From positions 62,001 to 126,000 of the forward strand of contig USOX01000001.1 of NCBI GenBank assembly GCA_900556485.1: 64,000 nt of DNA, given 5' to 3'. This document shows positions 1 through 64,000 of the stretch, piece by piece. The position numbers were made by a program, and so were the translations under genes. The first letter of the stretch is position 1; the number at the start of each line of letters is the position of its first letter. The DNA is from an uncultured Dysgonomonas sp. Lineage in GTDB: Bacteria; Bacteroidota; Bacteroidia; Bacteroidales; Dysgonomonadaceae. Under the pieces are notes generated by a model that saw nothing but the letters and a program-made list of their open reading frames with translations, made no database searches and had not been told where the DNA came from.

Positions 1-1
1 A

Positions 2-1414
2 AACCGATATCAATATGATGAAAACCTTTCGGGACAACCATATGCACGTTATCTCACAATTACAAAAGATAACTGGAATATGACAAACTTTGGTGTATTC
101 AATGCCTCCGATCAATTTTTAAATAACTTGTTTAACTTCCATATGACTGATATTTATGGGGCTTGGTTCGAGCTAAAACGGTTATTGACAGAAGAAGATG
201 ATAAACAAAACCATTATTCGTGGGCATGGGCTGAGCTGCTTCGTGTGGCGGCAGTGCATCGTATAACGGATATATACGGGCCTATTCCTTATAGTAAGAT
301 AAAGGAGAATTCGGGAACTTTACAGGTAGCCTATGATAGTCAGGAAGATGTATACAAAGGATTGTTCGAAGATCTTAATAAAGCTATCAATATATTGACG
401 GAATACGTACAATCGGGAGCCGCATCGCAAGTATCGGCATTCAAAGAATATGATATGGTATATGGCGGTGATTTTGCCAAATGGCTCAAATTTGCCAATT
501 CTCTAAAACTGCGTATGGCTATGCGTATAGCTTATGTGGATGAAGAAAATTCTAAAAAATATGCGAAAGAAGCTCTGACAAACCCAGGAGGTATCATTAC
601 ATCGAATGATGATAATGCACAGCTTAGTGTCTTTCCTAATCCTCTGTTTACAATGTGGGGAGCATATGCAGATACCCGTGCCTGTGCCGAAATTATGGCA
701 TATATGAAGGGGTATGAAGATCCTCGTTTGGGATTATATTTCCAGAAGGCTGCCGGTAAAGATGAATATCTGGGTATGCGTTTGGGTATTGCTATCTCTA
801 ATCACGCATGGGCTACGGGATTTTCGGCTCCACAAACACAGGAAAACGATCCTTTACTATGGATGAATGCAGCTGAAATGGCCTTTATAAAAGCAGAAGG
901 TAAAGCTGTATGGAAATGGGATTTCGTAACAGAGTCAGCAGGAGATCTTTATAATGAAGGAATAAAACTTTCTTTTACTCAATGGGGATCAACAGATGCC
1001 GCAGCCACTAGTTATTATGGCAATAGTACAAGAAAACCTGCAGCTTTTAATGATGATGGTAATGCAGCATTATCACCAAGTTCGATAACTATAAAATGGG
1101 ATGAATCTGCAACAGATGAAATAAAGCAAGAGCGTATTCTTACTCAAAAATGGCTGGCGCTTTTCCCTCTTGGAAACGAAGCCTGGGCAGAGAATCGCAG
1201 AACAGGATATCCACGCTTCTTCCCTACAGTGGTAAGCCATAACCCAGATCCTTTATTGAAAACGCGCGGAGCTTCCCGAATACCATATGCTCCACAAGAG
1301 GCCTTAGATAATTCTGTAAATTACAGTAAAGCCCTTGAATTGTTAGGTAGTAACAAGGATGATTATAGTACAAGGCTTTGGTGGGATAAAAAAGCCAATA
1401 AACCAAACTTTTAG
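2..1414 (+). CDS. SusD/RagB-family outer-membrane nutrient-binding lipoprotein, 5' end outside the window
   Basis: The reading frame is open from the first bases of the window, so the lipoprotein signal and first helices are missing; the ATG at 80 is internal. The visible start (NRYQYDENLSG) and the following tryptophan- and tyrosine-rich helical sequence, including RITDIYGPIPYSKI, match the SusD_2-type branch of the SusD/RagB family. Such proteins sit on the outer cell surface and hold oligosaccharides over a SusC TonB-dependent channel, whose gene is expected just upstream of the window. Twenty bases separate it from the GH18 gene, so it is probably co-transcribed with the next three lipoprotein genes. 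Family assignment is firm; the ligand is inferred only from the neighbours. Confidence 0.9.
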   Translation, partial: NRYQYDENLSGQPYARYLTITKDNWNMTNFGVFNASDQFLNNLFNFHMTDIYGAWFELKRLLTEEDDKQNHYSWAWAELLRVAAVHRITDIYGPIPYSKIKENSGTLQVAYDSQEDVYKGLFEDLNKAINILTEYVQSGAASQVSAFKEYDMVYGGDFAKWLKFANSLKLRMAMRIAYVDEENSKKYAKEALTNPGGIITSNDDNAQLSVFPNPLFTMWGAYADTRACAEIMAYMKGYEDPRLGLYFQKAAGKDEYLGMRLGIAISNHAWATGFSAPQTQENDPLLWMNAAEMAFIKAEGKAVWKWDFVTESAGDLYNEGIKLSFTQWGSTDAAATSYYGNSTRKPAAFNDDGNAALSPSSITIKWDESATDEIKQERILTQKWLALFPLGNEAWAENRRTGYPRFFPTVVSHNPDPLLKTRGASRIPYAPQEALDNSVNYSKALELLGSNKDDYSTRLWWDKKANKPNF

Positions 1415-1434
1415 ATTAAAAAACGGACAAAAAT

Positions 1435-2604
1435 ATGAAAACATCAATAATAAAATATAGAAAAATCATAGGCCGTTTGGTTTTGCCATTACTGGCTGCT
1501 ATGGTATTATTCAGTTCGTGTGACGACTGGACCGATCTTGAGTCGAAATATGAACCTGATCAAATAGGATTGGGTGAGGGAAAAGACGAAGCATATTATG
1601 CAAACCTAAGGGCTTATAAAGCAACTATGCGCGACCGTAAGATATCGTGGGGATGGTATAGTGGATGGACTGCAGAAGGTTCTTATATGCTTAATTCGCT
1701 GGCTGGTGTTGCCGACAGTCTTGACATTATCGCATTGTGGGGTAGCAACTGGAAACGTATGACTCCGGCAATGGCCGCAGATCTTAAATATGTTAAGGAA
1801 GTAAAGGGCACAAAAGTAATAACTACCCACCTTATGGGAGGTATAAACTGGCTTGATTATTTACCGGAGGATGTGCCGGAAGATAAATGGGAAGAATGGT
1901 ATGGCTGGGAAGGTGAGCTGAGACCTAAAAATTCGTATGGATCAGACGACACATGGGTGGCTGTTACAGAGAAACAGGAGGCAGCTATACGCAAATACAC
2001 CCGGTTGTTTGCACAGGAAATTATCGATGCCGGCCTTGATGGCGTTGACTTTGACTGGGAAGGCTCTGATACCAAAGGAACTCTGGCTTCTTATCAGAAT
2101 AGGATATGGGTGTTTATAGATGAGCTGTCGACTATAATGGGACCTAAGTCGGGAAGCGATATGTTTTTGATTCTGGATGGACACGCTAATGCTATAAATC
2201 CTAAAATAGCTCCGTATTTTGATCTCTTTGTATGGCAAGCATATAATGCGACTACAATGAGCTCGCTTAATACTTCGTTTACTAGTACAGTAAATAATTT
2301 TAAAGATTATCTGACACCTGAAGAAATCGCTCCTAAATTTGTGGTAACTGCAAATTACGAACAAGGTATGAATCTAACTGGCGGACGTGCAGCAACTTTG
2401 GACGATGGTACTAAAGTAAATTCATTAAAGCTGATGGCTCTGTGGAATCCTACATACAATGGAATTACTTATCCCCGGAGCGGAGGCGCCGGCGCATTCC
2501 ATGTGGAATATGAATATGCTGTAGCTGCTACAAATGGATTCAAAGGATTTTATCCATGGACCAGAGAAGCTATTCAGGTTATGAATCCGGCAGGAATAGA
2601 ATAA
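1435..2604 (+). CDS. GH18 family endoglycosidase lipoprotein (endo-beta-N-acetylglucosaminidase-like)
   Basis: 389 residues with a lipoprotein signal ending at Cys29 (LFSSC). The GH18 active-site signature DxxDxDxE is intact as DGVDFDWE at residues 202-209, with Glu209 as predicted acid; substrate-assisted catalysis through the GlcNAc N-acetyl group is known for the family. Length and setting (SusD before it, DUF1735-LamG and discoidin lipoproteins after it) resemble the surface endo-beta-N-acetylglucosaminidases of Bacteroides N-glycan loci, which release glycans from glycoproteins. Some GH18-like proteins in such loci are non-catalytic binding proteins, but here the catalytic acid is present. 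Activity on N-glycans is an inference. Confidence 0.88.
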   Translation: MKTSIIKYRKIIGRLVLPLLAAMVLFSSCDDWTDLESKYEPDQIGLGEGKDEAYYANLRAYKATMRDRKISWGWYSGWTAEGSYMLNSLAGVADSLDIIALWGSNWKRMTPAMAADLKYVKEVKGTKVITTHLMGGINWLDYLPEDVPEDKWEEWYGWEGELRPKNSYGSDDTWVAVTEKQEAAIRKYTRLFAQEIIDAGLDGVDFDWEGSDTKGTLASYQNRIWVFIDELSTIMGPKSGSDMFLILDGHANAINPKIAPYFDLFVWQAYNATTMSSLNTSFTSTVNNFKDYLTPEEIAPKFVVTANYEQGMNLTGGRAATLDDGTKVNSLKLMALWNPTYNGITYPRSGGAGAFHVEYEYAVAATNGFKGFYPWTREAIQVMNPAGIE

Positions 2605-2632
2605 GTATAAACCTTATTAAAAAGTTGGAAAA

Positions 2633-3841
2633 ATGAAAAGATTAAATAATTTAAGAAATATATTCCTTATCCTTTCGGCCATCTTTGCATGGGGATGTGG
2701 CGATGATGCTAAAAATAACGCTATTGAGGATAGAGTAGCATATATAAAGGATGCATATATGAAGAAATATGCAGAACTCTATATAGAAGATGATGCTCCG
2801 ACTAATATGGTGATCCCTGTTGGTGTAACTCATATAGATGAAGGAAAGGAAATAAAAATGAGTCTGGATTTTTCGTCAGAAGTATTGGATGCGTACAATA
2901 AGAAATATAACAAGAACTATATTCTTTATCCTGCCGATAAGAGAAAATTTTTATCGAAGGAAGTAATTATAAAAAAGGGAGCTGCATCAGCGTCGGCACA
3001 AATGGAAATTAGTCCATTTTCGGAAGACTTGCGGGCAACCGGTGATACCTATGCCATTCCGGTAACGATATCTCAGGTTGATGGAGCAGGTATAATGAAA
3101 GGCTCAGAATCGTTTATATATGTATTGCGCCAGATACCTATTGCAACAACGGGTTCGGTAAGGAACGGAACAGGTTATATCCGTTTCCCTATGCCTCAGC
3201 AGGAATATTTCGAATTTACTGCATTCACAGCAGAGTTTATGTTCAATATATCAACGTTTTCGGCAAGAGATAATCATGTAATGTTCTATAACAATGTTAC
3301 CAACAGTACGAATAAGAATGATGGTCAATTATTCACACGTTTAGAAAACGGATCGAAGGGCGTGGAAAATACATCTTTTGAATTTAGTATCGGTGACAAT
3401 GTCAGTATTCAGGGTACTCCTAATGGAGGAAAATTTGAAGTTGGTAAATGGTACCATATTGCTTGCGTATATGCTAATAGAAAGATCTATCTGTACATAA
3501 ACGGTAACCTTGCAGCAAAGAAAGATGTGGCCAGAACTTCGTTTAAACTGCATACAGAGGTAGCTACCAAATGGGCAGGATTTAGCTTTGGTGGTGGTAA
3601 TATTGGACTGACCAAGGTAGCTGAGGTTAGATTATGGAATATAGAACGTACTCAGGATCAGATAAAAGAAAATATGTACCAGATAAATCCTAGCACGGAA
3701 GGGCTTTTAGGATATTGGAAGATAAACGAAGGATCGGGGTACGAATTTAACGATGCCACAGGCAATAGCTCCGAAAAGGCTTATACTGACACTAAAGCAG
3801 CTCCGGTATGGTATCTGGATCAAAGGCTTAATGTAGAATAA
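2633..3841 (+). CDS. DUF1735 plus LamG/concanavalin-A-like surface lipoprotein
   Basis: 402 residues; lipoprotein signal with lipobox Cys22 (FAWGC). The N-terminal half, about residues 30-165, looks like the DUF1735 beta-sandwich found in Bacteroidota surface glycan-binding proteins. The C-terminal half, about 185-400, resembles a LamG-type jelly roll: it contains GKWYHIACVYANRKIYLYIN and ends with a GYWKINEGSG strand typical of that fold. It lies 28 nt after the GH18 gene on the same strand and is probably translated from the same transcript. Likely role: glycan capture at the cell surface, with no catalytic residues visible. Domain limits are approximate. Confidence 0.82.
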   Translation: MKRLNNLRNIFLILSAIFAWGCGDDAKNNAIEDRVAYIKDAYMKKYAELYIEDDAPTNMVIPVGVTHIDEGKEIKMSLDFSSEVLDAYNKKYNKNYILYPADKRKFLSKEVIIKKGAASASAQMEISPFSEDLRATGDTYAIPVTISQVDGAGIMKGSESFIYVLRQIPIATTGSVRNGTGYIRFPMPQQEYFEFTAFTAEFMFNISTFSARDNHVMFYNNVTNSTNKNDGQLFTRLENGSKGVENTSFEFSIGDNVSIQGTPNGGKFEVGKWYHIACVYANRKIYLYINGNLAAKKDVARTSFKLHTEVATKWAGFSFGGGNIGLTKVAEVRLWNIERTQDQIKENMYQINPSTEGLLGYWKINEGSGYEFNDATGNSSEKAYTDTKAAPVWYLDQRLNVE

Positions 3842-3916
3842 AAAAAATAGCAGGAAGGTTATGAATATCCTCCTAATCTTCCTGTAATAAACCAAAATCT
3901 GAAAAACATTTGATAT

Positions 3917-4996
3917 ATGAAAATTTTTATAATAGGATGTCTTTTCTGCCTGTCTCTCTTATTTGTCAGTTGCTCTGACGATGATGATACCAATAACGGC
4001 ACGAATGTAGAATCCATAAAGATACTTGAAACTGTGAACGATACTATTTTCCTGTTTAGTGGTGATGAGTATCAGATAAAGTTGCAGACTGTTCCAGCTA
4101 ATAGTCCGGTAAAGTTTTATAGTAATAAGCCTGAATCTTTCAGAATTAACCAAAGTACAGGTATGATAACAACTACGGCTGGAGGGATAGGTACAGTGAT
4201 TGCTGTTGCTCCTAATGGCAACGGGTGGACTAAAGCTGTAACTACTGTGTATATAACAGAGCACATCGAAAAGATTTCGGTAAAATCAGGTCAGGAAACT
4301 CATATTCTGGCAGCGAATGCTTCAGTTTCATTAGCGGGTGATTTTGAAATTTCCAGGTCGAGTGCGACGAATAAGAAATTGATTTATATTTCATCAAAAC
4401 CTGATGTTGTATCTATTGATGAGAATACAGGGCTTTTACGTTACGTTTCGAAAGGAATAGCGCAAATAACAGCGAAGGCTGCGGATGATGAAGGTGTAGT
4501 ATCTGATCCAATAACTGTTTATTCAGGTTATGCCGATACTAAGTTGTCGAAATATGATTGGATAGCAACAGCATCTACTACACAGGGTAATTATCTTCCT
4601 TCGCGGGTAATAGACGGTCTTACATCTCAAAGTAATTTCTGGCATGCAAATTGGGATAATCCACAACCATTCCCTTATTATGTAATGATAGATATGAAAG
4701 CTGTCAAATCGTTTTCTAAAATAGTTCTGACAAGGCGTATGAATTATGCTGACAACAGGGATATGGAGTATTATATTTCCGATATATCGACAGATGGTCT
4801 GTCTGCTGATGACGCTTCTTTCCGAAGAATTCATGAATTTACATATGGGGACGAACCTGCTTCAGTAAGGGTTAAAACCTTTAATGTATTCCCTGAGAGC
4901 TTCCAATCACGTTATCTTAAGATTGTAATGTTGAACTCGAACCGTGGATTGGGTGACATGAGTATATCTGAGGTGGATGTGCATGCGATAGAATAA
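3917..4996 (+). CDS. Big-like plus F5/8 type C (CBM32-like) surface lipoprotein
   Basis: 359 residues; lipobox at Cys19 (LLFVSC) followed by an acidic stretch (SDDDD), a common surface-export pattern in Bacteroidota. Two immunoglobulin-like repeats follow, about residues 33-115 and 117-200; both carry the Big_2-style phrase in which an S/N-KP-x-S/V strand is followed by 'xxTGxxxxxxxG'. Residues about 205-357 look like a discoidin/F5/8C jelly roll, with FWHANWDNPQPFPYYVMIDM and the terminal SRYLKIVML strand. Probably a galactose- or hexosamine-binding accessory protein of the locus. It is followed by a hairpin at 5044-5083, so it may end the first transcript. Confidence 0.8.
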   Translation: MKIFIIGCLFCLSLLFVSCSDDDDTNNGTNVESIKILETVNDTIFLFSGDEYQIKLQTVPANSPVKFYSNKPESFRINQSTGMITTTAGGIGTVIAVAPNGNGWTKAVTTVYITEHIEKISVKSGQETHILAANASVSLAGDFEISRSSATNKKLIYISSKPDVVSIDENTGLLRYVSKGIAQITAKAADDEGVVSDPITVYSGYADTKLSKYDWIATASTTQGNYLPSRVIDGLTSQSNFWHANWDNPQPFPYYVMIDMKAVKSFSKIVLTRRMNYADNRDMEYYISDISTDGLSADDASFRRIHEFTYGDEPASVRVKTFNVFPESFQSRYLKIVMLNSNRGLGDMSISEVDVHAIE

Positions 4997-5043
4997 TAAG
5001 ATAAGATAACTCTATAATGATAATGTAAAGATGCTGAATTGAG

Positions 5044-5083
5044 AAATGAACCATAATTATGAAATAAGATTTATGGTTCATTT
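5044..5083 (+). terminator. Rho-independent terminator after the CBM32-like gene
   Basis: A perfect 13-bp inverted repeat (5044-5056 with 5071-5083, sequence AAATGAACCATAA and its complement) with a 14-nt loop, followed by a T-rich tail. It lies between the discoidin protein gene and the GH35 gene and may attenuate read-through into it. Confidence 0.7.
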
Positions 5084-5115
5084 TCATTTATATAAAATAA
5101 GATACGGAAAGTAAT

Positions 5116-7032
5116 ATGTTGATTATGATGAAATTAAAAAACTTATATGCAGTTCTGTTGCTATTGTTGCTAACTATGGTTTCGTGTACAGAGAAGCCTA
5201 AAAAAACAACTGATTTTAAGATTGCAGATGGGCAATTTGTTATTGACGGAAAACCAGTGACTATAATTTCGGGAGAGATGCATTATGCACGGATTCCGCA
5301 CGAGTATTGGAGTCATAGAATGAAAATGCTCAAAGCAATGGGACTGAATACGGTAGCTACATATGTTTTTTGGAATATACATGAACCTCAACCCGATGTT
5401 TGGGACTTTGAAGGGGATAAAAACTTAGCTGCTTATATTGAAACGGCTCAGGAGGAAGGTTTGAATGTTATTTTACGTCCTGGGCCTTATGCCTGTGCTG
5501 AATGGGAGTTCGGGGGGTATCCGTGGTGGCTTCAAAATATTGAAGGTTTGGAATTGAGATGCGATAATGCCAAATTTATGGAACATACCGAAAGATATAT
5601 CAATCGTTTGTACAAAGAAGTAGGACATCTGCAAGCAACAAAAGGTGGGCCTATTATTATGGTTCAGGTAGAAAATGAGTTTGGTTCTTATGCCTCACAA
5701 AGAGAAGATATACCCATGGAAAGGCATCGGGCTTACAATGCTAAGATTAAGGATCAACTCATTGCAGCAGGTTTTGACACACCATTATTTACTTCCGATG
5801 GAACCTGGCTGTTTGAAGGAGGAGCTATAGAAGGAGTGTTGCCTACAGCTAATGGCGAGAATAGCATAAAGACGCTTAAAGAAAGGGTGAATAAATATAA
5901 TAAAGGTGTTGGGCCTTATATGGTTGCTGAGTTCTATTCGGGATGGTTGGCACATTGGGCAGGGCCTCATCCAGCAATAGATGCTTCGCGTCTAGCACGA
6001 AAGACCGAAGAATATTTACAGGATAGTGTTTCTTTTAATTTCTATATGGTACATGGTGGTAGTAATTTCGGGTTTACCAGTGGTGCTAATTATGATAAGA
6101 ACCATGATATACAACCAGATCTGACCAGTTATGACTATGATGCTCCTATTAGCGAAGCAGGATGGAGAACACCTAAATTTGATTCGTTGCGCAATGTAAT
6201 AGCAAGATATGTAGATCATAAATTGCCATCGATTCCAGAACCTTATCCTCTTATCGAAACGGAGGTTAATTTAAATAGAGTAGTTGATGTATTGGGATTT
6301 TTGAAATCTCAGCCTCCGGTAATAAAAGATATTCCATATACTTTTGAGCAATTGGGACAGGGGTATGGTTATGTTTTGTATTCCCGTCACTTTAACCAGC
6401 CAATTAGTGGTACTATGGAAATAGCCGGGTTGCGTGATTATGCTTCTGTTTATCTCAATGGTGAAAAAATAGGGGTATTGAATCGGTATAATAAGACATA
6501 TACAATAGATGTAGACATACCTTTCAATTCCAGATTGGATATACTTGTAGAAAATATGGGACGGATCAATTATGGTCCGGAAATAGTGAATAATACTAAA
6601 GGCCTGATATCTCCTCCCATAATAAGAGGGATAGAAATAACAGGGGATTGGGAAATGTATATGTTTCCAATGAGTGAAAGTCTGGATTTAGATAAGATTC
6701 CGCAGCAATATGTACATAATATTCATAATGGATTACCTACAGAGTTGAATAATCTGCCTATTGTGTATGAGGGTGTTTTCGAGTTGTCCGAAACCGGAGA
6801 TACTTTTCTTGATATGGAAGAGTGGGGTAAAGGATTGGTCTTTATAAATAACCGGAATTTAGGGCGTTACTGGAATGTAGGACCTCAGCAAACACTTTAC
6901 TTACCGGGAGTATGGTTGAAAAGAGGGCAGAATACGATATTAATATTTGAGCAAATCAACAGTGAAGTAAAGACAAATATTAAGGGAATAAAGAACACTG
7001 TTTTGAATAAACTTCGTGTAGATTTACTTTGA
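5116..7032 (+). CDS. GH35 beta-galactosidase, lipoprotein
   Basis: 638 residues. The signal ends at lipobox Cys24 (TMVSC); ATGs at 5125 and 5128 are alternative starts with a tighter signal peptide. The GH35 TIM barrel is clear: HYARIPHEYW and PGPYACAEWEFGGYPWWL near the N-terminus, the acid/base Glu188 in VENEFGS, and the nucleophile Glu272 in AEFYSGW. The C-terminal third has the jelly-roll sequences of family members (YASVYLNGEKIG, VFINNRNLGRYW). It would remove terminal beta-linked galactose, in keeping with the GH18 and CBM32 genes upstream and a complex-glycan substrate. Attachment to the outer membrane is likely; which side it faces cannot be read from the sequence. Confidence 0.93.
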   Translation: MLIMMKLKNLYAVLLLLLLTMVSCTEKPKKTTDFKIADGQFVIDGKPVTIISGEMHYARIPHEYWSHRMKMLKAMGLNTVATYVFWNIHEPQPDVWDFEGDKNLAAYIETAQEEGLNVILRPGPYACAEWEFGGYPWWLQNIEGLELRCDNAKFMEHTERYINRLYKEVGHLQATKGGPIIMVQVENEFGSYASQREDIPMERHRAYNAKIKDQLIAAGFDTPLFTSDGTWLFEGGAIEGVLPTANGENSIKTLKERVNKYNKGVGPYMVAEFYSGWLAHWAGPHPAIDASRLARKTEEYLQDSVSFNFYMVHGGSNFGFTSGANYDKNHDIQPDLTSYDYDAPISEAGWRTPKFDSLRNVIARYVDHKLPSIPEPYPLIETEVNLNRVVDVLGFLKSQPPVIKDIPYTFEQLGQGYGYVLYSRHFNQPISGTMEIAGLRDYASVYLNGEKIGVLNRYNKTYTIDVDIPFNSRLDILVENMGRINYGPEIVNNTKGLISPPIIRGIEITGDWEMYMFPMSESLDLDKIPQQYVHNIHNGLPTELNNLPIVYEGVFELSETGDTFLDMEEWGKGLVFINNRNLGRYWNVGPQQTLYLPGVWLKRGQNTILIFEQINSEVKTNIKGIKNTVLNKLRVDLL

Positions 7033-7067
7033 TTTTTATATAAGAAAGAAGTAAGCATTTGTGAAAC

Positions 7068-7099
7068 GAACCCTAAAAGTAAAAATACTTTTAGGGTTC
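7068..7099. terminator. Bidirectional terminator between convergent genes
   Basis: A 14-bp perfect stem (GAACCCTAAAAGTA at 7068-7081, complement at 7086-7099) with a 4-nt loop lies between the GH35 gene (+) and the thioredoxin-like gene (-), and can serve both. Confidence 0.8.
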
Positions 7100-7127
7100 A
7101 ATTAAAATATATAGCCAGGTTAATTTT

Positions 7128-8210
7128 CTATTTTAGCAATTGGGCTACTTTATCGACCATTGTTTCGCCTCTAAGGTTACGTTCGAGGATTGTTCCATCA
7201 GGCCCTATCAACATGATATGGGGTATACCATTTACTCCGTATGCCTTTTGCGCGATTTCGCCGGCACCGAGTATTTGTGGCCAAGAGATATTGTCTTCTT
7301 TTATTGCTTTCAGGGAATTATCCATTCCATCCCAAACTGCAACTCCAACAATTTCAAATTTGTCGCCTTTATATTTTTTGTATAATTCTTTCAAATATGG
7401 GGTTTCGTCTCGGCATGGACCACACCAGCTAGCCCAAAAATCAACTAACACATATTTGCCTTTTCCGGCATAGTCGGAAAGAGAATCTTCACTTCCATCT
7501 TTTTGAACAATGGCAAAGTCTGTGAATTTTTGTCCGGGAGCAGTCTTTTTTAATAATTCGTTGCGGGCGACCATTGTCTGCACCATATTTCTAGCAAGAA
7601 TATCTTTTCCCAGCATGGAAAATATGGTATCCATTCTTCCGGTAGAAGCATTTCTGGATATGTCGCTTGCTACTACCATTCCTACAAGGTTGTCTTTATT
7701 AGCATCAAAGGCATTGTCAATGATATTTTCATATGCAGGCTTCCATTCGGAGTAGAAGCTATCTATTTTTTCTTTTAGCTTCGCTGGGTCTTTTTCCTCC
7801 TTAAGTGTTTTGTGCATATTATATGAAAATAATATAATGCTGTCTCTCTTCTGATTGTAATTAGTAAGTATTTCATTAAGAGGAGTTCCTGTTGCATTAT
7901 GTTTTTCCATATCTACAACTATATTTCCTCCTTCTAATATCAAACTAGCATATTCACGTCCAATGGAGATACGGCAATACCTAACAGAGTCGGCTATTCC
8001 TTTGAATACAAATTTTCCGCTGTCGATTCTTGCACTATCAATATTCAGGGATGTATTGTAGTCTATCAGGTACGCTATTTTACCAATCATGGCAGAATCT
8101 GCATTTCCCTCAATAGTATATTCATTGGTTATGGCAGGTTCTTTTTTACAGGATATTGCAAAGCAAAGGCAAATAGCCATTGCTATAAAAATGAGAGATC
8201 TTGTTTTCAT
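7128..8210 (-). CDS. DUF4369/thioredoxin-like (TlpA/ResA-type) lipoprotein
   Basis: 360 residues; lipobox Cys21 (FAISC). An N-terminal DUF4369-like region (about 30-130, beginning with YTIEGNAD) is followed by a helical linker and a C-terminal thioredoxin fold with WASWCGPC, the redox cysteines being Cys263 and Cys266, and the cis-proline segment GVNGIPHIM. This domain order is common in Bacteroidota envelope proteins that reduce disulfides outside the cytoplasm; the partner is unknown. The gene stands alone on its strand with a -7-like box CAAAGCTA (complement of TAGCTTTG) at 8247-8254, although no good -33 element was found. Confidence 0.88.
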   Translation of the reverse strand: MKTRSLIFIAMAICLCFAISCKKEPAITNEYTIEGNADSAMIGKIAYLIDYNTSLNIDSARIDSGKFVFKGIADSVRYCRISIGREYASLILEGGNIVVDMEKHNATGTPLNEILTNYNQKRDSIILFSYNMHKTLKEEKDPAKLKEKIDSFYSEWKPAYENIIDNAFDANKDNLVGMVVASDISRNASTGRMDTIFSMLGKDILARNMVQTMVARNELLKKTAPGQKFTDFAIVQKDGSEDSLSDYAGKGKYVLVDFWASWCGPCRDETPYLKELYKKYKGDKFEIVGVAVWDGMDNSLKAIKEDNISWPQILGAGEIAQKAYGVNGIPHIMLIGPDGTILERNLRGETMVDKVAQLLK

Positions 8211-8292
8211 AGGTGTATTGTGTGTTATATTAAGATTTAATTTTTACAAAGCTAATTATTTAGTTGATATAAAGAGTTGATTGACTGATATT

Positions 8293-8832
8293 TTATTCTT
8301 TTTCGAAAATGCTGAAATTTACACTTCCATACACCCTTTTATCACGGAAGAGCGGATGGTCTGAAAAATCGTAATCTTTAGAGTGTTCTAAGATAAATGT
8401 GCCTTCCGGTTTAATTAAATCTTTTTCGAAAATAAGACGTGGTACTTCTGCGAAATTTTTCAAATCGTATGGAGGGTCGGCAAAGATGAAATCAAATTTC
8501 TCGTGGCAATTTTCCAGATATTTGAATGCATCCATTTTGAATAGAAGCATTTCCTTGCCTATTTTCAATTCGTTTTTTGTTTTTTCGATAAATGCGGCAT
8601 GGTTATGTTGTTTCTCGACGCAAACAACTTTAGGGCATCCTCTTGATATGAGTTCGAAACTGATTCCTCCTGTTCCACTAAATAAATCGAGGGCTGAGGT
8701 TTCTTCCCAGTCAATGCTATTATTTAGTACATTAAAGAGGTTTTCTTTTGCAAAATCTGTTGTTGGACGTGCTTTGAAACTTTTGGGTGGGTCGAATCGC
8801 CTTCCTTTATATTTTCCACTGATTATTCTCAT
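8293..8832 (-). CDS. rsmD: 16S rRNA (guanine966-N2)-methyltransferase RsmD
   Basis: 179 residues from the ATG at 8832, giving MRIISGKYKGRR, the usual RsmD start; an upstream in-frame start at 8883 would add 17 residues lying inside the neighbouring gene and is rejected. The Rossmann SAM-binding motif is ALDLFSGTGGIS, and the catalytic motif FADPPYD is near the C-terminal third. Family function: N2-methylation of G966 during 30S assembly. The start overlaps the stop of the DUF3822 gene by 4 nt (ATGA at 8829-8832), indicating translational coupling. Confidence 0.95.
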   Translation of the reverse strand: MRIISGKYKGRRFDPPKSFKARPTTDFAKENLFNVLNNSIDWEETSALDLFSGTGGISFELISRGCPKVVCVEKQHNHAAFIEKTKNELKIGKEMLLFKMDAFKYLENCHEKFDFIFADPPYDLKNFAEVPRLIFEKDLIKPEGTFILEHSKDYDFSDHPLFRDKRVYGSVNFSIFEKE

Positions 8833-9638
8833 AACGATAGTGTTAGTAAGTCGAGAGGTGCTTTTTGCGCATCCTCGTTCCATAAATATATTTCGCTTGG
8901 AGTATTTATCCTATCTATATATTTGATATAGTCCTCAAGCTTGTGTATCAACATTTCCTCCGGTTTCCCAGCGATAAAAAGTGTATCATTGAGCTGGTCG
9001 AGGTTACACATTTCCCATAGTTTCAGGATATAGTATAGCTGGCTTGCCGGAGTCTCGTTTTCGTATGTCAGGCTATGTGTCAGTTTTTGTCCTGAGAAGC
9101 AGAATACATCAAGGAATTTATCTTGAAAATTCAAATATATTTTTGAGGAATTTCCTGTCAGTCGTCCACTTCTTTCGAAGAAGCTTGCTAAAAGTGTGGA
9201 ATGGTGAAAGAATACAGGACTCCATAAATTACGGGAGAGGAACTCAAATATTTCCTTATCCATATTGAATATGGAAACAATATCTTGTTTTTCTTGTAAA
9301 TTGGATATGATATGGCTTGCTTTGTCAAAATGTACAAAATTATAGATGTCTGCCTTTTGCCGTTCATCGAAGTAGGATGCCGGAATCATATCATAATCTT
9401 TGTTCACTATGATAACATTTGTTCTTTTAAACTCGAGTGTCAGAAAACTTAGTTCGAATATTATACGTTTTATATTACTGAATAGACCATCTGTAACAGA
9501 AAAGGTAGTGTCTCGCAGGCAATAATTAGATTCGTTGCCCGGTTCATATATGGAGAACATGAAACTAGTGGGTTCTATCCGGATGGATAGGATATATTTA
9601 TCTGATTGTTCGAGGTCTATACTTTCTGGTAAAAACAT
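8829..9638 (-). CDS. DUF3822 family protein
   Basis: 269 residues, soluble, no signal peptide. The sequence resembles the Bacteroidota DUF3822 family, whose fold is ASKHA/FtsA-like as far as I recall; its function is unknown. It is the first gene of a two-gene unit with rsmD, coupled through ATGA, and this pairing is frequent in the phylum. The promoter is probably the CAAAGTTA box (TAACTTTG on the minus strand) at 9658-9665, about 20 nt upstream of the start codon. Confidence 0.85.
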   Translation of the reverse strand: MFLPESIDLEQSDKYILSIRIEPTSFMFSIYEPGNESNYCLRDTTFSVTDGLFSNIKRIIFELSFLTLEFKRTNVIIVNKDYDMIPASYFDERQKADIYNFVHFDKASHIISNLQEKQDIVSIFNMDKEIFEFLSRNLWSPVFFHHSTLLASFFERSGRLTGNSSKIYLNFQDKFLDVFCFSGQKLTHSLTYENETPASQLYYILKLWEMCNLDQLNDTLFIAGKPEEMLIHKLEDYIKYIDRINTPSEIYLWNEDAQKAPLDLLTLSL

Positions 9639-9657
9639 ATTTGTTATTTTCTACACA

Positions 9658-9694
9658 CAAAGTTAGAAAAAGATATTTTTATCTGCTATTTTTG
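9658..9694. promoter_or_regulatory. Divergent promoter region for DUF3822-rsmD and the RecD-like helicase
   Basis: A minus-strand -7 box TAACTTTG (9658-9665) and a plus-strand -7 box TATTTTTG (9687-9694) both match TAnnTTTG and sit about 20-25 nt before their start codons. The -33 elements are weak on both strands. Confidence 0.5.
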
Positions 9695-9717
9695 AAACTC
9701 AATTCACCATTTCCCTC

Positions 9718-11130
9718 ATGATAAGCAACTTTTTTAAAGAAAAAATAAAAGAAAACTTTGGATTTGAACCTACTTCGGAACAAAATATAGCTTTAGATAA
9801 AATTGTTGATTTTTTGTTTTTGCAGAAAGATGAATCTATTTTCTTATTGAGAGGGTATGCCGGTACAGGTAAGTCATCATTATTAGGAGCTTTGGTAAAG
9901 ACGATGACAGAGTTTAAACAGAAAACGGTCTTGCTAGCTCCTACAGGACGGGCTGCAAAAGTCTTTTCGTCTTATGCAAATCATCCTGCATTTACAATTC
10001 ATAAAAAAATATACAGGCAACAAAAGTATACAGGTGATACCGGAAGTTTTGGGCTGATGGATAATCTGTATAAAGATACGTTGTTTATTGTGGATGAGGC
10101 TTCTATGATAAGTAACGATGGCTTGGATTCTTCTTATTTCGGTACAGGACGGTTGTTGGACGATCTGATTCATTATGTATATTCGGGAGAGAACTGCCGT
10201 ATGCTGTTGATTGGGGATTCCGCCCAGTTGCCTCCTGTAGGAGAAGAGGATAGCCCAGCTTTGCAAACTCCTGTTTTGCAGGGGTATGGATTGGATGTAA
10301 AGGATGCATTATTGTCGCAGATTGTGAGACAGGCAGAGAGTTCCGGTATTTTATTCAATGCAACTAATATTAGGAATGCACTCAAAAAAGGAAAAACAGA
10401 GAAATATCCAAAGCTGAAACTGAACAAGTTTACTGATATAAAGAAGATTTCGGGAGAAGACCTGATTGATGAAATATCAACTGCCTATGATCGTGATGGT
10501 TTGGAAAATACCATGGTGATTACCCGGTCTAATAAGCGATGTAATATATATAATCAGGGGGTTCGTAATCGTATTCTTTATCGGGAAGAGGAGCTGTCTT
10601 CGGGTGATATGCTAATGATTACAAAGAACAACTATTTCTGGACAGAGAAGGTAGAGGGTATAGATTTTCTTGCGAATGGAGAAATAGTAGAAGTGCTGCG
10701 CGTGAGACGTGAGCAGGAGCTATATGGATTCAGGTTCCTCGATGTTTTGGTGAAGAGTATAGACTATGATATTGAAATTGAGATAAAAATTTTATTGGAT
10801 ACTCTTTATTCTGATGCTGCCGGCCTGACGAGAGATCGAGCACAGGAATTATTTTTAAATGTGTTGGAAGACTATGCAGACCTGAGTACCAGACAAGCAA
10901 AGATGAGACGATTGAAAACTGATCCGTTTTTCAATGCTGTTCAGGTGAAGTTTGCTTATGCTGTTACTTGCCATAAGGCACAAGGTGGAGAGTGGACAAA
11001 TGTGTTTCTGGATTTAGGTTATATCTCGGAAGAACATATGGGTATTAATTTCTATCGTTGGCTTTATACTGCTATAACTCGTGCAAGTAGTAAATTGTAT
11101 TTGGTGAATTTGCCTGATGAGTTTGTTTGA
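9718..11130 (+). CDS. RecD-like ATP-dependent DNA helicase (superfamily 1)
   Basis: 470 residues. Walker A is RGYAGTGKSS (about residues 45-54), Walker B with DEASM about residues 126-130, a GDSAQLPPVGE motif III and a C-terminal UvrD_C_2-like part with ...YAVTCHKAQGGEW and WLYTAITRAS (motifs V and VI). This matches the short RecD-type helicases common in Bacteroidota, which lack the RecB/RecC partners. Role in DNA repair or end processing is inferred from the family. Single-gene unit with its own -7 box at 9687-9694. Confidence 0.92.
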   Translation: MISNFFKEKIKENFGFEPTSEQNIALDKIVDFLFLQKDESIFLLRGYAGTGKSSLLGALVKTMTEFKQKTVLLAPTGRAAKVFSSYANHPAFTIHKKIYRQQKYTGDTGSFGLMDNLYKDTLFIVDEASMISNDGLDSSYFGTGRLLDDLIHYVYSGENCRMLLIGDSAQLPPVGEEDSPALQTPVLQGYGLDVKDALLSQIVRQAESSGILFNATNIRNALKKGKTEKYPKLKLNKFTDIKKISGEDLIDEISTAYDRDGLENTMVITRSNKRCNIYNQGVRNRILYREEELSSGDMLMITKNNYFWTEKVEGIDFLANGEIVEVLRVRREQELYGFRFLDVLVKSIDYDIEIEIKILLDTLYSDAAGLTRDRAQELFLNVLEDYADLSTRQAKMRRLKTDPFFNAVQVKFAYAVTCHKAQGGEWTNVFLDLGYISEEHMGINFYRWLYTAITRASSKLYLVNLPDEFV

Positions 11131-11567
11131 TATTGTCTTGTTTTTAATTTAACTATAGAGTCGCACAGAGTTTCACGGAGTATAATAATGTCTTTTGCTG
11201 CCGCGCGATTGTATTGTGCGGAAGCCATAGTTGAAGTAAAACAGAATTTCTACGAATATATTTCTTATAACTTTATCTATATTTCGTATAGATACAAGTG
11301 AGTAGATATACAAAAAGGTTACACTGAAAAAGTATACAAAAAGTGTCACTTTTGTCACTTTTTGAAGAATGTTTTCGAGTTAAGTATATTCTTAACTTCT
11401 TGAGTATAGTAATCTTTAGTCATAGAATAATAAATAATAATCAATTTTATAGTTTGTCAGAATTTATATGATAAATAGATTTTTTAGATGGAATTTATCT
11501 ATTAAATTTGATTAATGCCTTTCATGAAAATTCTATTTCAAGTTATATAAATTCAACGCGTTTAATC
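11131..11567. other. Long intergenic region carrying a dispersed repeat
   Basis: No credible gene. It holds the 40-bp repeat at 11325-11364 (second copy at 39888-39927), a small inverted repeat GTTAAG-N6-CTTAAC at 11379-11396, and a TAAATTTG -7-like box at 11503-11510 that could drive the GH43 gene. The rest is AT-rich without clear structure. Confidence 0.6.
11325..11364 (+). repeat. Dispersed 40-bp repeat, copy 1
   Basis: Identical over 40 nt to 39888-39927; with one mismatch the match extends 7 nt to the left (GTTACA before it). It contains TATAC, an 8-nt inverted repeat (AAAAAGTG/CACTTTTT) and a doubled TGTCACTTTT unit. Both copies have the same orientation relative to the gene downstream. 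Confidence 0.85.
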
Positions 11568-13412
11568 ATGAAATTTCTAAAATTAATTCTAGTACTATTC
11601 GTTTTTACTCTTCCCATTTATGGGCAGAAAAAAGCGGAAAAACCAGTGACGTTAGCTGATCCGTTTATTATGCTGCACGATAATGTTTATTATGCATATG
11701 GAACTAAAGCAAGGGATGGTATCGAGGTTTATACATCCAATGATTTAAAAACATGGACTAAAGAATCCAGATTAGCCCTGAATAAGAAAGACTCGTGGGC
11801 AGATAGATGGTTCTGGGCTCCGGAAGTGTACTATATAAAAGAGAAAAATAAATTCTTTATGTATTATTCTGTTGATGAGCATATTTGTGTTGCTACATCA
11901 GATTTTCCTTTAGGCCCTTTTGTACAGGAAAAGAAAGAACCTATGATGACAGGAGAGAAATGTATAGACAATTCTCTTTTTATAGATGATGATGGAAAGG
12001 CTTATCTTTATTTCGACCGTTTTAATGATGGGCTTAATATTTGGGTTGCGGAACTTGAAAATGATTTGCAAACAATAAAAAAATCGACACTTACTAAGTG
12101 TATAAATGTTTCTCAGGCTTGGGAAGAGGTTTGGCCCCGGGTTAATGAGGGTGCTTTTGTAACTAAACATAAGGATATATATTATCTGACTTATTCGGGG
12201 AATAATTATCAGAGCCCTTTTTATGGAGTGGGTTATGCTACAGCTACTTCGCCAATGGGACCATGGACTAAATATGAGAAGAATCCTATATTTCAGAATC
12301 CTGAAGATTTGGTAGGTGTGGGACATAGTGCTATGTTTAAAGATAAAAAAGGGCAACTGAAGATTGTGTTTCATGCCCATCATGATAAGGTGAATGTTCA
12401 TCCGCGCGCAATGTATATTGCAGATGTAAAGTTTACGAATGAAAGCCTTCCTGTAATGAAGATAGCAGGAAAGATACAAAGACCGAAGCTTAAAGTAGAG
12501 GATGTATATCGTAATCCGGTGATTGCATGGAGTATGCCTGACCCTACAGTAATTAGAGCAGAAGATGGCTACTTTTATCTTTATGCAACAGAAGATATTC
12601 GCAATACACCTATATACAAGTCGCAGGATCTTGTGGACTGGTCGTATGTTGGTACTGCTTTTACGAATGAGACTCGTCCTACATTTGAACCAAAGGGAGG
12701 ATTATGGGCTCCTGATATTGAATATATAAATGGTAAATATGTGTTGTATTATTCGATGTCGGCATGGGGAGGAGAATGGACTTGTGGTATAGGTGCGGCG
12801 GTAGCTGATAAGCCGGAAGGACCTTTTGTAGATAAAGGAAAGCTTTTTAGAAGTAATGAAATTGGCGTGCAAAATTCAATAGACCAATTTTATATTGAGG
12901 AAGATGGCAAGAAGTACTTATTTTGGGGAAGTTTCAGAGGCATTTATGCTATTGAATTAAGCGATGATGGATTGGGGCTGAAGCAAGGGGCTGAAAAACG
13001 GAAGATAGCCGGAACAGCTTTTGAAGGAACCTATATTTATAAACGTGATGGCTACTATTATTTGTTTGCCTCTATTGGTAGTTGTTGCGAGGGTGTGAAG
13101 AGCACCTATCAGTTGGTTGTGGGGCGTTCTAAATCACTTTTCGGACCATATTATGATAAGGATGGCAAGGATATGATGGATAATGGTTATACAGTTGTTA
13201 TCGGTTCTAATGACGATTTTGTAGGTAATGGGCACTGTTCGGAGATTGTACAAGATAAGAAAGGAAATGACTGGATTTTCTATCATGGTGTGGATAAGAA
13301 GAATCCTAAAGGCCGTGTTCTATTATTGGATCAGGTGAGGTGGAATAAAGATGGTTGGCCATATGTTGAGGGAGGAACTCCGTCTCTTGTGGCGAAGAAG
13401 CCTGTATTTTAA
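11568..13412 (+). CDS. Tandem GH43-like glycoside hydrolase, secreted
   Basis: 614 residues from the ATG at 11568, where a normal signal peptide begins (MKFLKLILVLFVF..LPIYGQ); the longer frame from 11508 would put 20 polar residues before it. Two five-blade propeller-like modules are visible. The first (about 25-300) has ADPFI, WAPEV and NEGAF; the second (about 320-614) has MPDPT, WAPDI and FEGTY. These correspond to the three acidic catalytic positions of GH43, with Glu for Asp at the second position of module one. Likely an arabinan- or xylan-type exo-enzyme; substrate not predictable. Transcribed alone and followed by a strong terminator. Confidence 0.85.
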   Translation: MKFLKLILVLFVFTLPIYGQKKAEKPVTLADPFIMLHDNVYYAYGTKARDGIEVYTSNDLKTWTKESRLALNKKDSWADRWFWAPEVYYIKEKNKFFMYYSVDEHICVATSDFPLGPFVQEKKEPMMTGEKCIDNSLFIDDDGKAYLYFDRFNDGLNIWVAELENDLQTIKKSTLTKCINVSQAWEEVWPRVNEGAFVTKHKDIYYLTYSGNNYQSPFYGVGYATATSPMGPWTKYEKNPIFQNPEDLVGVGHSAMFKDKKGQLKIVFHAHHDKVNVHPRAMYIADVKFTNESLPVMKIAGKIQRPKLKVEDVYRNPVIAWSMPDPTVIRAEDGYFYLYATEDIRNTPIYKSQDLVDWSYVGTAFTNETRPTFEPKGGLWAPDIEYINGKYVLYYSMSAWGGEWTCGIGAAVADKPEGPFVDKGKLFRSNEIGVQNSIDQFYIEEDGKKYLFWGSFRGIYAIELSDDGLGLKQGAEKRKIAGTAFEGTYIYKRDGYYYLFASIGSCCEGVKSTYQLVVGRSKSLFGPYYDKDGKDMMDNGYTVVIGSNDDFVGNGHCSEIVQDKKGNDWIFYHGVDKKNPKGRVLLLDQVRWNKDGWPYVEGGTPSLVAKKPVF

Positions 13413-13436
13413 AGGTTTAGATATTTGTTATAATAT

Positions 13437-13467
13437 AATAAAGCCCGACAAATTGCCGGGCTTTATT
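13437..13467. terminator. Bidirectional terminator between GH43 and rny
   Basis: Perfect 11-bp stem AATAAAGCCCG (13437-13447) with its complement at 13457-13467 and a 9-nt loop, between converging genes. Each strand ends in an A/T-rich tail. Confidence 0.88.
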
Positions 13468-13490
13468 TATTGTATGTAGTTGTTTATTAA

Positions 13491-15020
13491 TTACTTAGCA
13501 TAGCTTACGGCACGTGTCTCCCTGATTACAGTGATTTTTACCTGTCCCGGATAAGTCATTTCGTCCTGAATTTTCTTAGCTATATCAGCAGACAGCTTTT
13601 CTGTCTCTACATCGTCGATTTTATCAGCACCTACGATAACGCGAAGCTCGCGTCCTGCCTGAATAGCGTATGTTTTAAGTACGCCAGGGTAGGAGAGGGC
13701 TAGTTGCTCAAGATCGTTCAGACGTTTGATATATGCTTCTACGATTTCGCGGCGAGCTCCCGGACGGGCACCTGAAATAGCATCACAAACCTGTACGATA
13801 GGAGCAAGCAAGCTGGTCATTTCCACTTCATCGTGGTGAGCACCGATTGCATTGCAGATGTCCGGCTTTTCTTTGTACTTTTCAGCCAGCTTCATACCAA
13901 GAAGTGCGTGAGGCAATTCCGGTTCATCATCAGGCACTTTACCAATATCGTGGAGTAATCCGGCTCTTTTGGCTTTCTTTACGTTAAGTCCTAACTCAGC
14001 AGCCATGATAGCACAAAGGTTTGCTGTTTCGCGGGCATGCTGTAATAGATTCTGACCATAAGAAGAACGGTACTTCATTTTACCAACAAGGCGAATCAAC
14101 TCAGGGTGTAGACCATGGATACCTAAGTCTATAGTTGTACGTTTACCAGTTTCTATGATCTCTTCTTCGATTTGCTTCTTCACCTTAGCTACTACCTCTT
14201 CTATTCGGGCAGGGTGTATACGTCCATCGGCTACCAGTTGGTGAAGGGCTAGACGAGCTATTTCGCGTCTTACAGGGTCAAATCCGGAAAGTACAATTGC
14301 TTCTGGGGTATCGTCTACTACTATCTCTATCCCTGTAGCAGCTTCTAAAGCCCTGATATTACGTCCTTCGCGTCCGATAATACGTCCTTTGATTTCGTCA
14401 GACTCTATGTGGAATACTGTGATTGCATTTTCGATGGCTGTTTCTGTGGCAACACGCTGTATAGATTGGATAACAATCTTTTTGGCTTCTTTGTTAGCGG
14501 TCATTTTAGCCTCTTCCATGATCTCATTTATATAAGATTGGGCATGGCTTTGTGCTTCATCCTTTAATGCTTCTACAAGCTTTTCTTTTACTTCATCAGC
14601 AGATAGTCCGGATAATGCTTCAAGTCTCTCAATTTCTTGTCTATGAAGCTTATCGAGATCTTGCTTTTTCTTTTCAACTACTTCGAGCTGGTTATCCAGA
14701 TTGGCTTTAATAGTATCAGCTTCGTTTTTCTTGCGTTGAAGCTCTTCCTGTTTCTGGTTTAAGCTTAACTCGCGTTGCTTTATCTTATTTTCGGCTACCT
14801 GAATTTTTGAGTTACGGCTATTAGCCTGTTTCTCGAATTCAGATTTCATTTGCAAGGCTTGTTCCTTGACTTCCAGTAATTTATTTTTCTTGATTACTTC
14901 AGCCTCCAGTTCCGCTTCTTTGATCTGGCGCTTAAACTTCGAATTCCCTATGAAATTCAAAGCCAGCCATGTCAATATAGCTCCTACAACAAAGGCTATT
15001 ACAATAAATAATATATCCAT
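13491..15020 (-). CDS. rny: Ribonuclease Y
   Basis: 509 residues. N-terminal transmembrane helix (about 4-23), a long Lys/Glu-rich coiled coil (about 30-190), a KH domain with [13 protein letters not shown], and an HD domain whose metal-binding HD pair is in [12 protein letters not shown]. This is the full RNase Y architecture: a membrane-anchored endoribonuclease starting mRNA decay. It lies downstream of zapA on the same strand with a 119-nt gap that contains no clear gene. Confidence 0.97.
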
Positions 15021-15139
15021 ACTTTATTTTTCTTGTTTAATAACGTTTATAATAATATATAAAAAAACACCAATTAATAAGAAGGAAACATAAGTTTCAA
15101 TCCTATAATCAGTGCTTTAGATATTCTGATGCTATAATT

Positions 15140-15445
15140 TTATTTTACTCGCTCTTTCAAAAAGATGTCCAACTCTTGTGTTAATCCTTTTATTCTAGCT
15201 TCAAATGAATCTGCGCGTAATTGATGTTCTACTTTTTCAGCTACAGCTTGTAAAGCGGTCATTGCCATGTAGTTCACATCTTGTAATGAATGTGGTGATT
15301 CACCTGCAAAATAATTTTTATATTGTCCTAATTTATAATCTATTTCATATGCAGCTTTCCGGTAAATCTCTTCATCTTCCCGTTTGATTCGGAGAGGATA
15401 CCTCATGTCAGCTATCCGTAGATTAATTATTAAATGTTCGTCCAT
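15140..15445 (-). CDS. zapA: Cell division protein ZapA
   Basis: 101 residues. The N-terminal strand (INLRIADMRYPLRI) and the following helix with YKLGQYKNYF..., then a C-terminal coiled coil, match ZapA, which bundles FtsZ protofilaments at the division ring. It follows a coiled-coil gene by 24 nt, and the order coiled coil-zapA-rny on one strand is typical of Bacteroidales. Confidence 0.9.
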   Translation of the reverse strand: MDEHLIINLRIADMRYPLRIKREDEEIYRKAAYEIDYKLGQYKNYFAGESPHSLQDVNYMAMTALQAVAEKVEHQLRADSFEARIKGLTQELDIFLKERVK

Positions 15446-15469
15446 TACTTTGATCTTTTAATTACTTAA

Positions 15470-15766
15470 TTAAGTTTTTAGCATGGCGATACATTTATCT
15501 ACCTCTCGCACTAATTTTGATAATCTTCTTTTTGCCTCTTGCATTTCGTTTTCGTTACCGGAAGAGAAGGATTTGGCAAATTTCAGATTCTCGTATTTTG
15601 TTTTTAGTTGTTCAGACTCAGCATGTAAAACTTCTATTGCTGAATCTTTTTCTGCTAATTGCTGTTTTAACTGAGCATTTTCATCTTCCAGTGTATTATA
15701 TAAATACATCAATTGCCTCATCCTAGTTTCGAGTTCGGCCAGAAGTTTTTTGTCTTTCTCAGTCAT
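15470..15766 (-). CDS. Small coiled-coil protein upstream of zapA
   Basis: 98 residues, predicted coiled coil almost throughout (LEDENAQLKQQLAEKDSAIE), with no transmembrane segment. Length, composition and adjacency to zapA suggest a ZapB-like partner of the division machinery, but sequence alone does not prove homology. It is the first gene of the zapA-rny unit, with a consensus promoter 21 nt upstream. Confidence 0.75.
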   Translation of the reverse strand: MTEKDKKLLAELETRMRQLMYLYNTLEDENAQLKQQLAEKDSAIEVLHAESEQLKTKYENLKFAKSFSSGNENEMQEAKRRLSKLVREVDKCIAMLKT

Positions 15767-15786
15767 AAAACAGCTAAAATGCTACA

Positions 15787-15817
15787 CAAAAATAAAAAAT
15801 CCTAGCCAATTAGCAAA
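15787..15817 (-). promoter_or_regulatory. Promoter of the coiled coil-zapA-rny unit
   Basis: On the minus strand: TTTG (15814-15817), 19-nt spacer, TATTTTTG (15787-15794), matching the Bacteroidota primary sigma consensus. Start codon at 15766. Confidence 0.75.
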
Positions 15818-15867
15818 ATTATTGTAGAGCATAATTGAACCTTGTATTTTTTATACAGCTTTTAAGC

Positions 15868-15905
15868 AAAAAGAGGTACTTGTGTTTATACAAGCACCTC
15901 TTTTT
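15868..15905 (-). terminator. Terminator downstream of the DUF2582 gene
   Basis: Stem AAAAAGAGGT/ACCTCTTTTT (15868-15877 with 15896-15905) continued by CTTGT/ACAAG after one mismatch, 6-nt loop. U-tract on the minus strand from the A run at 15868-15872. Confidence 0.85.
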
Positions 15906-15925
15906 TATACTTTCTGTAAATTTAA

Positions 15926-16123
15926 TTACAACAATACTACCTGAAGGTCATCTTTTAATTCGTTGAATGCAACCTTGCCTTCTCTTGCAAGCCAACCAAG
16001 GGCTGCATACATGTCTTTTTCAGTTAGTTTACATGCTTTCTTGATCTCTTTGAGGGATTTGTTTCCTTCAGCGTCAAGATAGCTCCAAATAATACCTGCG
16101 TTTGTTCCAATTTTTTCTTTCAT
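15926..16123 (-). CDS. Winged-helix DUF2582 family protein
   Basis: 65 residues, MKEKIGTNAGIIWSYLDAEG then a helix-turn-helix core (SLKEIKKACKLTEKDMYAAL) and a wing (GWLAREGKVAF). It matches the small winged-helix DUF2582 proteins that are nearly universal in Bacteroidota; whether they bind DNA is unknown. It is a monocistronic gene with a clear promoter at 16171-16201 and terminator at 15868-15905. Confidence 0.88.
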   Translation of the reverse strand: MKEKIGTNAGIIWSYLDAEGNKSLKEIKKACKLTEKDMYAALGWLAREGKVAFNELKDDLQVVLL

Positions 16124-16170
16124 AATGATGGGTGCTGGTTAAAAAATTAAACATTGTTATTATTTCATTG

Positions 16171-16201
16171 CAAAAATACATAAAATCAACAAGTAAGGCA
16201 A
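16171..16201 (-). promoter_or_regulatory. Promoter of the DUF2582 gene
   Basis: Minus strand: TTG (16199-16201), 20-nt spacer, TATTTTTG (16171-16178). About 48 nt before the start codon. Confidence 0.7.
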
Positions 16202-16275
16202 TTTTTTATTAACTTTTTAATGAAAATAACAGATTTGTGATACATATTGTGTTAACGTTAGAGAACGTCATTTTG

Positions 16276-16306
16276 TTTGGTATTTAATCAAATTCTTGTA
16301 GATTTG
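16276..16306 (+). promoter_or_regulatory. Promoter of the ECF sigma gene
   Basis: TTTG (16276-16279), 19-nt spacer, TAGATTTG (16299-16306). The expected transcription start is near 16313, leaving almost no leader before the coding region. Confidence 0.75.
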
Positions 16307-16323
16307 TGTAAAAATGAATTCTA

Positions 16324-16899
16324 TTGCGATTTTTTACTTCAAATAAGAAAAAGGAATACTCCGACGAGGAACTCTTATCCCGTTTCAGAGATACTGGTGA
16401 AGCTGAATATTTTCAACAGCTTTACGAACGGTATATTCCCCTTGTCTATGGTTTATGCCTGAAATATCTGCAAAGTCCGGAGCAGTCGCAGGATGCTGTT
16501 GTAGATATATATGAGAATTTATCGCAAAAGATTCAAGGCTATGAAATTAAGATATTTAAGAATTGGCTATATAGTGTAGTCAAGAATCATTGTTTTCATA
16601 TATTGAAAGAGAATCAAAAAGAAATTATTGTTAATTTCGATTCACAACTTATGGAATCAGACTCAACTTTTGATCTATTAAGTGACAATAATGATGAAGA
16701 AAAAGAAAATGTGCTGAATCAATGTCTGGAAAAATTACCAGAACCGCAGCGCATATCAATCGAAAAGTTCTTTTATGAGAACAAATCGTATGTGGAAATC
16801 GAAGATGAAACAGGTTTTCATCTGAAGAGTGTAAAGAGTTATATACAAAACGGAAAACGGAACTTGAAAATTTGTATTGAAAAGAATCTGAAATCATGA
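16324..16899 (+). CDS. ECF-type RNA polymerase sigma factor
   Basis: 191 residues. Region 2 (YFQQLYERYIPLVYGLCLKY, then QDAVVDIYENL) and region 4 (CLEKLPEPQRISIEKFFYEN, then KSVKSYIQNGKRNL) identify a sigma-70 family ECF factor. The frame has no ATG before the homology; the start taken is the TTG at 16324, giving (M)RFFTSNKKKEY. An ATG at 16314 is out of frame and encodes only ten codons. The gene overlaps the next by 4 nt (ATGA at 16896-16899), as expected of a sigma/anti-sigma pair. Target genes unknown. Confidence 0.85.
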   Translation: MRFFTSNKKKEYSDEELLSRFRDTGEAEYFQQLYERYIPLVYGLCLKYLQSPEQSQDAVVDIYENLSQKIQGYEIKIFKNWLYSVVKNHCFHILKENQKEIIVNFDSQLMESDSTFDLLSDNNDEEKENVLNQCLEKLPEPQRISIEKFFYENKSYVEIEDETGFHLKSVKSYIQNGKRNLKICIEKNLKS

Positions 16900-17720
16900 A
16901 ATTTTTAGATTACATAAAAGGACAAAGAAGAGGGCGAGATGCTCATCGGATAGAAAAAGATTCGATGGCAGATCCGTTTTTGTATGAGGCCATTGATGGT
17001 TTCGACAGTATTGATGACGATCATATAAAACGGATAGATGAAATTAGGGAACGTTTATCTATAAGGACAAACACAACAAAGAAACGACGTCCTTTATTAC
17101 AAGCTGTGGCTGCCGCAGCTGTATTGGTATTGGCTTTGGGTGGGTATTTGATGATAGAATGGCAAAAGGCTGATTTATATGCTCGCGATAACACACCTGT
17201 GATTATAGATGTATATATACCCGAATCTTTCTATGTAGAGAATATTGCGGTGATTGCTCAACATAATACTGAACAGGTTAAGGCAAGTAATGTAAATATT
17301 ACAAAATTCAGTATTAAGGAACATGCGAATCCTTCGGTGAGTGAAGATGAAATAGCTTCTCTCTCGGATGGAATGACAGAGGATGAAAGAATCATGATGG
17401 ATATATATCTTCCGGAAGATTTAAAGGAATCTAATATATCGGGAGAAGTTAAGCCTGATAAGCCTGAGCCATTAGGAGGATATGAGAAATATAATGAATA
17501 CTTGAAACGCTCATTACGTCGTCCTACAGACGATGCATGTAAAGACCGAAAAGGTAAGGTTGCTGTTGAATTCTCTGTAAATAGCGAAGGACAGCCATAT
17601 TTATTCGAAGTGAAATACAGTCTTTGTGGAACCTCTGATCAAGAAGCTATACGCTTAATCCAGTCCGGACCTAAATGGACCCAGGGAACAGAACGTGTGA
17701 TGGTGAGAATTGAATTCTAG
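16896..17720 (+). CDS. Membrane protein with TonB-like C-terminal domain, likely anti-sigma partner
   Basis: 274 residues: cytoplasmic N-terminus of about 65 residues with many charged residues, one transmembrane helix about 70-90 (AVAAAAVLVLALGGYLMI), a periplasmic linker, then a C-terminal domain (about 190-274) with GKVAVEFSVNSEGQPYLFEV and QEAIRLIQSGPKWTQG, like TonB C-terminal folds. Translational coupling to the sigma gene suggests that the N-terminus holds the sigma factor; that is inference, as no ZAS-type zinc motif is visible. It ends one base before the convergent trmD. Confidence 0.75.
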   Translation: MKFLDYIKGQRRGRDAHRIEKDSMADPFLYEAIDGFDSIDDDHIKRIDEIRERLSIRTNTTKKRRPLLQAVAAAAVLVLALGGYLMIEWQKADLYARDNTPVIIDVYIPESFYVENIAVIAQHNTEQVKASNVNITKFSIKEHANPSVSEDEIASLSDGMTEDERIMMDIYLPEDLKESNISGEVKPDKPEPLGGYEKYNEYLKRSLRRPTDDACKDRKGKVAVEFSVNSEGQPYLFEVKYSLCGTSDQEAIRLIQSGPKWTQGTERVMVRIEF

Positions 17721-17721
17721 A

Positions 17722-18405
17722 CTAGTCTTTATTTTCTAACAAATCGGGACGTAAACGCTCTGTACGTTCCATGGCTTGTTGCAGCTTCCAATCATCTATT
17801 TTAGCCTGATGGCCGGATAAAAGTATATCCGGTACTTTCCATCCCTTATACTCTGCCGGACGTGTATATACAGGTGGAGCAAGTAAATTGTCTTGAAAAG
17901 AGTCGGAAAGGGCCGACTGTTCATCTCCTATAGCTCCCGGTATTAAACGAACAATAGCATCGGTCATAACAGCTGCAGCTAATTCACCGCCGGTGAGAAC
18001 ATAGTCGCCGATGGATATTTCACGTGTAATCAAATGTTCCCGGATACGGTAGTCTATTCCTTTGTAATGTCCACATAGGATAATTATATTTTCATATGAA
18101 GACATCTGATTTGCTATCTTTTGATTGAACAATTCACCATCGGGCGAGGTGTATATTATTTCATCGTATTCCCGTTGCTGTTTTAAAGCAGATATAGCGT
18201 TGTCAATAGGCTCTATTTGCATCACCATTCCGGCTTCACCACCAAAAGGATAATCATCTATTTTACGGTGTTTATTTGTTGAATATTCTCTCAGATTGTG
18301 AATTACTATTTCAGCCAGATTTTTATCCTGAGCTCTTTTTAATATAGAGCAATCTATCAATCCGGTAAATATTTCGGGTAAAACACTGATAATATCTATG
18401 CGCAT
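17722..18405 (-). CDS. trmD: tRNA (guanine37-N1)-methyltransferase TrmD
   Basis: 227 residues starting [13 protein letters not shown]. The SPOUT knot motifs are present: [28 protein letters not shown] and [14 protein letters not shown]. It modifies G37 of tRNAs to prevent frameshifting. There is no adjacent rpsP/rimM/rplS as in Proteobacteria, which is usual in Bacteroidota. Its 3' end abuts the convergent anti-sigma-like gene with a single base between. Confidence 0.97.
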
Positions 18406-18436
18406 AACTGTTTTTTATATAAGGCACAAAGGTAAA

Positions 18437-18479
18437 TAAAAAAAGAAGAGTATATCGTCTGATCAGGCGATATACTCTT
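18437..18479 (-). terminator. Terminator downstream of the SDR gene
   Basis: 12-bp stem AAGAGTATATCG (18446-18457) with its complement at 18468-18479, extended by CT/AG around a GATC loop, followed on the minus strand by a T run. Confidence 0.85.
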
Positions 18480-18501
18480 AGCTTTATTAATCTATCTTTA
18501 T

Positions 18502-19266
18502 CTACTTTTCTTCTTTGTGGAACATATTGCCCGAAGCTTGTGCTGTAGGCATAATAAGTAAATCCTGAATGTCTACATGTGGTGGCTGCGAAACAGCATA
18601 GCAAACTGCTTCAGCTATATCCTCTGCAACTAACGATTCGTATCCGGTATATACTTGATCGGCTCTATCTTTATTCCCTTTGAACCTGACAAGCGAAAAT
18701 TCAGTATCTACTGCACCTGGGCAGACTTGTGTAACTCTGATTCCGTAAGGAAGTAAATCCATACGCATGCCCTGACTAAGGGCATTCACCGCATACTTAG
18801 TTGCACAATATACGGCTCCATTCGGATAAACTCCTTTTCCTGCAATTGAACCGATATTAATTATATGTCCCGATTTCCGAGCAACCATAGATGGGCTTAC
18901 CACACGGGTTACATAGAGCAATCCCTTGATGTTTGTATCGATCATTCTCTCCCAGTCATCCACTACTCCTTGATGGATAGGATCTAATCCTACAGCTAAT
19001 CCTGCATTATTAACAAGGATATCTATGTTTTTCCATTCTTCCGGGAGTTCAGCAATTGCTTTTTCGACCTCTGAGTATGTTCTTACATCAAAGGATAAAG
19101 AAAGTACCTTTGCTTCGTATTTTATTTCAATTTCCTTTTCAAGTTCTTCCAATCGCTCTTTGCGCCTTCCTGTGATTATTACATCATAATTCTCTTTTGC
19201 AAGGCGTAGGGCAATAGCTTTACCTAATCCGGCAGTTGCACCTGTTATTAATGCTATTTTTCTCAT
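18502..19266 (-). CDS. SDR-family NAD(P)-dependent oxidoreductase (YdfG-like)
   Basis: 254 residues. Nucleotide-binding TGATAGLGKAIA at residues 8-19, NNAG motif (VNNAGLAVG), catalytic Ser in IINIGSIAGKG and Tyr-x-x-x-Lys in YCATKYAV. Closest in layout to YdfG, a 3-hydroxy acid/serine dehydrogenase, but substrate assignment in this family is weak. It follows the DUF4468-flavin-reductase gene by 8 nt and is probably co-transcribed. Confidence 0.9.
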   Translation of the reverse strand: MRKIALITGATAGLGKAIALRLAKENYDVIITGRRKERLEELEKEIEIKYEAKVLSLSFDVRTYSEVEKAIAELPEEWKNIDILVNNAGLAVGLDPIHQGVVDDWERMIDTNIKGLLYVTRVVSPSMVARKSGHIINIGSIAGKGVYPNGAVYCATKYAVNALSQGMRMDLLPYGIRVTQVCPGAVDTEFSLVRFKGNKDRADQVYTGYESLVAEDIAEAVCYAVSQPPHVDIQDLLIMPTAQASGNMFHKEEK

Positions 19267-19274
19267 AGTGTATT

Positions 19275-20468
19275 TTATTTGATCCAGACATTTACGATTT
19301 CTCCAATATACATTTTATGATAGCCATCCTTAGTATATTCCTGTGGAAGAGATTTCTCTACCACTGCATCAGGGGAGATAGGTTGAGCTACGATTTTTTT
19401 ACATTCGAGAATCATCCATGCCTCATTGAAAGCAGTAGCTCCGGAAGGCAATTTAATAGGAGTAAGTCCCGAACCTTTTATCTTATCTGTGTTTTTTCCA
19501 CTAACAGAGCCACAATATCTTAAAGCATCTTTATATGCTTCTGTATAGAACGAAATAGTATAAGTCTCACCTTTATCCATTGTTTGAACAGAATAACGTG
19601 TAGGATTCAGGAAGCAGAATGATACTGGTTTTTCCCAGAACATACCTAATCCACCCCAAGAAGCTGTCATTACATTTACCTGATCACCTGATCCGGAAGT
19701 AATCAATGTCCAGTCATTTAGTAGTTTAATTATATTTCCGGGGATTTTATCAGCTGTTGTTTGCTTATATCCGGGGAGGGCAGTTCCTGTTGTCGCAAAA
19801 CTTGTTTGTGTAGCCGGTTGAATGACAGCAGCCGGAATATTTGCAACTTGAGGTTGACTTTGTGCCATTGCTACATTGCTAGCAGCTCCTGCTGATACTA
19901 CTGTTGTTGTTCCATTAAGATATACATCAATAGATTTGAATATGTTATTTATAGAATCGACAGTATGTCTGCGAAACTTATCATAATAGCGATTAAGCTT
20001 TGTTCCTTCTTTATTTAGGGCAACTTTATCAGAGATAAGATCTTCTGCTTGAATTGTATTTTTTTCTTCGGAATATGTGTATTTTAAGTTACGTACAGTC
20101 GCATTGCACTTGTTACCTTCTATATTCAGAATTAATTGATATGTCATTTCTGCCCGGTCCAAAACAAAGGCGTTTTTCTTGAAGACTAAATATTTTTCAC
20201 CTAAACAAGCAATATCCAGGTCATTTTTATTGGAAAGAAGTACTTTGCTTCCCGGGTTTGCAGGGTTATTGTAATTATTTTCGGCCCATTGGTTCATGAG
20301 GTCGAAAAGTGCATCTTGTGAAATCTGACTATTAACAGAAATTGTTTTGGAAAATATTACTTTTCCATCAACTTCAGGAACCGCGCCGGCTAAGTAAGCT
20401 TTATCGTTTTGTGCACTGGACAAAAGAGAGAAAAATAAGCAAAATGAAAGCAGAAGATATTTATTCAT
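19275..20468 (-). CDS. Exported fusion of DUF4468 and a flavin-reductase-like domain
   Basis: 397 residues. A type I signal peptide (LLLSFCLFFSLLSSAQ) leads into a DUF4468 domain, about 28-175 (VFSKTISVNSQISQDAL...). A low-complexity Ala/Gln/Pro linker, about 180-240, joins it to a C-terminal domain (about 245-397) resembling the FMN-binding split-barrel flavin reductases of anaerobes: NDWTLITSGSGDQVNVMTAS, then WGGLGMFWEKPVSFCFLNP and RYCGSVSGKNTDKI. The flavin-reductase-like proteins are usually free cytoplasmic proteins; here the domain would be exported. Whether it still binds flavin outside the cytoplasm is unknown. Confidence 0.8.
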   Translation of the reverse strand: MNKYLLLSFCLFFSLLSSAQNDKAYLAGAVPEVDGKVIFSKTISVNSQISQDALFDLMNQWAENNYNNPANPGSKVLLSNKNDLDIACLGEKYLVFKKNAFVLDRAEMTYQLILNIEGNKCNATVRNLKYTYSEEKNTIQAEDLISDKVALNKEGTKLNRYYDKFRRHTVDSINNIFKSIDVYLNGTTTVVSAGAASNVAMAQSQPQVANIPAAVIQPATQTSFATTGTALPGYKQTTADKIPGNIIKLLNDWTLITSGSGDQVNVMTASWGGLGMFWEKPVSFCFLNPTRYSVQTMDKGETYTISFYTEAYKDALRYCGSVSGKNTDKIKGSGLTPIKLPSGATAFNEAWMILECKKIVAQPISPDAVVEKSLPQEYTKDGYHKMYIGEIVNVWIK

Positions 20469-20509
20469 AATGATAGATATTATTATGTTAATTGGTATAA
20501 AAGTAAATA

Positions 20510-20546
20510 AAAAAGTGGTATCAACCAGTTGGCGATACCACTTTTT
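20510..20546 (-). terminator. Terminator downstream of the DUF3078 gene
   Basis: 13-bp perfect stem AAAAAGTGGTATC (20510-20522) with its complement at 20534-20546; 11-nt loop that can pair further (CCA/TGG). Confidence 0.85.
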
Positions 20547-20565
20547 ATATAAGTTAACGTCAGAT

Positions 20566-21447
20566 TTAGAAATTATATGCTAAACCTACACCAATCATTT
20601 CTTTGAACTGTACTTTTGGTCCTCTTTGAGTCCCATCTTCCTTGACTGTTTTTACATCATCATCATATTTTAATGTAGTATTGATGCTTGCAGAAAGGAA
20701 TTTATTTACTTTCATACTGATTAGTAAATCCCAGTTAATATCAACATTACCAAAAGAGCTATCATAAGCAGTGAAGAAGTCTACTGTCGAAATAGCTTTT
20801 ACGTTTTCCATCAAGTCTTTTTCGGCACGTGCTTTAAGATAAGCTCCAAGCTCAGCACGGAATTTATCGCCGGGATCAACCCCAAAGGCTCCTATACTGG
20901 AAAGATAATCATCTTCGACAAAAGTGAATTTACCTGCCAACGGAGATAAGTATACAGAATAGTTTTTATTAGGACGATATTCCAAACCTAAAGATACATT
21001 TGAGTAAGCAGGTGCGAAGAACTTCGAAATATAATGTTCTTTATCCGGATAGTTATATCCTTTATAAAACTGCGATTTGAAATCTGCCATGGCTGTATAG
21101 TACCATTTATCGTTGGTGGAATATCCTAATTGAGTGGTAAAATCGATTTTATCACTAGTCTTTTGAGTGCCTAACGATTTTGTATTGGTTAAGCCATATT
21201 CTAATGCCAGTGCGTTAGAAAACAGCCAATTACCACTTTTTCTTATAAGGGACCCGTTCAGGTATGCTGTTCCGGCCATTGCATTTTCACCCCCTGCTGA
21301 CCAATTGCTAACAGATGTTTGGGAAGCATTGACTCCTATTACTCCTTTCAAATTCCATTTTCCGTCTTCTAACTTATCATTGTCTGTTGTTTGTGCAGAC
21401 ACAGATAATACCGATGCAATAAATATTGCAAATAATATTCGTTTCAT
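20566..21447 (-). CDS. DUF3078 outer-membrane beta-barrel protein
   Basis: 293 residues with a signal peptide (MKRILFAIFIASVLSVSAQ). The body alternates hydrophobic and aromatic residues like a beta barrel and includes the family's opening phrase WNLKGVIGVNASQTSVSNWS; it ends with a terminal aromatic strand (MIGVGLAYNF). Matches DUF3078, abundant in Bacteroidetes outer membranes; function unknown. Monocistronic, with its own terminator. Confidence 0.88.
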   Translation of the reverse strand: MKRILFAIFIASVLSVSAQTTDNDKLEDGKWNLKGVIGVNASQTSVSNWSAGGENAMAGTAYLNGSLIRKSGNWLFSNALALEYGLTNTKSLGTQKTSDKIDFTTQLGYSTNDKWYYTAMADFKSQFYKGYNYPDKEHYISKFFAPAYSNVSLGLEYRPNKNYSVYLSPLAGKFTFVEDDYLSSIGAFGVDPGDKFRAELGAYLKARAEKDLMENVKAISTVDFFTAYDSSFGNVDINWDLLISMKVNKFLSASINTTLKYDDDVKTVKEDGTQRGPKVQFKEMIGVGLAYNF

Positions 21448-21475
21448 TAAAATCTTATGTTTTGTGTTCCTTAAA

Positions 21476-22405
21476 TTAACGTAGCTTTAGCACGTCACCT
21501 TCTACAGGAACATAATCAAAGTCCTTTTTGTTCATTTTGTAAAGATTCTTGACTTTGATTCCATATCGTTGAGATATGCCATGCATTGATTCTCCCACTT
21601 GCACCACGTGGTCATAGTAAGGTTTATCAGCTTTAGATTTTTTCTTTTCGAAATAGACCAAATCTCCAGCTTTAAGAGGAAATCCGGCAGGTACTTCATT
21701 GTACTTGTACAGGTCTTTTGCTCTGAAACCGAATTCTGCAGCTATAGCTTCATAGGTATCATTCTCAAATGCAACCACATATAACAGATTATGAGTTTTG
21801 TATGGAGTATGTTTATATTCTGGTTTAAGATATTGCTTTTCCTGTTGTTTAATCTTTTCAGCGCTTGTACCTTGTTTGTCATGAAGGTAAAGTTCATAGT
21901 CTTCTATTAGCTTTATTAGTTTATTAGCATAAGCTTTATCTGTTGCATAACCACATTGCTGTAAACCTCTTGCCCAACCTTGGTAATCGGTTATATTTAG
22001 CCGGAAAAGGGATTCATATCTTGAGCGTTTGAGAAAAGCTGAATGATCGTCATAGGAATCTTCAACTTTTTTATATTTTCTAAAACAGTCGTTTGGATTG
22101 TCATCAGATTTATATACCCGTTCTCCTGTCCAGTCATTATGGCATTTTATCCCGAAATGGTTGTTTGAGCTGATTGCCAGCGCGCTTTTACCTGCACCAG
22201 ATTCCAATAATCCTTGAGCTAAAGTGATACTAGCCGGAATCTTATGTTTTTTCATCTGGTTGATAGCAATATTTTTATATGTGTTGATGTATTCGTCGTA
22301 TACTTTGTTCCGTTTAGCCTGTGAATAAGTCGAAGTTGGTATCAAAACCAATACAGTTAGGATAATTAATAATATGCCTGGGCAGAAAGAATGAGCTTTT
22401 TTCAT
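21476..22405 (-). CDS. Glucosaminidase-LysM peptidoglycan hydrolase
   Basis: 309 residues. Signal peptide (GILLIILTVLVLIPTSTYSQ), then a glucosaminidase domain, about 40-190, with ITLAQGLLESGAGKSALA (catalytic Glu in LLESG) and NNHFGIKCHNDW. Two LysM-like modules at the C-terminus (about 205-255 and 262-309) carry the phrases YEAIAAEFGFRAKDLYKYN and MHGISQRYGIKVKNLYKMN. Such enzymes cleave the glycan strands of peptidoglycan in the periplasm. It lies 28 nt upstream of the DUF3078 gene, same strand. Confidence 0.92.
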   Translation of the reverse strand: MKKAHSFCPGILLIILTVLVLIPTSTYSQAKRNKVYDEYINTYKNIAINQMKKHKIPASITLAQGLLESGAGKSALAISSNNHFGIKCHNDWTGERVYKSDDNPNDCFRKYKKVEDSYDDHSAFLKRSRYESLFRLNITDYQGWARGLQQCGYATDKAYANKLIKLIEDYELYLHDKQGTSAEKIKQQEKQYLKPEYKHTPYKTHNLLYVVAFENDTYEAIAAEFGFRAKDLYKYNEVPAGFPLKAGDLVYFEKKKSKADKPYYDHVVQVGESMHGISQRYGIKVKNLYKMNKKDFDYVPVEGDVLKLR

Positions 22406-22430
22406 ATATTTAGGGTGTTTTTTAATTCTT

Positions 22431-22928
22431 ATGACTAGAAAAAGTATGAAAAGTTTAAATGTTACTACAAATATACTGGTTTACTCCTTTGAAGAAGGTA
22501 CAGAATCTCAAAAAAAACTGATAGAAGAGGCTAAATTATCAACAGAAAAAGCATATGCACCTTATTCAGGCTTTCATGTTGGTGCGGCTGTTCTATTAGA
22601 AGATGGAACAATTGTTTCCGGCAATAATCAGGAGAATGCAGCTTATCCATCCGGATTGTGTGCCGAAAGAGTAGCATTATTTTCCGCAAATGCTAACTAT
22701 CCCGATCTAAAAGTTGAGGCTATAGCTATTGCAGGCTTTCATGATGGAGAATTTACCGAGAGTCCATGTTGTCCTTGTGGAGGATGCAGGCAAGTGATGG
22801 TTGAGGTAGAAAATAGATTTGACTATCCGGTAAGGGTTATTATGTATGGAAAGAAAGAAATCTACGAAGTAAAATCTGTAAAAGATTTACTGCCGCTTAG
22901 TTTTGGTAAGGAATCATTGAGTGAGTAA
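22431..22928 (+). CDS. cdd: Cytidine deaminase
   Basis: 165 residues; an alternative ATG five codons downstream (22446) is also possible. Zinc-site motifs CAERVALF (Cys and catalytic Glu) and PCCPCGGCRQ identify a homotetrameric-type cytidine deaminase, converting cytidine and deoxycytidine to uridines in pyrimidine salvage. Divergent from the glucosaminidase gene with only 25 nt between the start codons, so the two promoter regions overlap. Confidence 0.95.
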   Translation: MTRKSMKSLNVTTNILVYSFEEGTESQKKLIEEAKLSTEKAYAPYSGFHVGAAVLLEDGTIVSGNNQENAAYPSGLCAERVALFSANANYPDLKVEAIAIAGFHDGEFTESPCCPCGGCRQVMVEVENRFDYPVRVIMYGKKEIYEVKSVKDLLPLSFGKESLSE

Positions 22929-22931
22929 TAA

Positions 22932-23630
22932 TTAGAGGACAGTCTTAAAGGATTTCAGTTCCTGAGTGAATTCTTTGGCCCTATTATTGGAGACTTTATC
23001 AAGTAGTGTCCAAAAACGTTCTCCGTGGTTCATCTCTATCGTATGACATAGTTCGTGAAGAATTATAAAATCGACTAAATACTTGGGAAGAAGCATACAA
23101 TAATAGGAGAGGTTGATACTTTTCTTTGAGGAACAACTTCCCCATCGGGTCCGGCTTTTATTGATTTTGACATTAGAGAATGTGAAACCATGTTTTGCAG
23201 CTAAGTCTTTTACCTTGTTTGGAAACAGACGATTTGCTTCATATCTGAGAGTCTTTTCTATTATTTCTTTAATTATCTTTTGAGTGGAGGAATCTGCATA
23301 ATTAGTATTAGATGGACATGTAATATTTAGTATTCCATCTTTTAGCTTTAAGTAGATATTGCTGATAGTTGCACTTTCTGTTATTTTTAGCTGAAAGCTA
23401 AATGTCTCAAATTCAGTTTGAGTATCAAATTGTAATGTTACCGGTTTCTTTTCTATTAATTTGAGTAGTCTCGGACGCATTTGTTCGATAGTTTTCTCTA
23501 TATATGAGAGGCCGACAGAAGGAGGATGAGTAAGTTGCAAGAAGCCATCTTTCTTTCGGACAATGATTCTTTTAGCTTGTCTATTCAATACAAGCTTTAT
23601 TTCTCCTAATTCTTTATCTACAATTGTCAT
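22932..23630 (-). CDS. YgjP-like M48/SprT-type zinc metallopeptidase
   Basis: 232 residues. The gluzincin motif is HELCHTIEMNHGERFW (HExxH plus a downstream His), preceded by the family phrase SRTRWGSCSSKKSINLSY. This is the YgjP/DUF45 family, cytoplasmic; substrates are not known. It converges with cdd with 3 nt between, and is separated from hemD by a terminator. Confidence 0.92.
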   Translation of the reverse strand: MTIVDKELGEIKLVLNRQAKRIIVRKKDGFLQLTHPPSVGLSYIEKTIEQMRPRLLKLIEKKPVTLQFDTQTEFETFSFQLKITESATISNIYLKLKDGILNITCPSNTNYADSSTQKIIKEIIEKTLRYEANRLFPNKVKDLAAKHGFTFSNVKINKSRTRWGSCSSKKSINLSYYCMLLPKYLVDFIILHELCHTIEMNHGERFWTLLDKVSNNRAKEFTQELKSFKTVL

Positions 23631-23647
23631 TTATCTACTAAACAAAG

Positions 23648-23671
23648 AAAGCCTAACTAGAGTCAGGCTTT
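23648..23671 (-). terminator. Terminator downstream of hemD
   Basis: Stem AAAGCCT/AGGCTTT with an inner ACT/AGT pairing, followed by T-rich DNA on both strands. Lies between hemD and the YgjP-like gene. Confidence 0.7.
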
Positions 23672-23694
23672 TCTTTTATTATTTGTTGAAAATC

Positions 23695-24453
23695 TTACTT
23701 CGCTTTGTGGTTTTCCTTTAAAAATGCTTCTAAAGCTGCAGTCATCGAAGGCATACCCGGTAGAGGAGCCTCGCAATCGAGTCTTAGTCCTGCATCTTTA
23801 ACAGCCTTAGCTGTTGCGGCACCAAAGCAACCTATTGCTTTTTCACCTTGCTCGAAGTTAGGTGCATTTTTTAACAGGGAAACTATACCCGATGGGCTAA
23901 AGAATACCCACATATCGTACGAAAGAATATCTTCTTCTGTAAATTCGTTGCTTACTGTCCTGTACATGATAGCTTTTGTATAGTCTATCTTTTTTTCATC
24001 CAGAACAGCAGTTAGATCCTCAGAATGTACATCAGAAACTGGTACGATGTATTTTTCTTTATTATGTTTTGTTAATGCCGTAGCTAAACCGTCCATTTTG
24101 CCAGTAGCACTGAAAAATATTTTTCGCTTTCTGTAAACGATATATTTTTGCAGATATAGTGCTACAGCTTCAGATATACAGAAATATTTCATCGTTTCGG
24201 GCATTGTAATCCTAAACTCTTCGCAAAGAGCAAAGAAATGGTCAATGGCTATTTTTGCTGTGAAAACGACAGCTGTATAATCCTGAATGTTTATACGTTG
24301 TTGTCTGAACTCTTTGCCATCCAAACCTTCTACTCTGATAAAAGGGCGAAAATCCATCTGTACTTTGTATTTGTCTGCAATATCAAAGTAAGGAGATTTC
24401 TCGGTGGATGGAGCCGGCTGTGAGATCAAAATTTTTTTAATTTTCAAGGCCAT
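23695..24453 (-). CDS. hemD: Uroporphyrinogen-III synthase
   Basis: 252 residues, two-lobed HemD layout: LISQPAPSTEKSPYFDIADK at the start, a central YIVPVSDVHSEDLTAVL and the C-terminal VFFSPSGIVSLLKN and IGCFGAATAKAVKDAGL motifs. It closes and inverts ring D of the tetrapyrrole. It overlaps the DUF4271 gene by 10 nt, a pairing frequent in Bacteroidales. Other haem genes are not in this window. Confidence 0.92.
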   Translation of the reverse strand: MALKIKKILISQPAPSTEKSPYFDIADKYKVQMDFRPFIRVEGLDGKEFRQQRINIQDYTAVVFTAKIAIDHFFALCEEFRITMPETMKYFCISEAVALYLQKYIVYRKRKIFFSATGKMDGLATALTKHNKEKYIVPVSDVHSEDLTAVLDEKKIDYTKAIMYRTVSNEFTEEDILSYDMWVFFSPSGIVSLLKNAPNFEQGEKAIGCFGAATAKAVKDAGLRLDCEAPLPGMPSMTAALEAFLKENHKAK

Positions 24454-25127
24454 AGTGTGTTTAAAACGTCTATTCTATATAAATATATCAATCCTACTGA
24501 TAGAAATATATATGGTAATATTTCAAAGCTGCAAAGGTAGGCAATCAAAAACAAAAAGTTAAATTTTTCTCTGATAAAAAAGATTATTATTTGATAAAAA
24601 AGTATTATTTGAACTAAAAGAAATAGTATCAGTACAAATAATATTACTTGAAAATGATAGAAATCGGAATATACTAAAAGTAGGGTCGGAATAAAATAAA
24701 GTATTCCGAGAACTTCTATTGTTGCAAAATAGGTCCTTCTCCATATATTCATTGATTTTTGTATATCAAATATATATCCGATAAACTTGTATAAGAGATC
24801 TTTTAATAACAAAAATAATGAGATAGTTATAATGAAGGAAAGTATAGTAATCAATGGACTTTTTGCCCCTTCGGCGGTTGGCTCATACCCCACAAATACA
24901 TCATATACACATATTGAGGCAAGAACGATGGCTTGTACCAATAAAAAATAGCCAAAAAGAGTCTCTTTTACTGTAACCTGTTGATATAAACGATGCCTTT
25001 TTTCTGATGAAAACAGCAGAGAAAAATTTTCCTTTAACAACGAAATTCCACCATTGTAGATGTGGGCGAAAAAGAGAAAACATATAAGCAACAAGGCGAA
25101 AACACCATCTGTTTGTTCTACACTCAA
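24444..25127 (-). CDS. DUF4271 membrane protein, uncertain start
   Basis: 227 residues from a TTG at 25127, the only ordinary bacterial start codon available. About six hydrophobic helices (for example VFALLLICFLFFAHIY, ITILSFIITISLFLLLKDLL) match the DUF4271 family of unknown function. The same frame stays open for 63 codons upstream (to a stop at 25317-25319) and reads like coding sequence, with a PPRHEG phrase typical of the family's N-terminus, but has no ATG, GTG or TTG. The true start is therefore unresolved. Coupled to hemD. Confidence 0.8.
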   Translation of the reverse strand: MSVEQTDGVFALLLICFLFFAHIYNGGISLLKENFSLLFSSEKRHRLYQQVTVKETLFGYFLLVQAIVLASICVYDVFVGYEPTAEGAKSPLITILSFIITISLFLLLKDLLYKFIGYIFDIQKSMNIWRRTYFATIEVLGILYFIPTLLLVYSDFYHFQVILFVLILFLLVQIILFYQIIIFFIREKFNFLFLIAYLCSFEILPYIFLSVGLIYLYRIDVLNTLWP

Positions 25128-25320
25128 AGGTAGTTTATTCCCTTCGTGTCGTGGGGGAAGAATGATCTCCTTTCCTATGTGAGTATTTGATAAACTAATA
25201 GTATCTTTTCCTAATGAGTCTGTAGGAAAGACATCTGTGACCAGAGAGTGTTCTGTACTGATACTTCTGGGCTTGAAATTCGTGTATGGTATCGAATCTT
25301 TTATCAGAAAAGTGTATTAG

Positions 25321-25353
25321 AAGTACCCTTTAGCACTTGGAGAAAGGGTACTT
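25321..25353 (-). terminator. Hairpin after metK
   Basis: Perfect 11-bp stem AAGTACCCTTT (25321-25331) with its complement at 25343-25353 and 11-nt loop, just downstream of the metK stop. No strong U tract on the minus strand, so it may be a partial terminator or RNA-stabilizing hairpin. Confidence 0.6.
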
Positions 25354-25362
25354 TTGTATAAT

Positions 25363-26631
25363 TTATAAAGAAAATTCCTTTTTTATAATATCTACATAGT
25401 CAAGCTTTTCCCATGTAAACAGTTCTACTTCTTTAGAGACTCCCTCAGGATTGTATCGTGATCTGAATGTTTTTGTCACCACTTTAGGTTCACGTCCCAT
25501 ATGTCCGTATGCTGCAGTTTCAGCATATATAGGATTGCGAAGTTTTAAGCGCTCTTCAATAGCTTTAGGGCGCATATCGAATATCTTTTCTACTTTTTTA
25601 GCTATTTCTCCATCAGTCATGCCTACATTACTCTTACCATATGTATTGACATAAATGTTCATTGGTTTAGCAACACCAATTGCATATGATACCTGTACTA
25701 GTATTTCGGGCGAAATTCCTGCAGCAACAAGGTTTTTAGCAATATGGCGTGATGCGTAAGCAGCCGAACGGTCAACTTTAGATGGGTCTTTACCGGAGAA
25801 TGCGCCTCCACCATGAGCACCTTTACCACCATAAGTATCCACTATGATTTTACGGCCGGTAAGTCCTGTATCTCCGTGAGGGCCTCCAATAACGAAACGT
25901 CCGGTAGGATTTACATGATAAACAATATCATTATCAAATAATTTAATAATGTCGTCTCTGAATTTATATTTTTCTTTTACTCTAGGTATAAGAATATTTA
26001 TGACATCATTCTTTATTTTTGCTTGCATAGTTGCATCATCGCCGAATTCGTCGTGCTGAGTAGAGATCACGATTGTATCAATACGTAATGGTGTTCCATT
26101 ATCGTCATATTCAATTGTGACTTGTGATTTAGCATCAGGACGAAGGTATGGCATCAGATGTGACTCATTTTTGCGGATATCAGCTAGTTCTAATAACAGA
26201 GCATGTGATAAATCCAGTGCAAGAGGCATATAATTGTCCGTTTCGGATGTGGCGTACCCGAACATCATTCCTTGGTCTCCGGCTCCTTGATCCATTGGAT
26301 CGGATTTGCCATCTACACCTCTGTTAATATCGTCCGACTGTTCATGTATAGCCGAAAGAACTCCACAAGATTGAGCTTCGAATTGATATTCACTTTTGGT
26401 ATATCCGATACGTTCGATTACTTTACGTGCAGTTTCCGGAATATCTATATATGCTTTAGATTTTACTTCTCCTGCTAACACTACTTGTCCAGTAGTTACT
26501 AAAGTTTCACAAGCAACTTTTGAATTAGCGTCGTATGCTAAGAATTCGTCTAATAAAGAGTCTGAAATCTGATCCGCTACTTTATCAGGATGTCCTTCCG
26601 ACACAGATTCAGATGTAAATAGGTAACTCAT
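25363..26631 (-). CDS. metK: S-adenosylmethionine synthase
   Basis: 422 residues beginning [20 protein letters not shown], the usual MetK start. The central [12 protein letters not shown] hexapeptide-type motif and [17 protein letters not shown]-loop are intact. It makes AdoMet from ATP and methionine. The gene has a leader of about 120 nt with a hairpin at its start (26721-26759), so leader-based control is possible, although I cannot assign a known riboswitch class. Confidence 0.97.
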
Positions 26632-26720
26632 AACTATTTGTTTAAGTTTGTTCTAAAAAAATATAAATATGGAAGGATTGTATAATGCAGTCAGAAATGG
26701 TTTAGCATTTTTTCATGTGG

Positions 26721-26764
26721 TTGCAATCAATACAAATCTATCCACTTAATTGATTGCAAAGATA
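26721..26764 (-). promoter_or_regulatory. metK promoter -7 box overlapping an 11-bp inverted repeat
   Basis: Minus-strand TATCTTTG at 26757-26764 matches TAnnTTTG. The perfect inverted repeat TTGCAATCAAT/ATTGATTGCAA (26721-26731 with 26749-26759, 17-nt spacer) begins inside this box, so it could be an operator, or a hairpin at the very 5' end of the mRNA. Confidence 0.55.
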
Positions 26765-26798
26765 CAGCTTTTTTCTAATTAAATAATTTGTATGTATA

Positions 26799-26835
26799 AA
26801 AAAATAACCTGCACTAACAGTGCAGGTTATTTTTT
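26799..26835. terminator. Strong terminator downstream of the Ton-cluster TPR gene region
   Basis: 17-bp perfect stem (AAAAAATAACCTGCACT at 26799-26815, complement at 26819-26835) with a 3-nt loop, just past the TPR gene's stop codon at 26853. T tracts on both strands. Confidence 0.9.
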
Positions 26836-26852
26836 CTATTTATTTAATAGTT

Positions 26853-28490
26853 TTATTTACCATTTGCAAATTCTAACAGAGCTTTTCCAGTAGCATTTTC
26901 TGGGTCAAGCTCAAGAATCTTTTCAGCATATTGTTTTACATTAGCTTTATCATCTGCATTTTTAGTTTTGTCAAATTGCAGGTAGTAATAGTAGCTAAGG
27001 TAGCTATAAGCTTCGATTAAGATTCTGTTGTTATCGCCTTCATTCTTCGCAAGAATTCTCTTAACTGTTTCTTCGTAATGAGGTTTAGCTAAACCTTGTT
27101 CGCTCTCAGGGTCAAGTTGATAATTTGTTTGAGCTCTTTGGTATGATCCTAAATGGCTGTCTGGTACGCGTTTTTCAACTTCTGCGAAAGCAGCATCAGC
27201 TTCTTTAAAGTATTGAATTGCTTGTTCTTTAGCAACAGTAGAGTCTTTAAGGGCTGCTGAACCAGCAGAGAAGTAATATCGTCCTAGTTGATAGTAATCA
27301 GTAGCTTCTGCTTTTTCACCAGATAATCCTATATATTTTTTATAGAATTCTGCTGCTTGAGGATATAGTTTCTCGTTTGCAGTAGAAGTTGCAATTTCTT
27401 TGTATAGATCTATTTTAGATGGATCTAGTTTGATTGCTTTTTCGTATTGCTCGATAGCTTTTGTTTTGTTTCCTGTTTCATTCAAGATTTTACCATAAGC
27501 CATATAATCTTGTGGCAAATATTTCATTGTAGTATCTGTAACAGGAATGCTAAAGAATTTATCTCCTGCGGCAAGACCACCTTGATAGTCAGCTAGGTCG
27601 TTGTCGTTATACATCAAAAGACGGTTAAGCACAAAACTGTTTGCATCTTTGCTCAAACCATCGGCAATGACTTTCTTAGATTCATCATATTGCTTTGTGA
27701 AATACAATGCTGCAGCATAATATGTTGCAAGCTCTACAGTGAATTCACCACCTTTGAAGAATTCTTTGAAGGCAGCAATAGCTTCAGGATAGAACCCATC
27801 ACGATAGTACAATTGAGCCAGGTCTTTGTAAGCTATTCTGTATTCAGGATTGATTGTTACTGCTTTTTTCAACATATCAGCAGCAGTATTACGATTGATA
27901 TATTCGTATACTCTTGCACCCTTCATATATGCTAATACACAGTTAGGATCGAAATTGATTGCTTGGTCATATTGCATTGCTGCATCACCAGGTTTATTTT
28001 CTTTAGCCAACATATCACCTTCGAATATATAGATATATGGGTTCTTTTTGTCGGCTTTACGTGCATCCTGAAGTTTTTCCAATGCTTTTTCTTTCATACC
28101 ATTATCCAGATATGCTTTTGCAATTGCAAGAATAACAGTTACATCTTTTTTATTTTTCTTTAAGATGTCTTTCAATTTATCCTCTGCAACTTTAGGATTT
28201 GATTTTAGCTCCAATTTAGCAAGGCCTATCGCTGATAAAGCAGATTCAGGGTTTCCTGCCAGTCCTTGTTCATACTTAGCTTTCGCTTCTGCTTGATTAC
28301 CTTTTTGGTATGCTATTTCTCCTAAATAATAATTAGCCTCTGCCGGAGATTGTCTCAATCTTTTCATGAAAAATTCTTCGGCCAGTTTTAGCTCTCCCAG
28401 ACTCAAATAGTCTGCTCCCGGATTCTGCGCTAAGGCTGAAATGCTGATCAAAAAGCTCAAAAGTGAGCCTAAAAAATACTTCATTTTCAT
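26853..28490 (-). CDS. Tetratricopeptide-repeat protein, periplasmic
   Basis: 545 residues with a signal peptide (FLGSLLSFLISISALAQ) and TPR units across nearly the whole length (for example AEANYYLGEIAYQKGNQAEA, YRIAYKDLAQLYYRDGFYPE, AIEQYEKAIKLDPSKIDLYK). Probably a periplasmic scaffold. It is the last gene of the ExbB-ExbD-ExbD-TonB-small membrane protein-PstS-like-TPR cluster, a conserved arrangement in Bacteroidales, and ends at a strong terminator. Confidence 0.88.
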   Translation of the reverse strand: MKMKYFLGSLLSFLISISALAQNPGADYLSLGELKLAEEFFMKRLRQSPAEANYYLGEIAYQKGNQAEAKAKYEQGLAGNPESALSAIGLAKLELKSNPKVAEDKLKDILKKNKKDVTVILAIAKAYLDNGMKEKALEKLQDARKADKKNPYIYIFEGDMLAKENKPGDAAMQYDQAINFDPNCVLAYMKGARVYEYINRNTAADMLKKAVTINPEYRIAYKDLAQLYYRDGFYPEAIAAFKEFFKGGEFTVELATYYAAALYFTKQYDESKKVIADGLSKDANSFVLNRLLMYNDNDLADYQGGLAAGDKFFSIPVTDTTMKYLPQDYMAYGKILNETGNKTKAIEQYEKAIKLDPSKIDLYKEIATSTANEKLYPQAAEFYKKYIGLSGEKAEATDYYQLGRYYFSAGSAALKDSTVAKEQAIQYFKEADAAFAEVEKRVPDSHLGSYQRAQTNYQLDPESEQGLAKPHYEETVKRILAKNEGDNNRILIEAYSYLSYYYYLQFDKTKNADDKANVKQYAEKILELDPENATGKALLEFANGK

Positions 28491-28553
28491 TTTTTCTCTA
28501 AATAATATTTGTAATTAATGTTTTCTTATAGATAGTAGCTCTTACTATAAAGC

Positions 28554-29531
28554 CTAGTTTACTCTGATGAGCCTGGTTAATTGGTATGCAGGAAAGAGAC
28601 CGGCTTTGTATATGATTCGCTGTCCCTTTTCCCCTGCAGAAAATGCTACAAAACCAGCAGGTAAGCCTCCTCTTACGTCTGATAAAATTATATGAATATC
28701 TCTATACAAAGGATATTTCTGTAAGGCTAAATAACCTGCAAACGGCTTATAACTGTTTGCTTCGGTTGCAATGTCTTCTTTGCTGACAGACATTACATTT
28801 ATATTGTTGATAAAACTCAACTTAGTAGAATCAGAAGGATTGCTGATCCAGTTTACCCCAATAACTCCTAAGGCTCCGGGAACCTGTGATACGTATTCTA
28901 TTACAGCTTGGTTCGGAGTTTGAGCTGTTAAGTCTATTGCTCTTTCTTTATCTTCTGAGCGTGCCCTTATGTTATCTCCAAGCGGTTTATCCTTGCAGAT
29001 AGAGTCGCGGATATATCTTACAGTACTAGAATTTGGACTGTCGAATACAACATTAATTTCTCCAAGGTTGGAGTTTGGGTTTAAGTCTTTCCATGAACGG
29101 ACTTCACCACTCATTATTCTTTTTATGTCCGATACCGAAATAATGGTATCGTTATTCTTTTTATTTACAATCAAAGCAATACCATCTGTTGCTAATTTTT
29201 GAGAACGAAGGATTTGATTGCGGCTTTTAATTATTTGTTTTTCGTTTTCTGTAAGTTCGCGTGCTGCAATAATCAAGCGTATACTGTCTTTCATGAAAAG
29301 GTTGAAAGCTTCTATTTCGCTGGTATACACAGGGATAATTGTCGCATCTCTATTTATTGATTCAAATACATCAACCTGTTCTTGTATTATAGGTGCAAAG
29401 CATTCATCAACTACTATCTGAGCAACACCACTGGTTGGAGTGTCGGTGCGTGTTACCTTAGGGCCATCGCAAGAAGTCATTCCCCAAAGAACGAGAGTAG
29501 AAATAAGTATAAATAGAGTAGATGCTTTCAT
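28554..29531 (-). CDS. PstS-like phosphate-type substrate-binding lipoprotein
   Basis: 325 residues from the ATG at 29531; the longer frame from 29600 would run into the upstream gene and is rejected. Lipobox Cys21 (WGMTSC). It has the periplasmic-binding fold of PstS, with VVDECFAPIIQEQVDVF, ATDGIALIVNKKNNDTIISV and FDSPNSSTVRYIRDSI. No pst transporter genes adjoin it; its fixed place in a Ton-energization cluster suggests a role other than phosphate import. Confidence 0.88.
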   Translation of the reverse strand: MKASTLFILISTLVLWGMTSCDGPKVTRTDTPTSGVAQIVVDECFAPIIQEQVDVFESINRDATIIPVYTSEIEAFNLFMKDSIRLIIAARELTENEKQIIKSRNQILRSQKLATDGIALIVNKKNNDTIISVSDIKRIMSGEVRSWKDLNPNSNLGEINVVFDSPNSSTVRYIRDSICKDKPLGDNIRARSEDKERAIDLTAQTPNQAVIEYVSQVPGALGVIGVNWISNPSDSTKLSFINNINVMSVSKEDIATEANSYKPFAGYLALQKYPLYRDIHIILSDVRGGLPAGFVAFSAGEKGQRIIYKAGLFPAYQLTRLIRVN

Positions 29532-29559
29532 ATAATAATTATTTTTTGTTTTTGATGGA

Positions 29560-29754
29560 TTATAGTCCTTTCCACATACGGTAGCCTCTGAACAAGCCAT
29601 AGCCGAAGAATAGAACGCCCATAACTATCCTTAAAATGATGTTCACATTTTCGAAAATAGGTGTGAAGATAAGTAATATGGAAATACATAGGTAAAAAAA
29701 TACCATAAAGATTCCATATATTGATTTTATTGAAGGCTTGTTTTTTTTTTCCAT
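29560..29754 (-). CDS. Small two-TM membrane protein of the Ton cluster
   Basis: 64 residues with two hydrophobic helices (YGIFMVFFYLCISILLIFTP and ILRIVMGVLFFGYGLFRGYR). Unknown function. Located between tonB and the PstS-like gene; comparable small membrane ORFs occur at this place in related genomes, which supports it as a real gene. Confidence 0.75.
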   Translation of the reverse strand: MEKKNKPSIKSIYGIFMVFFYLCISILLIFTPIFENVNIILRIVMGVLFFGYGLFRGYRMWKGL

Positions 29755-29769
29755 CTTTATTATTTGAAA

Positions 29770-29810
29770 AAGAAGAGAAGATGATTTTATAAATTCAAAC
29801 TTCTCTTCTT
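29770..29810 (-). terminator. Terminator or attenuator inside the Ton cluster
   Basis: 11-bp perfect stem AAGAAGAGAAG (29770-29780) with its complement at 29800-29810 and 19-nt loop, in the 106-nt gap after tonB; a short A run at 29767-29770 gives a U tract on the minus strand. It may reduce expression of the genes downstream. Confidence 0.65.
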
Positions 29811-29860
29811 TATAGTTTTATTTGTTGTTAAAACAAAATACTCTTGTCAATGGATATCCA

Positions 29861-30694
29861 TTATTTAAGTCTGAATACGATTGGTAATGTAAAGTAAACA
29901 GGTACATTCAAACCGTTTTGTTTTCCAGGAATCCATTTAGGCATGGCTTTTACCACACGCACAGCTTCTTTGTCACAAGACGGGTCGATACCACGTACAA
30001 CTGTTACATCAGAAATTGCTCCTGTTTTAGTTACAACGAAACGGATTGTTACACGACCTTGTATACCAGATTCTTGAGCTACAACCGGATATTTCAGGTT
30101 TTCGTTGATAAACTTATGCATTTCAGATTCACCTCCAGGATAACTAGGCATTTGCTCTACTGTAACAAATGGCTTTTCTTCCACTGGTTTTTCTGCAACG
30201 ATTTGTTTATGCTCTCTCAATTCTGCGATATCCACACCATGCTTGTCGTCAGTTCCCTTGATATCCGCTACTGAAATTTGGATTTTTGTTTCCTGAATTT
30301 CAGATTGAGATTTCATTGCTTCATCATCAACTACATCTTCATCTTTAGCGATTGTCGGTGGAACGAACTTCACTGTCGTTTTCAACGGCGGTGGCGGTGG
30401 TGCAGTCTCTTGCCGGATGATATTTTCTTCCGGAATTTTTTCCTCAACTTGTACAGACGACATTTCGTATGATTCTTCCATAGGACCTACATCGGCAGTT
30501 GTGAGTTTTTTTATCTCACTTACTAGCCCTGGTAGTGCAGAAACAACTCCTGCAAAAATAACGATCACAATGAAAGCAACAACGTGTCTTTTGGATGATG
30601 ACTGACGTAGTTTATAGGCGCCATATTGCTTATTCTTACCTTCAAAAACTACATCACACCATTCAGAGGAATTCAGTTTAATGTCTTTTGCCAT
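29861..30694 (-). CDS. TonB-family energy transducer
   Basis: 277 residues. Cytoplasmic N-terminus (KQYGAYKLRQSSSKRH), one transmembrane helix (HVVAFIVIVIFAGVVSALPG), a proline-rich stretch (APPPPPLKTTVKFVPP) and a C-terminal TonB domain (about 195-277) with YPGGESEMHKFINENLKYPV and ISDVTVVRGIDPSCDKEAVR. It would couple the proton gradient captured by ExbB/ExbD to outer-membrane receptors, for example SusC-type channels. 24 nt downstream of exbD. Confidence 0.93.
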   Translation of the reverse strand: MAKDIKLNSSEWCDVVFEGKNKQYGAYKLRQSSSKRHVVAFIVIVIFAGVVSALPGLVSEIKKLTTADVGPMEESYEMSSVQVEEKIPEENIIRQETAPPPPPLKTTVKFVPPTIAKDEDVVDDEAMKSQSEIQETKIQISVADIKGTDDKHGVDIAELREHKQIVAEKPVEEKPFVTVEQMPSYPGGESEMHKFINENLKYPVVAQESGIQGRVTIRFVVTKTGAISDVTVVRGIDPSCDKEAVRVVKAMPKWIPGKQNGLNVPVYFTLPIVFRLK

Positions 30695-30718
30695 AATTTT
30701 ACTCCTTTTTTAATGTGA

Positions 30719-31372
30719 TTAATTTGTTGGTGCTGCTTGTTGTGCGCCATAAGCCCCCTTAGTCTTCAGATTTTCGAGAAGGTATTGATCTCCTTCACTC
30801 ATATCTACAATAGCATATTTATCGATACTACAAATTTGCATTTCGTCAAGAGCATTTACAAGATTTTCGTATGTGGCATCTCCTGTAGCTTTGATAACTA
30901 TAACCTGGCCATCTTTATCTCCTTTGATCTCTTTTGCTTTTTCGTTAAATTCATCATCTTTGATTTTCTTTTCAGCCTTCTCTTGTTTTAAAGCTCTTAT
31001 TTTATTTACGATTGGAGCGTTACGCTCTAAAAGTAAAGCTCTAAGCCCTTCAGGCGAATAATTTGTTTCTTTCAAAGATGTGTAGTCATCGTATTTTGGC
31101 ATACCTGTATAGTAGTATACCTTATTGTCCTCTCCCAAGATAAGAGTTACGGCTTTTGATTCCTTAACTTTTACCTCTTCATCTTCATTTAGCTTGTCAT
31201 TAGTAGGCATCGCAATGTCCATGACTTGCGGTTTACTCAATGTAGAACAGAACATGAAGAATGTAATCAAGAGCATGTTCATATCCACCATCGGAGTAAA
31301 GTCTACTCTTAGGGTTTCTTTTTTTGGTTTACCTTTTTTTACTTCTCCACCACCGGTATCTATTGAAGCCAT
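30719..31372 (-). CDS. exbD: ExbD/TolR-family protein (second copy)
   Basis: 217 residues with an N-terminal transmembrane segment bearing the ion-path aspartate (VDFTPMVDMNMLLITFFMFC), then a periplasmic domain with a lysine/glutamate-rich insertion (about 125-160), longer than in canonical ExbD. Works with ExbB to drive TonB. Paired with a second exbD gene 35 nt upstream; two divergent ExbD copies per cluster are usual in Bacteroidota. Confidence 0.92.
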   Translation of the reverse strand: MASIDTGGGEVKKGKPKKETLRVDFTPMVDMNMLLITFFMFCSTLSKPQVMDIAMPTNDKLNEDEEVKVKESKAVTLILGEDNKVYYYTGMPKYDDYTSLKETNYSPEGLRALLLERNAPIVNKIRALKQEKAEKKIKDDEFNEKAKEIKGDKDGQVIVIKATGDATYENLVNALDEMQICSIDKYAIVDMSEGDQYLLENLKTKGAYGAQQAAPTN

Positions 31373-31407
31373 AATATTTCTCCTTTCTAATTTTTAGTTA
31401 TTGATTA

Positions 31408-32019
31408 TTATAGGCCTTCCGGCATTCCCCTTAGAGTTGTGATCAGGCTGTAACGGTTCTCTTTCATTTTTACAAGTATCTTCATCACTTTATCCACGTC
31501 CGGATAAGGTGTTGCCCTGTCAGCTTTAATTGCTATAGAAAGATCGTCTCCGCCTATTTCGCGTGCATGTTTTACCCACATAGCTAACTGGTTGTTAACG
31601 CTATCAGTAGGTACTCCCTGTTTTTTAATTTCTTCGTCTTGGTCACTTAGGGATTTATTCAAGAAATCAGACATTTTACCCATAGGCACACCAATGTGTG
31701 TTTGTTCTACGAATGAAGCGACTTGTTTCGGAGTAAATGTAATCCCGTAATCTTGCCCCATCAACTTTAGTACCTCTCTTTTATCTTCATCTTTATCGAG
31801 GTTAAGGAAAACTCTACCTTCCGGATCTAACAATATAGTTAATACATTGTATTCAGAAATTTTCCTTTCAGATACAGATGCAGGTGTTAATACCTGAACA
31901 GGTTCTTTAGGCAAGAATGTTGATGTAAGCATGAAGAAAGTGAGCAAGAGTACAGTAACGTCACTCATCGCCGTCATGTCGATGAATGTGCTCTGTTTTT
32001 TTACTTTAGTTTTTCCCAT
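31408..32019 (-). CDS. exbD: ExbD/TolR-family protein (first copy)
   Basis: 203 residues; TM segment with the conserved Asp in FIDMTAMSDVTVLLLTFFML. The periplasmic part contains ISIAIKADRATPYPDVDKVM-like sequence (DLSIAIKADRATPYPDVD), which is the ExbD dimerization strand and helix. Lies 70 nt after exbB. Confidence 0.93.
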   Translation of the reverse strand: MGKTKVKKQSTFIDMTAMSDVTVLLLTFFMLTSTFLPKEPVQVLTPASVSERKISEYNVLTILLDPEGRVFLNLDKDEDKREVLKLMGQDYGITFTPKQVASFVEQTHIGVPMGKMSDFLNKSLSDQDEEIKKQGVPTDSVNNQLAMWVKHAREIGGDDLSIAIKADRATPYPDVDKVMKILVKMKENRYSLITTLRGMPEGL

Positions 32020-32089
32020 TTTCTTGTTTTTACTTATTAGAGTAGAATTCTATAAAGATTCCACAAATTTTTTTCTGAAAAAATCTTAA

Positions 32090-32908
32090 TTATTTAGATA
32101 GACCTCCGTGAAGTTGAGTATAAGTTTGGCCAATAGCGAAACCTACTTCGTCAACAGCATTAGTCATATCTTCAACTCTTCCAGAGAAGTAAGAATAAGA
32201 AATAATCGCAACCGCACCAGTACCGATACCCATCGCTGTATTCATTAGGGCCTCAGAGATACCAATTGCAAGAGCAGTTGAATCCGGAGCTCCTTCTTGT
32301 CCCATCGCGCCGAACGACTTGATCATACCAAGTACCGTTCCGAATAGTCCCATTAGTGTACCTAATGTAGAGATAGTAGCGATAACTGAAAGATTTTGTT
32401 GCAAATATGGAAGTTCAAGCGTTGTTGCTTCTTCAAGTTCTTTTTGGATAATTGCAGCTTTTTCGTCATTATGCAAGTCTGTAAGTTTTTCTACATCTGC
32501 ATATCTAACCAAACCAGCCTTTAATATGTTAGCCACAGATCCTTTTTGCTCGTCGCAAAGTTTAGATGCTCCTGCGATATCACCAGCTTCTAGTTTAGCT
32601 TTAGCATTCATAACAAATTTAGAAGTACTTCCTTTTCCTCCTGCTCTGTTCAATGCAAAGAATCTTTCTACTGAAAGAGTAAATACTGTAAGTAACAAAG
32701 TGATTACGATAGGAATTACCCAACCTCCCTGGAATAATGTACCAAGCATGTTACCGCCTATTGGATGACCTTTTTCGTCGAAGTTGCTATCAGCACCAGC
32801 AACTAAGTAAAAGAATAAGTGAGCAACAATAGCACATCCGATAACTACCAGAAAAGCTGAAACACCTTTAGATCTAGGTTTTTTTGACTGTTGATTTCTA
32901 GTTTCCAT
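32090..32908 (-). CDS. exbB: ExbB/TolQ/MotA-type proton channel subunit
   Basis: 272 residues with an N-terminal helix (GVSAFLVVIGCAIVAHLFFY), a second (WVIPIVITLLLTVFTLSVER) and the conserved C-terminal pair including LSVIATISTLGTLMGLFGTV and ALMNTAMGIGTGAVAIISYS. First gene of the seven-gene Ton cluster, with a 421-nt upstream gap that probably holds the operon promoter. Confidence 0.94.
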   Translation of the reverse strand: METRNQQSKKPRSKGVSAFLVVIGCAIVAHLFFYLVAGADSNFDEKGHPIGGNMLGTLFQGGWVIPIVITLLLTVFTLSVERFFALNRAGGKGSTSKFVMNAKAKLEAGDIAGASKLCDEQKGSVANILKAGLVRYADVEKLTDLHNDEKAAIIQKELEEATTLELPYLQQNLSVIATISTLGTLMGLFGTVLGMIKSFGAMGQEGAPDSTALAIGISEALMNTAMGIGTGAVAIISYSYFSGRVEDMTNAVDEVGFAIGQTYTQLHGGLSK

Positions 32909-33329
32909 AATGATAATAAATAATTTAAGTTTAGTGAATTAATTTTTTTGTTTTTATATTGTTATACATTCAATATTCCTATTTGCTTAGACCTAAAATA
33001 AGCCAAACAGTGTATCGATTAAGCTTACAAATATACTATTCTGTTTTATCATTTAAAGTATGTTTGTCTCAAAATCGCACCCTGCTTAACACTACCAATT
33101 AAATATAACGTTGAAAATCGCTTTTTATTCTTTAATAAAAACAATTCTGTAAAAATAATTTCAAATAAAATCAAAGGTCTATGTATCGTTATGTGGATGT
33201 TCTACTGCTAGATGTGTCCACAGGTATTAAATTGTATTTGCTTTTTGCTATATCTGGCTAACAAAAATAGAATTAAAAATGATTCTACACAATTAAAAAA
33301 TATAAAAAAAGTCTTATTTAATTCTATTT
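32909..33329 (-). promoter_or_regulatory. Upstream region of the Ton cluster
   Basis: 421 nt without a credible ORF. A minus-strand TATATTTG box (33028-33035) matches TAnnTTTG and would give an exbB leader of about 110 nt, but a well-spaced -33 element is missing. The rest is AT-rich; I see no clear hairpin for the aspartate-kinase 3' side. Confidence 0.4.
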
Positions 33330-34709
33330 CTATATACAAAGTTCGTCATTTAGTGCAATAACTGCATCATTGTATGATTCTCTTTTGATTACAAACTGCA
33401 TATTGACCTGTCTTAAAGACTGTCCGAAGCTCTCAATATTGATTCCTTTATCGAACAAAGCTTTTGCTGCTCTGTAAAGGAAACCGGGCATCGCAATGTT
33501 AGTTCCCATAACACAGACGATAGCAACACGCTCTACAATAACCTGATAGAAATTGAGCTCTAATTCGGCTATTAATTCGCGCGATTTGTAATTATCCCAA
33601 ACAACCATCGTTATTGAGTTTGCATTTGTCGACTTAAGAATATAACTAACTCCATATTTGGCAAATATTTGCATAATCTTTAAGTCGAATCCTACTTCGC
33701 CAACCATCATAGGATCGTGGATTTCGATTGCTAACACTTTATTGGTTCCCGAGACAATCTCTATTTTAGGCACTTCGGATATATAGTCTTTGGTTATAAG
33801 AGTGCCTGGGTGCTCCGGTTCGAATGTATTCTTAATTCTTATATTTATATTTTTAAGTTCCAAAGGTTTAGCTGCTTGTGGATGTATCGCTTCCATACCT
33901 ATGTCGGCTAACTGATCAGCGATTATGTAATTGGTATGTCCAACCGGAACAGCTTTGTCTACTCCCACAATATTAGGATCGGCACTTGATAGGTGATATT
34001 CTTTATGAATAATGGCCTCATTGGCATTCACTTCTACTGCTATTTTACTGAATGTCACTTCTGTATATCCTCGGTCGAATGCTCGCATAATACCTTCGGT
34101 TCCTTTGGTGTAACCGGTTGCTATGCAGAGGTCAGTACTGAAATCTATACCTTTAAATGCTCTGTGTATACGTTCATCTATGGTTAATGGCATAGAATCG
34201 TTGAATCCGCATAGGTCTATAAAACGAGCCGAAATGCCATTGTTATTCAATATGTTGACAGAATTCCATGCGGAATGAGCTTCTCCTATAGAAGCTAATA
34301 TTTCGCGGGCAGCCAGACAAATATCATCAGCATTTACATAACCGGAGGCTAAGACCTTGCTTAAGCTGTGAAGCATTGTTTTAGCTTGTTTTATACGATA
34401 TGTGATGAATTCGCGAGCTTCCAGCTGGTCAAGTCCAATTTCTTCGAAGCCTTTATTGATTAGCAACAGGCGTTGACATAAGCTGTCGAGTCCAATGCTA
34501 TAATCGGCGTTTTCGAGAAACTGTACATATATTCCCGGTTCTCCTGTTTTTTTATGCTCGAGTAGCCAATTGGTTACATTATTGTATGCAGAAACAACGA
34601 ATATACGATTGTACATATTGTCAATGCTGCGTTTGCCAATAATAACATTGTTCAATACGTCTTTGAACTGGGACATAGATGAGCCCCCAATTTTTTCTAC
34701 TGTAAGCAT
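33330..34709 (-). CDS. lysC: Aspartate kinase
   Basis: 459 residues. N-terminal kinase signature KIGGSSMSQF (the KFGGTS-type motif), VFVVSA-like IFVVSAYNNVTNWLL, and TGYTKGTEGIMRAFDRG in the kinase core. The C-terminus has two ACT domains, one starting VLAIEIHDPMMVGEVGF, the usual feedback-sensing part. It catalyses the first step of Lys/Thr/Met synthesis. Monocistronic and divergent from the DUF5686 gene. The N-terminal domain is of the Bacteroidota type, so the choice of symbol is by function. Confidence 0.9.
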   Translation of the reverse strand: MLTVEKIGGSSMSQFKDVLNNVIIGKRSIDNMYNRIFVVSAYNNVTNWLLEHKKTGEPGIYVQFLENADYSIGLDSLCQRLLLINKGFEEIGLDQLEAREFITYRIKQAKTMLHSLSKVLASGYVNADDICLAAREILASIGEAHSAWNSVNILNNNGISARFIDLCGFNDSMPLTIDERIHRAFKGIDFSTDLCIATGYTKGTEGIMRAFDRGYTEVTFSKIAVEVNANEAIIHKEYHLSSADPNIVGVDKAVPVGHTNYIIADQLADIGMEAIHPQAAKPLELKNINIRIKNTFEPEHPGTLITKDYISEVPKIEIVSGTNKVLAIEIHDPMMVGEVGFDLKIMQIFAKYGVSYILKSTNANSITMVVWDNYKSRELIAELELNFYQVIVERVAIVCVMGTNIAMPGFLYRAAKALFDKGINIESFGQSLRQVNMQFVIKRESYNDAVIALNDELCI

Positions 34710-34740
34710 TTTTCTTTTTAAAAATTAGAATTTTACTGCG

Positions 34741-34748
34741 CAAAAATA
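34741..34748 (-). promoter_or_regulatory. Putative -7 box of the aspartate kinase gene
   Basis: Minus-strand TATTTTTG at 34741-34748, 31 nt before the start codon; no convincing -33 element. Confidence 0.4.
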
Positions 34749-34834
34749 ATAAAATAATCCAATTGTTTGTGCTTCTATATGATAATGTCATTTTTTTATA
34801 GTCGAAAATAGGCAATGCGTTTAATTTTATTCGT

Positions 34835-34863
34835 TTTGTATGAATAATAAAATCATATCTTTG
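34835..34863 (+). promoter_or_regulatory. Promoter of the DUF5686 gene
   Basis: TTTG (34835-34838), 17-nt spacer, TATCTTTG (34856-34863); spacer slightly short. Predicted start near 34870. Confidence 0.55.
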
Positions 34864-34921
34864 CTTTCGGGAGGAAAAAGTTAATTAACGAATGAATCGA
34901 ACAAAACACACTACCAATATA

Positions 34922-37366
34922 ATGAAATATTATATATTTATTCCACTGATATTATGTAGTATAAATGTATTGTCTCAAAATTTTAAGGGGCGAATTACAG
35001 ATAAGACCGGGGATGCGTTGTACGGGAGTACTGTATATATAAAAGGAATAAATCAGGGCTTGGTCTGTAATGAAGACGGATATTACCAAACAACTTTACC
35101 GGCAGGCGAATATAAAGTAGAGTATAAATGTTTGGGCTTTAAGCAAATTGAGAAAACAGTTGTTGTTAAATCCGGAGAAATTACAGACGTTAATATTGTA
35201 TTGCAAGAAACTCCATTTGCTCTGAAAGAAGTAACCGTTTCGAAGCAGGAAGACCCTGCATATGCTATTATGCGCAAAGCTATAGAAAAAGCTCCGCTCT
35301 ATGTGGGTGCTGTTAATTCATATATTGCGGATGTATATATTAAAGGAAACGGAGAAATACTAAAAGTAGCTTCGATGATAGACCGGCTTGCTAAAAAAGA
35401 GGAGGGAATAAAATTGTCAGAACTAAAGAATCAACTGTTTGTACAGGAATCATTTAGCGAAATAGAGTTTACATCTCCTGATAAATATAAACAAACAGTA
35501 AAAGCTTTCTCAAGCAGCATTCCTGATAATCTGGATTCGAAAGATGCATTGCCTGTTATGCGCTCATCTTTATATATGCCTAAAAATGAAATGTTTGTTT
35601 CTCCATTGCATCCACAGGCTTTTTTCTATTACAGGTTCAGATATGAGGGTTTTATAGAAAATGACGGAATGGTTGTGAACAAAATAAAAATAGAGCCTAA
35701 AATGAAAGACCCTATACTTTACAGTGGTTATATCTATATTGCAGATGATACATGGCATATCCATTCGGCTAAACTAACATGTAATGTATATGGAGTAAGG
35801 GAAGATTATACTATTACTTATCAGGAACTAGAGACTAATGTGTATTTACCTATAACTTATGTAATAGCAACTGATATTAATATTTTAGGTAATAAAATGG
35901 TTTTTGATTATCATGCTTCGCTCACATATAAGGACTTGAAAATAAATAAAGATGCAGTAAAACTACTGGAAGAAAAGAATAAACCTAAAAAGAGGGAATT
36001 CGAAATCAAACATGATTCGTTATACAATACTGAATCGGATAGTCTTGCTACAAAACGCGATTCGACATATTGGGCAAATATTCGTGTAGTTCCATTAAGT
36101 GAGCGTGAGGTAGTGAGTTTCGAAAGAAAGGATTCTATTCAATATCATATTGACTCAGTGCGTAAAGTGCATAAAGACCCTAAATTTTCAGTATTAGATT
36201 TATTCGAGGGTGGAAAAGTGGGTAGTGACTCAACTCGTTTTATCTTCAGGTATGATGGTCTTTTGAAAGGTGTACCTGAGTACAATTTTGTAGATGGAGT
36301 TTGGTTGGGGCAGAAGTTTAATCTGGAAACAAAGATCAAGAAACATAATAAATTGGTGATCTCTCCTTATGTATATTATGCTTACTCCCGAAAACGGATA
36401 TTGGCAGGAGGAGATATTAATTTATCGTATGCTCCAATGAAACAAGGTTTTTTACATATTAAAGGTGGTTCTACAAGTGAGGATTTTAATCCAAATGGTA
36501 TTCACCGTTTGAATAATGCTTCCAGTTCATTAGTTAGGGGAAAGAATTATAATCATTTTTACCAAAAAGATTTTGTGTCAATCGTAAATAGCATTGATTT
36601 AGCAAACGGGCTGAATTTTACCGCAGGTCTTGAAGTAGCTAAAAGGGAAGGACTTTCTAATCATACAAATTATACATGGGGGCATAAAAGTAAAATCACT
36701 CCAAATATGTTTTCAACAGATCGTTTCGATCGTACAGCATATAGTTTGGGCTTTAGTTATACTCCTTATGCTTATTATAGAATAGAAAACGGAGCAAAAC
36801 ATTATGTGGAATTTACATCTCCAACTTTCTATATACAGTTTAGTGAGGCTTTTTCTTCGTGGCAAACAAATAATTCGAGTTATAGGAAGTTATCTGGTGG
36901 TTTGAAGCAGGGGCTAAGGTTGAATGAATATAATAAATTGAACTATGCAATCGAAGGTGGAGGCTTTTTGGGAAGTGGAGATGAAATGCATTTTGCCGAT
37001 TATCAGCATTTTAATACATCGAATGTTTTGATAAACTTAAAATCTCCATTTTCATCGTTTATGCTACTGGATAATTACATAGCTTCTACTGATAAATATT
37101 GGGTAAAAGGCGATTTTAATTATGAGAGTAAATATTTATTATTGAAGCGTTTACCGTTTTTGCAAGGCAAAATGTTTAATGAATCAGTACATTTGAAATT
37201 ATTGTATACGCCTGATATAAGGCCTTATTCTGAAATTGGTTATTCAATTAATATTATTAATGTTTTAAATTTTGGTACTTTTGCATCGTTTAAAAGAATG
37301 AAGTATCAGGATTTCGGGATTCGGGTTCTCTTTGATTTGGAAAAGGTTAAACAAACATTCAGATAA
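34922..37366 (+). CDS. DUF5686 / carboxypeptidase-regulatory-like domain outer-membrane protein
   Basis: 814 residues from the ATG at 34922, where a signal peptide begins ([19 protein letters not shown]); a start ten codons earlier (34892) is also compatible with the promoter. An N-terminal CarboxypepD_reg-like beta sandwich, about 20-110 ([20 protein letters not shown]), is followed by the DUF5686 region and a long C-terminal stretch of alternating aromatic residues that suggests a beta barrel. Family function is unknown; the regulatory-like domain also occurs in TonB-dependent receptors. Ends 14 nt before rluF. Confidence 0.85.
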
Positions 37367-37380
37367 TTATTTTAATAAAA

Positions 37381-38391
37381 ATGGAATACAGACTAAATAA
37401 ATATATAAGTGGTTCGGGTTTTTGCTCACGGCGCGATGCTGATCGATTTATCGAAGAGGGAAAAGTAACTGTAAATGGTAAGCGTGCTGTGATAGGTATG
37501 CGTGTGCTTCCCGGACAAAAAGTAAAAGTAAATGGTGAGCTTATAGTTAACGATATTGAGCCTGTGTATATCGCTTTTAATAAGCCGGTGGGTATAGTAA
37601 GTACAACTGATCCGCAGGAGAGAGATAATATCATTAATTTTATAAGGCATGAGCAGCGTATATTTCCTATCGGGCGATTAGATAAAGATTCGCAAGGATT
37701 GATTCTGCTGACCAATGATGGAGATATTGTAAATAAAATATTGCGTGCGGGGAATAATCATAAGAAGGATTATCTGGTTAAGGTAAATAAACCAATAACA
37801 AAAGATTTTCTTACCCGTATGGCGCAGGGTGTACCTATTCTGGATAGGGTAACCCGTAGATGCGAGATCGTAGAAATTAACCCTTATATGTTTCAGATAT
37901 CGCTGATACAGGGATTGAACAGGCAGATAAGGCGCATGTGTGAATATTTTGATTATGAAGTGACTAAATTGGAGCGTATCCAGATAATGAATATCAAACT
38001 GGGTAGTCTCGGACAAGGAAACTGGAGAAATCTTACTGAATCGGAACTCGAAGGGTTGTTCGATATGCTTGAAGATTCGGAAAAAACAGCTCAAACGAAA
38101 AGGCCTTCGAATAGCAATAAAAGTTTCAATAAAGCGCTGGAAAAGGCTGACTTGAAAAAAGATTATCGTAAAGCAAGTAGTGTAGCAAAGTATACTAAAA
38201 AATCGGATAAACCTAAGGAAGCTTTTATTCCACAGGATGATGATGCAGGCGGTAAACCAAAACCAAGATCAAAAAAGAAACCTTCGAGTGGCTTGCGAGT
38301 AGGTAAGCAAAAGGTGGCTGCAAATAAGCCAAAGCCGCAACGAGGTAAGCCAACGAATAAGCCAGCGAATAAATCCACAAAAAAGAAATAA
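37381..38391 (+). CDS. rluF: RluF/RsuA-type rRNA pseudouridine synthase
   Basis: 336 residues. N-terminal S4 RNA-binding domain ([20 protein letters not shown]), the catalytic Asp in [18 protein letters not shown], and the family's [13 protein letters not shown] motif. Best match is RluF (23S rRNA pseudouridine 2604). A tail of about 100 residues after residue 235 is very rich in Lys, Ser, Pro and Asn, a common Bacteroidota extension probably for RNA contact. Confidence 0.9.
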
Positions 38392-38407
38392 AAGATTTTA
38401 ATTAATT

Positions 38408-39313
38408 ATGGCTTCATTAAAATCGTGGATATCGGCTTTACGTCCCCGTACTTTATTTCTGGCTGTAGCAACAGCTTTGTGTGGAAGTGGCATAGCATAT
38501 AGTACAGGCTACTTTAGTGTTCTTGTTTTTGTGCTTACATTATCTATTGCTACAATCTTACAGTTGTTGTCTAATATGGCGAACGACCTTGGTGATTATC
38601 AACATGGAACGGATATAACAGGGGAGAGGGTAGGGCCACAGCGTACAGTACAGAGTGGTGCTATAACTCCTGCTCAGATGAAAAGGGCGATAGGGGTTGC
38701 AATAGGTATGTCTGCTATTGTGGGAAGTCTGCTTGTTTATGTTGCTCTGCAATTTATGGAACTGAAATATATTCTGACCTTTTTGGGACTGGGAGCTGCC
38801 TGTATTGTAGCTGCAATAAAATATACAGCAGGAAAAAATCCTTATGGATATAAAGGATTGGGTGATATTTTTTCTTTTACATTTTTTGGATTAGTATCGG
38901 TTGTAGGTACTTATTTTCTGCATACTCATACATTAGATTTTATGCCGTGGTTGCCCGCTATTGGTTTAGGTCTTCTTACAGTTGCTGTATTGAACCTTAA
39001 TAATATGCGCGATCTGGAGAATGATAAAAAATCGGGTAAGATAACAATACCGGTTCGTATAGGTTTTCATAATGCAAAGATATATCATGGGTTGCTGACT
39101 TTTGGCGCTTTAGCCTGTTTCTTGGCTTACTCTTTGATATATGCTTCTTATTGGTATCAATATATTTATTTGTTGAGCTTTTTGATTTTTATTAAATTGT
39201 TGATAAATATTGTAAGGACTACGGAAAACCGTCTTTTAGACCCTTATCTGAAGTTTACTTCGATGGGGGCTTTTGTACTATCAGTGTGTTTTTGTATTTG
39301 CATTAATCTATGA
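38408..39313 (+). CDS. menA: 1,4-dihydroxy-2-naphthoate polyprenyltransferase MenA
   Basis: 301 residues, about eight transmembrane helices. The two UbiA-family Asp-rich motifs are NDLGDYQHGTD and NNMRDLENDKKSG. It attaches the prenyl chain in menaquinone synthesis, in keeping with an anaerobic or facultative life. The next gene starts in its stop codon (ATGA at 39310-39313). No other men genes are adjacent. Confidence 0.94.
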   Translation: MASLKSWISALRPRTLFLAVATALCGSGIAYSTGYFSVLVFVLTLSIATILQLLSNMANDLGDYQHGTDITGERVGPQRTVQSGAITPAQMKRAIGVAIGMSAIVGSLLVYVALQFMELKYILTFLGLGAACIVAAIKYTAGKNPYGYKGLGDIFSFTFFGLVSVVGTYFLHTHTLDFMPWLPAIGLGLLTVAVLNLNNMRDLENDKKSGKITIPVRIGFHNAKIYHGLLTFGALACFLAYSLIYASYWYQYIYLLSFLIFIKLLINIVRTTENRLLDPYLKFTSMGAFVLSVCFCICINL

Positions 39314-39804
39314 AGAAAATTGGACTACTTTCAGATACTCATAGTTGGTGGGATGAAAAGTATGAAAAATATTTTGCTACTTGTGACGAAATATGGCATG
39401 CCGGCGATATTGGCTCTATGGATTTGGCTCTTCGTTTCGAAGCGTTGGGCAAGCCATTTCGTGCGGTGTATGGCAATATAGATGATAGTAAAGTGAGAGC
39501 AGCATATCCTGAGTTTTTGCGTTTTGTAATAGAAGGAGTGGATGTGCTTATGACTCATATAGGAGGTTATCCGGGAAAGTATGATCCAAAGGTGCGTTCT
39601 ATTTTGTTTGGTAACCCTCCAAAGCTTTTTATAACAGGTCACTCTCATATATTGAAGGTGATGTTTGATAAAAAGTTGAACTGTTTGCATATTAATCCGG
39701 GGGCGGCTGGTAAATATGGATTTCATAGGGTTAGAACATTAGTTCGCTTTAATGTAGATACAGGAAATATTTCGGATTTGGAGGTTATAGAATTAAATGA
39801 TTGA
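39310..39804 (+). CDS. YfcE/MJ0936-type metallophosphoesterase
   Basis: 164 residues. Metal-binding motifs of the calcineurin-like fold: LLSDTHSWW (DxH), HAGDIG (GD), VYGNID (GNxD), MTHIGG, and TGHSH. Family members hydrolyse phosphodiesters in vitro; the physiological substrate is unknown. Translationally coupled to menA. Confidence 0.93.
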   Translation: MKKIGLLSDTHSWWDEKYEKYFATCDEIWHAGDIGSMDLALRFEALGKPFRAVYGNIDDSKVRAAYPEFLRFVIEGVDVLMTHIGGYPGKYDPKVRSILFGNPPKLFITGHSHILKVMFDKKLNCLHINPGAAGKYGFHRVRTLVRFNVDTGNISDLEVIELND

Positions 39805-39887
39805 TTATTCTTTATCTATGTGTTATTAGTTACAAGTTACTTTGCTCAATGGGCAGTTACGAGTTACAAGAAAGAAAAAAGTTACAA

Positions 39888-39927
39888 TGAAAAAGTATAC
39901 AAAAAGTGTCACTTTTGTCACTTTTTG
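39888..39927 (+). repeat. Dispersed 40-bp repeat, copy 2
   Basis: Identical to 11325-11364. Here it is preceded by GTTACAA and by several GTTAC/GTTACAAG motifs (39829-39886) and ends 22 nt before the acyltransferase start codon, so it lies in the 5' leader of that gene. Confidence 0.85.
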
Positions 39928-39949
39928 CTATTTCAAAGAATGTATAAAT

Positions 39950-40786
39950 ATGAAAGAGAAGCTATTAAGTAAAGATGATATCCGTAAGATGAGCCCTGTA
40001 TTTCGGGGCCCATTGGGAAATTTACTAATAAACTTTGGCATGTGGTTTACCGGAATGAATAAAGTAAACCGTATTTATGATGCATCGAAACAATATGAGG
40101 GTGTAGAGTTTTGTAAACACCTGCTAAAAGATGTGGGTGTAAATATTGTGGTAGAGAATATCGAAGTACTAAAGCAATATGAAGGCAAAGCATTTGTAAC
40201 AGTATCGAATCATGCTTATGGTCATATTGATGGTATAGCAGCAATAGCTACTGTAGGAGAAGTGCGTCCTGATTATAAAATGATGGTCAATTTTATTCTG
40301 GGAATGATAGATACAATGGCGATGAACTTTATTGCTGTTAATCCTTTTCAGAGTGGAAAGATAGCCAGTAAATCGAGTTTTGAGGGTATAAAACAATCTA
40401 TAGACCATCTTAAGAATGGGCATCCATTAGGTTTCTTTCCGGCAGGTGCTGTATCCAAGACAAAAGTCAGAAACTTTAGAATGGTGGTTGAAGACCGGGA
40501 ATGGCAAGAGCCTGTGCTTAAGCTTATGAAGAAAGCAAAAGTGCCTATTATCCCGATGTATTTTAGTGGAAAAAATTCATGGTTTTTTAATTTCCTCGAT
40601 TTGGTGAATTGGAGGCTACGTTCCTTGCGGTTGGGACATGAGGTATATAACAAAAAGGGCAAAACTATTTATATTCGTTTTGGCGAGCCTATTTTACCTG
40701 AGGAACAAGCAAAATATACAGATATAAAAGAATATGGAGAATTTCTTAAAGATAAAACTTATGCTTTGGCAAAATCGACGGATTAG
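39950..40786 (+). CDS. 1-acyl-sn-glycerol-3-phosphate acyltransferase-like protein
   Basis: 278 residues from the ATG at 39950 (MKEKLLSKDDIRKM); the open frame from 39842 reads through the dispersed repeat and is rejected. The acyltransferase motif is VSNHAYGHIDG, and FFPAGAVSK and PIIPMYFSGKN correspond to the later PlsC-type motifs. Sequence layout is that of hemolysin-type lysophospholipid acyltransferases. Likely role: membrane phospholipid or ornithine-lipid synthesis. Convergent with the DUF4419 gene, 4 nt apart. Confidence 0.85.
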   Translation: MKEKLLSKDDIRKMSPVFRGPLGNLLINFGMWFTGMNKVNRIYDASKQYEGVEFCKHLLKDVGVNIVVENIEVLKQYEGKAFVTVSNHAYGHIDGIAAIATVGEVRPDYKMMVNFILGMIDTMAMNFIAVNPFQSGKIASKSSFEGIKQSIDHLKNGHPLGFFPAGAVSKTKVRNFRMVVEDREWQEPVLKLMKKAKVPIIPMYFSGKNSWFFNFLDLVNWRLRSLRLGHEVYNKKGKTIYIRFGEPILPEEQAKYTDIKEYGEFLKDKTYALAKSTD

Positions 40787-40790
40787 GAAA

Positions 40791-41861
40791 TTATTCTTCT
40801 CCCACTCTGTTGATAGCCCAGCCGATTTCTGGTTTTAAGTTGAAAGTTCCCGGAGTTTGTTTTAAACCCATGAATCCAGACCAGAATTCCATCTTTAGGC
40901 TTTTGATGATGGTTGTTTCATTTGATCTGATTTCAAGGATAAAAGGTGTCCTTGTTATTTCGTCTGGTAATTCTCCGATGCTTTTTATAGTTTTCAAGTT
41001 CATTCTTTTTCTGGAAGATGAATAAGGATAGAATTTGAGAAGCCATCCATCTATATCGGTTAATGAACCATAGAAACCTTCGGAGTGGTAACGAACCATC
41101 TTCATCCAGAAATTTTTGTCAAATTTGCCTGACTTGGTATTGATTATTTCTTTTATGATTGGTTTTAGTTCTGATGTCCACCATTCAAGATCGTATTGGG
41201 ATATATAGTCGAGTTTGTCTAATATCTTTTGCCAGTCTTCAATTGTACCTTCAATAGTGACTTCGGGGATACCACAACCTACCATGGTAACTTTATATTT
41301 GAAATAAGCTTTAACTGATTCCATTATTGTGATTTGGCTTGCGATAAGGCTTGAAGGGGTGGTAGTAGAAAAGTCGGCAGCAAGAGCAGTTGTTAATTCT
41401 TTGCCTGTATAATTTCCTATTTGTTCAACGAATTCGGGGAAAATAGTTTCCCAGGGGAAATCGGAGATAGCTCCTGATTCTACATTTCGTGTGACTGTGA
41501 GTGTTGTTTGCCCTTCGAAATTGATGAATTTGTTTCGTAGGCTTCTGGCATTATTATTAACATGTTGGGAGAATCCCTGGCAAATAAGCAGCCATATAAT
41601 ATCGGGGCTGATTGTTACAGGACGGTGTTCTTTGTATGCTTTCAAAAAACCTCCTAACACAGGATGCGTACCTTCGAAAACAAGATCATCAGTAACAGAT
41701 ATTTTAATAATATCTTGTTCGATTCTTCCATATAGGGATTTGGGAGAAACAGTGGGTAACAAGCCTTGCGGACTTGAGAGTTTCTCTATTTTATAGGTGT
41801 TTTGAGCTTCTACTGCTAAATAACTGAAAAGGAAAAAGATTATAGGTAACAAGCTTTTCAT
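40791..41861 (-). CDS. DUF4419 domain-containing exported protein
   Basis: 356 residues with a signal peptide (LLPIIFFLFSYLAVEAQ). The DUF4419 phrases are clear: HPVLGGFLKAYKEHRPVTIS, PDIIWLLICQGFSQHV and the Trp-rich LEWWTSELKPIIKEI. Function unknown; the family is patchy in bacteria and fungi. Monocistronic with a perfect promoter at 41883-41913. Confidence 0.88.
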   Translation of the reverse strand: MKSLLPIIFFLFSYLAVEAQNTYKIEKLSSPQGLLPTVSPKSLYGRIEQDIIKISVTDDLVFEGTHPVLGGFLKAYKEHRPVTISPDIIWLLICQGFSQHVNNNARSLRNKFINFEGQTTLTVTRNVESGAISDFPWETIFPEFVEQIGNYTGKELTTALAADFSTTTPSSLIASQITIMESVKAYFKYKVTMVGCGIPEVTIEGTIEDWQKILDKLDYISQYDLEWWTSELKPIIKEIINTKSGKFDKNFWMKMVRYHSEGFYGSLTDIDGWLLKFYPYSSSRKRMNLKTIKSIGELPDEITRTPFILEIRSNETTIIKSLKMEFWSGFMGLKQTPGTFNLKPEIGWAINRVGEE

Positions 41862-41882
41862 ATAATTCTAGGCTAATTTCCT

Positions 41883-41913
41883 CAAATATAATGAATTTTA
41901 ACAAAATTGCAAA
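41883..41913 (-). promoter_or_regulatory. Promoter of the DUF4419 gene
   Basis: Minus strand: TTTG (41910-41913), 19-nt spacer, TATATTTG (41883-41890). 22 nt from the start codon. Confidence 0.75.
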
Positions 41914-41938
41914 ATTTTGAAATCTTTATCAGAAAGAC

Positions 41939-41972
41939 TGACAAAACAGGAATAAAATATGTAATTTTGTCA
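41939..41972 (+). promoter_or_regulatory. -7 box with inverted repeat upstream of the sigma-54 regulator gene
   Basis: TAATTTTG (41962-41969) matches the -7 consensus; it is embedded in an inverted repeat TGACAAAA (41939-41946)/TTTTGTCA (41965-41972). The repeat spans the -33 to -7 interval, so it could be an operator. No good -33 element is seen. Confidence 0.45.
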
Positions 41973-42036
41973 GGCTTTGTTAAACATTACGGTAAAAGAC
42001 CTTGTTTAGGTAAACGTAATCAGTAATTATAATAAT

Positions 42037-43308
42037 ATGGCAAAACCAGATATACAACAAGTAAAACAACGCTTCGGTATTATAGGGAATAGTCCCGACC
42101 TAAACCGGGCTATAGATATAGCTCTCCAAGTAGCCCCGACGGATATGTCGGTTTTGGTGACGGGAGAGAGTGGCGTAGGTAAAGAAAACTTTCCTCAGAT
42201 AATACACCAGTTTAGTCATCGGAAACATGGAGCATATATAGCAGTAAACTGTGGATCGATACCGGAAGGAACTATTGATTCGGAATTGTTTGGGCACGAG
42301 AAAGGATCTTTTACAGGAGCTACAGGTGAACGCAAAGGATATTTTGAAGTTGCTAATGGAGGTACATTATTTTTGGATGAAGTAGGGGAGTTACCTCTTT
42401 CTACACAAGCCCGTCTGTTGCGTGTGCTCGAAACAGGTGAATTTATTAAAGTAGGTTCGTCTAAAGTAGAAAAAACAGATGTGCGTGTAGTTGCTGCCAC
42501 CAATCTGGATATGATAACAGCTACCCGTAATGGCCGTTTTAGAGAAGATTTGTATTATCGTCTCAATACTGTACCAATTCGTATTCCGGCTTTGAGGGAG
42601 AGGAAAGATGATATACCTCTTTTGTTTCGTAAGTTTGCGAGTGATTGTGCGGAGAAATATAGCATGCCAGCTGTTTCTTTGACTGATGAGGCAAGGCAAG
42701 TATTGAAAGAGTATTATTGGCCGGGGAATATCCGCCAGCTTAAAAATATAACAGAGCAAATCTCTATAATAGAGCAAACAAGAGAAATTTCGGCAGATAT
42801 TCTGAAAATGTACCTTCCTGCTAACGAAGTTGGATTGGTTCCTGTGAGCAGTTTGAATAGTAGTGATCAGAAAACGTTTAATAATGAACGTGAGATACTT
42901 TATCAGGTGCTATTTGATATGAAAAAGGATATGACTGACTTGAAACGTATCGTACATGATATTGTCGCAGGCAACTTGAAAGCGTCTGATATAATGACGC
43001 CTCCGGTTGTTGAAAAAATGGATGCTCTGACGCCTGTCGTTGTTAATGCAACAAGTGAACGGTCTTCTGTTTTGCCAGTAAAGGAGGAAGCGCATCCTAT
43101 AATAACATCTGATATCTCAGATGTAGATGTTATTGACGCACGCGATTATGAGGAAGAAACATTATCGTTACAAGATGTAGAAAAAGATATGATAATAAAG
43201 GCGCTTGAACGCCATAACGGAAAACGAAAGAATGCGGCTCAGGATTTGAAAATATCTGAACGTACATTATATCGCAAAATAAAAGAATATAATTTGGAAA
43301 ACCTATGA
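42037..43308 (+). CDS. Sigma-54-interacting AAA+ transcriptional regulator
   Basis: 423 residues with no receiver or sensor domain before the AAA+ core. Walker A GESGVGKE (about 47-54), the sigma-54 contact loop GSFTGA, Walker B GGTLFLDEVGE, and the arginine-finger region RFREDLYYRLN are intact. A linker of about 90 residues leads to a Fis-type HTH at the C-terminus (KRKNAAQDLKISERTLYRKI). It would activate RpoN promoters; how it is switched on is not visible. It overlaps lptE by 4 nt (ATGA). Confidence 0.93.
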   Translation: MAKPDIQQVKQRFGIIGNSPDLNRAIDIALQVAPTDMSVLVTGESGVGKENFPQIIHQFSHRKHGAYIAVNCGSIPEGTIDSELFGHEKGSFTGATGERKGYFEVANGGTLFLDEVGELPLSTQARLLRVLETGEFIKVGSSKVEKTDVRVVAATNLDMITATRNGRFREDLYYRLNTVPIRIPALRERKDDIPLLFRKFASDCAEKYSMPAVSLTDEARQVLKEYYWPGNIRQLKNITEQISIIEQTREISADILKMYLPANEVGLVPVSSLNSSDQKTFNNEREILYQVLFDMKKDMTDLKRIVHDIVAGNLKASDIMTPPVVEKMDALTPVVVNATSERSSVLPVKEEAHPIITSDISDVDVIDARDYEEETLSLQDVEKDMIIKALERHNGKRKNAAQDLKISERTLYRKIKEYNLENL

Positions 43309-43808
43309 AGAAAATACTTTCTTTACTGCTAATATCCCTTCTTATTGTAGGCTGTACTGTATCCTATAAGTTTAATGGGGCATCTATTAATTATGAAGAA
43401 ACTCCTGATATAGATATCCGTGACTTTCAGAATCAGGCGCCACTAGTCTATCCTCAGTTGGCTCAGGTTTTCAACGAAAAAATGAAAGATGTCTTTACTC
43501 GTAATACAAAGCTGAGGTTTACAACTGTTAATCCATCTTTGGAAATAGAAGGAGAAATTGTAAGATATGATCTAACTCCACTGTCAGTGAAGGAAGATAA
43601 CTTCTCTTCTCAAACCCGCTTGACTATGGCTGTGAAGTTCCGCTATCAGAATAACAAGAATCCTAAAGATGATAAAGAAGAAACAATATCTGCGTATCGC
43701 GACTTTGATAGCAGCAAGATGCTTACCGAGGTGCAGGATGAACTGATAAAACAGCTTACCGAAGATATCGTAGATCAGATATTTAATGCGACTATGTCTA
43801 ATTGGTAG
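43305..43808 (+). CDS. lptE: LptE-like LPS-assembly lipoprotein
   Basis: 167 residues, lipobox Cys17 (LLIVGC). The sequence (YKFNGASINYEETPDIDIRD, then LRFTTVNPSLEIEGEIVRYD) matches the Bacteroidota LptE family, the plug of the LptD translocon in the outer membrane. Placement between the sigma-54 regulator and secG is typical. Confidence 0.9.
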   Translation: MKKILSLLLISLLIVGCTVSYKFNGASINYEETPDIDIRDFQNQAPLVYPQLAQVFNEKMKDVFTRNTKLRFTTVNPSLEIEGEIVRYDLTPLSVKEDNFSSQTRLTMAVKFRYQNNKNPKDDKEETISAYRDFDSSKMLTEVQDELIKQLTEDIVDQIFNATMSNW

Positions 43809-43817
43809 GCTTCGGAA

Positions 43818-44588
43818 ATGGATATACAGGAACTTTACCAGCTAATAAAAAAAGATAAATCCCCAGATATAGAGGATGTTGAATCCTTGGGCAAATTGGT
43901 AGAAGAATATCCTTATTTTCAGGCTGCTATATTTGCATATCTTAAGGCAGTATATATGCATAAGAGCATTGCGTTTAAGGATGAATTAACAAAGTTCAGT
44001 ATATTTATCAATGATCGTAGGGCATTGTTTTATTATATATTTAGTGAGGAATATGACCTCTTCTTTAAAGAGACAGGAAAAACAGAGGTTGCAGAAGATA
44101 AGACAAGCTTGTTACTAGATGCCTTCTTTGAATCGAAAGGGAATGATGAGAATTCCGCTCTAGGTCTGGAATACAGCATATCTCATTCAAGTATGGCTAC
44201 TACTGATTATTTTACTTATATAGAGGCTATATCTTCTGCTGAAAGTGGCTTGAATGAGGAGAAAGAATCAGCAACGCTAAAACATCAGGATATAATAGAC
44301 TCCTTTATTAATAAATCGGAAGAGGAAGGGATTCGTATTTATGCAGATGAAGAGAAGATGGATAATGCTTCGGCTCCCGATTTAGAAACAGATGATGAGC
44401 TTGAAGAAGATATCTTTTTCACTGAAACTCTGGCTAAAATATATGTGAAACAAAAGAAGTATGAGAAGGCATACAAAATAATTAAACACTTAAGTTTGAA
44501 TTATCCGAAAAAAAATATTTACTTTGCAGACCAATTGAGTTTTCTTGAAAAATTGATTATAAATTCGAAACATAAAGATACAAAATGA
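43818..44588 (+). CDS. Hypothetical protein with a C-terminal TPR-like helix pair
   Basis: 256 residues, acidic, no signal peptide or TM segment. The C-terminal 50 residues (FFTETLAKIYVKQKKYEKAY) look like one TPR unit; the rest is helical with no recognised domain. It is fixed between lptE and secG in Bacteroidales and overlaps secG by 4 nt (ATGA at 44585-44588). Function unknown. Confidence 0.78.
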   Translation: MDIQELYQLIKKDKSPDIEDVESLGKLVEEYPYFQAAIFAYLKAVYMHKSIAFKDELTKFSIFINDRRALFYYIFSEEYDLFFKETGKTEVAEDKTSLLLDAFFESKGNDENSALGLEYSISHSSMATTDYFTYIEAISSAESGLNEEKESATLKHQDIIDSFINKSEEEGIRIYADEEKMDNASAPDLETDDELEEDIFFTETLAKIYVKQKKYEKAYKIIKHLSLNYPKKNIYFADQLSFLEKLIINSKHKDTK

Positions 44589-44953
44589 TTACTCTTATTA
44601 CTGTATTAATTGTAATTGCAGCAATTGCTTTAATATTGATAGTTCTTGTGCAGAACTCTAAAGGAGGAGGCCTGTCTTCAGGCTTTTCTTCATCGAATGC
44701 CGTAATGGGTGTTCGCAAAACAACAGATTTTGTGGAAAAAGCAACCTGGGGCCTTGCTGGTTTTATCATGGTGTTAAGTATTGTCTGCGTGATGATAACA
44801 CCTAAAAACAGAGTTGATAACTCAGCACCGGTAGTAGGAGCACCTCCAGTACAAAATACTACAGCACCGGATATGTCTACAACATTACCAGCGACTACTC
44901 TTCCGGCTACAACACCTCCTGCAGGAGAACAACCAGAAGCACCGGCTAATTAA
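44585..44953 (+). CDS. secG: Preprotein translocase subunit SecG
   Basis: 122 residues. Two transmembrane helices (LITVLIVIAAIALILIVLVQ and ATWGLAGFIMVLSIVCVMI) flank the conserved cytoplasmic loop NSKGGGLSSGF. The Thr/Pro/Ala-rich C-terminal extension (about 85-122) is usual in Bacteroidota. Last gene of the sigma-54 regulator-lptE-hypothetical-secG unit; terminator follows at 44983. Confidence 0.92.
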   Translation: MITLITVLIVIAAIALILIVLVQNSKGGGLSSGFSSSNAVMGVRKTTDFVEKATWGLAGFIMVLSIVCVMITPKNRVDNSAPVVGAPPVQNTTAPDMSTTLPATTLPATTPPAGEQPEAPAN

Positions 44954-44982
44954 TAAGCGAGACTTCTGATTTAAAATATAGA

Positions 44983-45018
44983 GAAAGGCTCTTCGGGTAA
45001 CCGGAGAGCTTTCTTTTT
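44983..45018. terminator. Terminator between secG and the convergent HSDR_N gene
   Basis: Stem GAAAG-CTCTTCGG with CCGGAGAG-CTTTC (44983-44996 and 45001-45013, one bulged G), GTAA loop, then TTTTT on the plus strand. Confidence 0.85.
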
Positions 45019-45020
45019 AT

Positions 45021-45470
45021 TTATAGATCTGTATATGATGGTATATCGGGGAGGTATTCGAATGTTTGTGAAGTATAGTCCATCTTACAACAGTAATGGT
45101 TTAGTCCATTGGAAACAATAAGGTATTTAACCTTGAGCACAATATTGTATCTGATAATCTGATCGAAAACAGCTTGAGTGATTTCTATATCAGGGGCTTT
45201 GTATTCTACAATGACTATGGGGGATGCACCTCTGTTGTATATAACGGAATCGCACCGTTTAACTAAACCGTTAAGGTTTATCTGTATCTCATTTGCTATT
45301 AAAGAGGGAGGATAACCTTTCTCCGATATAAGGTAATTGACAAAATGTTGGCGTACCCATTCTTCGGGAGTGAGGGCAACATATTTGCGCCTTAAAGCGT
45401 CAAAAACAGTTAATTTACCTTCAGCTTTTTTTACATTTATATCGAAAGGGGGTAGATTTAGCTTTAACAT
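45021..45470 (-). CDS. Orphan type I restriction R-subunit N-terminal (HSDR_N-like) protein
   Basis: 149 residues from the ATG at 45470 (MLKLNLPPFD); a TTG five codons upstream is less likely. The nuclease-type core is seen in LVKRCDSVIYNRGASPIVIV and EYKAPDIEITQ (the D...E-x-K of PD-(D/E)XK enzymes). There is no helicase domain or hsdM/hsdS nearby, so it is a stand-alone domain that recurs at this locus in Bacteroidota. Its role is unknown. Confidence 0.85.
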   Translation of the reverse strand: MLKLNLPPFDINVKKAEGKLTVFDALRRKYVALTPEEWVRQHFVNYLISEKGYPPSLIANEIQINLNGLVKRCDSVIYNRGASPIVIVEYKAPDIEITQAVFDQIIRYNIVLKVKYLIVSNGLNHYCCKMDYTSQTFEYLPDIPSYTDL

Positions 45471-45529
45471 TATTACCTTTGCCAATTAAGTAAAACAAAA
45501 GAGAAATTATACTTGTTCTAAGTATAAAA

Positions 45530-45560
45530 CAAAAGTAGGATTAATATGAAAACGAAACAA
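45530..45560 (-). promoter_or_regulatory. Promoter of the HSDR_N gene, overlapping the amn start
   Basis: Minus strand: TTG (45558-45560), 20-nt spacer, TACTTTTG (45530-45537). It overlaps the first codons of the divergent AMP nucleosidase gene. Confidence 0.6.
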
Positions 45561-46319
45561 GAAATTGTTGAAAACTGGCTTCCCCGTTATACAAAGAGGC
45601 CATTAGATCAATTCTCCAAATATATATTGCTAACTAACTTTGCTAAATATGTAGAGGTTTTTGCTAAACATTTCAATGTTCCTATTGTGGGACTGGATGG
45701 TAATATGCCTAATGCATCGGCAGCAGGTGTTACTATTATCAATTTTGGAATGGGGAGTGCAAATGCCGCTACAATCATGGACTTGCTAAGTGCTATTGGA
45801 CCAGAGGCAGTCTTGTTTTTAGGGAAATGTGGAGGGATAAAGAAACATAATAATTTAGGAGACTATATTCTTCCAATTGCAGCAATCAGAGGTGAAGGTA
45901 CTTCTAATGATTATATGCCTGCAGAAGTTCCATCATTACCGGCTTTCAGCCTTTTAAGGTCTGTGTCTTCTACTATCCGCAATCATAACAGGGATTATTG
46001 GACCGGTACAGTGTATACTACTAACAGGCGGGTATGGGAATATGATGATCACTTTAAGGAATACTTACGGAGGATACGGACCATGGCAGTAGATATGGAG
46101 ACAGCTACTCTGTTTACATGTGGTTTTGCAAATCAGATTCCAACAGGAGCTTTACTCTTGGTATCCGATCAGCCAATGATTTCGGAAGGAGTTAAAACCG
46201 AAAAGAGCGATAACCTGGTGACAACGAATTTTGTAGATGAGCACGTGATGATAGGTATAGAGGCTCTTACTACTCTTATTAATAATGGTCAGACAGTAAA
46301 ACATCTACGTTTCGAATAA
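45546..46319 (+). CDS. amn: AMP nucleosidase (phosphorylase-superfamily, short form)
   Basis: 257 residues. MTAP/PNP-superfamily signatures: NFGMGSANAATIMDLLSAI, VLFLGKCGGIK and AVDMETATLFTCGF. The short form without the extra N-terminal domain is the one found in Bacteroidota; it splits AMP to adenine and ribose 5-phosphate. Located 4 nt before holA. Confidence 0.9.
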   Translation: MKTKQEIVENWLPRYTKRPLDQFSKYILLTNFAKYVEVFAKHFNVPIVGLDGNMPNASAAGVTIINFGMGSANAATIMDLLSAIGPEAVLFLGKCGGIKKHNNLGDYILPIAAIRGEGTSNDYMPAEVPSLPAFSLLRSVSSTIRNHNRDYWTGTVYTTNRRVWEYDDHFKEYLRRIRTMAVDMETATLFTCGFANQIPTGALLLVSDQPMISEGVKTEKSDNLVTTNFVDEHVMIGIEALTTLINNGQTVKHLRFE

Positions 46320-46323
46320 GAAT

Positions 46324-47328
46324 ATGACTTTTGATCAAATAATAGCTGATATCAGGTCTCGAAGGTTCAAGCCTGTTTACCTCTTAATGGGGGACGAGCC
46401 TTATTATATAGATGAAATTACCGAACTGCTTACGAATACTGTCTTACCGGAGGAAGAAAGAGACTTTAATCAGACTATTCTTTATGGTATGGAAACGGAT
46501 GTTGCCTCTGTAATTACATTAGCCAGAAGTTTCCCTATGATGTCCGACTATCAGCTGATTGTTATAAAAGAAGCTCAAAAGCTAAGTAAAATAGAGGAGC
46601 TTGAGGTTTATGTGAAAAACCCACTTCAATCAACAATCCTTGTTCTTAACTATAAAGACTCTTCTTACGATAAACGGAAAAAACTATATGCTGAGATAGA
46701 CAAGCGTGGGGTAATATTTGAGTCGAAGAAGATTCCTGATTATAAAATGCCAGCTTTTATAACTTCCTATATTCAGTCGAAAGGTCTTAGTATAGATCAA
46801 AAGTCGGCGCAAATGTTGTCTGATTATTTAGGAAATGATTTAAGCAAGGTAACCAATGAAATAGCAAAGCTATTGATTGCTATTCCAACAGGGCAAAAAC
46901 AGATAACGGCTAATCTTATAGAAGAGAATATCGGAATAAGTAAAGACTTCAATAACTTTGAGCTGTTGAAAGCTGTAATAGAGAAGAATATCTTTAAAGT
47001 GAATCAGATAGCAGATTATTTTGAAAAGAATCCAAAGAATAATCCGCTAATTGTGACATTAAATATATTATTTAATTTCTACAGTAACCTGATGATTTGT
47101 TATTGGGCTAAAAATAAAACGGAACAAGGTATTGCGGCTGAACTAGGCTTTAGAAATCCTTATCAAGCTAAAGATTATGTTATAGCTCTCCGCAATTATA
47201 ATGCATTTAAATGCATGGAGGTAATTGCTTTGTTACGTACATATGATGCAAAATGTAAAGGAGTAGATAATGTTTCTGTTCCGGATGGAGAATTATTGAA
47301 AGAACTATTGTTTAAGATAACCCATTAA
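46324..47328 (+). CDS. holA: DNA polymerase III subunit delta
   Basis: 334 residues, beginning FDQIIADIRSRRFKPVYLLM-GDEPYYI, the delta-subunit start with the degenerate P-loop region. Clamp-loader delta opens the sliding clamp. The AAA+-like domain I-II and C-terminal helical collar are present in the length expected (320-345). Follows amn closely. Confidence 0.93.
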   Translation: MTFDQIIADIRSRRFKPVYLLMGDEPYYIDEITELLTNTVLPEEERDFNQTILYGMETDVASVITLARSFPMMSDYQLIVIKEAQKLSKIEELEVYVKNPLQSTILVLNYKDSSYDKRKKLYAEIDKRGVIFESKKIPDYKMPAFITSYIQSKGLSIDQKSAQMLSDYLGNDLSKVTNEIAKLLIAIPTGQKQITANLIEENIGISKDFNNFELLKAVIEKNIFKVNQIADYFEKNPKNNPLIVTLNILFNFYSNLMICYWAKNKTEQGIAAELGFRNPYQAKDYVIALRNYNAFKCMEVIALLRTYDAKCKGVDNVSVPDGELLKELLFKITH

Positions 47329-47338
47329 TATATTGAAG

Positions 47339-48181
47339 ATGAAGAGATGCTTTATTGTATTACTATGTATTATATGTTCTGGTATTCATTTATATGGAAA
47401 TGATACTGTAACAAAAGAAACATATATTTATGCAATAAAGGGTTCGGATACATTACGTCTTGATAAGTATGATTTACCTGCGATAAAGGAAGCCAAGTCT
47501 TGCATTATATTTATGTTTGGAGGCGGTTTTGTTTCCGGTATACGTGATGCTGAAAGGTATAAGAACTACTTCAGCTATTTTGCAAAGAAAGGATATGTTG
47601 TAATTTCTATTGATTACCGGCTGGGTATGAAAAATCTGAAAACGACTGACCCTATGTGGCTTGTTGCAACATTAAATAACAGTATAAATATGGCTGTAGA
47701 AGACCTTTTCAGTGCAACAAGTTATACTATAGATCAGGCAAAAGCGTGGAATATAGATACGAGCCGTATAGTGGCTAATGGCTCTAGTGCCGGAGCTGTT
47801 TCGGTATTGCAGGCTGAATATGCAATATGTAATGGTGCTGAGGCAACGAAGATATTACCAACTAATTTCAATTATGCTGGAATTATCTCTTTTGCCGGAG
47901 CTGTTTTTAGTCTCGATGGAGATTTAAAATGGAAAAAGAGCCCGTCCCCTATACAGCTATTTCATGGAGATGCAGATAGGAATGTTCCGTATAACAAGAT
48001 TGAAGTTGATAGATATGGACTTTATGGTTCGAAATATATTGCAGATCAATTATCACAGCTTGGTTCGCCTAACTATTTTCATGTAACAACGAATGCTGCA
48101 CATGAGATAGCAGATAGGGCAATGGATTTATATCTGAAGGAAACAGCAGACATTTATGAGAGGGAAAGCAAGACGAGGTAA
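47339..48181 (+). CDS. Exported alpha/beta hydrolase with replaced C-terminus at the element junction
   Basis: 280 residues from the ATG at 47339 (a TTG two codons upstream is rejected). Signal peptide (CFIVLLCIICSGIHLYG). Oxyanion-hole strand IIFMFGGGFVSG, nucleophile elbow VANGSSAGAVS (Ser), late Asp in LFHGDADRNVPY and His in NAAHEIADRAMD. Normal relatives continue for about 45 residues more; here the frame diverges after YLKE and ends TADIYERESKTR. The missing tail is found at 61588-61729, so the last dozen codons probably come from the mobile element. The catalytic triad is intact, so activity may survive. Confidence 0.85.
   Translation: MKRCFIVLLCIICSGIHLYGNDTVTKETYIYAIKGSDTLRLDKYDLPAIKEAKSCIIFMFGGGFVSGIRDAERYKNYFSYFAKKGYVVISIDYRLGMKNLKTTDPMWLVATLNNSINMAVEDLFSATSYTIDQAKAWNIDTSRIVANGSSAGAVSVLQAEYAICNGAEATKILPTNFNYAGIISFAGAVFSLDGDLKWKKSPSPIQLFHGDADRNVPYNKIEVDRYGLYGSKYIADQLSQLGSPNYFHVTTNAAHEIADRAMDLYLKETADIYERESKTR
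48131..48138 (+). other. Putative attL crossover repeat
   Basis: TATCTGAA; identical to 61580-61587. The join of left flank and right flank through this octamer restores an in-frame hydrolase C-terminus. Confidence 0.55.
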
Positions 48182-48273
48182 TAATAACGTAATCAGCGTA
48201 TTACATAAATGGTTCTTTTTGAAATATTGGGAATAAAAGCATAAAAAAGCAAAGTTGACGGTGATTTCAGTTA

Positions 48274-48287
48274 CCAAATCGTTACCT
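48274..48287 (+). repeat. Left copy of the subterminal direct repeat of the element
   Basis: CCAAATCGTTACCT, matching 61507-61520; with the preceding GTT and one mismatch, an 18-nt match. Contains GTTACC twice (GTTACC-AAATC-GTTACC), suggesting tandem recombinase-binding sites. Confidence 0.7.
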
Positions 48288-48372
48288 GAGCATCTTTTTG
48301 AAATTCTTTGTATAGTACTATTATTCAGTTATTTGCGTAATTTTGCATAGTGCCGGATAACTCTAAGTAAAC

Positions 48373-48380
48373 TAATTTTG
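48373..48380 (+). promoter_or_regulatory. -7 box of the integrase gene
   Basis: TAATTTTG matches TAnnTTTG, 21 nt before the ATG; no -33 element at the normal distance. Confidence 0.45.
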
Positions 48381-48401
48381 TAACATTAAAAACGATGAGT
48401 T

Positions 48402-49691
48402 ATGCGAAGTACATTTAAGGTTCTCTTTTACCTGAAAAAGAACAGTTTGAAACCGGACGGTAAAGCTCCCATCATGGGCAGAATAACCGTCAACAGTTCC
48501 ATTGCCCAGTTTAGCTGTAAGCTAAACATAAAGCCTGACCTTTGGGATACCAAAGCAAACAAAGCTTCCGGTAAAAGTATAGAAGCGCAGAAGATTAACC
48601 AAAAGCTGGATAATATCCGTACACAAATCGGGAAACAATACCAAAGCATCTGCGATAAGGATAATTTTGTGACAGCCGAAAAAGTAAAAAACGGTTATCT
48701 GGGTTTCGGAGAAGAATATCGTACCTTATTATCCGTTGCTGATGAGTTTTACGAACAATTCAGTAAACGGGTAGGGAAAGACCGGACAGACGGCTCATAT
48801 GAACAACTTCTTATCAATCGCAAGCGTGTTGAAAGTTTTCTTCGTGACAAATACAACCTGTCCGATATCCCCCTCAGAGAGATAGAGCCCCAATTTATTC
48901 AGGATTATTATTCCTACTTGCTTGAAGAACGTAAATTAGCAGGAAGCACATTGCTGACAGCTATAACCAAACTTAAACAAATCATGCTTATTGCCCAGCG
49001 TCGTGGTTTCGTTCGGGTCAACCCATTTGCTGGATTCCGTTTCAAAGCACAAACCCGGGATAGAGGTTATTTGACCGAAGATGAATTACAGCGATTTATG
49101 ACGGTAGAGTTAAGACGATACAAACAACGACAGATTCGGGATATTTTCGTTTTTCAGGCTTTTACTGGTCTTGCTTATGCCGATGTAAAGAAACTTACCT
49201 TTGATGATATACAAAAGTCATTTGATGGCGAAATGTGGCTGATTGCCAAACGGAAGAAAACAGGAACGACATTTTATGTTAAATTACTACCTATAGCCAA
49301 ACAGCTTATTGAACAGTATCGTCTGGTAGCAAAAAATAAGTTTATTTTTCCGGTTCCGAGCAATGCAGAAAATATGAACCGCACACTAAGGCGTATCGGA
49401 AAACAAGCCGGAATCACGAAGTGGATCTCGTCACATATGGCCCGCCACACAATGGCTACCACAGTTTGCCTGTCGCAGGGAGTACCCATTGAAACTGTTT
49501 CCCAAATGTTGGGACACAGCAATATTCATACTACACAAATATACGCCAAAATCACCAATGAAAAGATCAGTCGTGATATGGCTGTACTAACCGATAGAAT
49601 CGGAGATAAATATCAAGTAGAAACGAATAGACCTGATTCCGATTTCAGGAATATCGGGAAAGTGGGAAAAAGAAATAAATCCATGCTATGA
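48402..49691 (+). CDS. Tyrosine-type site-specific integrase of the mobile element
   Basis: 429 residues. N-terminal arm-binding region, about 1-90 (FYLKKNSLKPDGKAPIMGRI), SAM-like core-binding domain, about 105-205, and catalytic domain. The HxxR box is HMAR (His345, Arg348), followed by LGHSNIHTTQIYAK with the nucleophilic Tyr. The first catalytic Arg is replaced: FTGLAYADV has Ala where most relatives have TGLR; loss of this Arg is known for IntDOT-type enzymes of Bacteroides conjugative transposons. It overlaps the next gene by 4 nt. Confidence 0.95.
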   Translation: MRSTFKVLFYLKKNSLKPDGKAPIMGRITVNSSIAQFSCKLNIKPDLWDTKANKASGKSIEAQKINQKLDNIRTQIGKQYQSICDKDNFVTAEKVKNGYLGFGEEYRTLLSVADEFYEQFSKRVGKDRTDGSYEQLLINRKRVESFLRDKYNLSDIPLREIEPQFIQDYYSYLLEERKLAGSTLLTAITKLKQIMLIAQRRGFVRVNPFAGFRFKAQTRDRGYLTEDELQRFMTVELRRYKQRQIRDIFVFQAFTGLAYADVKKLTFDDIQKSFDGEMWLIAKRKKTGTTFYVKLLPIAKQLIEQYRLVAKNKFIFPVPSNAENMNRTLRRIGKQAGITKWISSHMARHTMATTVCLSQGVPIETVSQMLGHSNIHTTQIYAKITNEKISRDMAVLTDRIGDKYQVETNRPDSDFRNIGKVGKRNKSML

Positions 49692-50050
49692 AAGAAGAAA
49701 TAACAGTCTCCGGTTTAATAGAGCTTATTGAGTCCGGTGAAAGAAAAAATATCCGGCTACGCAGTTGGCAATTGGCGAAATTATTCGGCGTATATGAATC
49801 CACGATAAATGCCAATGTAAAGGCAATTATACGGGCGGATGTAATAAAAGTATGCTTAGATTGCGAAGTTAGGTTATATGGGAATATACTTATTCCCGAA
49901 ACTTGTGATTTGGAAATGATTATAGCTCTATCTTTCAGAATCAACACTTACGAAGCATCCATGTTTCGAAAGTGGATAATTCGTAAAATAATCAGTAAAC
50001 CACCCAATATAATAATTTTACCTATTGATACTCCCCGGATAATTAACTAA
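49688..50050 (+). CDS. Small HTH-like protein coupled to the integrase
   Basis: 120 residues. A likely HTH is seen in SWQLAKLFGVYESTINANVK; the C-terminal half has FRINTYEASMFRKWIIRK. Starts in the integrase stop codon (ATGA at 49688-49691), so made with the integrase, and probably acts as a recombination or expression cofactor. The start resembles the RhuM-type DNA-binding proteins only weakly. Followed by a strong terminator. Confidence 0.7.
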   Translation: MKEEITVSGLIELIESGERKNIRLRSWQLAKLFGVYESTINANVKAIIRADVIKVCLDCEVRLYGNILIPETCDLEMIIALSFRINTYEASMFRKWIIRKIISKPPNIIILPIDTPRIIN

Positions 50051-50079
50051 GTTCTTGTGGTATTGTTCGTAATAAAGGA

Positions 50080-50119
50080 AAACACCCTATTTGTTCTTGA
50101 AACGCAAAATAGGGTGTTT
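50080..50119. terminator. Terminator of the integrase operon
   Basis: 13-bp perfect stem AAACACCCTATTT (50080-50092) with its complement at 50107-50119; 14-nt loop. Confidence 0.85.
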
Positions 50120-50161
50120 CGATTTTATAAAGTTGAACTTTCAATCCTTATAAATACATTT

Positions 50162-50560
50162 TTAACTGAAAAACATACAACAAATATCATTGGATGATGG
50201 GGTCAGTTCTTTTATCTTAATATGAAAAGATGAGGTTTCCCATCTGTTTTTGATAAAATTGTAATCGTAAGTTTCTTTGAAGTAAGATATACACTTCTCA
50301 ATGGTTTCGTTTTCATCCGGGAATAAATATACGATATTACATTTTCCTTCTGTATTGAATACACAAGTTATTGTGTACTCTTCCTTATCAAAGCGTATTT
50401 CGATTGATTTTTCCGTAACATCCTTTTCAAAATAATCTATCAGGCAATGAGGATAATCTCTATATTTATTCTTTATTTCGGGTAATGTGATGTTTAAAAG
50501 GCTATTGATTTGTTTAAGCAGGTTAGCATAGTCATTTATGCCAACAGTATTATTGTCCAT
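50162..50560 (-). CDS. Hypothetical element-encoded protein
   Basis: 132 residues, acidic, soluble; no family recognised. The first 60 residues are helical, the middle reads like beta strands (SIEIRFDKEEYTITCVFNTE). Flanked by the integrase terminator and a divergent promoter region shared with the nucleotidyltransferase-HEPN gene. The leader contains a 9-bp palindrome just before the start (50578-50598). Confidence 0.6.
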   Translation of the reverse strand: MDNNTVGINDYANLLKQINSLLNITLPEIKNKYRDYPHCLIDYFEKDVTEKSIEIRFDKEEYTITCVFNTEGKCNIVYLFPDENETIEKCISYFKETYDYNFIKNRWETSSFHIKIKELTPSSNDICCMFFS

Positions 50561-50577
50561 AAGATACGTTCCTTTTT

Positions 50578-50598
50578 AATCTGATTCACAATCAGATT
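50578..50598. repeat. Palindrome in the leader of the hypothetical gene
   Basis: AATCTGATT-CAC-AATCAGATT, perfect 9-bp arms, 18 nt before the start codon on the minus strand. Possible operator or translation-control hairpin. Confidence 0.5.
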
Positions 50599-50697
50599 AG
50601 ATGAATAATTAGGATAGCTTACTGATTACCTGTAGTTATATCAGCTTATTTGTTTTGTATAGATAGGCACAGAACAAATAAAAACAGGAACGCAGGG

Positions 50698-50756
50698 CAA
50701 AGATACAACTTCATGTAAAAACGTTAAAACAAATCGGGGATTTTTTCGTAGTTTTG
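50698..50756. promoter_or_regulatory. Divergent promoter region
   Basis: Minus-strand TATCTTTG (50698-50705) and plus-strand TAGTTTTG (50749-50756) both fit the -7 consensus. A minus-strand TTTG at 50730-50733 lies 24 nt from its box, somewhat far. Confidence 0.5.
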
Positions 50757-50785
50757 TGTTTTTAATATTCTACCTATCAAGGGCA

Positions 50786-51676
50786 ATGAAAAATTCAATA
50801 ACATATCTACCGAAAGATAAACAGGAAGACCTCAACTTCTTGATTAATGAGGTATTAAAACGTCTTCCTCAAACGGAGTATATTATTCTGTACGGTAGTT
50901 ATGCAAGGGATAATTATGTGAAGCGAGGAATAAGGGTTGAAGATGGTGGTATCCCTACCGTTAAGATATCGGATTATGATATACTGGTTGTTACAAGCGG
51001 TATCAACTCTAAGAAAGCGGAAACGGTACTTGACAATGTAGAAGACATTTTCTTTGCCGGTAAAGATTTTGACCGTGATACACCCGTTCAGTTTATCAAT
51101 GATGATATAAAGACATTTAATAAATACATAGAGGAAGGCAGGTATTTTTATACCCAGATAAAGGAAGAGGGTATTATCCTTTACAATAGTGGTAAATTCA
51201 AATTAGCACGAAGAAGAAAACTTAACTTCGATGAGATAAAGGAGCAAGCACAGGAATATTTTGATGAGAAGTTTCAAGGAGCCAATGAGTTTCTCCACGG
51301 AGCAAAACTTTTTTATAATGAAACATACTATAAAAAATCATCATTTTTACTCCATCAAGCCTGTGAAAACTACTACTATGCTATTCGTTTATCATTTACT
51401 TTAAGAAACAATAAACAGCATAACCTCTCTAAACTATCCGGCTCGGTCAAAAAGTATTCGGATGAGCTTAAAACAGTTTTCCCACAGGATACGCCGGAAG
51501 AGAAACGGCTTTTTACACTACTGAAAGCTGCTTATGTAGATGCAAGATATAATCCGCATTTTGTAGTTACAAAGGAGGATATTGATGCACTTATCCCTAA
51601 AGTGGAATTATTGAGGGATATCACTAAAAAGATTTGCGAAGTAAGGATTAGAGAGTATGGAGAAAAAACACTCTGA
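50786..51676 (+). CDS. Nucleotidyltransferase-HEPN fusion protein
   Basis: 296 residues from the ATG at 50786; a GTG at 50756 lies inside the -7 box and is rejected. The N-terminal minimal nucleotidyltransferase has ILYGSYARDN and the metal-binding SDYDILVV. The C-terminal half (about 150-285) is helical and fits a HEPN domain (FLHGAKLFYNETYYKKSSFL, LLHQACENYYYA). The two modules occur as separate toxin and antitoxin proteins in MNT-HEPN pairs; fused forms are frequent on Bacteroides mobile elements. Role here unknown: regulation or defence. Confidence 0.85.
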   Translation: MKNSITYLPKDKQEDLNFLINEVLKRLPQTEYIILYGSYARDNYVKRGIRVEDGGIPTVKISDYDILVVTSGINSKKAETVLDNVEDIFFAGKDFDRDTPVQFINDDIKTFNKYIEEGRYFYTQIKEEGIILYNSGKFKLARRRKLNFDEIKEQAQEYFDEKFQGANEFLHGAKLFYNETYYKKSSFLLHQACENYYYAIRLSFTLRNNKQHNLSKLSGSVKKYSDELKTVFPQDTPEEKRLFTLLKAAYVDARYNPHFVVTKEDIDALIPKVELLRDITKKICEVRIREYGEKTL

Positions 51677-51689
51677 TTCTCTATAATGA

Positions 51690-51758
51690 TTACTTGCTTT
51701 TCTTCTCGATATATTTTATCATATAATTTGCGGTATATTCAAAAGCCGGATCGATCAT
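51690..51758 (-). other. Possible 22-codon ORF
   Basis: MIDPAFEYTANYMIKYIEKK then SK and stop; coding-like composition and right after the NTase-HEPN gene on the opposite strand. Too short to assign; may be the end of a degraded gene. Confidence 0.2.
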
Positions 51759-51945
51759 TTCGTTACAGGGGAAAGATTGTTCCACAAGTGTAAACATTCA
51801 AATCCGAGCCTAACGGTCGGATACGAAAATCTCCACCCTAAAGGGTAGTATTTTCGCCCCGAGACTTGCCTGTTTTCACTTCCGGAACCTTGAGAAGCCC
51901 CTGCAACGAAACGACCGACCCGACGATGACGCATATCATCCAAAT
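51759..51945. other. GC-rich non-coding segment with hairpins
   Basis: No convincing gene, although a 71-codon frame crosses it on the minus strand. More GC-rich than its surroundings, and has short palindromes such as ACCCTAAAGGGT (51835-51846). May be an RNA element or a remnant of element backbone. Confidence 0.3.
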
Positions 51946-51985
51946 AAAACAAGCATCCTTTTATAATCAAAAGAATGCTTGTTTT
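51946..51985. terminator. Terminator downstream of the excisionase-type genes
   Basis: Stem AAAACAAGCAT (51946-51956) with its complement at 51975-51985, continued by CTTTT/AAAAG; 6-nt loop. Serves the minus-strand genes ending at 52049. Confidence 0.85.
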
Positions 51986-52048
51986 CTCATTATGCAGGCA
52001 ACTTCAACTCCCTCCCCTCAAAATCAGCATATTCATTTTTGTTCCTCT

Positions 52049-52348
52049 TTAAAAAGGCAGTTCCGGTGACCTGTAATTCTGATACAGTACCTGTTGCAGT
52101 TCTTCCTCCGGGTAAAGTATTTTACCACCAATCATTGTATAACATATTAGGCGATTATCACGCAAATTCTGGAGTGTCCGGGGTGAAATATGAAGGTATT
52201 TCATTACTTCCTCTCCGCTTAGGTATCGCTTGTCTGCTAACGTAGGACGATGTTTATCACGGACATCTTGTATATCCTGAAAGGATTGTTTAATTTGTCC
52301 TTCAAATTCCTTGAACTCTTCGGATGAAAAATCAATAAACTTATCCAT
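52049..52348 (-). CDS. Excisionase-type helix-turn-helix protein
   Basis: 99 residues; an N-terminal helical part followed by a MerR/Xis-like winged helix: YLSGEEVMKYLHISPRTLQN then GGKILYPEEELQQVL. Proteins of this type direct excision or transfer-gene expression in Bacteroides elements. Starts within the stop of the next HTH pseudogene (TAATG), so it was part of a coupled pair. Confidence 0.82.
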   Translation of the reverse strand: MDKFIDFSSEEFKEFEGQIKQSFQDIQDVRDKHRPTLADKRYLSGEEVMKYLHISPRTLQNLRDNRLICYTMIGGKILYPEEELQQVLYQNYRSPELPF

Positions 52349-52632
52349 TATAACCTCCGTTTCATACCCTCTTCGAGAAGTTTATTAATATCTTCCTCGC
52401 GATAGTAAACTTTACCTCCCAGCATAGAATAAGGCATTTTGCCGTTATTCCGCCATGTTTGAAGCGTTCGTTTTGAAATACCGAGCGCACGACAGACATC
52501 CGACGAATCTATTCAGCCGTCACGGGGATTGGGGCAGTATAGCTCTTTCAATGCACTCACTTCTGTTGTCAGCCTTTTTATCTGCTGCCTGATATTTTCC
52601 CAGGCATACAAGTCTATGCAAACAATTTCCAT
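52348..52632 (-). pseudogene. Second excisionase-type HTH gene, interrupted by an in-frame TGA
   Basis: The frame from the ATG at 52632 reads MEIVCIDLYAWENIRQQIKR, then ...CPNPRDG, then TGA at 52513-52515 (codon 40), then IDSSDVCRALGISKRTLQTW and an intact wing GGKVYYREEDINKLL up to the stop at 52348. Relatives usually have Trp before I/L-D-S at this place, so one base change (TGG to TGA) explains it. No start codon follows before the HTH, so the DNA-binding part is probably not made. Confidence 0.8.
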
Positions 52633-52635
52633 ATT

Positions 52636-53007
52636 TTATTCCTTTTCATTAAATGTGTTTGCCAGTGAACGTTTCAGTCCTTCATTAGCAACACGGGTGA
52701 TTAATTCTTTATTTACCACTAAATGGTCTGCAAGGATATTCGACAATAGAATAGTCGGTGTAATATCCGGTACAATATGTTGCAGGGAAGAAACCAATGT
52801 TTGTAACTTTTCTTTCATCCGAACATCAATATATACCGGAGTATAGTCCTTTACTTTTTGCACCCCTAAAAAACGCCGGGTATAATCTTCCTCGTCTTTT
52901 TTTCGGGACACTTTCGTTTTGGGTGCTGTTCATGTGCTATCCTCAATCATTTCGGATATATCTATCTTTTCAGATTCCTGCTTACCTTTTTCCAATTCTG
53001 TATTCAT
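52636..53007 (-). pseudogene. DUF3408-like gene with an in-frame TGA near its start
   Basis: The frame from ATG 53007 reads MNTELEKGKQESEKIDISEM...EDST, then TGA at 52930-52932 (codon 26), then TAPKTKVSRKKDEEDYTRRF... to the stop at 52636. The downstream part has the DUF3408 look (YIDVRMKEKLQTLVSSLQHI, VVNKELI) found in Bacteroides element proteins. A GTG at 52911 could restart translation to give 91 residues, so partial function is possible. Confidence 0.7.
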
Positions 53008-53462
53008 ATATGTTTTATTAAAAAGTTCATATTAGCCGGAGGATTCCGGCTGTTATCTCTCTCAACTGGATAATCAGGACAGTCATTCATCCCTGATACG
53101 GTTGGCTTTACCCATAACCTACATTCTTTCGGAAGGATAAACGATATACGACCTTGCATACCGTTGTTTCCGAAATCGGGTGCAAGATATGAACTCCCGT
53201 ATGTCCACCCTGTTTAGATAACAGCCTTACATAACAGCTTTGGGCTGTATGCCATTGATTATCAAATTGATTTTGTAAAATATATAATATAAATCCGGCT
53301 AAATTGCTAACATAGGTAAGCCTGTCAATTGGCATTAACCCATTGATACACAACGAAAGTTGGCAAATTGAGTAGAATTGAAAATATTTTCAACTTTTTT
53401 GGAAAATATTTCTATGAGTTATAAATCAGGATATAATTAACGGCTCATGCAGTATTTATTGG
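53008..53462. other. Non-coding region of the element with paired palindromes
   Basis: No credible gene (a minus-strand 81-codon frame at 53108-53353 has no recognisable features). Contains two near-identical GAAAATATTT palindromes at 53380-53391 and 53402-53413. Upstream of the excisionase-type genes, so probably their control region. Confidence 0.5.
53380..53413. promoter_or_regulatory. Pair of phased AT palindromes, putative operator
   Basis: GAAAATATTTTC (53380-53391, perfect 12-bp palindrome) and GAAAATATTTCT (53402-53413) start 22 bp apart, i.e. about two helical turns, on the same face of the helix. Confidence 0.5.
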
Positions 53463-54437
53463 TTACTCATCCCGGTATTCGTTCATTTCTTCTATAGCCT
53501 CATCTATGATAATCAGCCCGCGGACAGCCTCCTTTTCACTCTTCTTACGGTTGTTCTGGAATTGTTGCATAGGAATATAGTGTTGTTCATCACCGTAGCG
53601 TTGTCTATTGCCTTCGGTGCGGAATGATATAAAGTCTTTGTTTCCGTCGGCAACAGAAATCCATTTTTCTTTGATATAATGATATTCTTTCAATCGTTCT
53701 AAAAGGTAAACCAGTGTTTTTTGGTTGGTCACTTCTAACGGTTCCGTCAATTTCCCTTTCAGTAGTTTTTTGAGGTCAGTTACCTTTAACCGAAGGCGGA
53801 ATAGTTTTATTTGCTCTATACATTCTGCTAATAGTGTATATTGTTTGTTGTTTAGTTTGGGTTCATAAGAGCGTTTGGGTTGGGTTCGTTTGGTTTTTGA
53901 TTGGGAAGTAGCCTCTATTTCGATTTTCGTTTCTTCATTTCCGGCTGCCGGAGTTTTCTTATCCGATAAATCTTCTTCGGATTCGGTTTTTGGCTCGGAT
54001 ACTTTATCTTCATATTTCATTAAGAGCCGTTCCAAAGTGATAAGGTCAACCAATTCCTTAAAATAAGGCAAATCTATTTTATCCAATTCTTCCGCATAGT
54101 TTGCCGGATTTATCTCTACCGGCGCAGCCTTAAACGTACGGTAACGCTGATAAACCTCTTTGGTAATATCATCATAGAAATCGCTGTACCAAAGGTAATT
54201 CTCCCGTCCGTCATGAAAATAACGCGGAACACTTTCAAGCGGGGGATTATGACGGATAATATCTAATATCTTTCCCCGATATAGGGTAATCTCTTCCGGT
54301 GTGGGTTTCATCCGGTACAACATACCGGACGCAGTCTCATAACTTATACCTACAAAGCGGTCAAGACATTGTTGAACCTCACGGAAACCTTCTTCCGGGA
54401 AGTCAGGATATTCTATGTTATCATCCAATTCAAACAT
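53463..54437 (-). CDS. Hypothetical element-encoded protein
   Basis: 324 residues, mostly helical and charged, no signal or TM segment, with a low-complexity acidic/basic hinge at about 148-190 (EPKTESEEDLSDKK). The C-terminal third (about 205-300) has alternating helices and strands (RLRLKVTDLKKLLKGKLTEP, LVYLLERLKEYHYIKEKW) that could be a winged helix. No family recognised. The three ATGGGT repeats around its start suggest self-regulation or a replication-type role. Confidence 0.65.
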   Translation of the reverse strand: MFELDDNIEYPDFPEEGFREVQQCLDRFVGISYETASGMLYRMKPTPEEITLYRGKILDIIRHNPPLESVPRYFHDGRENYLWYSDFYDDITKEVYQRYRTFKAAPVEINPANYAEELDKIDLPYFKELVDLITLERLLMKYEDKVSEPKTESEEDLSDKKTPAAGNEETKIEIEATSQSKTKRTQPKRSYEPKLNNKQYTLLAECIEQIKLFRLRLKVTDLKKLLKGKLTEPLEVTNQKTLVYLLERLKEYHYIKEKWISVADGNKDFISFRTEGNRQRYGDEQHYIPMQQFQNNRKKSEKEAVRGLIIIDEAIEEMNEYRDE

Positions 54438-54494
54438 GGGTTAAAGATACATATTTTCAAAGTAATATGGGTAATATTAGTAACATGGGTAATA
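54436..54494. repeat. Iteron-like ATGGGTAATA repeats at the start of the 324-aa gene
   Basis: ATGGGTAATA at 54467-54476 and 54485-54494, with a related ATGGGTTAAA at 54436-54445; spacings 31 and 18 bp. Confidence 0.5.
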
Positions 54495-55143
54495 AAGGTA
54501 GCTTACTCTATATGTATGGATAGCAGATGAATGCAACCGAAAGCAAAATTATAGGCAAATGTTTGACTATCATGTTTATAACTTATATTTGTTTTTTGTA
54601 TCTATGTTGGATGCATCTAAATATAATGTACAATGGTAACTTTATCCAAACTTATTCTTTCTAACAGCTCTCTATACACTTGAAGAGCTAATGGCAATAC
54701 AATCCATGTATTGCTAAACCCGGGCGGTCTACTCTTGAGTCCGGCTTTATTCAAAATGATTGTCGACGAGCCAAAAAACAAAGAGACTTCCGCCTCTTTA
54801 TTTTTTTTCGTGCGCCAAAGGAGCAAGGTAATCGCACGGGTAACCCGAAATTCGCCTTTGGCTCTTCCGGCTTCCTTCCGTGCATACCTTGCCCTGCGGG
54901 GCTGTGACCACGCAAAAGATAAATCCGGCGTACCTTGAATTTCCCTTTTGCTTCAAAACCCGCTCCCGTTGGTCACAGCTTTTGAGGTCACTGAACAGCC
55001 CTTTCGTGCTGCTCCCGATGGTCGCATCCCTATCGGGCTGTTGGACAAACCTTCACTTCATCTCCCGTTGGTCGCTTCCGTTCAGGCTTGCCCGGAGGGT
55101 GGAAACGAACGGATATTTTTCCATAATTCTAAAGGAATGCTTT
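54495..55143. other. Region upstream of mobC: terminator plus GC-rich candidate oriT
   Basis: About 650 nt without a convincing gene. A hairpin AAAGAG/CTCTTT (54780-54799) is followed by a T run (54801-54808), a terminator on the plus strand. From about 54810 to 55100 the DNA is much more GC-rich, with GCAAGGTA near 54824 and its complement TACCTTGC near 54885 and several CCCGTTGG/CCCGATGG motifs. Position directly before mobC and the relaxase gene is where oriT normally lies in mobilizable Bacteroides elements. Confidence 0.5.
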
Positions 55144-55494
55144 ATGGAAAATAAGAAAAAGGATAAGACCAAAAGAGGTCGCCCCGTGAAAGAAAAAGCG
55201 AAACTAACCAATTCGATTAATCTAAAATTGACCGAAGCGGATTTCAATTCCATAAAGGAAAAGGCAGAAAAGTTGGGTATGAAAGCTACACAATATGTGC
55301 GGGAAATGACATTAAAAGGAGGTATTAAATCCCGCTTCACTTTGGAAGAACTCGACATGATGCGAAAGCTATCGGGTATGGCTAATAACCTGAATCAGAT
55401 AGCTAAACAGGCAAATACTTATGGGTATTCCAATACAGCTTTGGATGTAATAATAATATTGGAACAACTAAAAAAGCTGCTGCATGATCGCTAA
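55144..55494 (+). CDS. mobC: MobC-type relaxosome protein
   Basis: 116 residues from ATG 55144; the longer open frame from 54880 runs through the GC-rich candidate oriT and is rejected. The sequence has a basic N-terminus, a ribbon-helix-helix-like part (NSINLKLTEADFNSIKEKAE) and the MobC-type phrase LSGMANNLNQIAKQAN. It would assist the relaxase at oriT. It overlaps the relaxase gene by 11 nt. Confidence 0.88.
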   Translation: MENKKKDKTKRGRPVKEKAKLTNSINLKLTEADFNSIKEKAEKLGMKATQYVREMTLKGGIKSRFTLEELDMMRKLSGMANNLNQIAKQANTYGYSNTALDVIIILEQLKKLLHDR

Positions 55495-56719
55495 GAATAT
55501 AAAAGGAAAATCGTTTAAAGGTTGTGTTTCATATGTAATGAATGATACGGCAACAATCCTTGAAGCAGAAGGTATTTGGGCGGATAATACAAAGAATATT
55601 ATCCGCAGCTTTGCCATACAACGCTCAGGCAGGAAAGAAATAAAACAGCCTGTAGGCCATATTCCTATATCGTTTTCACCAGAGGATAAAGACCGTATGA
55701 CGAATGAATTTATGGTACAGCTTGCCAAAGAATACATGCTGGAAATGGGTATCAAGAATACACAATATGTCATAGTACGGCATGATAATACAGAAAATCC
55801 GCATCTGCATATTGTATATAACAGGATTAATAATGACTTGAAATTAATATCTGTCAATCACGATTATAAACGGAATATTAAGGTTTGCAAGAAGCTAAAA
55901 GATAAATATAACCTGACTTATGGTAAGGGAAAAGAAAAGGTAAAGCGGGAAAAGCTTGATAATCAGGATAAGGTAAAGTATAAAATCCACGATGCGATTA
56001 AGGCTGTTTTACCATACTGTAAAACCCCGAACGAATTAAAATCAATACTCAATCAAGTGGGTATTGAAACGGAATTTAAACTTAAAAGAACAACCGGAGA
56101 GATTGAAGGTATATCTTTCCAGTATGGAGATATTGCTTTCAAAGGTTCGCAGATTGATAGGAAATTCAGTTATAGAAATCTAAAAAAAGAGTTCATCAAG
56201 ACCCAACAGACACAAGAAAATAGCATACAGGAAGAACAAAAACAGAAAACGAACCAAGCTCAACGACAAGCCATAGAAAAACCAAAAGCGGAAAGTGTTC
56301 CGACTATCGGAGGAATCAGATTAACCAAAGAACAGTTCAAAACACTTAAAGATGGTGGGTATATTTACCTTGAAAATATGCAAAAGAAAGACGGAACTAA
56401 GCTATCGGCTTATGTGTTTTTCGATGATAAAATGACTAAGCCGTTATTTACAAAACAGCAACCCGAATCATTCACGAAGTACGGTAAATATGAAATGCGA
56501 CTGATGGATAAGATGAGAATTGAAGCAGGGTTTGTAACCCATGCAAAAGTGAAATGGTATGGTGGAGGGTATGCCTATCCGTATTTGTGGAAAGTGAATA
56601 AAGCGGATAATGAGTATAAGGAAGCATGGGGTAATCCGAGAGTGGAAAAAGATAGCAAACTTAAAAATAAGCCAAAATTATCTGCAATTTCGAAGATAAA
56701 TAAAGGGCGGAAAATGTAA
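55484..56719 (+). CDS. HUH relaxase / mobilization nuclease (MobA/VirD2-like)
   Basis: 411 residues. The relaxase motif is VRHDNTENPHLHIVYNRI with the metal-binding His100, His107 and His109; the likely nucleophile Tyr lies near the N-terminus. The C-terminal region beyond about residue 250 is Lys/Gln-rich and has an extra globular part (about 265-400). It nicks oriT and pilots the strand through a helper conjugation channel. Coupled to mobC. Confidence 0.92.
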   Translation: MIAKNIKGKSFKGCVSYVMNDTATILEAEGIWADNTKNIIRSFAIQRSGRKEIKQPVGHIPISFSPEDKDRMTNEFMVQLAKEYMLEMGIKNTQYVIVRHDNTENPHLHIVYNRINNDLKLISVNHDYKRNIKVCKKLKDKYNLTYGKGKEKVKREKLDNQDKVKYKIHDAIKAVLPYCKTPNELKSILNQVGIETEFKLKRTTGEIEGISFQYGDIAFKGSQIDRKFSYRNLKKEFIKTQQTQENSIQEEQKQKTNQAQRQAIEKPKAESVPTIGGIRLTKEQFKTLKDGGYIYLENMQKKDGTKLSAYVFFDDKMTKPLFTKQQPESFTKYGKYEMRLMDKMRIEAGFVTHAKVKWYGGGYAYPYLWKVNKADNEYKEAWGNPRVEKDSKLKNKPKLSAISKINKGRKM

Positions 56720-56744
56720 GTTGTTAAAAATACTTATGCACTTT

Positions 56745-56776
56745 TTTGTTATAATCAACTGTTATCAATACATTTG
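56745..56776 (+). promoter_or_regulatory. Consensus promoter of the cargo operon
   Basis: TTTG (56745-56748), 20-nt spacer, TACATTTG (56769-56776). Predicted start near 56783, with a small inverted repeat TCAAT-N6-ATTGA (56786-56801) at the leader, a candidate autoregulatory site for the first gene. Confidence 0.75.
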
Positions 56777-56800
56777 CATCTCATGTCAATAATTTGATTG

Positions 56801-57004
56801 ATGAAACAAATAAATAGATTAAAGGTCGTATTAGTTGAACAGCAACGTACTGGTAAATGGCTTGCTGAAACGTTAGGGAGAAATGAAGCTACCGTTTCTC
56901 GTTGGTGTACGAATGAGACCCAACCATCATTAGAGACACTCGCAGAAATAGCTAAAGTTTTGAATGTAGATATTAAAGATTTACTCATTTCAACAAAAAA
57001 ATGA
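56801..57004 (+). CDS. XRE-family helix-turn-helix regulator (cargo gene 1)
   Basis: 67 residues from ATG 56801. Single Cro/C1-type HTH: GKWLAETLGRNEATVSRWCT followed by PSLETLAEIAKVLNVDIKDL. It resembles C-protein-like controllers of restriction-modification systems in size and position, directly before a methylase gene whose ATG overlaps its stop (ATGA at 57001-57004). Likely autorepressor or timing control. Confidence 0.85.
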   Translation: MKQINRLKVVLVEQQRTGKWLAETLGRNEATVSRWCTNETQPSLETLAEIAKVLNVDIKDLLISTKK

Positions 57005-58092
57005 TAGTGAATTTGCAAGAAGAAATAAAAAAATTCCCTACAACAAGATATCAAGGAAGTAAAAGAAAAATTCTTCCTTGGATCTATGATTGTCTTAAAG
57101 ATATAGAGTTTAATACGGTTTTGGATGCTTTTGGAGGGAGTGGAATGGTAAGCTACCTATTTAAGAAAATGGGAAAATCAGTGACTTTTAATGATATTCT
57201 TCAATTTAACAAAATCATTGGAGAATCAATAATATCAAATAATGAGTATATTTTAACAGATTCAGATGTACAACATATTTTGAGCAAAAAGGAAAAAATA
57301 AAAACTTTCATTGCAGATAATTTCCAAGGAATATATTATTTGGAGGAAGAGAATATTTGGATTGATACTATTGTACATAATATCAAAAATTTAGATAATA
57401 AATATACAGGAGATGAATTGAAATATAAAAAAGCAATTGCATATAATGCATTATTCCAATCATGTTTAACCAAAAGACCGTATAATCTTTTTCACAGGAA
57501 GAATCTTGAAATGAGAACCAGAGATGTTCAACGCAACTTTGGGAATAAAACCACTTGGGAAACGCCTTTCCAAAACCATTTTAAAAAGTTTGTATTTGAA
57601 ATTAATCAATCAGTTTATAAATCTGAAATGCCATGCTACTCAACAAATAAAGATGTATTCGAAATAGAGGATGTTGGATATGATCTGGTTTATATTGATT
57701 CACCATATATTAAAAAGAATGATGGGCGCAATGAAAGTTCTGATTATTTAAAATGTTACCATTTTTTAGAAGGGATTTCCAAATATGATGATTGGTATGA
57801 TTTAATTGATAATAATACTATTAATAAGCGTATAAAGAAAGATATTATGCCTAATTATTTCACACCCAGAGAGGCTTTAACTACATTTGAAAGATTAATT
57901 GAAAAGTTTCAAAATAGCATTATTGTGATTTCATATAAATACGGAGGGAGCCCTTCTATTGAAGAACTTGCAGATATGTTACATAGATACAAGCCACAAA
58001 TACGGATTCATGACAAACACTACAAATACGCCCTCAATAAACAAAACGGAAATGCGGTTTTAAATAGAGAATATATTTTAATAGGATACTGA
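57001..58092 (+). CDS. Dam-like N6-adenine DNA methyltransferase (cargo gene 2)
   Basis: 363 residues. The D12-class layout is clear: TRYQGSKRKILPWIYD at the start, the SAM motif DAFGGSGMVS (Phe44), and the catalytic DSPY at residues 233-236 (a variant of DPPY with Ser). Target sequence not predictable. No restriction endonuclease of recognisable family adjoins it. Immediately followed (1 nt) by the two-TM protein gene, so part of one transcript. Confidence 0.92.
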   Translation: MIVNLQEEIKKFPTTRYQGSKRKILPWIYDCLKDIEFNTVLDAFGGSGMVSYLFKKMGKSVTFNDILQFNKIIGESIISNNEYILTDSDVQHILSKKEKIKTFIADNFQGIYYLEEENIWIDTIVHNIKNLDNKYTGDELKYKKAIAYNALFQSCLTKRPYNLFHRKNLEMRTRDVQRNFGNKTTWETPFQNHFKKFVFEINQSVYKSEMPCYSTNKDVFEIEDVGYDLVYIDSPYIKKNDGRNESSDYLKCYHFLEGISKYDDWYDLIDNNTINKRIKKDIMPNYFTPREALTTFERLIEKFQNSIIVISYKYGGSPSIEELADMLHRYKPQIRIHDKHYKYALNKQNGNAVLNREYILIGY

Positions 58093-58093
58093 T

Positions 58094-58804
58094 ATGAATA
58101 TCTTTAAAACAAACATTAAGATTAGAGCTACAATTATTGTTATAGCATGTCTGATATTGGCTACCATTGGAATTTGGTTATTATATGCAAATACCAGTGA
58201 TGCTAAAGTATCTGCAATACTCGGCAGCTTATTTGCTGGATTAATAGTAGCAATAATACAGTTTATTATAGCATGGCAGGATTATAAACAAACAGAAAAA
58301 TTAAAAGAACTTGAACTGATAGAAGTTTTATATAGTCGGGATAGCCGTGCATTTTATGAGAAATACATAAAACGGTCTCAACGAAAAATTAACATGATGG
58401 GAGTAACTGCAAGTCGGTTTTTTAATGATTTTGCAGACGATAGTCCAAATGCACCTAAAGAAGCACAAATCTTATTAGATGCATTACGTCGGGGTGTAAA
58501 AGTGAGGATTTTACTTCCTGAATCTGATTATATTGAGAATATTAACAAGAAACAGGATGTAGATAAAGTAAAGCAAAGGGTTATTGAAATAAATAAAAAA
58601 TATCCAAGTTATTCTTTAGAAGTTAAATATTTCAATCATACACCTGCGCATAGTATATTTAATGTTGATGACAAATGTATAGTTGGACCAGTTTTCCCAG
58701 AACTTGAAAGTAAATATACACCTGCTCTCTATCTACGAAATTCCAGTCCTATAGCCAATAAATACCTAACTTATTTTGAATATGAATGGAATAGGGCGGA
58801 ATGA
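58094..58804 (+). CDS. Two-TM protein with degenerate phospholipase-D-like domain (cargo gene 3)
   Basis: 236 residues: two transmembrane helices, about 12-32 and 40-60, then a cytoplasmic domain with the PLD-type order: INMMGVTASRFFNDF, an LLDALRRGVKVRILLPESD strand-helix, and PAHSIFNVDDKCIVGP around His186. The HxKx4D signature is degenerate: His186 and Asp193 are present but Ile188 replaces Lys, and only one half-motif is seen. The C-terminus (TPALYLRNSS) is like DUF5919-type proteins. Membrane-anchored effector or sensor is an inference. Confidence 0.75.
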   Translation: MNIFKTNIKIRATIIVIACLILATIGIWLLYANTSDAKVSAILGSLFAGLIVAIIQFIIAWQDYKQTEKLKELELIEVLYSRDSRAFYEKYIKRSQRKINMMGVTASRFFNDFADDSPNAPKEAQILLDALRRGVKVRILLPESDYIENINKKQDVDKVKQRVIEINKKYPSYSLEVKYFNHTPAHSIFNVDDKCIVGPVFPELESKYTPALYLRNSSPIANKYLTYFEYEWNRAE

Positions 58805-59783
58805 TAAAAAAGGAAAAATAATCTCTTTCCCTAGAGTTCATATTACCCTAATTGGTATGAATAGTGGCGGATATCGAATTAATGGTAGTATTGGATTTTC
58901 GATATCTTCACCAGAGATAGAAGTTTACTATGAGAAATCTAATAATATAGAAATTTTCGATGAAAGAGAATTAATGTTCACGAAGCAGGAAAAAGATAGA
59001 CTATACAATGTTTTAATTGAAACCACAAAAAAGTTATCTTTAAAAAATAAAATTAGATGCATTATTAAAGGTTATGCATTACCTCATTATGGATTAGGTT
59101 CAAATACGGCAATATATATGTCATGTATTGAAGCATTGTTGATATTAAATGAGGTAAAATATAATCAGAATGATATAGTTGCATATTCTAAAAGAGGCGG
59201 AACATCTGGAATTGGTATAAATACCTATTTTGAGGGTGGATTTATTTTTGATGTTGGAATAAAAAGCAATGAACAATCGCTTAACCCATCCTCTATTGCT
59301 GATAGAAATGGAAAAACACCATTAGTAATACATAAGTGTAAATTGCCTGATTGGGAAATTGGTATCTGTATACCAAAATATATTCAAAATAAATCAGAAC
59401 AGGAAGAGGTAGATTTTTTTAAAACATATTGTCCCATCGAAAAAAAATCTATTGAAAGTATTTTATATGAGGCAGTTTATGGGGTCACTTCTTCAATACT
59501 TGAAAATGATTATGATGTTTTCTGTCAATCTATAAATACAATCCAATCTACACAATGGAAGTATTTAGAACGACTTTTATATGGAGAGACATTGATTGAA
59601 TTAGAACAAAAAATTAAAATATTAGGTGCTGATTGTGTTGGAATGTCAAGTTTAGGACCTACGCTATTTTTTACAGGAAATAATATCAGTGCCATCACTG
59701 AAAAAATTTCTCATGAAACTCCTGAAATAATTTGTTATTGTACATCGTTCAACAATAAAGGAAGGATAATTAATCATGACTGA
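58782..59783 (+). CDS. GHMP-superfamily protein resembling beta-RFAP synthase (cargo gene 4)
   Basis: 333 residues from ATG 58782 (a TTG two codons earlier is less likely). The GHMP fold is shown by RVHITLIGMNSGGYRINGSI at the start and GLGSNT at residues 104-109. The pattern RGGTSGIGINTYFEGGF (from Arg138) and LPDWEIGICIP, then CVGMSSLGPTLFF near the end, are strongly like archaeal beta-ribofuranosylaminobenzene 5'-phosphate synthase, which makes a C-riboside from PRPP. A bacterial, element-borne homologue is unexpected. Overlaps both neighbours (23 and 8 nt). Confidence 0.75.
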   Translation: MNGIGRNDKKGKIISFPRVHITLIGMNSGGYRINGSIGFSISSPEIEVYYEKSNNIEIFDERELMFTKQEKDRLYNVLIETTKKLSLKNKIRCIIKGYALPHYGLGSNTAIYMSCIEALLILNEVKYNQNDIVAYSKRGGTSGIGINTYFEGGFIFDVGIKSNEQSLNPSSIADRNGKTPLVIHKCKLPDWEIGICIPKYIQNKSEQEEVDFFKTYCPIEKKSIESILYEAVYGVTSSILENDYDVFCQSINTIQSTQWKYLERLLYGETLIELEQKIKILGADCVGMSSLGPTLFFTGNNISAITEKISHETPEIICYCTSFNNKGRIINHD

Positions 59784-61353
59784 TATCACATTTATCACAT
59801 CTAATCCGACCAAACTTGCACATGCTAGACACTTATGCATAGGATATGATGTTAACATATTGCAATATAAGAAATTGTTCTATGGTATAGGATATGAAGA
59901 ACCTCGTTTATTTGATAGAGAAAAATTGTTAGAAGAAAGTTTTAATGATGCTATTACACGGTGGAAAAAAAATGTTTCAAATTACGGGGACAGATTATTC
60001 TTTATAGAAGATACATCTGTAAGAATTGATGCATTGAGCAATGATAATGATGAAGTTCCCGGAGTTGATGTGAAATATTGGATGCAATCACATAATTTTG
60101 TCCAATTAGATAAAGAACTAAAAAAAAGGGGAAATAACAGAAAAGTGAGTGTTTCTTCTCACATTATATTATTTTTAACGAATGAACTAAAGAAGAAATT
60201 AAAAACAGAAAAAGATCATATTCTTTTTAAAAGTACTTCGTATGGTACAATTGTTCAGAAAGAGCAAAAATTTGACACCCAAATTCTTTATCCTTGGTTA
60301 GATAATAAAACTTTTAACAAATGGTTTGTCCCTGATGGATTTAATATGCCAATTAGTATGTTGGCTATTTCGGAAGCAGACAAGAGTGACTTTAGAAAAG
60401 GAGCATTTGAACAATTGCTCAATTTTTTAAAAGAACATGAAATAATAAAACCTATCAAAAAAGTTTCACCTATCCCTAGACTACATTTTAATCCTTTATA
60501 TATAGTTTGTGGTCCAACATGTGCCGGAAAATCAACTATAGGAAAGTTATTGCTAGAAAAATATGATTATTATCATATTGAAGCAAGTGATTTCATGACT
60601 TTAAGATATTTTGAAACGCATGGAACTAAATTTTCTGTTGATAAAAATATTTTTGCGGCAGAATTATTAAAGGTAAATCCATTATTCGTTGTAGAAAGTA
60701 CGATAAATTATATTATATCTAAAAAAATATTTGACAATTTTATCATTACGGGTTTTAGAACACCTGAGGAGGTGGAAAGTTTCTTTAAGATGTTTCTCTC
60801 ACAAAATATGAAGCGAATATATATTACTGCGGATTCAACGATAAGATATGATAGATGGGTAAAACGTCAAAGAGATATGATTGATTATACTCCAGAAAGA
60901 TTTGAGAAAATTAATAAACTTCAAGAAGAAATGGGTTTGTTCAAAATAAAAGAAATGAAGAATACAATCCAATATGAAAATAATAAAGAAGGTTTACCTG
61001 CATTATATAACGATTTCCAACAAAATATTATAAAGATGCCTCCAACATCTAAAGAAATTGATATAAATTTAATTATATCCACATCCAGAATATCTTTAGA
61101 GAAAGCTATTTTTTTCATATTGGCGATTGAATATAGGAAAAATGAGTCTTTATATCATACTACAACTGAAATATCTCATTTAATCAATAATACTTTTAAA
61201 GGATTTAAGAAAAATAAAAATAATATTAGTAGATATTTCAATCAGGCATATTATCCATATTATGAGATAAAAAAAGAACATGGGAAAAATAAGTATAAAC
61301 TTTCTCCAACGGGATATTCTGAAGCCGTTTTTATGATGCGTAATATGAAATAG
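59776..61353 (+). CDS. Fusion of Ham1-like NTP pyrophosphatase, P-loop kinase and winged-helix-like domain (cargo gene 5)
   Basis: 525 residues. Residues 1-215 resemble Ham1/RdgB: TSNPTKLAHAR at 8-18 (the substrate-binding [T/S]xNxxK) and EDTSVRIDAL from Glu78, PGVDVKYW and a C-terminal FRKGAFEQLLNFL like the family's SHR-region helix. Residues about 235-400 are a P-loop kinase with Walker A GPTCAGKST at 246-254 and an Arg-rich lid (RYDRWVKRQRDM). The last 90 residues look like a winged helix (TTEISHLINNTFKGF, YKLSPTGYSEAVF). Such a fusion would couple hydrolysis or sensing of unusual NTPs to a phosphotransfer. Confidence 0.8.
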   Translation: MTDITFITSNPTKLAHARHLCIGYDVNILQYKKLFYGIGYEEPRLFDREKLLEESFNDAITRWKKNVSNYGDRLFFIEDTSVRIDALSNDNDEVPGVDVKYWMQSHNFVQLDKELKKRGNNRKVSVSSHIILFLTNELKKKLKTEKDHILFKSTSYGTIVQKEQKFDTQILYPWLDNKTFNKWFVPDGFNMPISMLAISEADKSDFRKGAFEQLLNFLKEHEIIKPIKKVSPIPRLHFNPLYIVCGPTCAGKSTIGKLLLEKYDYYHIEASDFMTLRYFETHGTKFSVDKNIFAAELLKVNPLFVVESTINYIISKKIFDNFIITGFRTPEEVESFFKMFLSQNMKRIYITADSTIRYDRWVKRQRDMIDYTPERFEKINKLQEEMGLFKIKEMKNTIQYENNKEGLPALYNDFQQNIIKMPPTSKEIDINLIISTSRISLEKAIFFILAIEYRKNESLYHTTTEISHLINNTFKGFKKNKNNISRYFNQAYYPYYEIKKEHGKNKYKLSPTGYSEAVFMMRNMK

Positions 61354-61506
61354 CAAGAAGATATTGCTTTCCGAGAATAATGCTATAAAATAAATTGGAA
61401 ATATCAGATTTAATATTATTTGTAAAATAAAACATTTACCTATCTTTGTAATAGGGTTATTTGATACATGTAAAATCTATGCAAATAGATGTTGAAAGAA
61501 CCGTTG
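61354..61506. other. Right end of the element, non-coding
   Basis: About 150 AT-rich nt with only a weak hairpin AGCAA/TTGCT (61352-61368) after the last cargo gene; no strong terminator seen. Confidence 0.5.
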
Positions 61507-61520
61507 CCAAATCGTTACCT
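61507..61520 (+). repeat. Right copy of the subterminal direct repeat of the element
   Basis: CCAAATCGTTACCT, identical to 48274-48287 and in the same orientation; 60 nt from the right junction. Confidence 0.7.
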
Positions 61521-61579
61521 CGTAAAAAAATACTCTTCTTAACTCTTTGTAAAAGAGACTATAAAATCAATTTGACTGC

Positions 61580-61587
61580 TATCTGAA
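61580..61587 (+). other. Putative attR crossover repeat
   Basis: TATCTGAA, identical to 48131-48138. Immediately followed by the resumed hydrolase reading frame. Confidence 0.55.
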
Positions 61588-61729
61588 AGAGATAGAAGCA
61601 TTTCTGGATAAATTTGTGTCAGGAAAGCAATCTTTGATTGTTCGTACAGAAGAAATGCAAATAGGTAAGCCGGAAATGAATAAAGAGTTTGAATTGACAG
61701 ATTATATAAGGTCTAACTTTGGTGAATAA
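61588..61729 (+). pseudogene. Displaced C-terminal part of the alpha/beta-hydrolase gene
   Basis: The frame shared with TATCTGAA reads ...YLKEIEAFLDKFVSGKQSLI, then VRTEEMQIGKPEMNKEFELT and DYIRSNFGE before TAA (61727-61729). This resembles the normal C-terminus of exported alpha/beta hydrolases related to the product of 47339-48181 and, joined to RAMDLYL at 48131, restores their expected length. There is no start codon of its own context, and an upstream stop at 61562. Strong evidence for insertion of the element in that gene. Confidence 0.75.
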
Positions 61730-61746
61730 ACAAAAACAGACAGCAT

Positions 61747-61778
61747 TTTGATGCTAAAACTAATTTTAGCTACTTTTG
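61747..61778 (+). promoter_or_regulatory. Consensus promoter of the 2-hydroxyacid dehydrogenase gene with an inverted repeat in its spacer
   Basis: TTTG (61747-61750), 20-nt spacer, TACTTTTG (61771-61778). The spacer holds GCTAAAA-CTAA-TTTTAGC (61753-61770), which could be an operator or the terminator of the hydrolase gene that once ended here. The ATG follows 41 nt after the box. Confidence 0.75.
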
Positions 61779-61819
61779 TTGTCAGGTATTAGGTAAGAAC
61801 TTTAAAGAGTATAAAGATT

Positions 61820-62827
61820 ATGGCATACAGGGTAGCGGTTTTCGATGCAAAACCTTATGATATGGCAACCTTTAATGAGGTTAATAAGAATTACGGCTTT
61901 GAATTATCTTATTACAAAGAACATCTGGATATACATAATGTACTGTTAGCATCCAGTGCGGATGCGGTATGCATTTTTGTAAATGCAGTTGTAGATTCCG
62001 CTGTTGTAGATAAGCTTCATTTATATGGAGTGAAACTTATTGCGCTTCGTTGTGCAGGGTTTAATAATGTGGATGTTGCAGCGGCAGCTAAAAAAGGAAT
62101 TAAAGTGGTTCGGGTTCCAGATTATTCGCCTCATGCCATTGCAGAACATACACTGGCATTGATGTTATGCTTGAACAGGAGAATTCATCGGGCGTCTTTG
62201 CGTACTCGTGAAGGGAATTTTTCTCTTATGGGGTTGCAAGGATTTGATATGTATGGCAAAACGATCGGGGTGATAGGTACAGGGAAAATTGGAAAAATTG
62301 CTATTGGCTTGTTTAAAGGACTTGGTATGAATGTTCTTGCATATGATTTGTATCCTGATACAAAGTTTGCTGAAACTGCTGGTATCAAATATGTTTCTCT
62401 AGATGAACTGTATGCTAATGCAGATATAATAACCCTGCATTGTCCTTTAACAAAAGAAACTGAGTATATTATAAATGAAAACTCCATCTCGAAGATGAAA
62501 GAAGGGGTTATGATTATCAATACAGGGCGTGGAAAGTTGATCCATACAAAACATTTGATTGATGGTTTGATAAGTGGGAAAGTCGGTTTTGCTGGTCTTG
62601 ATGTATATGAGGAAGAGAGTGCATATTTTTATGAAGATCATTCGGATACGGTAATGACTGATGATGTTTTGGCTCGTTTGTTGTCCTTCAATAATGTTAT
62701 TGTAACTTCTCATCAGGCTTTCTTTACTAAAGAAGCAATGAGTAATATTGCGCAAACGACTATGGGTAACATTAATGACTTTATAGAAAATAAGGAGCTA
62801 AAGAACGAAGTAGTCTATAATCCGTAA
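61820..62827 (+). CDS. ldhA: D-2-hydroxyacid dehydrogenase (D-lactate dehydrogenase-like)
   Basis: 335 residues. Rossmann motif IGVIGTGKIGKIA, catalytic Arg region NTGRGKLIHT, Glu region GLDVYEEESAYF and catalytic His in VTSHQAFFT. Closely resembles fermentative LdhA enzymes reducing pyruvate to D-lactate with NADH. Two nt separate its stop codon from the amidase ATG, so both are probably one transcript. Confidence 0.93.
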   Translation: MAYRVAVFDAKPYDMATFNEVNKNYGFELSYYKEHLDIHNVLLASSADAVCIFVNAVVDSAVVDKLHLYGVKLIALRCAGFNNVDVAAAAKKGIKVVRVPDYSPHAIAEHTLALMLCLNRRIHRASLRTREGNFSLMGLQGFDMYGKTIGVIGTGKIGKIAIGLFKGLGMNVLAYDLYPDTKFAETAGIKYVSLDELYANADIITLHCPLTKETEYIINENSISKMKEGVMIINTGRGKLIHTKHLIDGLISGKVGFAGLDVYEEESAYFYEDHSDTVMTDDVLARLLSFNNVIVTSHQAFFTKEAMSNIAQTTMGNINDFIENKELKNEVVYNP

Positions 62828-62829
62828 CG

Positions 62830-64000
62830 ATGAAAAAAATATTAAGCTTTTTTTTCTGCTTGTTTTTGTTTTGTTCTGTGGTAATGGCTGCAGAATCGAA
62901 GTTTGTTGTTGTGATCGACGCAGGGCACGGCGGAAAAGATGGTGGAGCTGTTCGGGGTATTTATAAAGAGAAGGAGATCAACTTGGGAGTTGCTTTAGCA
63001 TTGGGTAAAATGATTGAAGAAAACTTCAAAGACGTAAAGGTCGTGTATACGCGAAGGTCGGATGTCTTTGTAGATTTAAATAAACGTACTCAGATTGCAA
63101 ATAAAGCGAAAGCAAATCTTTTTATCTCTATTCATACAAATTCTACAGCATCGAAAAGCACATCTGCTTCAGGTGCTGATACATATATATTAGGGCTAGC
63201 TCGTAGCGAGGAAAATTTAGCTGTGGCAAAACGTGAAAACTCGGTTATTTTGATGGAGGACGATTACACTACAAAATATCAGGGCTTTGATCCAAATTCC
63301 ACAGAGTCATATATTATATTCGAATTTATGACGAATACTTATATGGAGCAGAGCCTGAAATTTGCAAACTTTATTCAGAAAGATGTGAGGAATATAGCAA
63401 AAAGGACTGATAGAGGTGTACGTCAGGCTGGATTTCTGGTTCTTAGACAATCGAGTATGCCTAGTGTTTTAGTTGAGCTTGGTTTTATAAATAATCCAAC
63501 AGAAGCAAAGTTTTTATCATCCCGATTGGGCCAAAGGACAATGGCTACAGCAATTTATTCTGGATTCATTAAGTTTAAGCAAGACTTTGATAAAAAACAA
63601 GGGAATTTTGTTGTTTCAAAATCGAATAAAAAAGATGAACCATTGCCTAATAATGAGGTAATAGAAGAGAATATAACAGTTGAAACAAAGATCACTGAAG
63701 AAAAAGTAACTGTTCCATCTACAACGAAAACAAAAACTGAACCAGCAAAGGCAGTTGTTGAAAAAACAGTTACAACAACAATTAAGAAAACTTCTGAAAA
63801 TAATCAGATAGAATATAGGATACAATTTTTAGTTTCGCCTAACAAACTAGCTAATAATTCATCTCAATTTAAAGGGTTGTCTCCTGTTGATTCATATAAA
63901 GATGGAAAAGTATATAAGTATACGTATGGATCTACTACCAACTTTAACGAAGCGGTAAATTTACAGAAGAGAGTTCGTACTAAATTTAAAGATGCATTTG
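62830..64000 (+). CDS. N-acetylmuramoyl-L-alanine amidase, 3' end outside the window
   Basis: The ATG at 62830 opens a frame that continues to the window end (390 codons visible). Signal peptide (FFFCLFLFCSVVMAAE), then an Amidase_3 domain, about 22-235, with the zinc ligands in VIDAGHGGKDGGAV, ISIHTNS and Glu in VLVELGFINN. A Thr/Lys-rich linker leads to a C-terminal part (from about residue 330, IEYRIQFLVSPNKL..., then YKYTYGSTTNFNEA) with the look of an SPOR-type domain. It cuts the stem peptide from muramic acid during cell separation. Confidence 0.92.
   Translation, partial: MKKILSFFFCLFLFCSVVMAAESKFVVVIDAGHGGKDGGAVRGIYKEKEINLGVALALGKMIEENFKDVKVVYTRRSDVFVDLNKRTQIANKAKANLFISIHTNSTASKSTSASGADTYILGLARSEENLAVAKRENSVILMEDDYTTKYQGFDPNSTESYIIFEFMTNTYMEQSLKFANFIQKDVRNIAKRTDRGVRQAGFLVLRQSSMPSVLVELGFINNPTEAKFLSSRLGQRTMATAIYSGFIKFKQDFDKKQGNFVVSKSNKKDEPLPNNEVIEENITVETKITEEKVTVPSTTKTKTEPAKAVVEKTVTTTIKKTSENNQIEYRIQFLVSPNKLANNSSQFKGLSPVDSYKDGKVYKYTYGSTTNFNEAVNLQKRVRTKFKDAF

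Follow-up and report, generated by a model that had tools for sequence, protein, structure and literature searches.

The operon of five same-strand genes at 56801..61353 (+) of the window (the whole 64,000-nucleotide stretch analysed, from an uncultured Dysgonomonas sp.) raises the question of whether its genes form a single system and, if so, what that system does. Its layout is as the first-pass annotation described: XRE, MT, PLD, RFAP and HAMK follow one another in that order, with an ATGA overlap between XRE and MT, a 1-nt gap between MT and PLD, a 23-nt overlap between PLD and RFAP and an 8-nt overlap between RFAP and HAMK (Table 1). The consensus promoter reported before the operon is present upstream of XRE as TTTG-N20-TACATTTG, in agreement with the Bacteroides promoter consensus, and the operon does follow the relaxase of a mobile element, which also has an integrase and is bracketed by an exact 14-bp repeat. 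At the nucleotide level, the 12.4 kb that surround the operon had no match among the plasmids searched.

Table 1. Features of the operon and of the element that carries it (positions in the window).
Feature	Position	Strand	Basis
Mobilisable element carrying the operon	48274..61520	.	14-bp exact repeat at both ends (48274 and 61507)
Tyrosine integrase of the element	48402-49691		
NikA/MobC-like gene of the element	54880-55494		
Relaxase of the element, upstream of the operon	55484-56719		
Promoter-like sequence, Bacteroides type (TTTG-N20-TACATTTG)	56745..56776	+	read from sequence; fits Bacteroides consensus
Promoter box TTTG	56745-56748		
Promoter box TACATTTG, after N20	56769-56776		
XRE/HTH_26 regulator, 67 aa	56801..57004	+	HTH_26 domain match; ATG start, alternative TTG 56798
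MT, D12-class adenine methylase, motifs intact	57001..58092	+	MethyltransfD12 E 1.8e-15; conserved residues
PLD, two hydrophobic N-terminal segments and PLD-like domain without HKD lysine	58094..58804	+	domain search, fold search, alignment
RFAP, predicted beta-RFAP synthase / ForT-like PRPP-dependent C-riboside synthase	58782..59783	+	TIGR00144, ForT residues; ATG start, alternative TTG 58776
HAMK, diverged Ham1 domain, AdkA-like kinase and C-terminal helical/winged-helix-like domain	59776..61353	+	Ham1p_like and AAA_18 domain matches, model

Four of the five genes belong together. The order MT-PLD-RFAP-HAMK is kept in 29 of 34 informative loci, which is more than chance, among Bacteroidota and several proteobacterial classes as well as in metagenome-assembled genomes from other phyla, and the tree distances of the four genes are correlated (r 0.66-0.87, 25 loci). 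It is virtually certain that they constitute a genuine conserved system. The first-pass annotation had proposed as a check whether the five genes recur together in this order; across unrelated genomes, this stands for the last four genes, not merely for two, and fails for XRE, which had no counterpart upstream of other loci by phmmer and is rejected as a core member in favour of a local gene. A constant tie of the last three genes to a housekeeping pathway, which the same annotation named as contrary evidence, was not found in the clustered neighbourhoods. The unit is rare and patchy in the sampled genomes: the seed genome was the sole carrier in three samplings (1/395, 1/199 and 1/346), a sampling of 399 had two carriers, one of them new, and a sampling of 201 had eight, with one new by coordinates (G579).

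A role in defence or conflict is very probable, since the flanks of the operon loci are rich in defence genes, matching 98 PADLOC models versus 5 in the 13 control regions (a count of models, not of proteins), and since on Rhizobium plasmids the operon slot is filled by other conflict-type genes in all five other plasmids examined. Restriction-modification (R-M) or candidate-defence genes lie directly upstream in L009, L010, L027 and L002; no Pfam family was matched by C4 (in L004) or by the 742-aa gene in L003. The proximity to defence genes that had been proposed as a check is thus common, in the flanks, immediately upstream and in the plasmid hotspot. Of the four core proteins, three matched PADLOC 2023 weakly at best, with E values of 0.005 or worse.

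RFAP probably has C-riboside synthase activity, as its family membership and residues indicate. The protein of the window scores 165 bits against TIGR00144 (beta_RFAP_syn, cut-off 113.5), a cut-off exceeded in 23 of 23 operon-bearing genomes, but only 204.2 bits against the equivalog NF040726 (cut-off 328), and in the tree the RFAP clade is separate from six methylotroph housekeeping copies. It is ForT-type in retaining most of the PRPP-binding and catalytic residues of that C-nucleoside synthase: the equivalents of ForT R19, R135, S139, S174, E211 and K263 are invariant in 31 of 31 RFAP sequences and that of H99 is found in 28 of 31, whereas the position of T106 is T in 28 and S in 3, that of T138 is T in 26, and that of S142 is G in all 31, as it is in the housekeeping copies. 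From these ForT-like residues, the acceptor is predicted to carry a carboxyl group and may be heteroaromatic. The likeness is to the ForT and beta-RFAP synthases of formycin and methanopterin, but no antibiotic or methanopterin genes recur beside RFAP in the clustered loci.

HAMK joins a Ham1 domain (residues 1 to about 225) to an AdkA-like kinase domain (about 239-421), which matches AAA_18, and to a C-terminal domain (about 425-525) modelled as helices with two strands and a further helix after them, a region that the fold search barely covered. The match to Ham1p_like (PF01725) is 44.6 bits against a Pfam cut-off of 22.5 and is above the cut-off in 9 of 9 genomes. The Ham1 catalytic core is kept in 27/27 sequences, and in 27/27 F(N/S)KWF and DFR replace FGYDP and SHR, the motifs by which Ham1/ITPase proteins read the base; RdgB of the same hosts has FGYDP in 8/8 and SHR in 7/8. 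Compared by sequence with solved structures, the Ham1 part alone gave nothing meaningful; by fold search the domain matches KomB. KomB is the dITP sensor of Kongming, and dITP, its ligand, is an immune signal (PMC12948488). The resemblance to Kongming lies in the Ham1 fold of its sensor, but the KomA deaminase and KomC SIR2 effector domains are absent from the five window proteins (Pfam), and the operon has instead a predicted C-riboside synthase, a kinase domain of its own, a methylase and a two-TM protein, besides the changed Ham1 motifs.

A nuclease role for PLD is not supported, and that of a restriction nuclease is rejected: the HxK lysine of active HKD members of the PLD superfamily is found in 0/26 aligned sequences (H in 21/26, D in 26/26). 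The match to PLDc_2 is weak (E 6.6e-4, 20 bits, under the Pfam cut-off of 27). PLD is proposed to be a membrane effector with a ligand-binding domain, a view consistent with the presence of TrmB/TrmBL2 among the best fold matches of its PLD domain; the match to ligand-binding TrmB is, within error, no stronger than that to active NucT or SauUSI, which counts against a TrmB-type ligand-binding reading. CBASS- and Thoeris-type systems are signalling defences with TM effectors. PLD resembles these in its two TMs and cytosolic, possibly ligand-binding domain, but the operon has a putative pseudo-PLD/TrmB-like receptor and neither a cyclic-nucleotide synthase nor a TIR domain. MT has D42, G45, G46, D233, P235 and Y236 conserved in 24/24 sequences and matches PADLOC MTase_II (5.4e-59); against solved structures it gave nothing at E 0.1. 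A D12 adenine methylase, here preceded by an HTH gene, recalls Type II R-M, but Pfam and PADLOC recognised no endonuclease among the operon proteins of the window, PLD lacking its lysine.

The preferred reading, given a probability of about 40%, is a mobile defence-type system, guarded by methylation, that signals with a C-nucleotide to an effector in the membrane; for its product, sensing step, gating by methylation and killing step we infer the following course. RFAP would couple PRPP to an aromatic carboxylic acid, giving a C-ribonucleotide, an analogue of NMPs whose glycosidic bond joins carbon to carbon. The kinase domain of HAMK would phosphorylate this product, and the diverged Ham1 domain would bind or cleave the resulting triphosphate. 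Through its C-terminal domain HAMK would be linked to DNA, and foreign DNA lacking methylation might then turn HAMK on; host sites would be kept methylated by MT. Accumulated C-nucleotide would bind PLD at its pseudo-PLD domain, and this two-TM protein, once ligand-bound, would damage the membrane and abort the infection. A C-nucleotide signal to a membrane effector is put forward tentatively, and methylation as the self mark is likewise a plausible but unsure element. The first-pass proposal that the last three genes may produce, consume or detect a modified nucleotide, with a membrane-anchored protein as their effector, survives as the best reading and fits the conserved residues, shorn of the nuclease role for PLD. 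Against this explanation is counted the absence of HAMK and RFAP matches from phage records and of relatives from IMG/VR, where a pattern search matched 36 and 17 stretches, respectively, none of them a relative.

An antiviral nucleotide poison, for which prokaryotic viperins are the precedent, is an unlikely alternative account of the same conserved RFAP and kinase residues: phage polymerases would stall on a C-nucleoside triphosphate produced by the two activities, Ham1, whose universally kept catalytic core may still be that of a hydrolase, would hydrolyse this product and so limit self-harm, and the two-TM protein would sense or anchor the pathway. C-nucleosides such as formycin are antimicrobial according to the literature, but the near-constant linkage of MT and the two-TM pseudo-PLD would be left unexplained. 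Still less likely is an addiction module that kills its host in the manner of R-M or toxin-antitoxin systems, with MT as antidote, the other three genes killing cells that lose it, and defence secondary to upkeep of the mobile element. Such a module would suit an operon that is on a mobile element here and on plasmids elsewhere, and L016, which lacks MT together with almost the whole of PLD but retains RFAP and HAMK, 92% identical to those of L017; but chromosomal copies in defence-type neighbourhoods are numerous, and PLD persists without a whole adjacent MT in L014 (PLD intact but divergent, MT a remnant only) and L023 (PLD intact, adjacent MT absent). These two loci also count against the preferred reading, in that they argue against a strict guard role for MT. 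For the same reason, loss of MT only alongside a dead effector is not upheld, although it fits L016 and L012, which has a stop in PLD and no MT adjoining the other genes. An apparent break in HAMK of L014 contains N, and a broken gene is rejected there.

DNA hypermodification, which is common in phages, appears improbable: a modified nucleotide made by the operon would enter or decorate host DNA as protection, as the adjacency of a nucleotide-making gene set to a DNA methylase might suggest, but the unit has no transferase or polymerase, has a two-TM receptor-like protein instead, and has no relatives in phage collections. The alternative raised in the first-pass annotation, a lone methylase beside an unrelated metabolic cassette, is hardly credible despite L012, L016 and L023, where no MT adjoins the other genes, given that MT lies upstream of PLD in 27 of 32 loci (with a further gene in between in three of these) and that its tree distances track those of the other unit genes (r 0.66-0.84).

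To our knowledge, no named system joins a C-riboside synthase, a methylase, a Ham1-kinase and a membrane receptor-like protein. Searches of the open PMC literature found nothing linking ribofuranosylaminobenzene to Ham1, anti-phage or phage defence, nothing on a C-nucleotide as second messenger in bacterial immunity, and nothing on TrmB together with PLD or on the combined parts of the system. That the preferred signalling reading amounts to a new class of immunity, with a C-nucleotide second messenger derived from an aromatic acid and PRPP, methylation gating without a nuclease (restriction by signalling) and a two-TM, TrmB-like pseudo-PLD executor, is somewhat doubtful. If true, C-nucleotides would join the known chemistry of immune signals, the Ham1-sensor idea of Kongming would gain a second case, and methylation would be the self mark of a nuclease-free system. 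The operon is small and its cultured carriers include Methylovulum miyakonense, Rhizobium bangladeshense and a Sphingomonas, which makes it directly testable.

In the window, the five genes that the first-pass annotation had grouped as one operon all proved correct on re-reading of the sequence, with their junctions and coordinates. Family scans place them in HTH_26 (the local regulator gene, XRE), MethyltransfD12 (the adenine methylase MT), PLDc_2 (a weak match, to PLD, a two-TM pseudo-PLD protein lacking the HKD lysine), beta_RFAP_syn (the beta-RFAP-synthase-like enzyme RFAP, 165 bits against a TIGR00144 cut-off of 113.5), and Ham1p_like plus AAA_18 kinase (HAMK, a Ham1-kinase-winged-helix-like fusion). 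PADLOC gives a strong match for MT, matches of about 1e-6 between XRE and models RmrA and PDC-M64C, and weak matches for PLD, RFAP and HAMK (E 0.005 to 0.02).

Protein searches at E 0.001 found 734 relatives of RFAP, 222 of PLD and, among the top 7,993 candidates scored, 667 of HAMK; the best 120 were taken for each protein. The longest contig of 47 of the 120 best RFAP rows equals that of a HAMK row in size, to the base, whereas sizes shifted by 1 to 50 bases coincided 0.85 times on average (maximum 3). A GTDB genome scan by exact peptide patterns, and hence a biased sample, contributed 31 loci, and a scan of 72,556 plasmid records contributed 4. Six-frame HMM searches detected HAMK in 36/36 cases (35 loci and the window). 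Four loci were left out of the order count: L026, L028 and L029, where only the HAMK end lies at a contig edge (MT is visible after it in L029), and L030, a C-terminal stretch alone. RFAP precedes HAMK in all 32 loci kept, PLD precedes RFAP in 31 (the exception is L016), and MT precedes PLD in 27, including the contig-cut L021 and L024 and the frame-broken L075. The other five are L006 (MT after HAMK), L014 (a 74-residue remnant), and L012, L016 and L023, in which the six-frame searches revealed no MT. With two more genomes (L109 and L110), four genes of the proposed five stand in the order MT-PLD-RFAP-HAMK in 29/34 loci. XRE falls outside this conserved unit, having no counterpart upstream of other loci (phmmer, E 1); other XRE-like proteins were seen by eye near its position in L001, L006 and L018. 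Tree distances of the four conserved proteins are correlated (25 loci, r 0.66-0.87), and 0/1000 permutations reached the observed r in each of six comparisons.

An additional gene, C4, immediately precedes PLD in four loci, intervening between MT and PLD in L004, L009 and L010; the L004 copy matched no Pfam or PADLOC family. Two methanotrophs share a divergent PLD variant, stop-interrupted in L012 and intact in L014, both loci being without a whole MT.

Record names assign the hosts to Bacteroidota and to the alpha-, beta- and gammaproteobacteria; for Chlorobiota, Ignavibacteriota and Bdellovibrionota there is one MAG each, and in the HAMK tree the Ignavibacteriota copy groups among alphaproteobacterial ones. 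HAMK occurs, seed included, in 1/395 Bacteroidota genomes, 8/201 of the Methylomonas family, 1/199 of the Sphingomonas family, 1/346 of the Mesorhizobium family and 2/399 of the Dechloromonas order; searches of phage records and IMG/VR yielded no relative. This distribution is that of an accessory module.

The window operon belongs to a mobile element that opens with a tyrosine integrase, includes NikA/MobC-like and relaxase genes, and has the operon at its far end. A 14-bp exact repeat, CCAAATCGTTACCT, is the longest identical sequence shared by the two edge regions that were compared; it is likely the attachment core and gives an element of about 13.2 kb. A nucleotidyltransferase-HEPN protein of the same element is possibly another conflict gene.

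Coordinates of features in the window and in other loci
Feature	Source	Position	Description
14-bp repeat	window	48274-48287	first copy
14-bp repeat	window	61507-61520	second copy
Integrase	window	48402	tyrosine integrase with which the element begins
Nucleotidyltransferase-HEPN	window	50756-51676	306 aa, Polbeta/SMODS-like
Protein upstream of the operon	L003, Methylovulum	4087-6315	742 aa, weak mad2 match only, no Pfam family
C4	L004	7800-8294	164-182 aa (all four copies)
C4	L006	7770-8318	
C4	L009	7770-8306	
C4	L010	7775-8299	
PLD variant	L012	8201-9013	
PLD variant	L014	8210-8968	
HAMK C-terminal-like stretch	L030, R. leguminosarum pRLN2	9977-10159	48% identity over residues 462-510

Flanks within 6 kb of 13 loci (119 proteins, each 110 aa or longer) matched 98 PADLOC models at E 1e-20, versus 5 in thirteen 12-kb control regions of the same contigs (126 proteins), these being models, not proteins, with related models counted several times. 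Type I methylase and specificity subunits are among the first 25 flank models listed, as are DpdF, PsyrT, DarT and PDC-S01; control matches were mad3 (4 members), MzaA and IetA. MT is directly preceded by a type IIG R-M enzyme in L009, by a type I HsdR in L010 and by a DUF4143 ATPase of PDC-S01 in L027; in L002 a PDC-M29A ATPase lies two genes upstream. Plain metabolic genes also occur in the flanks, and 5/10 scanned neighbours had no strong PADLOC match.

The clearest defence-neighbourhood case is a natural swap in Rhizobium: R. bangladeshense PLR8-1a carries the operon on its plasmid p2, with a GGDEF gene on one side and an ABC transporter on the other; in strain BLR175 the same flanks enclose PDC-M68, a DrmD-like helicase and a TmtA-like gene. 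R. leguminosarum 22B carries a second operon lineage between these flanks, inverted and no more than 64-65% identical where the sequences align. Flank matches were present in 93 and 215 records, of which five plasmids, picked for differing flank distances, were opened. Besides BLR175, the slot regions of the other four hold an NB-ARC protein (as annotated, without PADLOC match); an HNH nuclease; ABC-3C genes with a match to retron effector DUF626_VIII; or ABC-3C pieces alongside genes for a recombinase and a PIN protein. A sugar-uptake cassette, not defence, occurs in 2/5 opened plasmids and likewise in PLR8-1a. The slot, represented by L072, L073 and L111-L115, looks like a hotspot of varied conflict genes, among them an adenylosuccinate synthetase lacking a PADLOC match in L113.

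No description of the gene set was found in the open-access literature, although one may exist elsewhere, in preprints or subscription journals. A precedent for nucleotide signalling is the KomABC defence system Kongming, in which, according to two papers (PMC12948488, PMC12774641), dITP binding to KomB leads to activation of the effector KomC. By analogy, RFAP together with the kinase domain would make a signal, the Ham1 domain would read or erase it, PLD would be the effector and MT would provide the self mark; beyond the enzyme families, we infer these links. Were this model true, the nearest kind would be nucleotide-messenger immunity. A whole adjacent MT is missing in L014 and L023, yet PLD is retained, which counts against MT acting strictly as a guard; in L016 MT and nearly all of PLD are gone while RFAP and HAMK are 92% identical to those of L017, a single case that counts for such a role. 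The pRLN2 stretch resembling the HAMK C-terminal domain may be either a remnant or a relative that exists on its own.
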